IMG/VR virus record: IMGVR_UViG_3300010883_021353
Span: 1-30,893 of that record
Origin: a virus
Length of the DNA: 30,893 nucleotides
Direction: 5' to 3' (one strand)
In this document: positions 1 to 30,893 of the stretch, in pieces
Position numbering within the stretch: position 1 is the stretch's first letter
Layout: every line of letters begins with the position of its first letter
Program-made: the position numbers and the translations under genes
The notes under the pieces: generated by a model
Seen by the model: only the letters and a program-made list of their open reading frames with translations
Databases searched by the model: none
What the model was told of the DNA's origin: nothing

Positions 1-414
1 ACAAATATTAATGGTGGTACATTAAATGCAGCTAGAATGGCTGCAGCGCAAACAGTGATCACTTCGATGTTTGCTACCGATCTTAAAATTGGTGAAGATG
101 ATGAAACTAAGATCGACTTTGAAACAGCTGATCAGATCAATTTTTACGCAGCCAATGCAAAGAAGCTAAATCTTACAGCTGCTGGTCTACTCCCTGAAAC
201 TGACAATGCTTACAACTTAGGATCCTCGACAAAGAGATATGCAAATCTATATACAGGTGACTTACACCTAAACAATACAGGATCTAGCAACGACGTGGAC
301 GGGACTAGCGGTAACTGGACCATTCAAGAGGGTGAGGACAACTTGTACGTAATAAACAACTTAACAGGTAAGAAATTTAAGATGATGCTTTCACCTGTAG
401 AAGACGGAGAATAA
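1..414 (+). CDS. Tail-fibre-like protein, C-terminal part (5' end cut by window)
   Basis: The reading frame is open from base 1, so the true start lies upstream; the first ATG (base 37) is probably internal. The visible 137 residues contain the segment NAYNLGSSTKRYANLYTGDL, a pattern typical of phage fibre proteins (LGS-x-x-KR-[WY]-x-N-[IL]-Y). It is followed by WTIQEGEDNLYVINNLTGKK, which resembles the conserved C-terminal end of fibre and structural proteins in marine T4-like phages. No intramolecular chaperone domain or membrane segment is visible. The stop codon is one base before the next ATG, so the two genes are probably co-translated. Role as a host-contact fibre or its tip is inferred from family resemblance and position. 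Confidence 0.7.
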   Translation, partial: TNINGGTLNAARMAAAQTVITSMFATDLKIGEDDETKIDFETADQINFYAANAKKLNLTAAGLLPETDNAYNLGSSTKRYANLYTGDLHLNNTGSSNDVDGTSGNWTIQEGEDNLYVINNLTGKKFKMMLSPVEDGE

Positions 415-415
415 A

Positions 416-1696
416 ATGGCTATACACAAAAAAAGAACCAGTAGTACGTGGTCAGAAGCCCACCTTGCAAGTGAAAGTTCTCAAGCTGCTTTCCCACTTA
501 CATCGACCACAACTAATAATTGTTACACCGCGATGGGAAGCTCAGTTCCTTTTCCCTTAGGAACTACCGGTACAACGCCGGCAAACGGATCTTACGTAAT
601 TTCTTTGACTGATGGTAGTCTTAAACTATATGAAGGAGAATTAATTCCGGCAGATAGCAAAGTAACAATTGCATTTTGGGCCATATCTCCAGCGGCAAAT
701 CAACTAGGGGGTTATTTTACTTCAGGAATAGCTGAGAATACACCTGAAGACAACGACCCACAATTTGAACTTCAAGCTGCCACAAATAGCGGTTATTCTG
801 ATGCTAGTCGATGGACTTCAGACTTTTTTAGAAGGTCTAGTACTACAATGCTTAGAGAACAATATACTGCCCTATCGACCCAAGGAATGATTTGGACCGG
901 TCCTTGCGCGGACAATGATGGTGACTACCCGGATAATTATCCGGGTTTTGGAAATACAGAGCTTCCAAGGTACTTAGACTCCGATGCTGCAACTAGAATA
1001 ATGCATCATTATATAATTGAGTTGACAATACCTACTGGAGGTAGATATCTACGATTCAGAGGACCTGGCGGCAATGAGGCTCAAGATCACATATTTCTAT
1101 ATAGTTTAAAAATGATAGTAACTTCACCCGTCAATACTAAACTAGGTAGTGCATCGACTAATTTTGCTACCGCGCTTGGTGTTGATACATATACTAATAT
1201 TGTCAACGACAATTCTAAAGTTTATCTTATGCTAAGGGGTAACACACCAACGCCGGCCGCTAACTACACCGGTTTCATCGAAGGATCTGCAACTGTTCAT
1301 AGCGGCATTTCAGGTCGTTCTAATGCTGATTTAATACTAAGATCTTCTGAAGCACTGGGAGCTCCAACATCAAGTACCCAATCAGAATATATTCTTTCTG
1401 AACCTGGTGTCTACCTAATAAATCTGAGCGTATACTTTTCATCGCTAGCCTCTACTCATACTATTCAAATAGGATATGATCTAAATGACGGTGCCACCGA
1501 CGATGATTGGGTTTTATCCGCTAACGGTTTCCCGATGTCTCCGGCCACTTTCTCTGGTTCAAAAATTGTTAGAACAGTTAATCATAATTCTACAGTCAAA
1601 TTTTGGGTAAAGTGCACCGGTGGGAGCGCCACAGCTGATATCAGTTTTAACGCTACATGGGCTGATATATTGTTTATGGGAAGTACTCCTTCTTAA
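416..1696 (+). CDS. Virion/adhesin-like protein with C1q/TNF-like C-terminal region
   Basis: This 426-residue protein is rich in Ser, Thr, Gly and Asn, as expected of an extracellular beta-structured virion protein. The N-terminal half (about residues 50-240) contains beta-strand-like stretches and aromatic residues but no family I recognise. The last 140 residues (about 285-426) have the look of a C1q/TNF-type jelly roll: EYILSEPGVYLINLSVYFSS matches the usual 'pGvYlfnlsv' strand, and the chain ends in a hydrophobic strand (ATWADILFMG). Such domains often form trimeric receptor-binding tips. There is no signal peptide. It begins one base after the fibre-like gene and ends before the largest intergenic gap, so it closes this transcription block. 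The specific function is not known. Confidence 0.6.
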   Translation: MAIHKKRTSSTWSEAHLASESSQAAFPLTSTTTNNCYTAMGSSVPFPLGTTGTTPANGSYVISLTDGSLKLYEGELIPADSKVTIAFWAISPAANQLGGYFTSGIAENTPEDNDPQFELQAATNSGYSDASRWTSDFFRRSSTTMLREQYTALSTQGMIWTGPCADNDGDYPDNYPGFGNTELPRYLDSDAATRIMHHYIIELTIPTGGRYLRFRGPGGNEAQDHIFLYSLKMIVTSPVNTKLGSASTNFATALGVDTYTNIVNDNSKVYLMLRGNTPTPAANYTGFIEGSATVHSGISGRSNADLILRSSEALGAPTSSTQSEYILSEPGVYLINLSVYFSSLASTHTIQIGYDLNDGATDDDWVLSANGFPMSPATFSGSKIVRTVNHNSTVKFWVKCTGGSATADISFNATWADILFMGSTPS

Positions 1697-1875
1697 GATT
1701 CAGTAACTAACCAGAATTCTCTCATAACCTATACTCTATCACTCACCTGCTGTATAATCTTCTAATAAAAGAAAAATAATTTTATACAGATTCAGTTTCT
1801 AGTCCAAGATATCTATCTAACTAACAGAATCAGAATCTCTATTATATTATATTAGAAATACAGGAGAACAGTATA
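1697..1875. promoter_or_regulatory. AT-rich intergenic region with inverted and direct repeats
   Basis: This 179-bp gap is the longest non-coding stretch. It contains the inverted repeat CTGTATAA (1750-1757) / TTATACAG (1782-1789) with a 24-base loop. The left arm overlaps a TATAAT (1753-1758). The motif agattcagt occurs twice (1696-1704, 1788-1796), and taactaac-agaa...tctct occurs in two variants (1704-1722, 1818-1840). A run of TAT/ATT lies at 1838-1853, just before the ribosome site. No T-tract follows the stem, so a Rho-independent terminator is not convincing. I infer a junction between two transcription units, with a promoter for the sugar cassette; no -35 box is clear. Confidence 0.4.
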
Positions 1876-1878
1876 GTG
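1861..1878 (+). promoter_or_regulatory. Ribosome-binding site setting a GTG start
   Basis: CAGGAGA at 1861-1867 lies 8 bases before GTG at 1876. No in-frame ATG is close to this site, so the large fusion protein most likely starts with GTG. Confidence 0.65.
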
Positions 1879-4584
1879 TCGTTTAATAGCCCATTCTCAG
1901 ATAATACAGTAACAGAGAATACAGTAACAGAAAATACAGAATCAGTACAGGTAGTAGTAGTAGCTGATTATTTTGCTTCAGAACTAACAGGTGGAGCAGA
2001 ACTCAGTACACAAGCTCTGATAGACTCTAGTCCTTTTGTCACAAAACTTCTTAAGTCTGATCTTGTGGATCTCAAAACACTTGAAACCTATCAGCATGCT
2101 CACTGGATTTTTACTAATATCGCCGGAATGAACTGGGAGCTTATTCCTACAATTGTTGCAAACATGAAATACTCAGTTGTTGAGTATGACTATAAGTTTT
2201 GCAAATGGCGATCACCTGAAAAGCATGAAGCTTTAGGTGGAGAAAAATGTGACTGTAAAAACGAAATGCAGGGCAAGATATTCTCAGCTTTTCTTTATGG
2301 CGCAAAAACTCTATGGTGGATGTCTGAAAAGCAACAGAACACATATCATGAAATGTTTCCGTTTCTTCAAGAACGTGAAAACATAATCCTCAGTTCCATC
2401 TTTGATGACAATTCATTTGCGCTGATTAATACATTAAATGAAAAGTACAAAGACCATGTACGTGAAGGGTGGATCGTATTAGGCTCAGAGTCTTGGGTAA
2501 AAGGTGAGGATGCTGCTACTAAGTGGTGCGAAGACAACAATAAAAAATATGAAGTCGTCAGTGGTCTAACACATCCTCAGCTTCTAGAAAAATTAGCACA
2601 ATCCGAAGGTCATGTGTACCTGCCGCCAGGTGGTGATACATGTCCACGAATGGTAATTGAGGCTAAGTTATTAGGATGCCAGCTCGAACTAAATGATAAT
2701 GTTGAGCACTGTCATGAAATCTGGTTTGAAACAGATGATTCTTTCGACACTGAGGCGTATCTTTATGCAGCACGAGAAAGATTCTGGAAAGGTATTAAAC
2801 ATGCTATGGAATGGAGACCTTCCATTAGTGGTTATACAACTACACTAAACTGCATGAAGCATAGCTATCCATACCGTCAGTGTATCGAATCAATGCTTGG
2901 ATTCTGTGATGAAGTTGTTATTGTCGACGGCGGAAGCGAAGACGGCACACTTGAAGATTTAAGAGAATGGTCACGTGAGGATCCCAGGGTTAATGTTTAC
3001 ACCATATCTCGAGACTGGACAGAAAAAAGATTCGCTGTTTATGATGGTCTTCAAAAGGCAGAAGCTAGAAAGCGTTGCAAGTCAGATTTCTGCTGGCAGC
3101 AAGACGCTGATGAAATTGTTCATGAAGAAGATTACAGTAAGATTCTAGCATTGTCTCTTAACTTTCCAGGCCAAGTTGATATTGTCTCGTTGCCTGTCAT
3201 TGAATACTGGGGTGGTCCTGAAAAAGTAAGGATGGATGTTAACCCATGGAAATGGAGACTCAGTCGAAATATGCCTCACATAACACATGGTATACCAGCC
3301 GGCCTTCGGCAAACTGATGAAGCTGGTAACATGTACGCAATGCCTGGCACCGACGGGTGTGACTATATCCATAACGAAACAGGCGAAGTTTTGGCACATG
3401 CATCATTTTATGCACAAGATGCACATAATGCTAGAATGGCAGCGCTTCAGGGAAACCTCGAGGCAGTCACTGCTTATAAGCAATGGTTTCAAAATGTTGT
3501 TGACTTAATGCCCTCAGTGCACCATTACTCATGGTTTGACCTCCCTAGAAAGATTAAAACTTACAGAGACTATTGGTCACAACACTGGCAAAGCCTTTAT
3601 AACATTGAACAGGAAGATACTGCTGAAAACAATATGTTTTTTGAAAAGTCCTGGACTGATGTGACTGATACAGATGTTGAACAGCTAGCATTAAAACTTG
3701 AAAACGAATTAGGCGGATGGGTATTTCATAACAAAGTAGACTTCACCCGGGAAGTACCGCATATGACACTTAGAGCCGGCCAACCTGAAATCATGATGAG
3801 TCGTCCAGTTCAGGCTTCTAAGATAGTTTCTGAGTTAGATCGCCTAGTAAAGAGAAAGTCAGATGATAACTGGGGTGAATTAAGAACCTCAGATAACTAC
3901 GATCGTGTTGTTAAAACATACTCATTTGGTGACAGAATTACTTACATAAAAAAGAATGAAAAAGACTACGTAGACTTACAAGCTTCTCGCGGTATTAATA
4001 TTCAAAGCCGTGAAGAAGAAGAAAGCTTCACAAGCAAGGTTAAGAATAATCTAGAGCCAAATGAAGCGGACTTAGTAAGAATTGATGAGCTAGCTTCTGT
4101 TCTAAACGACGAAAAGCTATCTGGTTATGTCGAGCTAGGCTTCAGAATTCCTAGACTATTAGACTACTTTAGCAAAAATCACAATTGTAGCTCATGGGGA
4201 TACGATGTGGTGCCTCTTAATGTAGAGGTTGCAAAAACACTAGGTTACGATGCTAGGATTTATGACCTAAATAAGTGTGAAGGAAATCTAGATTTATCAG
4301 GTGCATCACTAATCTCTGCATACCATGTAATAGAACATGTTTCTAATCCACTAAATGCGCTTCTAAAGATTAATGAGTCAATGGACAAAGGCTCTATTTT
4401 ACATGTCGAAATTCCAATAGAGCCTGGCGAACCTAGAGTTGAGTTTGGACATCTTTTTCCCTTTGAAGAGGGTGACCTGAATACTATGCTCTTAGAGGCC
4501 GGTTTCAATGTAGTATCTTTTTCAACTAGCACACACGCCGGCGGCCCAAAAATTGAGCGATGCGTAGCTAGAAAGGAGGTGTGA
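1876..4584 (+). CDS. Trifunctional GT4-like / GT2 / methyltransferase fusion
   Basis: This is a 902-residue protein with three enzyme regions. Residues about 25-300 resemble a GT-B (GT4-like) transferase: a GGAELS motif near the start and LPPGGDTCPRMVIEAKLLGC, the usual donor-binding E-x7-E-like region. Residues about 315-560 form a GT2 (GT-A) domain with DGGSED at 351-356 and the metal-binding DAD at 410-412. Residues about 735-900 look like a class I SAM methyltransferase: GYVELGF at 750-756, an acidic GYDVVP strand, then AYHVIEHVSNP. The glycine loop is weak (no GxGxG), so SAM binding needs testing. The first 25 residues hold a repeated NTVTE tract. The protein is cytoplasmic with no membrane segment. 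It probably transfers sugars and methylates the same glycan. Its stop overlaps the next gene's ribosome site. Confidence 0.8.
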   Translation: MSFNSPFSDNTVTENTVTENTESVQVVVVADYFASELTGGAELSTQALIDSSPFVTKLLKSDLVDLKTLETYQHAHWIFTNIAGMNWELIPTIVANMKYSVVEYDYKFCKWRSPEKHEALGGEKCDCKNEMQGKIFSAFLYGAKTLWWMSEKQQNTYHEMFPFLQERENIILSSIFDDNSFALINTLNEKYKDHVREGWIVLGSESWVKGEDAATKWCEDNNKKYEVVSGLTHPQLLEKLAQSEGHVYLPPGGDTCPRMVIEAKLLGCQLELNDNVEHCHEIWFETDDSFDTEAYLYAARERFWKGIKHAMEWRPSISGYTTTLNCMKHSYPYRQCIESMLGFCDEVVIVDGGSEDGTLEDLREWSREDPRVNVYTISRDWTEKRFAVYDGLQKAEARKRCKSDFCWQQDADEIVHEEDYSKILALSLNFPGQVDIVSLPVIEYWGGPEKVRMDVNPWKWRLSRNMPHITHGIPAGLRQTDEAGNMYAMPGTDGCDYIHNETGEVLAHASFYAQDAHNARMAALQGNLEAVTAYKQWFQNVVDLMPSVHHYSWFDLPRKIKTYRDYWSQHWQSLYNIEQEDTAENNMFFEKSWTDVTDTDVEQLALKLENELGGWVFHNKVDFTREVPHMTLRAGQPEIMMSRPVQASKIVSELDRLVKRKSDDNWGELRTSDNYDRVVKTYSFGDRITYIKKNEKDYVDLQASRGINIQSREEEESFTSKVKNNLEPNEADLVRIDELASVLNDEKLSGYVELGFRIPRLLDYFSKNHNCSSWGYDVVPLNVEVAKTLGYDARIYDLNKCEGNLDLSGASLISAYHVIEHVSNPLNALLKINESMDKGSILHVEIPIEPGEPRVEFGHLFPFEEGDLNTMLLEAGFNVVSFSTSTHAGGPKIERCVARKEV
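1903..1947 (+). repeat. 15-bp in-frame tandem repeat at the N terminus of the fusion gene
   Basis: Units aatacagtaacagag (1903-1917) and aatacagtaacagaa (1918-1932) are near-identical, followed by a diverged third unit (1933-1947). They encode NTVTE-NTVTE-NTESV. A (GTA)4 run follows at about 1950-1961. Slippage of a whole unit would keep the frame and change only the length of a flexible tail. Confidence 0.8.
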
Positions 4585-4589
4585 ACATG
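4572..4589 (+). promoter_or_regulatory. Strong Shine-Dalgarno deciding the methyltransferase start
   Basis: AAAGGAGGTG (4572-4581) is an almost perfect anti-16S match. It lies inside the last codons of the fusion gene. ATG at 4587 is 7 bases after GGAGG and is the best start. A GTG at 4581 is in frame but is part of the ribosome site itself. Confidence 0.75.
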
Positions 4590-5357
4590 ACTATGCCTGA
4601 ACGACACGGAAATATAGAATCTATAGAAATTTCTAGCATACTAAAAGACTTAGATGTTGAAATAGGCACTGACATTCACATGGGCGATTTTGATGTTCTT
4701 GGTTGGCAATTAGCTGCCAAAATAAGAGACAAAAACTCAGACGGTTACAAAAATCATGGCTGCCTATTTCGACCCAACTATGAAAGAGGAATATTGATTT
4801 ATTCTCTCATTCAGAAAAAAGGTCTAGTCAATATTCTAGAAATAGGGTTCGGAAGAGGTTACGTCACAGCATGTGCAGCAACCGCTATTCACAGCAAAGG
4901 TTTAATGGGATCTGTTACAACAGTAGATCCGTATCATGACGAGCAAAAACTCAATCAGTTCAAGTCAGCACTTAATCCTGCAGTAGCGAACATGGTTAAT
5001 ATCACCCCGGTACAGAAAACTTCGAATGACTTTTTTAATGATTTAAGTCCGGATACTAGATTTGATCTTATCTTTATTGATGGCGATCACAGATATGAAG
5101 CCGTTGCAAATGACTATCAAAACGCCATAAAGTTCATTGATAGAGGATACATCATTATGGATGACTATCACATGCCTACAAAAGTAGACAAAGATATTGA
5201 TGTAGCAAACTTCGTAGACACTTTATCTAGTGATGTAGATAGAAAATTAGTTCTAACAGACAGACTCTTGTTTAACGATGACCGCGGAAGAAATGCAGAT
5301 AGCCTGGATTACGGAATGGTTCTAATGCCAATTGGTGATATCAACGATGAACAGTAA
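4587..5357 (+). CDS. Class I SAM-dependent methyltransferase
   Basis: This is a 256-residue protein from ATG 4587. It shows a full Rossmann methyltransferase pattern: motif I ILEIGFGRGYVTACAA, an acidic second strand ending TTVDPYHDE, and FDLIFIDGDHRYEAVANDY followed by GYIIMDDYH. The IDGDH...DDY arrangement is typical of the Methyltransf_24 type, found in sugar O-methyltransferases and cephalosporin-hydroxylase-like enzymes. Substrate is unknown; a sugar of the glycan made by the neighbouring transferases is the likeliest acceptor. The length fits a stand-alone enzyme. Its end overlaps the next gene by 11 bases, indicating translational coupling. Confidence 0.85.
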   Translation: MTMPERHGNIESIEISSILKDLDVEIGTDIHMGDFDVLGWQLAAKIRDKNSDGYKNHGCLFRPNYERGILIYSLIQKKGLVNILEIGFGRGYVTACAATAIHSKGLMGSVTTVDPYHDEQKLNQFKSALNPAVANMVNITPVQKTSNDFFNDLSPDTRFDLIFIDGDHRYEAVANDYQNAIKFIDRGYIIMDDYHMPTKVDKDIDVANFVDTLSSDVDRKLVLTDRLLFNDDRGRNADSLDYGMVLMPIGDINDEQ

Positions 5358-6072
5358 TAAATTTACTTTTGTAATGCCGGCATACAACGCTGAAGAAACT
5401 ATTGCATACTCTATTAACTCTGTGATGATGCAAAATTACGCAAACTGGAAGATCGTAGTGATTGATGATGTATCAACAGACGACACAGTAAATATTGTTG
5501 AAAAAATGATTAAGCAATACGGTCTAGAAGAAGATCGCTTTAAGCTCATTTCTAATACAGAAAAAAAGTGGGAAGTCGCTAACGTTATTGAAGGACTAAA
5601 TCATGCAGATGATAATGACATTATTTGTCGTCTAGACGGTGACGATTGGCTTTGTGATATTGATGCTCTGTCAATACTAAACTACAGATACGAAACATTG
5701 GGATTGAGTGCAGCATGGACAGCTCATAGATGGGATTACTCACATCATAACATTTCAGGCCCTCTACCCAAAGAGGCTAATCCTTACGAACACGAATGGG
5801 TAAGCTCTCATCTAAAAACTTTTAGAAAAAGCCTTTTAAGCAAAGTGAAGGACGATAACTACCGTAACAGCGACGGTGAGTATTTTAAAAGAATAGGAGA
5901 TCAGGTTTTCTATTTGCCGGCTCTTTATCAAGCATCCGGAAATTGGCACTTTGAACCTATTGTAGCTTATCACTATTCTATTGATACTTCACCTGCCACA
6001 TTTCAAACTGATGATGCAAAGTTTCAAAGAGATGAAGCTTTAGAATTAAGAGCCCGCGGATTTATTTCATGA
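5347..6072 (+). CDS. GT2-family glycosyltransferase
   Basis: This is a 241-residue GT-A enzyme. The first strand is FTFVMPAYNAEETI (about 6-19), followed by VVIDDVSTDDT (37-47), the nucleotide-binding DD-x-S-x-D signature, and LDGDDW (96-101) with the metal-binding DxD at 97-99. A TTG 15 bases upstream is also in frame, but ATG 5347 fits the family start, where a few residues precede the first strand. No membrane anchor is visible, so it is probably soluble. It starts inside the methyltransferase gene and ends in an ATGA overlap with the next gene. Donor and acceptor cannot be read from the sequence. Confidence 0.85.
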   Translation: MNSNKFTFVMPAYNAEETIAYSINSVMMQNYANWKIVVIDDVSTDDTVNIVEKMIKQYGLEEDRFKLISNTEKKWEVANVIEGLNHADDNDIICRLDGDDWLCDIDALSILNYRYETLGLSAAWTAHRWDYSHHNISGPLPKEANPYEHEWVSSHLKTFRKSLLSKVKDDNYRNSDGEYFKRIGDQVFYLPALYQASGNWHFEPIVAYHYSIDTSPATFQTDDAKFQRDEALELRARGFIS

Positions 6073-6956
6073 AAGTTTTAGTCAATAGAAGAATCGTTAA
6101 CGGTCCATGGGGCGGCGGTAATAATTTTGTCATCGCTCTTTGTAACGGATTAGAATCAGCCGGACACACAGTTACACATACCCTAGATAGTGACATTGAC
6201 GTATTTTTTGTAGTTGATCCACGCCCTGACGGCGATGTTCCTGGACTGACAAATCTTTTTCAAGAAAAAGAAAAGTTTAAGAACGTAAAAGTCGTTCAAA
6301 GAATAAACGAATGTGACGCCAGAAAAAATACTGAACACATGGATTCATTGCTTCTTCATTGTAGCGAATTTATTGACAAAACAATATTTGTTTCTACTTG
6401 GATGCAAAACTACTTTATAGATAAGGGCTGGAAGTGCAGTAACAATACACATATTCATAACGGTGTTGACACAGGTGTTTTCGTACCGGGTTATCGCCAA
6501 GAAGGCAAATTAACATCAGTTGTTGCTCACCACTGGTCAAATAATTTACTTAAAGGTTTTGATGCTTACGAGTTTTTAGACTACTTGGCGGGAAAAGGAT
6601 TGATTGAATTCACGTACGTGGGACGACATCGAAACACATTTAAAAATACTAGATGCATAGATCCGTGCACCGGAAAAGAATTAGCAAAAAAACTGCAAGG
6701 TCACAATGTATACATCAGCGGAAGTAGATTCGACCCGGGCCCGAACCACATTTTAGAGGCAATAGCAGTTGGTCTACCTACATACGTTCACATCGATGGC
6801 GGTGGATCTGTAGAGTTTGCTGGCAAAGACCATACATTCGGTAATCTTTCTGAGTTGGAAGATTTAATTCTGGGAAACAGTTACACCAAAAATGAGTATC
6901 AACCCATGTCATGGAGTGAAAGCATCCAGACATACATCCGAGAACTAGAGGGATAA
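6069..6956 (+). CDS. GT4-like glycosyltransferase
   Basis: This is a 295-residue, probably GT-B-fold protein. It starts MKVLVNRRIVNGPWGGGNNFV, with the glycine-rich first loop of GT4 enzymes. Later it has HIHNGVDTGVF, the usual interdomain 'NGVD' motif, and DPGPNHILEAIAVGLPTYV, equivalent to the donor-binding E-x7-E region. It is short for GT4 (usually 350-400 residues), as are the next two genes. It overlaps the GT2 gene by four bases (ATGA). The cytoplasmic sugar-transfer role is sure at family level only. Confidence 0.8.
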   Translation: MKVLVNRRIVNGPWGGGNNFVIALCNGLESAGHTVTHTLDSDIDVFFVVDPRPDGDVPGLTNLFQEKEKFKNVKVVQRINECDARKNTEHMDSLLLHCSEFIDKTIFVSTWMQNYFIDKGWKCSNNTHIHNGVDTGVFVPGYRQEGKLTSVVAHHWSNNLLKGFDAYEFLDYLAGKGLIEFTYVGRHRNTFKNTRCIDPCTGKELAKKLQGHNVYISGSRFDPGPNHILEAIAVGLPTYVHIDGGGSVEFAGKDHTFGNLSELEDLILGNSYTKNEYQPMSWSESIQTYIRELEG

Positions 6957-6957
6957 C

Positions 6958-7875
6958 TTGAGGATACATTTTGACAATGTTAATTTCGCTTCCAGATCTG
7001 GCCCTAATACATTCGCCGGCCGATTAGCAACTGTACTGACAGAAAGAGGTCATGAGATAGTAGACTATAGTGACCCTCATGATGCGGTCTTGGTTTTTAT
7101 TGAACCTACTAGACAGTGGAAAAGAAATGTCAGAGTAGTTCAACGATTAGACGGAATCTGGTTTAAACCCAGTCAATTTAAAAGCCACAATAGAATGATA
7201 AAGTGGACTTATGAAAATTGTGACGCCGTCGTTTGGCAATCTAAGTTTGACAAAGACATGACATGTCATCACTGGAAAGATCATGTGGGTACTGTCATCC
7301 GGAATGGAATCGATGCTGACAAGGTTGTCTTGACAAACTCTAGACTTAAAAAAATAAGAAGAGAAAACACAAAAGTCTATACATGCTCAGCAAACTGGCA
7401 CAGACAAAAAAGACTAAAAGAAAATATCGAGGCATATGATATTTTAACCCGCGGGATTGAAAATACATGTCTTGTTGTTATGGGTTCTAGTCCTGATGTA
7501 GCTATTGACAGAGAAGACATTATATACACAGGCAATATTAGGCACAATTTGTGTTTAGAAGTCTATTCTATGGCAGATGCTATGATTCACCTGGCATGGC
7601 TAGATCATTGTCCAAATGTAGTCGTAGAAGCTCTATCACAAAAATGTCCTGTCATATGCACAGACTCAGGTGGAACAAAAGAATTGGTGGGAAGCAGCGG
7701 CATTATTATTCCCGAGACTAAGCCTTATAATTTTGAACTTCTAGACTATGATAATCCACATCCGCTAGACTTAAGCATTTTAAGCGAATGTAATATTGAC
7801 GAAATAGAAGTAGACACCAAGAGTATATGTCTACAGGCCACAGCTGATGCTTACGAAAAGATACTCCAGGGATAA
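6958..7875 (+). CDS. GT4-like glycosyltransferase (TTG start)
   Basis: This is a 305-residue protein. The start is TTG at 6958, supported by AGAGGG at 6947-6952 five bases upstream. The N terminus RIHFDNVNFASRSGPNTFAGRLA also begins exactly where GT4 relatives begin. Other motifs are VIRNGIDADKV (interdomain), YTGNIRHNLCLEVYSMADAMIHLAWLDHCPNVVVEALSQKCPVICTD, where the E-x7-E-like region binds the donor nucleotide, and a late SGGTKELV. One base separates it from the previous gene and one from the next. Sugar specificity is unknown. Confidence 0.82.
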   Translation: MRIHFDNVNFASRSGPNTFAGRLATVLTERGHEIVDYSDPHDAVLVFIEPTRQWKRNVRVVQRLDGIWFKPSQFKSHNRMIKWTYENCDAVVWQSKFDKDMTCHHWKDHVGTVIRNGIDADKVVLTNSRLKKIRRENTKVYTCSANWHRQKRLKENIEAYDILTRGIENTCLVVMGSSPDVAIDREDIIYTGNIRHNLCLEVYSMADAMIHLAWLDHCPNVVVEALSQKCPVICTDSGGTKELVGSSGIIIPETKPYNFELLDYDNPHPLDLSILSECNIDEIEVDTKSICLQATADAYEKILQG

Positions 7876-7876
7876 G

Positions 7877-8800
7877 ATGAAAATATATGTTTTGGCACCT
7901 AAAGAAAACTGGATATGTGATCGCATAGCCTCTGAGTGGCGCGCATACTTTCCTGAGCATACTGTTAATACCCCGGAAGATGCCGACATTATATGGCTTC
8001 AAGCGGGATGGTGCTGGAATCATATAGAAGCCAATTTATTACTAGCAAAAAAAGTAGTCTGCACAGAACATCATATAGTGCCCTCAAAGTTCACACAAAA
8101 ATCCCGAGATGAATTCAGGTATCGCGATCAATTTGTTGATGCATATCATGTACCTAATATTCACACAAAAGACATAGTGAGTCAATTAACCCAAAAGCCC
8201 ATAACCATTATCAACTATTGGTATGATCCTAAAAAATGGTATCCGGGAGATAGAGAAAAGTCTAAAGCTAGACTAGGTCTTCCTTCAAGCGCTTATATTG
8301 TAGGATCTTTTCAAAGGGACTCTGAGGGTGAAACAGAAAACCCAAAATTAGAAAAGGGACCAGACTTGTTTTGTGACTACGTTGAAAAACTTTCGCTAGA
8401 CAAAAATGTTCATGTTCTTTTAGGCGGCTGGCGAAGAAAATACGTTATCAAGCGGCTTGAAGAATCCGGAATACCATACACTATGAAAACCATGGTCTCC
8501 CTAGACGTGTTAAGAGAAATGTACTTAGCATGCAACTTATACGTCGTTTCATCTAGACAAGAAGGTGGCCCTCAAGCTCTTTTAGAAGCGCCTTCAACGC
8601 GCACTCCTATCATCACTACTGATATGGGAATTGCGCGACAAGTAATTAATAGCAACTGTATTGTAGACATTTCAAGTGATGTATACTACCCAAGTGAAGA
8701 AGATGTTGAACTTAATTACAATAACGTACTAAAATACAACATAGAAGAATATGGGAACGTGTACATGAATTATTTTAAAGAGGTATTGGAGAATGTCTAA
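7877..8800 (+). CDS. GT4-like glycosyltransferase
   Basis: This is a 307-residue protein. ATG 7877 is chosen over an upstream in-frame TTG (7847) because MKIYVLAPKENW is the natural first beta-strand and a CCAGGGAT ribosome site precedes it. The C-terminal half is a typical GT4 donor domain: VHVLLGGWRRKYV, LREMYLACNLYVVSSRQEGG and PQALLEAPSTRTPIITTD. The N-terminal acceptor domain is short and divergent. The end overlaps the dehydratase gene by eight bases. It is likely one step in assembly of the phage-encoded glycan; linkage and sugar are unknown. Confidence 0.82.
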   Translation: MKIYVLAPKENWICDRIASEWRAYFPEHTVNTPEDADIIWLQAGWCWNHIEANLLLAKKVVCTEHHIVPSKFTQKSRDEFRYRDQFVDAYHVPNIHTKDIVSQLTQKPITIINYWYDPKKWYPGDREKSKARLGLPSSAYIVGSFQRDSEGETENPKLEKGPDLFCDYVEKLSLDKNVHVLLGGWRRKYVIKRLEESGIPYTMKTMVSLDVLREMYLACNLYVVSSRQEGGPQALLEAPSTRTPIITTDMGIARQVINSNCIVDISSDVYYPSEEDVELNYNNVLKYNIEEYGNVYMNYFKEVLENV

Positions 8801-9767
8801 GCGCGCATTAATAACCGGTGTCAACGGTATGGATGGCTCTCACCTGGCAGATTTTTTACTGGAAAAAGGGTATGAAGTCTGGGGTATGGAAAGAAGATCA
8901 TCCAGTAAAAACAGAACAAATACCAAGCATCTAGAAGGTAAGCTAAACTTTGTCAACGGAGATATGACAGATCAAAACTCACTAGTAAGGTGCTTGAAAG
9001 AAGCAGAACCTGATGAAGTATATAATCTGGCAGCTCAATCTTTTGTAGGCGAAAGCTGGAACACACCTGAGTATACCAGCGAAGTCACAGGTCTAGGCGT
9101 CTTAAGAATGCTCGAAGCAATAAGAGAATTCAAAAAGCCTGTTAAATTCTATCAGGCAAGTTCATCAGAAATGTTTGGCAGAATGATTGAAAATCCTGCA
9201 AATGAGCAAACACCGTTTTATCCAAGAAGTCCGTACGGTGTTTCTAAGCTATATGGACACTGGATTACAAAAAACTATAGAGAGTCGTATGACATATACG
9301 CATGCTCAGGCATATTATTTAATCATGAGTCTGAAAGAAGAGGCATCGAATTTGTAACTAGAAAAATTACAGATGGTGTCGCAAAGATTCACTTAGGAAT
9401 CAGTGATAACATAACATTGGGAAATTTAGATGCTAAGCGAGACTGGGGATACGCACCTGATTACGTAGAAGCTATGTGGTTAATGATGCAACAGGAAACT
9501 GCTGATGATTTTGTAATTGCCACCGGAAATACACATACAATTAGAGATTTATTGTCTGCAGCGTTTGCACATGTTGATATTTCTGACTGGGAAAAGTACA
9601 TTAAACAGGATCCAAGGTTCATGAGGCCGGCTGAGGTCGATGTTCTTAGGGGAGACTATACTAAAGCTAAAACTGTTTTAGGGTGGGAGCCAAAAGTTAA
9701 CTTTAATGAGCTGGTGTCCAGAATGGTTTCAAACGATATAAAACTCTTAAAGGGTGAATCCCGATGA
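8793..9767 (+). CDS. gmd: GDP-mannose 4,6-dehydratase
   Basis: This is a 324-residue extended-SDR enzyme that converts GDP-D-mannose to GDP-4-keto-6-deoxy-D-mannose, the precursor of GDP-fucose, rhamnose, perosamine and related sugars. The NADP-binding loop TGVNGMDGSHL is at 8-18, SSSEMFG at 123-129, and the catalytic pair at Y148/K152 (YGVSK). The family-specific stretches LFNHESERRG and GNLDAKRDWGYAPDYVEAMW separate it from GalE-type epimerases. TTGGAGA just upstream gives a good ribosome site. It is slightly shorter than bacterial Gmd (about 345-370 aa). No dedicated GDP-fucose synthase follows, so the next step must be done by the epimerase at 10954 or by the host. Confidence 0.93.
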   Translation: MSKRALITGVNGMDGSHLADFLLEKGYEVWGMERRSSSKNRTNTKHLEGKLNFVNGDMTDQNSLVRCLKEAEPDEVYNLAAQSFVGESWNTPEYTSEVTGLGVLRMLEAIREFKKPVKFYQASSSEMFGRMIENPANEQTPFYPRSPYGVSKLYGHWITKNYRESYDIYACSGILFNHESERRGIEFVTRKITDGVAKIHLGISDNITLGNLDAKRDWGYAPDYVEAMWLMMQQETADDFVIATGNTHTIRDLLSAAFAHVDISDWEKYIKQDPRFMRPAEVDVLRGDYTKAKTVLGWEPKVNFNELVSRMVSNDIKLLKGESR

Positions 9768-10114
9768 AGAGAGTTGATAAGCCATGGGGACATGAGATAA
9801 TCTGGGCAAATTCAGATAGAATCGCTGGTAAAGTATTGAATATCACAAAAGGTCATAGATTGTCACTTCAGTACCATGAAAAAAAAGAAGAAGCAATATA
9901 TGTTATGTCAGGTAATTTGTATCTAACAACAACAAACAAGACCGGAGAATGTGTAGAAACAATGCTTACAGTCGGTGAGTCTTATCACATATTTCCCGGT
10001 GACATACACAGATTTGAAGCTAGAGAAGAAGATGTTGTTCTAGTAGAGGTATCTACACCAGAGCTTAAAGATGTTGTAAGAGTAGAAGACGATTATGAAA
10101 GGGTAAAAAATTGA
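9764..10114 (+). CDS. Cupin, mannose-6-phosphate isomerase type II-like
   Basis: This is a 116-residue single cupin. KPWGHEIIWA (6-15) and GHRLSLQYHEKKEEAIYVMSG (30-50) match the C-terminal isomerase domain of bifunctional mannose-1-phosphate guanylyltransferase/phosphomannose isomerases. Likely metal ligands are Q36, H38, E43 and H82 (FPGDIHRF). It would supply mannose-6-phosphate from fructose-6-phosphate and so feed GDP-mannose to the adjacent dehydratase. The guanylyltransferase half is absent, so that step would rely on the host. It overlaps gmd by ATGA and the next gene by TTGA. A sugar-epimerase cupin is an alternative, but the KPWGxE start argues for the isomerase family. Confidence 0.82.
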   Translation: MKRVDKPWGHEIIWANSDRIAGKVLNITKGHRLSLQYHEKKEEAIYVMSGNLYLTTTNKTGECVETMLTVGESYHIFPGDIHRFEAREEDVVLVEVSTPELKDVVRVEDDYERVKN

Positions 10115-10953
10115 ATGTCGGAATAGTAGGACAAGGATTTGTAGGCACTGCTGTTAAAGAAGGCCTCAAGGACTATCATAATGTTTTAGCATACGACATA
10201 GACCCATCTAAGAGTATGACAGTTTCTTTAGAGCAGGTAGTTAACCATTCTGAAATACTGTTCGTGTGTCTGCCTACTCCTATGAGACCATCGGGTGAAT
10301 GCGACATTAGAATTCTACAAGATGCTATGTTTAGTATTGACAATATAGCGGCTCTTGCATCCGGCAAGAAAAAGATTGTAGTTGTTAAATCGACAATTCC
10401 GCCAGGTACAACAGATAGCTTGAATGATTCATGTCAAAATATAAAAGTAGTTTTTAGCCCTGAATTTTTAACTGAAGCAAATTCATTTGAAGACTTTAAA
10501 AATCAAACTAGAATTATAATCGGAGGCGACGGTGCTAAGAAAGTTAAGCAAATGTTCCGTAAGCCATTCCCTAACATTCCAATAGTAATCACTAGAGCCA
10601 ATACAGCTGAGATGGTCAAGTACTTTATCAACTGTTTTCTTTCTACTAAAGTTACTTTCGCAAATCAAATGTACGATTTATGTGAAGCATCTGGTATTGA
10701 CTACGATAAGGTTTGTGAATATGCATTACTCGATCAGCGCATAGGAGGCAGTCACCTTGCGGTACCCGGACCGGATGGGGACCGAGGATACGGAGGCCAC
10801 TGTTTTCCCAAAGACATGTCAGCCATGATTTATTTCGGAAAGCTGTTTGATGTAAGTTTTGATCTATTCAGTCAAGTTGTGAAATCAAACAGTACATATA
10901 GAAAGAACAAAGACTGGCTCGACATGAAAGGTCGAGCAGTTTCGGAGGATTAA
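10111..10953 (+). CDS. Short UDP-glucose/GDP-mannose dehydrogenase-family protein
   Basis: This is a 280-residue nucleotide-sugar dehydrogenase. The TTG start overlaps the cupin stop (TTGA), with GAAAGGG upstream. The NAD-binding loop GIVGQGFVG lies right at the N terminus. The middle domain keeps the catalytic K170-x3-N174 (KYFIN) and the nucleophile C231 in GYGGHCFPKD. Full-length relatives (about 390-450 aa) continue with a C-terminal UDP-binding domain of well over 100 residues. Here only 49 residues follow the cysteine, and the next gene starts at once with its own ribosome site, so this is not an obvious frameshift. It would oxidise a UDP-hexose or GDP-mannose to the uronic acid if the missing domain is dispensable. 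Confidence 0.85.
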   Translation: MNVGIVGQGFVGTAVKEGLKDYHNVLAYDIDPSKSMTVSLEQVVNHSEILFVCLPTPMRPSGECDIRILQDAMFSIDNIAALASGKKKIVVVKSTIPPGTTDSLNDSCQNIKVVFSPEFLTEANSFEDFKNQTRIIIGGDGAKKVKQMFRKPFPNIPIVITRANTAEMVKYFINCFLSTKVTFANQMYDLCEASGIDYDKVCEYALLDQRIGGSHLAVPGPDGDRGYGGHCFPKDMSAMIYFGKLFDVSFDLFSQVVKSNSTYRKNKDWLDMKGRAVSED

Positions 10954-11817
10954 ATGAGAGTATTAGTTACAGGCGGTCTAGGTTTTGTAGGCTCACACTT
11001 AGTTGACTATTTAGCTGAAAGCAATGAGTATGAGGAAATTGTCGTAATTGACAACTTATCATCAGAATCTTCTAATAGAAATTACATGAGAGATGATGTA
11101 ACATACTGGATAGACGATATTGCAAACTTAAATACGTACAGATACACCGGTGAAAAGTTTGATTTAATTTATCACTTAGCTGCACTAGCAAGAATACAGC
11201 CTTCTTTTATAGATCCACTTAAGTACTTAAGCACTGATATGATGGGTACTGCACATGTATGTGAAATGGCTAGAAGTTCTGGGGCAAAAATAGTCTATGC
11301 AGGATCTTCATCTGCATTTGGAGGTCCCATGCTAAATCCATACGCATTTGCAAAATATACTGGAGAACAATGTTGTGAACTGTATTCAAGGGTATACGAC
11401 GTAAGTACAGTATCTGCTAGGTTCTTTAATGTTTTTGGTGACCGGCAGCCCACTAGTGGATCGTATGCTACAGTCGTCGGTATATTTGAAGGACAAAAGT
11501 CTGAAGGTTGTGCCCTAACGATTACAGGCAATGGAGAGCAGCGAAGAGACTTTACCCATGTGAGTGACATTGTTAGTGGATTAGTTGCACTTTCAAAAAG
11601 TACCTATAAGGGCACTGTATACCAGCTCGGCACAGGCAAAAACTATTCCATTAATGAGCTAGCAACAATGTTTGAATCTGAAATTACGTATATACCATCC
11701 AGACCCGGCGAAGCATGGGTAACATTAGCTGACATAGAAAAGACAAAACAAGCTACTGGTTGGAACCCTACTGAATCTTTGGAAGATTACATCAAAGAAT
11801 TTCTTACAAAAATGTAA
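10954..11817 (+). CDS. NAD-dependent nucleotide-sugar epimerase/dehydratase (extended SDR)
   Basis: This is a 287-residue protein. It has TGGLGFVGSHL (6-16), the NAD loop; AGSSSAFG (116-123); and Y130/K134 (YAFAK), the catalytic pair. RFFNVFGDRQ and GNGEQRRDFTHVSDIV are typical of GalE-like UDP-sugar 4-epimerases, UDP-glucuronate epimerases and UDP-xylose synthases. GGAGG at 10944-10948 gives a clear start. Directly after the dehydrogenase it could act on the uronic acid; alternatively it could use the Gmd product. Length and motifs do not settle the substrate. It ends the first run of sugar genes, followed by a 43-base gap. Confidence 0.85.
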   Translation: MRVLVTGGLGFVGSHLVDYLAESNEYEEIVVIDNLSSESSNRNYMRDDVTYWIDDIANLNTYRYTGEKFDLIYHLAALARIQPSFIDPLKYLSTDMMGTAHVCEMARSSGAKIVYAGSSSAFGGPMLNPYAFAKYTGEQCCELYSRVYDVSTVSARFFNVFGDRQPTSGSYATVVGIFEGQKSEGCALTITGNGEQRRDFTHVSDIVSGLVALSKSTYKGTVYQLGTGKNYSINELATMFESEITYIPSRPGEAWVTLADIEKTKQATGWNPTESLEDYIKEFLTKM

Positions 11818-11860
11818 AGAGTGAAAAAGCGTGTTATTATAGTCTTAAAGCGAGGCTATT
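11818..11860 (+). promoter_or_regulatory. Possible promoter and ribosome site before the nuclease gene
   Basis: This 43-base gap contains TATTAT at 11835-11840, 20 bases before the ATG, and CGAGG at 11851-11855. No -35 hexamer sits at the normal distance. T4-type late promoters need only a -10 element, so a phage-sigma promoter is possible, but this is inference. Confidence 0.3.
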
Positions 11861-12706
11861 ATGAGTAAAACAAATGTATTCCCTACAGGAAAGAAGCACG
11901 TATCTTTCTCTGAAATAAAAATGTGGAAAGAGTGTGCGTACAAGCACAAACTAACACATGTAGATAAAATTGATGTATTTGAACCTTCACCTTTTTTAGA
12001 CTTTGGGACAGCTGTTCATGAAGGCTGTGAAGCTCTAGTAGAAAAGTCATCACCGGATAGACCAAAACTAATACTAGATATCAGAAACGCCTGGAATGAA
12101 CATGGTTTTGATAATCCAGAGTGGATCGAGAAGCAGCCTGCATGGTATTTAAGAGCTTCTAATGTAGGTGTTGAAAAATGGATTGATTGGGCAAACAACA
12201 TGTGGAATGATGTGCCTGATTTCTTAGATAAAGAGTTTCCTGAATGGGAAACAGTAAAAGCTGAAGAAGAGCTTTATGAAGATATTGAAGAATTTGACAT
12301 GAAATTCAAAGGCTTCATTGACGCAGTTATCAAAGTACCCAAGAAAAGAGGTACTGGTTACGAATATTGGATTATTGACTGGAAAACTGCCAACACTTAC
12401 GGCTGGCGAAAAGAAAAGAAGCAGGACATTTTAATGACTGCACAGTTAATTCTATATAAGCATTTCTGGGCTAGAAAACATAACATACCTCTAAACGACG
12501 TGCGTTGTGGATTCATACTTCTAAAGAGGGGCGGTAAGCCTGGTAATGTTTGTGACCTGGTAAAAGTATCCGCTGGCCCAAAGTCTATAGAGAAGGGCTT
12601 AAAGATAATGAGGAGCATGATAAAGAATGTTCAAAAGCAGTTTAGTTTAAAGAATAGAAACTCTTGTACGTATTGTCCGTACAAGGATACACAACACTGT
12701 ACATAA
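11861..12706 (+). CDS. Cas4/AddB-like PD-(D/E)XK nuclease with Fe-S cysteines
   Basis: This is a 281-residue RecB-family nuclease. The order is VSFSEIKMWKEC (C25), GTAVHEG (H53), KGFIDAVI (D154), IIDWKT (D173-x-K175) and QLILY (Q195...Y199). The C-terminal cysteines are C269, C272 and C280. H-D-DxK-QxxxY is the standard active-site set. The first cysteine plus the CxxC-x7-C tail matches the 4Fe-4S cluster of Cas4, AddB and phage exonucleases. Probable role: 5'-3' or single-strand DNA degradation or processing in phage recombination or packaging. No cas1/cas2 or CRISPR array is nearby, so spacer acquisition is not indicated. It is placed oddly, between sugar genes, and has its own small upstream gap. 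Confidence 0.85.
   Translation: MSKTNVFPTGKKHVSFSEIKMWKECAYKHKLTHVDKIDVFEPSPFLDFGTAVHEGCEALVEKSSPDRPKLILDIRNAWNEHGFDNPEWIEKQPAWYLRASNVGVEKWIDWANNMWNDVPDFLDKEFPEWETVKAEEELYEDIEEFDMKFKGFIDAVIKVPKKRGTGYEYWIIDWKTANTYGWRKEKKQDILMTAQLILYKHFWARKHNIPLNDVRCGFILLKRGGKPGNVCDLVKVSAGPKSIEKGLKIMRSMIKNVQKQFSLKNRNSCTYCPYKDTQHCT
12663..12685. repeat. 8-bp perfect inverted repeat near the end of the nuclease gene
   Basis: CTTGTACG (12663-12670) and CGTACAAG (12678-12685) flank a 7-base loop. The site encodes the C-x-x-C part of the Fe-S motif. No T-tract follows. It could form an RNA hairpin before the gene boundary or could be chance. Confidence 0.5.
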
Positions 12707-12763
12707 TTTACTGTTATGCAATATCAGATATGATATTTGTGACGTAGGAAGTTCTAAATAAAG
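12707..12763 (+). promoter_or_regulatory. Intergenic site with 6-bp inverted repeat and -10-like hexamer
   Basis: The 57-base gap holds AATATC (12720-12725) / GATATT (12732-12737) around AGATAT, overlapping TATGAT at 12729-12734. This hexamer ends 29 bases before the ATG. TAGGAAG (12745-12751) may serve as ribosome site. Promoter or operator function is inferred. Confidence 0.3.
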
Positions 12764-14011
12764 ATGGCAGAGAAGAAAAAGATACTACTATTATCAGATC
12801 ATGCACTAAGCACATCAGGTGTAGGGTGCCAGAGTCGCTTTCTAGTAAACGGCTTAGTGGAAACAGGAAAGTGGACAGTAAGACAGTTCGGTGCTGCAAT
12901 CAAGCACAGTGACTATCGACCTGTAAAAGTTAGTGATGATTTTATTATTAAACCCACCGACGGTTTTGGTGATCCACAGCTTCTTAAGACAACACTAGCT
13001 GTTGAAAAACCTGATGTTTTGATGCTGTTTACAGATCCCAGGTTTTTTATATGGCTGTGGGAAATGGAAGAAGAAATACATCAAATATGCCCAATTGCTT
13101 ATTGGCATGTATGGGACAATAGACCTGTACCTGAGTTCAATAAGGTCTTATATGATTCAACTGACTTAATAAACTGTCATTCTCATGACACGTATGAGTA
13201 TGTAAAAGACTTAGCGCCTGGCAGGGCCAATTTTGTCCCTCATGCTGTACCAAAAGAAATTTTCTTTAAGATGAGTGACAGTGAAATCGCGGAACAAAAA
13301 GCGACAGTGTTGGGCAGTGACAGGGCTGACCACTTTACAGCATTCTGGGTAAATAGAAACGCCAAAAGAAAGAGGCCGTCTGACTTGTTGTGGGCATGGT
13401 CTATTTTTCTAGAAAATCTACAGAAAAACCATGGTCATAAAAACGCAACGTTACTGATGCACACAGACCCTGAAGACCCTGAGGGGCCTAATCTATACGC
13501 GACCGTAGAGATGCTAAAGATTAAAGAAAACGTAGTGTTCTCAGTTGATAGAATAGAGTTTGAAAAAATGAACGTTTTGCACAATATTAGCGACTTTACA
13601 ATTAATATAAGTTATGCAGAAGGCTTTGGACTATCAACCCTAGAAGCCATGATGTGCGGAAAGCCTATCATTGCAGCGCATACAGGCGGACAAAAGAGGC
13701 AGGTCGTTGACCACCGTGACGGATCTGAAAACGGTTACTCACTGCCTGTAGAATTTAAAACGCTAGTAGGTTCTCAGAATGTTCCGTACATCTACGAAGA
13801 TTATTGTAGTGTGGAAACAATAGCTGACAGAATAACAAAAATGTACGAGCTAGGACCTGAAGGTAGAAAAAAACTAGGAAACAAAGCACAACAATATGCT
13901 TTTAGTGAGTTTGCAATGGAAGATGTTATTAGTAAGTGGGACAAAACGCTTACAGATTTAACAGAAAACTGGCAGTCAAAATACACACGGTGGGATGTAA
14001 CAGAGATTTAG
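12764..14011 (+). CDS. GT4-family glycosyltransferase (full length)
   Basis: This is a 415-residue GT-B enzyme of normal family length. ILLLSDHALSTSGVGCQSRFLVNGL is the N-terminal strand and glycine loop; the acceptor domain includes CPIAYWHVWDNRPVPEF. The interdomain region has NFVPHAVPKEIF. The donor domain contains AFWVNRNAKRKRPSDLLWAW, with the basic residues that contact donor phosphates, and ISYAEGFGLSTLEAMMCGKPIIAA, the classic E-x7-E motif. The protein has no membrane segment. Only one base separates it from the next GT4 gene. No CCGG tetramer occurs anywhere in this gene, unlike most of the cassette. Confidence 0.88.
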   Translation: MAEKKKILLLSDHALSTSGVGCQSRFLVNGLVETGKWTVRQFGAAIKHSDYRPVKVSDDFIIKPTDGFGDPQLLKTTLAVEKPDVLMLFTDPRFFIWLWEMEEEIHQICPIAYWHVWDNRPVPEFNKVLYDSTDLINCHSHDTYEYVKDLAPGRANFVPHAVPKEIFFKMSDSEIAEQKATVLGSDRADHFTAFWVNRNAKRKRPSDLLWAWSIFLENLQKNHGHKNATLLMHTDPEDPEGPNLYATVEMLKIKENVVFSVDRIEFEKMNVLHNISDFTINISYAEGFGLSTLEAMMCGKPIIAAHTGGQKRQVVDHRDGSENGYSLPVEFKTLVGSQNVPYIYEDYCSVETIADRITKMYELGPEGRKKLGNKAQQYAFSEFAMEDVISKWDKTLTDLTENWQSKYTRWDVTEI

Positions 14012-14012
14012 C

Positions 14013-15176
14013 ATGAAGAAAAAAGTACTAGTTAGAGGCCCCTTGCTATCTCAATCCGGTTATGGAAATCATGCCCGTCAAATAGTTAAGTGGTTATTGA
14101 AAAGAGAAGACTTAGATGTCGTGACACAAGTTTTGCACTGGGGAATCACACCATGGCATATTGATGGAAGTGTCGAGGATGGTATTATTGGTGAGATCAT
14201 GAGTAGATCCATTACACAAATGCCTAAAAATATCGACATATCGTATCAAGTTCAACTACCTAATGAGTGGGATCCTAATTTAGCAAAGCTAAATGTAGGC
14301 GTCACAGCTGCTGTCGAGACTGATATCTGCACACCCGAATGGGTTACTGCGTGTAATCGTATGACATCCGTAGTTGTGCCTTCTATGTTTACCAAGGGAA
14401 CACTAGAAAGATCAGGACAGTGTACTACTCCCATTACTGTGATACCTGAATCTTACATACCAGAAATAAACGAAGACACCCCTTCCCTAGATATCGATTT
14501 TTCTACTGATTTTAACTTTCTATTGTTTGGCATGCTCACCGGACAAAATCCTAAGAGTGATAGAAAGAATCTATTGTACACTATTAAGTGGATCTTAGAA
14601 GAATTCAAAGACAACCCGGATGTAGGCATCGTACTCAAAACATCATCAGGGCGCGGCACAAAAATAGATAAAAAAGTTACTGAGAAGCTAATATCACAAG
14701 TAGTAAGAGAAGTCCGACAAGGACCATACCCTAAGCTACATTTTATGCACGGTTGCATGACAAACGATGAAGTAGCTTCTATATACAGACACCCAAAGAT
14801 CAAAGCATTGGTTGCACTTACTAGAGGTGAAGGATATGGTCTACCTATTTTAGAAGCAGCAGCATCAGACTTACCTGTTATTGCTACGAACTGGTCAGGC
14901 CATTTAGATTTCATGAGAAAAGGCAAATTCATCGCAGTAGACTATAAAATGGAAACAATCGATAAGTCTAGAGTGGACGATCATATATTTTTAGCACATG
15001 CTAGATGGGCAGAACCATCAGAAAAAGATGCTAAAACTAGACTACGTCGACTTTATGAGTCCTACAAAACACCTAAGAGTTGGGCTGTTAATTTAGGTAA
15101 AATACTAAGAAATGATTTATCTCATGAAAAAATTTGTGATTATTGGGATAGTCACTTAGTAAAAATGGTTGAGTAA
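14013..15176 (+). CDS. GT4-family glycosyltransferase
   Basis: This is a 387-residue GT-B enzyme. The N terminus VLVRGPLLSQSGYGNHARQI carries the glycine loop. The middle has SVVVPSMFTKGTLERSG and VIPESYIPEI. The donor domain has FLLFGMLTGQNPKSDRKNLLYTI (the R/K phosphate-binding strand) and LTRGEGYGLPILEAAASDLPVIATNWSGHLDFM, the E-x7-E region. Family and length are secure; sugar and acceptor are not. The ATG follows the previous stop by one base, and the stop (TAA) shares its last A with the next ATG, so it is translationally coupled to the small membrane protein. Confidence 0.88.
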   Translation: MKKKVLVRGPLLSQSGYGNHARQIVKWLLKREDLDVVTQVLHWGITPWHIDGSVEDGIIGEIMSRSITQMPKNIDISYQVQLPNEWDPNLAKLNVGVTAAVETDICTPEWVTACNRMTSVVVPSMFTKGTLERSGQCTTPITVIPESYIPEINEDTPSLDIDFSTDFNFLLFGMLTGQNPKSDRKNLLYTIKWILEEFKDNPDVGIVLKTSSGRGTKIDKKVTEKLISQVVREVRQGPYPKLHFMHGCMTNDEVASIYRHPKIKALVALTRGEGYGLPILEAAASDLPVIATNWSGHLDFMRKGKFIAVDYKMETIDKSRVDDHIFLAHARWAEPSEKDAKTRLRRLYESYKTPKSWAVNLGKILRNDLSHEKICDYWDSHLVKMVE

Positions 15177-15490
15177 TGGATTACACTTATTACATAATTA
15201 TCTGTTTGTGCATTGGTTTGAGTGTATCAGTCTACTACAGCATAAGATTTGGGATGATTATATTGAGAATGCAAGACTCCATCGAAGAATCATTAGATAA
15301 ACTAGATGGCTGTTACCAGTCAATAGAAAAAACACTCAAAATACCACTATTTTTCGATAATTCCGAAGTAAAGAAAGTCTTAAACGACATTGAGCATGCT
15401 AGAAATGCTGTTTTGTATGTGGCCGGCCAAATGGCTTCTATTGAAGAAGTTGAAGAAGTCGAAGAAGATATATCAGAGGAGATAATCTAG
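15176..15490 (+). CDS. Small membrane-anchored coiled-coil protein
   Basis: This is a 104-residue protein. Residues about 4-32 (YTYYIIICLCIGLSVSVYYS and the following IRFGMIIL) form one membrane-spanning helix with no signal cleavage site. It is followed by a polar, probably helical region (about 35-95) and an acidic tail EEVEEVEEDISEEI encoded by gaagaagt-type repeats. The location suggests an inner-membrane protein facing the cytoplasm, but orientation is not certain. It lies between a glycosyltransferase and the late sigma factor, overlapping both by one base. I do not recognise the family; a membrane tether for the sugar enzymes or a lysis-related role would be guesses. Confidence 0.7.
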   Translation: MDYTYYIIICLCIGLSVSVYYSIRFGMIILRMQDSIEESLDKLDGCYQSIEKTLKIPLFFDNSEVKKVLNDIEHARNAVLYVAGQMASIEEVEEVEEDISEEII

Positions 15491-16218
15491 TGGCCGGCCG
15501 AAAAAAAATAAGAAGATCAAAAGGTAAAAGTAGAAACTTGTACTTCACTGCTGAGACGCAGGAATTCTTAATTGCATACCAGAACACAGAACTGATTGAA
15601 GAGCAGCAAAAATTCTACCTAGAAAAAATAGCACCTGCATTTGAAAAACTAGTTGAAAATCTTATTTTTGTATACGGTTTTAAGACTGCGTATGACTCTT
15701 TTGATGATCTAAAAACAGACTGTGTTTCGTTTCTTTACGAGTCTATACACAAGTGGAAACCGGAGCGCGGCACAAAAGCATTTTCATATTTTAATGTTGT
15801 TGCAAAAAACTGGCTGATCATAAAGTCTAGGCAGCAAACCAAAAGAATGCGACGCCACGTTTCTGTAGATGCACCTGAATTAATGTCCGCATCACAAAGG
15901 TCAGCATATGAGTCATATGATGTAATACCTGCACCTGATGAGATACTAATAACTGCTAACTTAAGAAATCAAATACAGGACTTACTAAAAGTAATTGAAG
16001 GAATCGTTACTAGCGAATCCGAAAAGACTTGCATAAACGCCATTCAAGTCGTTTTTAAGAATATTGACGAGCTTGATTTTCTAAATAAGCGTGCAATTTT
16101 AGTGTACGTAAGAGAGATATCTGGACTTTCACCCAAGCAATTATCAGTTGCAATGTCTTCCATACGCAAGCACTATAGGAAATTAACAGGCTATGACAAC
16201 AAGTTTAACCTATTCTAG
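15490..16218 (+). CDS. 55: gp55-like late-transcription sigma factor
   Basis: This is a 242-residue protein (T4 gp55 is 185). The core DDLKTDCVSFLYESIHKWKPERGTKAFSYFNVVAKNWLI (about 77-115) matches the sigma region 2 core-binding helix pattern seen in gp55 proteins of marine T4-like phages. A basic N terminus and KSRQQTKRMRRHVSVD follow the pattern of DNA-contacting segments. The last residues, GYDNKFNLF, are hydrophobic and may be the sliding-clamp contact known from T4 gp55. It should direct host RNA polymerase to late promoters. The GTG start at 15490 shares its G with the preceding TAG; GAGGAG at 15476-15481 supports it. Confidence 0.8.
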   Translation: MAGRKKIRRSKGKSRNLYFTAETQEFLIAYQNTELIEEQQKFYLEKIAPAFEKLVENLIFVYGFKTAYDSFDDLKTDCVSFLYESIHKWKPERGTKAFSYFNVVAKNWLIIKSRQQTKRMRRHVSVDAPELMSASQRSAYESYDVIPAPDEILITANLRNQIQDLLKVIEGIVTSESEKTCINAIQVVFKNIDELDFLNKRAILVYVREISGLSPKQLSVAMSSIRKHYRKLTGYDNKFNLF

Positions 16219-16227
16219 GGGTGATAC

Positions 16228-16593
16228 GTGTCAGAAGACATCGAAAAAGGCTTAGACAGCCTACAAAAAATAAACAAGAAGATTGAAGTATTTAGCGACA
16301 TTCTAGATAACTTAACATCTACAGGAGACAAGAAAAAGATTCTGTGGAAAGAAATCTACGAAAATGCGCTTACCGATCGTGAAAATGCATCTATGCTTTT
16401 TAATGATGCATGGTCAAATATGACAGAGGGAACTGTAGGACACTCTACAGTCGGACCCATCATAACAAAGTATCTAGAGCGAATGTGCAAATCAAATGAT
16501 CAAATACTAAGACTAGCAGAATTGATTGCTAAAGCAGAAGAGGAATCCGCTAGAATTGATCCAGACGATATCTTTAGCGAGATAAATGGTTGA
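16228..16593 (+). CDS. Small helical protein of unknown function
   Basis: This is a 121-residue protein with a GTG start at 16228. It is largely helical and charged, beginning EKGLDSLQKINKKIEVFSDIL. A conserved-looking centre DRENASMLFNDAWSNMTEG precedes GPIITKYLERMCKSNDQILRLAELIAKAEE, and it ends DPDDIFSEING. I think similar small proteins occur beside late genes in marine T4-like phages, but I cannot name the family. Position right after the sigma factor and an acidic-hydrophobic C terminus make a gp33-like late coactivator one possibility; a small terminase-like helical protein is another. Both are inference. Confidence 0.65.
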   Translation: MSEDIEKGLDSLQKINKKIEVFSDILDNLTSTGDKKKILWKEIYENALTDRENASMLFNDAWSNMTEGTVGHSTVGPIITKYLERMCKSNDQILRLAELIAKAEEESARIDPDDIFSEING

Positions 16594-16596
16594 ACC

Positions 16597-18291
16597 ATGG
16601 CTAAGAAAAAAGGTGTAGACGTACAGAGGAAAATGGCGACCAAGCGGGTCGACAACTCTGAAGAAATACAGGACATAGCACACGCCCCACCCTCTAAAGT
16701 CTTTCAAAGAGCGATTGTTGTAGAGGTTCTTAATGATGTGTCGCTTAGATCTGAAGAAGAAATAGAAGCACTGTCACTATCAACTGTGGCTCCTGAACAG
16801 CTAAAATACGCACCCAGAAATTCTCTAATTGTCAGGCTATACGCTTCAGGTGCAGACAAGTCAGGAACCAAAGACTTACTATGCTATCCATTTTTTCCAC
16901 CATTTATTGCGCTTCCAGTTAAACAGGGAGAGCAAGTTTGGGTTTTTGCTGAGTCACCAGATGTTCCACAAAAAGTTGCATACTGGATGACTAGAATTGC
17001 TGAGGCTGATTTTGTTGATGATGTAAACTATACACATGGAGACAGAAAGTTTTCAATTTCTGTAGATAAAACACAAGATTTATCAGATCTCGAAGAAGAA
17101 CCTGAAGATGAAGAACCGCCTGCAGAAGACCAAGAGCCTCCTCCAGAAGTTACCGGTAATAAAGAGGTTGATACACTACCCGGTCCTCCATCGTTTAATA
17201 ATGGTGCAACTGAGCAAGGCGATGACGCTGCAACAACGCTAACACAACCTCAAAAAGAAGGCGCGCCTGAAGGAGAAGCTGAAGAGCTGGATCCAATATA
17301 CGAAACTATATTCACAGGCTCACTAGGTGGTCAAGCATTTGCAATTGAGCCAGTGCCTAGATTTACCAAAAGACCGGGTGATTTAGTACTGCAAGGTTCT
17401 CACAATTCATTAATATGTCTAGGGACAGACAGAGGGTGGAATGTTAACGATCGACCTGAAGAGTCTGAAAATAGTAATGCACACACACCTGAAGGTGAAG
17501 GATTAAGAAGCTTTTCAGGGACTGTTGATATTGTAGCAGGAAGAGGAATATTTGCGGGCGAATTAAACCCAGATAAAGACAAACTAGTAGGCACTGAGCC
17601 TCGTATTATCGAAAACACCCGCGGTTCACTAGAAATAGATAAAAATCCTGCTGCCTACTTCGGCGACGAAATAAGAAAAGAAATAAAATTTAATCGCCAA
17701 GATGTTGCTGTAGAAGGCGATCCCGACTTTGTTCATGACGCATCTAGAATTTATGTCTCCATGAATACAGATGGTGATGCCAATTTAGGTTTAGACATTC
17801 ACACACCAGAGTTTGTAAAAGCAGCGGGCGCCGAACCTATTAGTGAAGCACCCTATGTTATTTTAAAATCAAACGAAATAAGAATTGTCTCTAGGCACAC
17901 CAAAGAAGAAAATGATCGACCCAAACAAGAAGGCTCTATTAGAATTGTAAGGGAAGATGAAGATCCGACCAAAGCATGCACCATTACAATGTTACCTGGT
18001 GGAAAAGTTCTAATAGATGCTGAGCAAATTGTAATAGGTGACGGTAGAAATAATCAAACATTTGTAGGCGATGGCGCAACAGAACAAATGGTATTAGGGA
18101 ATACCTTGACAGACTCTGTCCTGCTACCATTCCTACAAGCAATAAGAGATAATGCACCTACTTTCTCTCAAGGCGCTAGTCCTAATGTACTGGCACCTGC
18201 TGTTCTAGCTGCTACTATTCAAGTACTGGCAGCTCTTGGTGACGGCGGATCTGAAAATTCAATCTTGAGCAAAGTAGGAAAGATAAAGTAA
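16597..18291 (+). CDS. gp5-like baseplate hub/spike protein (no lysozyme domain seen)
   Basis: This is a 564-residue protein. Residues about 35-145 resemble an OB-fold with CYPFFPPFIALPVKQGEQVWVFAE, as in gp5/gpV spike proteins. Residues about 155-190 are a Pro/Glu-rich linker. A second beta region has FTKRPGDLVLQGSHNSLICLGTDRGW. The C-terminal part, GGKVLIDAEQIVIGDGRNNQTFVGDGATEQMVLGNTL, resembles the repetitive beta structure near the spike, and ends in a hydrophobic Ala/Leu-rich stretch (about 505-555). T4 gp5 carries a lysozyme domain; none is recognisable here, as in cyanophage versions. Position before gp25 and gp6 supports a central baseplate role. The start has only a weak ribosome site. 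Confidence 0.65.
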   Translation: MAKKKGVDVQRKMATKRVDNSEEIQDIAHAPPSKVFQRAIVVEVLNDVSLRSEEEIEALSLSTVAPEQLKYAPRNSLIVRLYASGADKSGTKDLLCYPFFPPFIALPVKQGEQVWVFAESPDVPQKVAYWMTRIAEADFVDDVNYTHGDRKFSISVDKTQDLSDLEEEPEDEEPPAEDQEPPPEVTGNKEVDTLPGPPSFNNGATEQGDDAATTLTQPQKEGAPEGEAEELDPIYETIFTGSLGGQAFAIEPVPRFTKRPGDLVLQGSHNSLICLGTDRGWNVNDRPEESENSNAHTPEGEGLRSFSGTVDIVAGRGIFAGELNPDKDKLVGTEPRIIENTRGSLEIDKNPAAYFGDEIRKEIKFNRQDVAVEGDPDFVHDASRIYVSMNTDGDANLGLDIHTPEFVKAAGAEPISEAPYVILKSNEIRIVSRHTKEENDRPKQEGSIRIVREDEDPTKACTITMLPGGKVLIDAEQIVIGDGRNNQTFVGDGATEQMVLGNTLTDSVLLPFLQAIRDNAPTFSQGASPNVLAPAVLAATIQVLAALGDGGSENSILSKVGKIK

Positions 18292-18608
18292 TGGCTTTGA
18301 ATGCAGGAAAATTAGAGGCCGCGTTAAAATCTGCTCTTAAATCTGCGCTGGATGCTGAGCAAGGTCCAGCACCTGCGGAGGGCGACGGTCATAGAACAAA
18401 ATTCTGTAATGCTGTTGCCAAGGCTGTTTCAAAAGAAGTAGTTGATCACATAGTTTCTAACATGGAAGTCAAAGGAATTATGATTCAAGTAGATCCTGCC
18501 TCGTATGTTATCTCTGTCTTCGGAGGAATGGGAATACCTGCAATTAATTTTCCAAACCCACCCTTACTTCACAAGCAAATGAACGACGGCATAGGGTTGA
18601 TTAAATAA
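18291..18608 (+). CDS. Small baseplate-region protein, paralog A
   Basis: This is a 105-residue protein. The N-terminal half is helical: MALNAGKLEAALKSALKSAL, then the block APAEGDGHRTKFCNAVAKAVSKEVVDHI (about 26-53). The C-terminal half is beta/Gly-rich: SYVISVFGGMGIPAINFPNPP and the end GIGLIK. The next gene is a clear paralog with the same blocks in the same order. The ATG shares its A with the spike gene's TAA stop. Function is unknown; the position right after the spike suggests a spike-tip or hub-associated structural component. Confidence 0.75.
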   Translation: MALNAGKLEAALKSALKSALDAEQGPAPAEGDGHRTKFCNAVAKAVSKEVVDHIVSNMEVKGIMIQVDPASYVISVFGGMGIPAINFPNPPLLHKQMNDGIGLIK

Positions 18609-18973
18609 TGGCACTCAACGCTAGTCAGCTACACACTTCTATGAAAGGAACACTAAAGTCAGAGTTAGATTCAGCACTAGGACAAGCGCCTGCTGAGGGT
18701 GATGGTCACAGGGTAAAGTTTTGTAATGCAATAGCTAAAGCACTTTCAGAAGAAATTGTCAAGCACATTGAAGAAGACTTGGAAATTGTAGGTGTCAAGG
18801 TAGAGTTTCCTGGCGGCACGTATCTTATGACCAGTTTCGGCGGTTTTGGTGTTACTCCTATAGCAGGTGTAATAATCCCAGGGACGCCCATTATTCCATT
18901 CATGCAAACAGCTCCTTTATTCTTCAGCCAAGATCCGCTACAAAAAGTAAATGGTCGAGGATTGATCAAGTAG
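18608..18973 (+). CDS. Small baseplate-region protein, paralog B
   Basis: This is a 121-residue protein sharing with its upstream neighbour MALNAxxL, the block APAEGDGHRxKFCNAxAKAxSxExVxHI, a Y-x4-FGG-x-G motif and the ending GLIK. The C-terminal part is longer, with a Pro/Ile/Gly-rich segment (GVIIPGTPIIPFMQTAPLFF, about 87-106) absent from paralog A. The tandem pair is best explained by gene duplication followed by divergence. It overlaps the previous stop by one base, so the spike gene and both paralogs are coupled. A 59-base gap follows before gp25. Function is unknown. Confidence 0.75.
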   Translation: MALNASQLHTSMKGTLKSELDSALGQAPAEGDGHRVKFCNAIAKALSEEIVKHIEEDLEIVGVKVEFPGGTYLMTSFGGFGVTPIAGVIIPGTPIIPFMQTAPLFFSQDPLQKVNGRGLIK

Positions 18974-19032
18974 TCAACTCTAGTACACACACACTTGCGG
19001 CCATGTATACTTACTCCTTGTAGGAGTGTGTC
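18974..19032 (+). promoter_or_regulatory. Gap with -10-like element and hairpin covering the gp25 ribosome site
   Basis: TATACT (19006-19011) ends 21 bases before the ATG. Just after it ACTCC (19013-19017) can pair with GGAGT (19023-19027) around a TTGTA loop. GGAG at 19023-19026 is the only Shine-Dalgarno for the ATG at 19033, so the hairpin would hide it. No -35 box is seen. Both functions are inferred. Confidence 0.4.
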
Positions 19033-19521
19033 ATGACAACCACTAACAATCGAAAAGTCTATAGCTTTAAGAGTGTAGGTGAACTTGATGTTGATAACAG
19101 AAAAAACACTGAGACAAACAAACAAAAGTTACCTATTAGTATCGCCACACCGGTGCAGCTAGGAAATAATAACTCTCTGCTTAAGATGCATACTGATCAA
19201 CTTAAGGCGGTGGCTGATAACTTTCGTAACATGATTATGACTAATCATGGCGGACGGCTTGGATTTTATGATTTTGGTGCCAACTTAGAAGAATTAACTT
19301 TTGAACTAGGTTCTGAGGATGGAGATGCTGAAGCTACTAGAAGAATAGCTAGAACAACGGCAAAGTACATGCCCTACATAAACCTAGACACCTTTGAACC
19401 ATTTGTTGAAAAGTTTGATAATCAACATACAGGCAAAGTAGGAATTAGAGTGACTTATACAATACCTTCGATATCCACTGATTTAAAGTCAGTTGAAGTA
19501 CTATTATACGTAGCGGGATAA
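19033..19521 (+). CDS. 25: gp25-like baseplate wedge protein
   Basis: This is a 162-residue protein of the gp25/GPW family (T4 gp25 is 132 aa). The central NMIMTNHGGRLGFYDFGANLEELTFE matches the conserved 'GeR-x-fp-fGs-L' region. RRIARTTAKYMPYINLDTFEPFVEKF follows the usual helix and strand with the core EP motif, and a final beta-strand pair (GIRVTYTIP, KSVEVLLYVAG) ends the fold. gp25 forms the inner wedge core that starts sheath assembly, with gp6. It has an N-terminal extension of about 30 residues. The gp6-like gene follows four bases downstream, the arrangement typical of contractile-tail loci. Confidence 0.85.
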   Translation: MTTTNNRKVYSFKSVGELDVDNRKNTETNKQKLPISIATPVQLGNNNSLLKMHTDQLKAVADNFRNMIMTNHGGRLGFYDFGANLEELTFELGSEDGDAEATRRIARTTAKYMPYINLDTFEPFVEKFDNQHTGKVGIRVTYTIPSISTDLKSVEVLLYVAG

Positions 19522-19525
19522 TATA

Positions 19526-21376
19526 ATGGCAATTGACGTACAAAAGAGAATTAAAAAAGAAAAGATTAGAAATTTTGTCGCAAAGGACTTCGATTCTTTA
19601 CGCGGTGAGCTTCTAAGCTATGCAAGAATATACTTTCCAGATAAGATACAGGACTTTTCTGAAGCTAGTATGGGTGGACTGTTTCTAGACTTAGCAGCCA
19701 TGGTAGGTGATACCATGTCTTACTACCTAGATCATCAATTCAATGAGCTTAATCCGTTAACAGCAATAGAAAGCAACAATGTTATACGGCACGTACGAGA
19801 AGCCGGGGTTAAACTAGTAGGTGCATCACCAGCGTCTGTGTACATTAGGTTTTATATTAGTGTACCTGCTGAAAAAGATCTACTGGACAACCAGTATAAA
19901 CCTAAGAAAGCCGCTCTTCCTGAAATTCTAGAAGGCACTGTACTTAAAGCAAACAGCGGCATCACGTTTAACTTAACAGAAGATATTAACTTTGCTAGTA
20001 AAGACAAAAATGGAAAACTATCTGCTAGATTCTCTATTAATACAAAAAATGCAGACGGCACCCCGGCAACATTTATCGTGTCCCAAGAAGGGCTTTGCAT
20101 ATCAGGTACAGAAATTACAGAATCGTTCAAGATAGGCAATGCACATGAACCGTTTAGAGAAATTATTCTAACCAATCCTCACATAAGCGAGATTCTGACT
20201 GTGTCTGACACAAGCCTGAACGATTACTATCAGGTCGAAGCGCTGTCACAAGACACTGTATATCGTGCAGTTCTTAATATGGGTGATGACAATAAACTGG
20301 TTCCTAGAAATCTAGAAATAATACCTGCACCCTACAGATATGTTTCTCGTTTTGACCCTAGGTCAAAAATTACTGTTATGAGGTTTGGTTCCGGAGACGC
20401 TTCATCATTTGAAGATGATATCATACCAGATCCTAGTAAATTAGCATTACCACTCTACGGAAAGAAAAACTTTTCTAGGTTTTCTATAGACCCACAGTCA
20501 CTTCTGAAAACTAGAACACTTGGTATATCACCCAAGGCTACAACACTATCAGTAACATATCGTTATGGTGGTGGGCTAGACCACAACGTTCCTGCATCAT
20601 CTATCCGGTTTATTGAAGACCTTAAGATGGAATTCAAAAATAGTCCTTCAACGCTAGATGCACAGTCTGTAAGACAATCAGTAGACGTTAAGAATAAAGC
20701 CCCTGCACGAGGCGGTTCATATGCGCCTACGCTAGACGAACTTAGAAACCATGTGCCCACTGCTAGACAAATGCAATCTAGAATTGTTACGAAGCAGGAC
20801 CTACTGTCTAGAATTTACACAATACCAAGTCAGTTCGGAAGAGTGTTTAGGGCGGGAATGAGACAAAGTGATATTAATCCATTATCAACTAACATTTATA
20901 TTGTGTCAAAAAATGATGAGGGACGTCTGGCAGTTAGTCCTGATGCCCTGAAGGCTAACTTAGCATCGTATCTAAATGAATATCGGCTTATATCTGATGC
21001 TATGGATATCCTAGACGCTCAGATCATAAACTTCACTGTTACGTTTGGGATACTAGTTGCACCTAATACTAGTAAGCCTAAGATTGTCCAGAGTGTCATC
21101 TCTAGAATAAGCAAGATCACAGAAGTAAAGAATTTTCAAATAGATCAACCTATTGTATTGGATGATATTGTCAACATTATTATTAATACAAGAGGCGTTA
21201 TTTCTTTGATGAACTTGGAGGTTAAGCCCATCATAGGTTCAACAGACGGAAGAAGATACTCATCAGCTTCATTCAGTTTTGACAATGCAACTAAAGATAG
21301 AATGATTATTGGCCCACCCGGATCAATATTTGAGTTGCGCTATCCGGGCGTTGATATTATCGGATCCGCAAAATAG
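19526..21376 (+). CDS. 6: gp6-like baseplate wedge protein
   Basis: This is a 616-residue protein close in length to T4 gp6 (660 aa). The N terminus NFVAKDFDSLRGELLSYARIYFPDKIQDFSEASMGGLFLDLAAMVGDTMSYYLDHQFNE is the conserved start of gp6/baseplate J-like proteins. The C-terminal half contains PTARQMQSRIVTKQDLLSRIYTIPSQFGRVFRAG and a ferredoxin-like-looking end (INFTVTFGILVAPNTSK, then IVLDDIVNIIINTRGVISL), as in GpJ-type wedge proteins. It forms the ring-making wedge dimer that joins gp25 and the peripheral baseplate. Short spacing on both sides places it in the same operon. Confidence 0.88.
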   Translation: MAIDVQKRIKKEKIRNFVAKDFDSLRGELLSYARIYFPDKIQDFSEASMGGLFLDLAAMVGDTMSYYLDHQFNELNPLTAIESNNVIRHVREAGVKLVGASPASVYIRFYISVPAEKDLLDNQYKPKKAALPEILEGTVLKANSGITFNLTEDINFASKDKNGKLSARFSINTKNADGTPATFIVSQEGLCISGTEITESFKIGNAHEPFREIILTNPHISEILTVSDTSLNDYYQVEALSQDTVYRAVLNMGDDNKLVPRNLEIIPAPYRYVSRFDPRSKITVMRFGSGDASSFEDDIIPDPSKLALPLYGKKNFSRFSIDPQSLLKTRTLGISPKATTLSVTYRYGGGLDHNVPASSIRFIEDLKMEFKNSPSTLDAQSVRQSVDVKNKAPARGGSYAPTLDELRNHVPTARQMQSRIVTKQDLLSRIYTIPSQFGRVFRAGMRQSDINPLSTNIYIVSKNDEGRLAVSPDALKANLASYLNEYRLISDAMDILDAQIINFTVTFGILVAPNTSKPKIVQSVISRISKITEVKNFQIDQPIVLDDIVNIIINTRGVISLMNLEVKPIIGSTDGRRYSSASFSFDNATKDRMIIGPPGSIFELRYPGVDIIGSAK

Positions 21377-21384
21377 GAGCTAAC

Positions 21385-22986
21385 ATGTACTTAATAATCA
21401 CAGCTAGCAGCGACGCATATATTCAAAACAAAATCATTGACAGCTCGTATAGAACAACAGACGCGAATACAGGTCTGGCCGGCACATTAGACTTATTCAA
21501 GCTTTACGGCGAGACATCCTTGCCAGATGATGAAACAACACCGGCGACATATGCACTAGACGTAAATGGCGACGGTACCGCAGAGACAAGCGTTGAGCTG
21601 TCTAGAATATTAGTAAAGTTTGACTATGATAAACTGACACGTCAGTCAGCAAAAAACATGGATGTGACCAACAGCAAGTTTAAGGCGTTCTTAACATTAA
21701 AAGCAGTCTCAGCAGGTCAATTTACCCCAAAGGACTTTACTGTAAATGTAATGCCGCTAGCACAGTCATTTGATGAAGGTATCGGGAAAAATGTAATATC
21801 GTTTCAAGACTTAGACGCATGTAACTTTGTTACTGCATCAATGTCAGGAGCTACAGTAAACCCATGGAATACTGCTGGAGCCGGCGCTCTAGGAGCAGTC
21901 GGCGCCGCAAGTAAGGATGCATATAACACAGCAAATTTTGGTTTAGGCAGTACTAGTATCATTGCCAGCCAAACATTTCAGGACGGTGGCGAAGATCTCA
22001 GAGTTGATGTTACAAATTTAGTTTCTGCTTCTTTGACGAGCCAGCTAACTAATCACGGATTTCGGGTTTCTTTTTCTGCAGCACAAGAAACTGACACCAA
22101 AACAAGATTTGTCAAGCGATTCGCATCCAGACATGCTAAGAATCCATATCTTCGGCCCGGTCTTCATATTGTGTGGGACGACACAGTTACAGATAATAGC
22201 TCCAATGCAGTTTTCGATCATTCCAATAAGCTTTATTTCCAGAATTACTTGAGAGGCGAAGAGACTAATCTAAAAATTGGATCCACTTCCTATAGCGGAG
22301 CCAGCTGTGCAAGATTAGTAATATCATCAGGATCATTTGCAGTAACCTCTAGTGTTTCATCAGTTGCAAATAACACTGCAGGGACTAGTAGACCAGGACT
22401 ATACTCAGCTACATTTACTGTCAATTCTAACGATTCGACTGTAATAAGGTCAGGTGATACATATTCTGACAAGGTCTCAGACTTTGCAATAAAAAGTGGT
22501 TCACTAGATCTTACTACTGAGTGGCAGCTTTCAGATGGATCACTAACATTTTATACAGGCAGTATAACACTTAGCCAGACAGATCGATACCAGGGAAACT
22601 TCACATCTAGAGAGCCAAGTATTAATGTTACAAATATGGCCAGTGAGTATAGAAGAACAGACACTACAAGAATGAGGTTGTTTGGTAGAGATATTGCTGC
22701 AGAGTACAAAGAGAAATACGGATCTGTTCCTCAAAAGAGACAATCAGTCATATATGATGAAGTCTATTATCGTGTTGTAGATGCACTTTCAGGTGATGCT
22801 GCTGTTCCGGAAAATAGAACACAGAATGGAACCCGAGTATCTACAGACTCTGCAGGTATGTTTTTTGACCTAGATATGGATAACTTGTGTGCAGGTAGAA
22901 ATTACTACTTTGTGTATACAGTTATAGAAAGAGGTACAGAAACAATACTTCAGGACAAGGATATAACGTTTAGAGTGATTAGCTAA
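21385..22986 (+). CDS. Baseplate-associated virion structural protein
   Basis: This is a 533-residue protein. MYLIITASSDAYIQNKII...TTDANTGLAGTLDLFKLYGE and ELSRILVKFDYDKL form the N-terminal signature I associate with structural proteins that follow gp6 in marine T4-like phages; the fold recalls DNRLRE-type beta-sandwiches. The middle has RFVKRFASRHAKNPYLRPGLHIVWDD. The C-terminal part is a beta-rich domain (SIPQKR-like loop SVPQKRQSVIYDEVYYRVVD, ending NYYFVYTVIERGTETILQDKDI), fibronectin-like in look. AGGAGC before the ATG gives a good ribosome site, and the stop shares one base with the next ATG. A peripheral baseplate or fibre-attachment role is inferred from position. Confidence 0.65.
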   Translation: MYLIITASSDAYIQNKIIDSSYRTTDANTGLAGTLDLFKLYGETSLPDDETTPATYALDVNGDGTAETSVELSRILVKFDYDKLTRQSAKNMDVTNSKFKAFLTLKAVSAGQFTPKDFTVNVMPLAQSFDEGIGKNVISFQDLDACNFVTASMSGATVNPWNTAGAGALGAVGAASKDAYNTANFGLGSTSIIASQTFQDGGEDLRVDVTNLVSASLTSQLTNHGFRVSFSAAQETDTKTRFVKRFASRHAKNPYLRPGLHIVWDDTVTDNSSNAVFDHSNKLYFQNYLRGEETNLKIGSTSYSGASCARLVISSGSFAVTSSVSSVANNTAGTSRPGLYSATFTVNSNDSTVIRSGDTYSDKVSDFAIKSGSLDLTTEWQLSDGSLTFYTGSITLSQTDRYQGNFTSREPSINVTNMASEYRRTDTTRMRLFGRDIAAEYKEKYGSVPQKRQSVIYDEVYYRVVDALSGDAAVPENRTQNGTRVSTDSAGMFFDLDMDNLCAGRNYYFVYTVIERGTETILQDKDITFRVIS

Positions 22987-25900
22987 TGGCAAGAAACAAG
23001 ACAATATCTAGTGGCTTTGGCCTATTTTCGGCTAATACCGTAAAATCACTAACTGAAAATAGAGCATCTATAGTTAATGTTACAGCATCAGAGCATACAG
23101 GATCTGTTGCACTACACACGTCTGCATCATTTAGATATGACGACCCGGGCAATCCTCTTAAGTCGACACAGCAGCTGAAGCTAGACTGGTCAAAATTTGA
23201 AAATCATACGTTTTTTAATTCTGCAGAGGCAAAAGTTAATATGACGTTTGAGACAATCATCAACGGATATCCGTTTGATGGCACATCAGATGAAATATAT
23301 AAGTTTCAAGACAAGCTAACGGGATTTGAAAAACATGTCTTAGACAGTTTGCCACACTATACAGGCTTCATGAATTTTAACAATTCACAGTTTATCGAAG
23401 TTGAAGATCGTGCCGGCATACTCTACCCTGATCTATCTAGAGAAACAACAGCCAAGGCTGTTTTAGATCCAGGTGTAGGCTCGTTTACATATGAGATGAA
23501 TTTATATGTACCCACAGCTAGAGGCGGAAACGTTGCTGCAGATAAACAAGTAATTGCACAAAAAATCAAAAACAATAACGGCATTACTTTATATACAAAG
23601 CCATCACCTGCTAAAGAAATAGTAGTAAGCTACACTGGCCAACCTTCTGATGGAAACAGTATATCCCTAGTTTCAGCTGATGGCACTTCCAAGACATATG
23701 AGTTTGATAGTGGGGGAGGTGTATCGGGCGACAATGTTCCAGTAACAATTTCAGACGACGACGCTGATGCAACTTATGCTGCACTAAAAATAGCTATCAA
23801 AAGCGCTTCAGGCCACAACGGAAAAATTACTACTACACATACAGACGACAATAATAATGCAGGAAGTATTACCTTTAAAAGGACTACAAAAGATACAAAC
23901 GATGTGTCTATTTTAGGGGCTGCTACTATAGGTAATGCAACAATTCCTGCAACAGGTCTAACAACACACTCTGACATTATATTACTAGCAACATCAGGCT
24001 CTGTTAGTGCATCTTCAAAGGTAAAAGTAAAAAGAGGCAAGTGGAATCACATTTCTGCATGTCTCAATCGAAACCCGGGAACAAATAGAATTGAAATGTT
24101 TGTGGGTGGAAAAAATATTTCAAGATCATCTCAATTTGAAATCTTTGACTTTGCATTTGCTGATGCTGGATTAACAATTGGAAAAGGCACAAACATTACG
24201 GCAGCCGGAGATATAACTGCCGTAACATTTAATACATGTCTTTCTGCCAGTATGGATGACTTTAGAATTATTCACAGCGCTCGTTCTGAATCTGCTCTTG
24301 ATCACGAAAAGAATAGGAAAATTGAGCCTAGAAAAAATCTACGCCTTAACTTCACATTCAATGAGCCGACAGGATCCTACAATAATCAAGCAGTAATCTT
24401 AGACCACTCAGGAAATTCTCTTCACTCAAAACTAAGCAGAACAGGCAGCGATTCATACGATCCAAACTGCAGAGTAGATCCGGGTTACGGTAATCCTATG
24501 GTTCATGAAGATGCAAGTAGATATCCTGTATTGTTTCCGTCACACCCAGATTTAGTAACATACAATACTCGTCTAATGGTGTCTGCATCCAATTATGATA
24601 CCAACAATCCCAACATGATTACCAAGCTAGTTCCTGACCACTATCTTCGAGAAGCTCACTTCGCTGAAGGCTTTAGTGATAAAAAAGAACTGGGTGATGT
24701 AGAGGACTTGTACGGATATGATACAGATTTCCCAGGCGGCGGAAAAATGGGATCGCCTCAGATTATCGCATCACTTCTTTTTATATGGGCCAAACAATTT
24801 GACGAAATGAAGCTGTTCTTAGACCAGTTTGGTAGGGTATTACATGCTGATTATAAAGAAGAAGACACTGTTGCAGATACATTTTTACCATTCATGGCAC
24901 AATATTATGGATTCGAACTTCCAGATATGTTTCCCAATGCTTCACTAAGCCAGTTCGCCGGAAAAGAAGGACAAGGCACCAGTCAGGCCATGTCTAATCT
25001 TTCTTTGCAGCAGATACAGAACTCTATATGGCGAAGAGTCTTAGCAGACATTAGAGAAATTATGAGGTCTAAAGGTACGATTCACGGCATCAAGACATTC
25101 TTAAGAAATCTTGGCATTGACCCGGACAGAAGCTTCAGGTTTAGAGAATATGGTGGGTCTAGAACAGGAAGAATAGGCACAGCTAGACAAGAAATAAAAG
25201 AGATTGGTCGCATACTTTCATTTACGGGAAGCTTGGCTTCGGGCGCGAAGAACACAGAGACAACAACACTTCCTATCCTGGTAAAGTCTAGGCGACCCGG
25301 TGCCAAAACTGTGTACACAAGACCTACCAAAGCTTATACAGACTCCCCACTAATAGTTTCACCATTTCTATCAGGTACAAGAGTGGAAACAGGAACACCT
25401 CACACCAAGATAAGTTCAGATAAATTTGTCTTAGGCAGCAGCTCTTCATATGCGCTAGGTGGTGAAAACATATTAAGGTCGGGTAACCATACTAAATACG
25501 GTATTTCTCCTGAAGCTTCTGATGGATTATTTACTAGTGGTTCATGGTCATGTGAAGCAATGTACATGTACGGTGGGACACATTCTATAAAATCTGTTCA
25601 ACCTGTAACTCAAAGCTTGATGAGGATGTATGTAACAGGAACTGTAATGAGCACAGCATCTAAAGAGGCTGCTACAGGAACAGTTAAGTTCACAGGACTA
25701 CCAACAGACGCAGCCACTATTACGCTTAAAGATTCAGAATCTTCGCCTACGTCTAAAACATTTGAGTTTGACACCGGCGGCGGAATTACAGGCGGTAACG
25801 TCAGTGTCACAATTGGGGTCAAGGACACAGCTCAGATTGTCGCAAAGAATTTTGTTGCTGCTATAAAAGCAACAACAGCATTGAAAATTAAAGCTCAGCT

Positions 25901-28193
25901 TCTTGGTGATGGAAGAACTGTACGTCTATCTATGGTTACACCTGGAACACCTACAGTTACTAAAATAGCAACTACTGGGACAACAAATACAGTTATTACA
26001 CACTTCACTGGTGGCTTTGATGATGAAATTTTAGGATCATCGTTCACCGGCGGAGGCGTAGCCAATATCACTGGCAGAACTATGCTTACTTATTTAGTGG
26101 CACTTTCTGGTTCACAAGACTTACAAACTACAGGATCGCTAGTTCTTTTCGCCAGGCCAATTCCTGGTCGACAGCCTTTAGTCATGGCACTGACAGGAAC
26201 AGATATTTTCGACGGAGACAGGTGGAACATATGCTACGGTCGCATTAGAAATGACTTGTCAGGTACACACATTAGCAGTAGTTACTTCCTTCAAGCATCA
26301 AAAGCGATGGGCGATCGGCTAATAATTTCAAATAGAGTTGAAAAACTATTTGACGACCATGAGACTAGCCTGACTACAGAAAAAACAGAAATAAAAATAG
26401 CATCACCAAATGCAGTTGACACAGTAACACTAGTGTCACATGATGGTACATCTAAGATTTATAAATTTATGACTGATGGATCCAATGCAACCGGCGTCGT
26501 CGATTCCGGTGCTGTTACGGTTCAAATTAACGGTCTTACTAGTGATAATGACAAGACAGAACAGCTAAAATTAGCAATTGAAAACGCAAATGGCCATGGC
26601 ACTGATGCAGCTGCTGCTGGTTCAATTGTCGTACCGGCACCTAGTTCAACAGTTGCAGCACTAAAGACTGCATTAAACACAGATACGTTTACAATATCAG
26701 ATGCTGCCGGAAACTCACAAATATTTACTTTTAGAGAAAACACTGACAATGCCACAGTAGGAATTGTAGGGCTTAAGAGTGATACATCCATTGAAGATAT
26801 CGCCCTGTCCATAAGAATTGCAATTAACAATATACCCAGTCTTAAGATCACCGCGGCTGCGCCTACAGGTGCATCTTCAAATGCTGCACATACAATTAGC
26901 ATTACACAAAATGTGTTAGGCACAGCTGGAAATGGTTCTATAGCCAGTAGCGGTACTAGCTCTCCTGCAATGACATATAATGCATTTACAGGCGGCACTA
27001 GTAAAAAGTTGACGATAGTTAGAAATGACAATATTATAAAAGTCACACAGGCATCAAATACGCCACCTGTTCTAACAATCAGCGCCGATGCTAAGTCTGC
27101 AAATAGGATATCAATACAGGCAAAGATGTCTGCTGTCAACATGTCAGCTTTCAATAACATAACAAACATCAATAGATCTGGTTCATTTATCGTAGTCGGT
27201 GATCTAAATGACACAATCACAGGTACTTCATCGAAAACATACGGCTTAGATGGAAAAGACCTTGCACTTAATACCTCTCTAAGTACTGCTCAGGCATTAA
27301 TGGCACAGACAACAAAATTCGGAGGCAATCTAGCCCAGGTAAGATTTTGGTCGAAGGGCTTAACAGAAAAAGAACATCAAGAGCACTCCTTAAACTATAA
27401 CTCAGTAGGTGTAGAAAACCCTGCAAAGAATTTTGGTTTCGCTGAAAATGTCGAAGGATCTTTTGAAAGGCTTCGATTAGATGTCTCAATGGATCAAGAA
27501 GTAACAGGTACTGAAGCCAACAAGACTATAATTCTCAAGGACTTTACGCAGAACATGTTTGACATGGAGGGTTACGGCTTTGAAGCTAGCAAGCAGACAA
27601 TATATCCGAAGACTTTCAAGTACTCTATACTGAGTCCTAACTTTGATCAAAGCTCACAGTCTAATAAGGTTAGGGTAAGAAGCTACCTGGATCCCGCAGT
27701 AGCTCGTAGAGAACTAGTTGACGTCGCCCCTGTTTACCATATACCTAAGTCCGAAAAGATCCACGACGACCTAAGATTCGGTATAGAAATATCAATCGCG
27801 CAGGCACTTAACGAGGACATTGTCAATATACTTGCTACAATGGATGAAATAGAAAATTCTATTGGTGCACCTGAAAGTCAATTTGACGTAGGATACGTGG
27901 GTCTAGAAAACATCAGAGACATTTATTTCAACCGATTAACAGACAAAATTAACATATCTAATTTCTTTCAGTTTTTTAGATGGTTTGACAATACTATCGG
28001 TGATACTATTGAAAATCTAATACCTAGAAAGACAAAGTTCACCGGCGTCAACTACATTATTGAACCCCACCTTCTAGAAAGACCGAAATTTACATACAAC
28101 ACTTCAGACATGTATTTAGGCGAAAACAATCGTCATGGTCTAAAGGGCGAAATATTGCTTAGGCAACTAGTCGCCATCGTGAGGAGATTCTAA
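22986..28193 (+). CDS. Giant modular baseplate protein with interrupted LamG-like domains
   Basis: This is a 1735-residue protein. Residues about 120-440 look like a LamG (concanavalin-fold) domain with GKWNHISACLN at W353, but a module (about 211-330) interrupts it. Residues about 590-725 include FLPFMAQYYGFELPDMFP and IWRRVLADIREIMRSKGTIHGIKTFLRNLGI (W682 on), a conserved segment of phage tail/baseplate proteins, followed by EYGGSR. A second LamG-like region (W1080 in DRWNICYGR) is preceded by module 2 (896-1011) and followed by modules 3 and 4 (about 1136-1380). The C terminus, FFQFFRWFDNTIGDTIENLIPRKTKFTGVNYIIEPHLLER, is again typical of far-T4 structural proteins. The place after gp6 suggests a gp7-like role, but no sequence match is claimed. 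Confidence 0.7.
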   Translation: MARNKTISSGFGLFSANTVKSLTENRASIVNVTASEHTGSVALHTSASFRYDDPGNPLKSTQQLKLDWSKFENHTFFNSAEAKVNMTFETIINGYPFDGTSDEIYKFQDKLTGFEKHVLDSLPHYTGFMNFNNSQFIEVEDRAGILYPDLSRETTAKAVLDPGVGSFTYEMNLYVPTARGGNVAADKQVIAQKIKNNNGITLYTKPSPAKEIVVSYTGQPSDGNSISLVSADGTSKTYEFDSGGGVSGDNVPVTISDDDADATYAALKIAIKSASGHNGKITTTHTDDNNNAGSITFKRTTKDTNDVSILGAATIGNATIPATGLTTHSDIILLATSGSVSASSKVKVKRGKWNHISACLNRNPGTNRIEMFVGGKNISRSSQFEIFDFAFADAGLTIGKGTNITAAGDITAVTFNTCLSASMDDFRIIHSARSESALDHEKNRKIEPRKNLRLNFTFNEPTGSYNNQAVILDHSGNSLHSKLSRTGSDSYDPNCRVDPGYGNPMVHEDASRYPVLFPSHPDLVTYNTRLMVSASNYDTNNPNMITKLVPDHYLREAHFAEGFSDKKELGDVEDLYGYDTDFPGGGKMGSPQIIASLLFIWAKQFDEMKLFLDQFGRVLHADYKEEDTVADTFLPFMAQYYGFELPDMFPNASLSQFAGKEGQGTSQAMSNLSLQQIQNSIWRRVLADIREIMRSKGTIHGIKTFLRNLGIDPDRSFRFREYGGSRTGRIGTARQEIKEIGRILSFTGSLASGAKNTETTTLPILVKSRRPGAKTVYTRPTKAYTDSPLIVSPFLSGTRVETGTPHTKISSDKFVLGSSSSYALGGENILRSGNHTKYGISPEASDGLFTSGSWSCEAMYMYGGTHSIKSVQPVTQSLMRMYVTGTVMSTASKEAATGTVKFTGLPTDAATITLKDSESSPTSKTFEFDTGGGITGGNVSVTIGVKDTAQIVAKNFVAAIKATTALKIKAQLLGDGRTVRLSMVTPGTPTVTKIATTGTTNTVITHFTGGFDDEILGSSFTGGGVANITGRTMLTYLVALSGSQDLQTTGSLVLFARPIPGRQPLVMALTGTDIFDGDRWNICYGRIRNDLSGTHISSSYFLQASKAMGDRLIISNRVEKLFDDHETSLTTEKTEIKIASPNAVDTVTLVSHDGTSKIYKFMTDGSNATGVVDSGAVTVQINGLTSDNDKTEQLKLAIENANGHGTDAAAAGSIVVPAPSSTVAALKTALNTDTFTISDAAGNSQIFTFRENTDNATVGIVGLKSDTSIEDIALSIRIAINNIPSLKITAAAPTGASSNAAHTISITQNVLGTAGNGSIASSGTSSPAMTYNAFTGGTSKKLTIVRNDNIIKVTQASNTPPVLTISADAKSANRISIQAKMSAVNMSAFNNITNINRSGSFIVVGDLNDTITGTSSKTYGLDGKDLALNTSLSTAQALMAQTTKFGGNLAQVRFWSKGLTEKEHQEHSLNYNSVGVENPAKNFGFAENVEGSFERLRLDVSMDQEVTGTEANKTIILKDFTQNMFDMEGYGFEASKQTIYPKTFKYSILSPNFDQSSQSNKVRVRSYLDPAVARRELVDVAPVYHIPKSEKIHDDLRFGIEISIAQALNEDIVNILATMDEIENSIGAPESQFDVGYVGLENIRDIYFNRLTDKINISNFFQFFRWFDNTIGDTIENLIPRKTKFTGVNYIIEPHLLERPKFTYNTSDMYLGENNRHGLKGEILLRQLVAIVRRF
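23616..23976 (+). repeat. Inserted module copy 1 (protein-level repeat)
   Basis: Residues about 211-330 of the 1735-aa protein. Hallmarks are ISLVSADGTSKTYEFDSGGG, GDNVPVTI, ALKIAIKSASGHNGKITT and GSITFKRTTKDTNDVSI. It splits the first LamG-like domain: the strand before it (GITLYTKPSP) and after it (IILLATSGSVSAS) read as neighbouring LamG strands. Confidence 0.65.
25671..26016 (+). repeat. Inserted module copy 2 (protein-level repeat)
   Basis: Residues about 896-1011. EFDTGGGITGGNVSVTI (from E927) aligns with EFDSGGGVSGDNVPVTI of copy 1 (from E239) at about 12 of 17 positions. It ends in VITHFTGGFDD. It lies upstream of the second LamG-like W motif. Confidence 0.65.
26391..26631 (+). repeat. 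Inserted module copy 3, first part
   Basis: Residues about 1136-1216: VDTVTLVSHDGTSKIYKF (K1160), AVTVQING, LKLAIENANGHG. Copy 1 continues after 'GH' with a KITTTHTDD strand; here that strand (KLTIVRNDN) appears only after copy 4, at about 27000-27130. Confidence 0.6.
26643..27000 (+). repeat. Inserted module copy 4, apparently nested in copy 3
   Basis: Residues about 1220-1338: DTFTISDAAGNSQIFTFREN (I1246), IEDIALSIRIAINN, LKITAAAP, HTISITQNVLGTAGNGSI, ending NAFTGGTSK. It shares the strand order and the final FTGG with copy 2. Its two ends fall in the middle of copy 3. Confidence 0.6.
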
Positions 28194-30893
28194 TGGCAGA
28201 TCAGCATGTTCATATACACCCCCAAAGACTAACAGGCTCATCAGCACATCGCTGGGATGAACTAGTCAGAGATAGAGATGCAGGTGCTCTTAAAGCTGGA
28301 ACCTTTTATCTATCAAATTTAAAAGGTTCCACAGCACACATAGTCGCACCGGAAGAATTCTCAGGATCAAACTACGATCAAACATTTCTTCAGGGTGTTG
28401 ATGTAAAAACATATGAGCAGGCAACAGGATACACACCTGCAAAAATGAGACCTAATTCTGACTTTAATATTATAAGGTCTGATAGACTAGGTTCGTATGT
28501 AATAGGTTTGCATGTCACATCTTCTGCCACACCCAATCAGCATCGTGTACTCAAGCTAGATGAACCTGAATACTTTGATGATAACACTAGTCCAGCTTCA
28601 CTAGGCTCTTTAAGTGTGTCCGGCTCAAAGGCACAACTAGACACTAGCATGCATAAGCGCAAAGCTAGAATTCACAATAAGTTTTATCGTGAACAAAGAG
28701 ACTTGGGACAGGCAAATCTTTTTCAAGATGGTACTGCTTATAAAGACACCTTGACAGTAAGTCCGCTAGAAATCATACAAGCAGGATCAGGAAGCCACCC
28801 AGAAAATGTAAGCTTTCCCGAGTACATGGTTCATGCAACTGATCGCTCTACTTCTGATGGAACTATTGAGGTATTTCCAATACGATCCATTGCAGACAGA
28901 TCTAATATTGAACATCCACACACAGCACAAGGAATAAAGTCAGACTTAAACATTGTTGATGCTTATAGAAAGTCTGATGTAATGAGTCACCAGCGTCAAA
29001 AATTAGGCTCAAGAAAGCTAGTAATCGGGCGCACAGTTAGAACATACACATCTATTCTTTGTAATATCGCCGCCGGCGGAAATGGCGACACACTATCTTT
29101 TAAGGTGGGAGGCATCACATGCACAATAACAGTAGCTGGGTCAGCTGTTGCTGCTAACAAATCAAACGCCGTAACTGCAGTTGCTTCCATAGTAGAAGGA
29201 TCCTCAGACGCTGAGTTTGCCACAAACCTACATGCAGCACTAGTAGCAATTAAGGCGTTGGGTGTAAGGATATCTGCCACCATATCAACTAGCACTGTTT
29301 ATTTAAGAGAGGCACTAGATAGAAGCCGAACAAGAGGTGTAGTTGTTAGTGCAACAGACGCAGATGGTGATGACTTCAGCAATATTACTGCTTTAAAAAC
29401 ATGCGGTGGCTTTACCATAGAGTACTACAAATATTCAGACTATGTATATGAAGGTTCAAAGTCAAGGGCACTCGCCGGATATGACTACTACCTTGACGGT
29501 GTGGAATCTTTCGGCATCGAGGTCCTGGACAATGCTGATCATGTAAAGCTATTGACAGCATCAATGCCCAACCCAGACTCTGAAGACCCTAATGACGTAA
29601 TTAAGCTGGACGGTTATCTTCCATGGCTCAAGATGCACAGATCCGGAACGTTCGGTAGTCAGCACATCGGTCCTATAAATACACAGGGTTTCATTGCTCC
29701 GGAGCATGCAAAGATCACTGCGTTTGAAGATAACTCTGACAGAGATATATCACGAGTTAGAATTAGCGATGCAAATACATTTACATCGTCCCCAAACTTC
29801 TACCTGACAGCTGCAAGAACTACAATTACAGGTAGAAAATATACAGGTCAAGGTAATCTACTTTTTCAAGCTTCGTGGCTAAAGTCAAAGTCGGCATTTG
29901 TAGATTCTAGTCATACTTCATTCGCATCAGACATAAAGTCTAGGCTGTCCGGAAGCGCTGCGTCTGCAGTAGGATCAGTTTCATTTAAGAAAACATCACC
30001 ATATTTTCCCGAGTCAGGTCACTACGCCTTTAAGAGCAGTCAAGGTGTCGATAAAACATATCCAGCAGTTTGTGCAATAAGCGGCAGTCACCACTTCAGC
30101 GGCCGGGCCCATGACGCCTCAGCAGCAGGAGGCTTTAAAGATGACAGCCCATGGACTGTGTCATACTGGATGTCAGGATCAGATGAAAGAGCAGATCATT
30201 TTAGATCTGTAAGAGACATTATCCACTTTAGAAATGATCCGTTTGATGTTGCAGATCACTATCCTAACGTGGAAAACTTTACTGTTCGTCACTACATGAG
30301 AGGAAACTACGGTTATCTTTATGTCTCGTTATTTGACAACGACTTTTATCCTAGTAACCATCATCGCGTCGACTTTATCTTTGCGGGTGTAGCCAGTGGA
30401 TCAAATATGTCGTGGTTGAGGAATTCCACACAAGAAAACTCCCTCTATAATACTATTAAAGGAGGCAACAGCTGGAATCATTTAACAGTTGCATATGACG
30501 GAGGAATGCATTCAACAGTCACAGGAGGAAGTAATATATACCAACCTAGTGGCGGAACCAAACATGCAAATCTTTTACAAGCACTTGAAGTAGAAACACG
30601 ACACGAAAACGACTCTATAACTAAGGGTGTTACAATCAACGCAATAGCCATGGCAAATAATACTAGTTATGTTATTATGTCAATGGGCAATACAACATTT
30701 AATGCTAGCGTCGGCTCAAGCTATTCAACATCTCCAGTAGCTGTAGGAACTACATTTACATCACATGCATCTAACACATTTGGTTCTGTTGGAACAGCCA
30801 CTGTAAGGCTTAGAAGCTTAGTGTATTTTGATACCCCGGCCACTAGTGCTACTACAAAAACAACACTCTACAATTATGGTGACAGTAAATACC
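28193..30893 (+). CDS. Giant virion protein with LamG-like domain (3' end beyond window)
   Basis: The frame is open from ATG 28193, whose A is the last base of the preceding TAA, to the window end: 900 codons without a stop. The N terminus MADQHVHIHPQRLTGSSAHRWDEL is followed by a region with GTFYLSNLKGSTAHIVAPEEF and DFNIIRSDRLGSYVIG. Residues about 285-400 hold another inserted-module-like segment. Residues about 600-770 show LamG features: GHYAFKSSQGVDKTYPAV, DDSPWTVSYWMSGSDERADHF and GGNSWNHLTVAYDGG (W761). After it comes a Ser/Thr/Asn-rich stretch that may be one more insertion. It is probably a peripheral baseplate or side-fibre protein, partner of the preceding gene. Confidence 0.75.
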   Translation, partial: MADQHVHIHPQRLTGSSAHRWDELVRDRDAGALKAGTFYLSNLKGSTAHIVAPEEFSGSNYDQTFLQGVDVKTYEQATGYTPAKMRPNSDFNIIRSDRLGSYVIGLHVTSSATPNQHRVLKLDEPEYFDDNTSPASLGSLSVSGSKAQLDTSMHKRKARIHNKFYREQRDLGQANLFQDGTAYKDTLTVSPLEIIQAGSGSHPENVSFPEYMVHATDRSTSDGTIEVFPIRSIADRSNIEHPHTAQGIKSDLNIVDAYRKSDVMSHQRQKLGSRKLVIGRTVRTYTSILCNIAAGGNGDTLSFKVGGITCTITVAGSAVAANKSNAVTAVASIVEGSSDAEFATNLHAALVAIKALGVRISATISTSTVYLREALDRSRTRGVVVSATDADGDDFSNITALKTCGGFTIEYYKYSDYVYEGSKSRALAGYDYYLDGVESFGIEVLDNADHVKLLTASMPNPDSEDPNDVIKLDGYLPWLKMHRSGTFGSQHIGPINTQGFIAPEHAKITAFEDNSDRDISRVRISDANTFTSSPNFYLTAARTTITGRKYTGQGNLLFQASWLKSKSAFVDSSHTSFASDIKSRLSGSAASAVGSVSFKKTSPYFPESGHYAFKSSQGVDKTYPAVCAISGSHHFSGRAHDASAAGGFKDDSPWTVSYWMSGSDERADHFRSVRDIIHFRNDPFDVADHYPNVENFTVRHYMRGNYGYLYVSLFDNDFYPSNHHRVDFIFAGVASGSNMSWLRNSTQENSLYNTIKGGNSWNHLTVAYDGGMHSTVTGGSNIYQPSGGTKHANLLQALEVETRHENDSITKGVTINAIAMANNTSYVIMSMGNTTFNASVGSSYSTSPVAVGTTFTSHASNTFGSVGTATVRLRSLVYFDTPATSATTKTTLYNYGDSKY
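29050..29400 (+). repeat. Module-like segment in the following giant gene
   Basis: Residues about 287-402 of the open gene: GDTLSFKVGGITCTITV, AEFATNLHAALVAIKALGVRISATIS, STVYLREALDRSRTRGVVVSA. The order (two beta strands, helix with AAL/AI, strand, V-x-L strand) matches the modules of the 1735-aa protein more in pattern than in identity. Confidence 0.45.

Follow-up and report, generated by a model that had tools for sequence, protein, structure and literature searches.

An unnamed domain inserted in loops of phage baseplate and sheath proteins and of its own copies, probably a mobile tail decoration remotely related to the sheath extension domain

The baseplate locus and its four repeat copies

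The window analyzed here, the whole 30,893-bp stretch of an IMG/VR virus record, encodes a 1735-residue protein, P0001, that carries four copies of a repeated module (Table 1). Upstream of it stand a gp25-like ORF (Pfam E 5e-5) and a gp6/baseplate-J-like ORF (PHROG E 2e-12), followed by a 533-residue ORF, a gene order consistent with that around a gp7/gpI baseplate wedge protein. Because P0001 itself matches Tail_P2_I (E 0.26) and its orthologue in L012 matches Gp7_helical (E 0.014), both weakly and below the Pfam cut-off, we take P0001 to be likely a gp7/gpI-like wedge component. Further upstream of the baseplate genes, positions 1876-11817 hold a run of glycosyltransferase-like, methyltransferase-like and nucleotide-sugar ORFs, including by eye a 902-residue glycosyltransferase and GDP-mannose dehydratase-like, cupin, sugar dehydrogenase-like and epimerase-like ORFs, and this run could serve glycosylation of the virion or of the host surface. 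Beside the tail genes, two ORFs at 15490-16593 resemble by eye a late sigma factor (gp55-like) and a partner. At 18291-18973, adjacent ORFs of 105 and 121 residues, starting MALNAGKLEAALKSALKSALDAEQGPAPAEGDGHRTKFCNA and MALNASQLHTSMKGTLKSELDSALGQAPAEGDGHRVKFCNA, have the look of tandem paralogues.

Table 1. Features of the baseplate locus in window coordinates; bits and i-E values are those of the independent profile on P0001 unless stated otherwise.
Feature	Position	Strand	Basis or remark
533-residue ORF, without a copy in the window	21385..22986	+	
P0001, 1735-residue baseplate wedge-like protein (likely gp7/gpI-like core), carrier of four copies	22986..28193	+	ORF, gene order, weak Pfam
First LamG-like domain (residues ~140-440), split by copy 1	23403..24305	+	Laminin_G_3
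Copy 1 (residues ~211-330), flanked by strands GITLYT and TTHSDIILLATSGS	23616..23975	+	residues 219-291, 46 bits, i-E 8e-14; missing from nearly all relatives, L005 included
Second beta-rich, LamG-like domain (residues ~845-1505), split by copy 2 and by copies 3+4	25518..27500	+	
Copy 2 (residues ~896-1012), copy used for the AlphaFold2 model	25671..26021	+	residues 906-1010, 37 bits, i-E 6e-11
N-terminal two thirds of copy 3 (residues ~1136-1216), covering profile positions 2-66	26391..26633	+	residues 1141-1210, 28 bits, i-E 4e-8
Complete copy 4 (residues ~1224-1338), apparently lying within copy 3, past the helix of copy 3	26655..26999	+	residues 1231-1337, 33 bits, i-E 1e-9
Copy 3, C-terminal third (residues ~1339-1383), tentative	27000..27134	+	5.9 bits
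Possible fifth copy (tentative), strongly diverged, in P0002, the following ORF (residues ~285-420)	29045..29452	+	8.5 bits across profile positions 36-79

The repeat observation is confirmed: P0001 contains four diverged copies of a domain of about 105 residues. A first-pass annotation, made from the sequence alone, had claimed at least four copies of a module of 115-120 residues, and its boundaries match those of the profile to within a few residues. In single-copy phmmer searches copy 1 finds copy 2 at E 4e-12 and copy 3 at E 1e-6, with copy 4 alone being marginal (E 0.01-0.05). As circularity was to be avoided, the independent profile was trained on 75 copies that all lie outside P0001 and its copy-bearing orthologues; it recovers all four copies, against a top score of 6 bits among 200 shuffled P0001 sequences. 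The 12 of 17 residues said to be shared by copies 1 and 2 around EFD[ST]GGG proved to be an exact count (TSKTYEFDSGGGVSGDN vs. TSKTFEFDTGGGITGGN), and the motif of the module reads TITI-x-D-x-DGT-[ST]-K-x-[YF]-x-F ... A-x-x-L-x-x-x-IN ... [IV]-T ... V-x-LTQ-x-x-x-G-x-x-GNT-x-I ... F-x-GG.

Two finer claims held in part. Copy 3 had been described as split, running over residues 1136-1216 and resuming at about 1339-1380; its N-terminal part is recovered by the independent profile, whereas the score of its C-terminal part is marginal, being equaled by 4 of 1000 shuffles (p about 0.004), and the strands predicted there by in-context AlphaFold2 modeling (about 1342-1347 and 1350-1355) are of low confidence. 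The counterpart of this third in L004 is without profile support. The copies had also been placed before GKW or DRW motifs, which describes copies 1 and 2 but not copies 3 and 4, located after DRW. The candidate copy in P0002 does not appear when whole ORFs are searched with the independent profile.

Insertion into host domains and into the module itself

The first host domain is a LamG-like fold interrupted by copy 1. Its Laminin_G_3 score rises from 20.3 bits to 26.9 bits, just below the Pfam cut-off of 27.6 bits, when the copy is removed in silico, and copy-free relatives score 26-46 bits, the orthologues in L012 (32), L014 (42.6) and L022 (45.5) exceeding the cut-off; the domain is therefore continuous across the gap. 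The second host domain has core strands of high pLDDT on both sides of its inserts in the in-context AlphaFold2 model, and in 60 relatives the flanks run straight over both gaps, that of copy 2 and that of copies 3+4. It gives no Laminin_G_3 match against Pfam, with the inserts kept or removed, and its hhalign comparison with the first domain is not significant (E 0.02, probability 2%). The reading of both host domains as LamG-like and continuous across the copies is thus borne out by Pfam for the first, whereas for the second the flanks align and the domain is not provably LamG.

For the comparison of orthologues, 80 relatives were collected and reduced to 71 distinct full-length sequences. 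A detectable copy is absent from 67 of these, most orthologues being about 1100-1250 residues long, with gaps at residues ~208-323, ~898-1020 and ~1133-1394 over which the flanks align. The four copy-bearing exceptions are L004, which has every window copy at the same sites plus one extra within copy 2, and L006, L007 and L038, each with a single copy at a different site, near residue 805-835. In L005 (78% identity over the best segment) copy 1 is cleanly missing and the site reads GLTLYTKASVNPDDSSSTTHSDII. Relatives lacking single copies, which the first-pass annotation had anticipated, therefore exist, and to judge from these alignments the window copies are true insertions. At the single empty site inspected at the DNA level, that of L005, we found no insertion signature in the form of a target duplication or mobile element; the idea that L005 retains a scar of copy 1 was dropped after this check, as evidence for it was wanting. 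A MAFFT alignment of single copies with host-domain rows was also set aside, the copies being scattered along the host domain. Separately, the P0001 orthologues of L009, L010 and L013 carry another insertion of about 390 residues (residues ~670-1060) immediately before the second host domain. It contains no detectable copy of the module, and the site may be a general insertion hot spot.

The module is also found within copies of itself. When the inner copy is removed by script, the outer halves of a nested copy in L012 join into a single match of 94.9 bits (57 and 43 bits apart), and joined outer halves reach 85.3 bits in L098, 70.1 in L091, 62.8 in L111 and 53.1 in L004. Nesting recurs in at least five phages and at two loop positions, of which the first follows strand 2 (profile ~30-43) and the second the helix (~62-67). 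The two outer halves in G002 resemble their inner counterparts to about the same degree, at 67% and 63% for the amino acids and 68% and 66% for the DNA, as a single insertion event predicts. Based on the rejoined halves and these comparisons, self-nesting is clear in L012, L098 and G002. In the window, copy 4 occupies the second loop (after the helix) of copy 3, the same one as in L012; nesting here is likely rather than proven, given the marginal score of the C-terminal third of copy 3 and its unsupported counterpart in L004.

Spread among proteins, fold and remote kinship

In related phages, an iterated profile retrieves 132 matches, whole copies or fragments, from 62 ORFs. Copies are present in the tail sheaths of three phages, L114, G002 and G011; the L114 protein has a sheath core (PHROG E 1e-53) and three copies, and the 162-residue ORF that follows it is read as the tail tube. 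Homologues of the 533-residue ORF have one copy near the N-terminus in L116, L118, L120 and L121 and none in the window, L004, L005 and others, and small proteins of about 165 residues have one at or near the C-terminus. Copies per record range from 0 to 21 matches with fragments counted, values that are not frequencies because the records were mostly chosen for holding a copy. In L087, L090, L099, L100, L104, L106 and L107, proteins of 165-213 residues consist of an N-terminal part of about 65 residues and one copy, and these N-terminal parts apparently belong to at least two unrelated types. A 1471-residue protein of L094 (4138-8550) holds about 14 successive copies or half-copies, N-terminal fragments coming early and C-terminal ones later, and is possibly a multiply nested array.

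By pairwise score, the nearest relative of window copy 1 is a copy in a sheath, the second of the three in L114 (93 bits), with the L004 copy at the same site scoring 70; in the tree the three form one clade (support 99/86), inside which the window and L004 copies pair with weaker support (92/66), and copies from one protein are split among separate clades. The sheath copy of G002 and the nested pair of copies in a 1227-residue protein of that phage are mutual best matches at 84-107 bits, all others scoring at most 30. The presence of copies in sheaths and other hosts, the proximity of copy 1 to a sheath copy and the matches in G002 together show, at the level of sequence comparison, that the module is mobile between proteins, also within one genome. 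The proposal of a mobile decoration domain spreading within baseplate proteins is accordingly right as to mobility but too narrow in its range of hosts, which extends to sheaths and other proteins.

The AlphaFold2 model of copy 2, built from a 68-copy alignment, has the order strand-strand-strand-helix-strand-strand-strand (pLDDT 83.4, pTM 0.79), with a 14-residue helix between strands 3 and 4 modeled at high confidence, suggesting an alpha/beta fold and not an Ig sandwich. In the in-context model of residues 832-1510 the inserts mostly remain below pLDDT 50, since they are common to L004 only. A single fold for all copies, as anticipated in the first-pass annotation, is thus upheld at the profile level and by the well-modeled copy 2, but not by the inserts seen in context. 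A Foldseek search of the copy 2 model returned nothing significant in the PDB and two significant matches in BFVD, one to an uncharacterized protein from an uncultured Caudovirales phage and the other to an unnamed entry, with weak matches to sheaths (E 0.4-1.7); the in-context model of 832-1510 found nothing.

No family in Pfam, NCBIfam or PHROGs covers the module, and only PHROG sheath matches recur; among 68 copies scanned with Pfam the sole Ig-like-type match is a chance-level PKD_5 (E 0.039). Searches with tblastn of P0001 and three single copies against GenBank phages gave no isolate match, and a single-sequence scan of genome contigs gave no relative. The statement that no named family exists for it thus holds for the three databases, and the remote relative that did emerge is the extension domain of Mu- and Milano-type sheaths. 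The best PDB match of the 68-copy profile (A4) is the Milano tail sheath 8fop (E 0.0011, residues 92-184), and residues 91-203 of Milano gp20 constitute the external sheath extension domain, SED, as defined in the cryo-EM study of Milano (PMC10811340). In hhalign the module profile aligns with the SED at 88.2% (E 2.9e-6) over 46 columns that make up the helix-hairpin core; with a smaller copy set (A2) the value is only 13.7%. Of ten Mu-type sheaths, nine are also matched by the profile, at 9-26 bits, and wherever the location of the match is given it is this region. In light of these matches, the module appears to be remotely related to the SED.

Interpretation and comparison with known systems

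We consider it probable that the module is an unnamed, mobile, loop-inserting decoration domain of the outer tail that also inserts into itself and is remote kin of the SED, and the interpretation offered in the first-pass annotation is overall supported. According to this model, an independently folding alpha/beta domain of about 105 residues would enter surface loops of contractile-tail proteins, in the baseplate, in the sheath and in further large proteins, and also loops of existing copies, without disturbing the host fold; the copying would probably proceed by ordinary recombination. Given the remote kinship with the outward-facing SED, the copies most likely lie on the exterior of tail and baseplate, where they would coat the surface and may add area for weak binding to the host envelope or contribute to virion stability. 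Adhesion and virion stability have both been proposed for extra sheath domains (PMC9230969), and both putative roles fit the module; that the copies vary the outer surface is plausible.

The alternative that fares best concerns function: the module could be a receptor-binding or adhesion domain selected for surface variation, as proposed for Ig-like domains, with host-range switching driving its spread. Its location in baseplate and sheath, the turnover among close relatives (L005 vs. the window and L004) and the lower conservation of copy 1, at 50% between the window and L004 as against 69% for the best segment of the protein, would all suit such a role. We regard it as somewhat doubtful, since no binding site, conserved surface residues, carbohydrate-binding signature or Pfam adhesion family was identified, and a stability role or a neutral hitch-hiking domain would look identical. 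It is unlikely that the apparent nesting stems from two independent partial tandem duplications, one of the N-terminal and one of the C-terminal half, rather than from a complete copy entering a loop. The order N-N-C-C is expected from both routes, but the N- and C-terminal halves of G002 are about equally diverged, for which one event is simpler, and the pattern recurs across phages and at both loop positions.

An ancient tandem duplication within one baseplate lineage, in which the copies arose in P0001 and were lost in relatives with no movement across proteins, would explain why copies 1, 2 and 3+4 occupy identical sites in the window and in L004. We find it very improbable: all sites are empty in nearly all relatives, the module also resides in sheaths, in homologues of the 533-residue ORF and in other ORFs, no clustering by protein is seen in the tree and the clades cut across proteins, with copy 1 scoring nearest to a sheath copy of another phage. 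Least credible of all is convergence of ordinary hypervariable LamG loops or strands, alike through composition and secondary structure, since the low identity among copies and the lack of confident insert structure in the in-context model are set against independent-profile E-values of 1e-8 to 1e-13 with shuffles at 6 bits, the same domain near the C-terminus of ~165-residue proteins and in sheaths, and a LamG score that goes up when copy 1 is removed.

If the module is indeed a mobile, loop-inserting decoration, one may tentatively go further and picture a transposon-like domain spreading through the structural proteins of a virus, into loops of unrelated tail proteins and of its own copies, to build Russian-doll stacks with no dedicated mobile element. 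Such spread would be possible because the ends of the module lie close together and it folds independently, a reading that we propose and hold as possible, short of probable. Domain sharing among phage proteins is already known (PMC10684548, PMC9230969); what is new is the module family, its link to the SED and its recurrent insertion into its own copies. A survey of titles and abstracts on nested, self-inserting or Ig-like inserted tail domains did not reveal a description of the module or of its recurrent self-insertion. The known promiscuous virion domains are mostly Ig-like. The module, by contrast, has an alpha/beta fold and neither a name nor an entry in Pfam or NCBIfam, and in uncultured phages it is shared by the sheath, the baseplate and further large proteins; several of these phages show self-nesting. 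It offers a natural test of how well a fold tolerates repeated loop insertion, and its profile would aid annotation of many "hypothetical" giant tail proteins.

Several known systems invite comparison. The strand-helix-strand pattern of the module resembles that of the IN-type motif of flagellin and the FliD hook protein; kinship is not significant, with one of 68 copies matching a FliD model weakly (NCBIfam E 0.0026), a Foldseek FliD match at E 2.4 and no Pfam match at E 0.1. The BACON tandem repeats of crAss-like phages (PMC6949934) are likewise a repeated domain of phage proteins and a possible hotspot of evolution; they are arranged head-to-tail and have a different fold, whereas the copies described here are dispersed and nested, and the Pfam scan of 68 copies returned no BACON match. 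The Ig-like domains of phage virions are promiscuous and commonly exchanged horizontally (PMC9230969); like the module they are accessory domains that recur in unrelated virion proteins, and surface decoration and weak carbohydrate binding have been suggested for them, but the module differs from them in having a central helix and no beta-sandwich, in being inserted into loops and in nesting within itself.

The closest comparison is with the SED, known in Mu gp39 as domain III, an outward-extending and divergent domain of the sheath (PMC11915804). Module and SED share a helix and beta-hairpin core with the pattern A..A..I..A(I/V)NA ... (V/I)TLT ... G..GN, their first strands remaining unaligned, and in Milano gp20 the SED faces outward and is itself inserted in the sheath body domain (PMC10811340). 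The SED occurs once, at a fixed place in the sheath, whereas the module occurs in multiple copies, in many other proteins and nested within itself; its window copies reside in a baseplate wedge-like protein, and those of L114, G002 and G011 are found, as is the SED, in sheaths. The module thereby connects the outer domain of the contractile sheath with decorations elsewhere on the tail.
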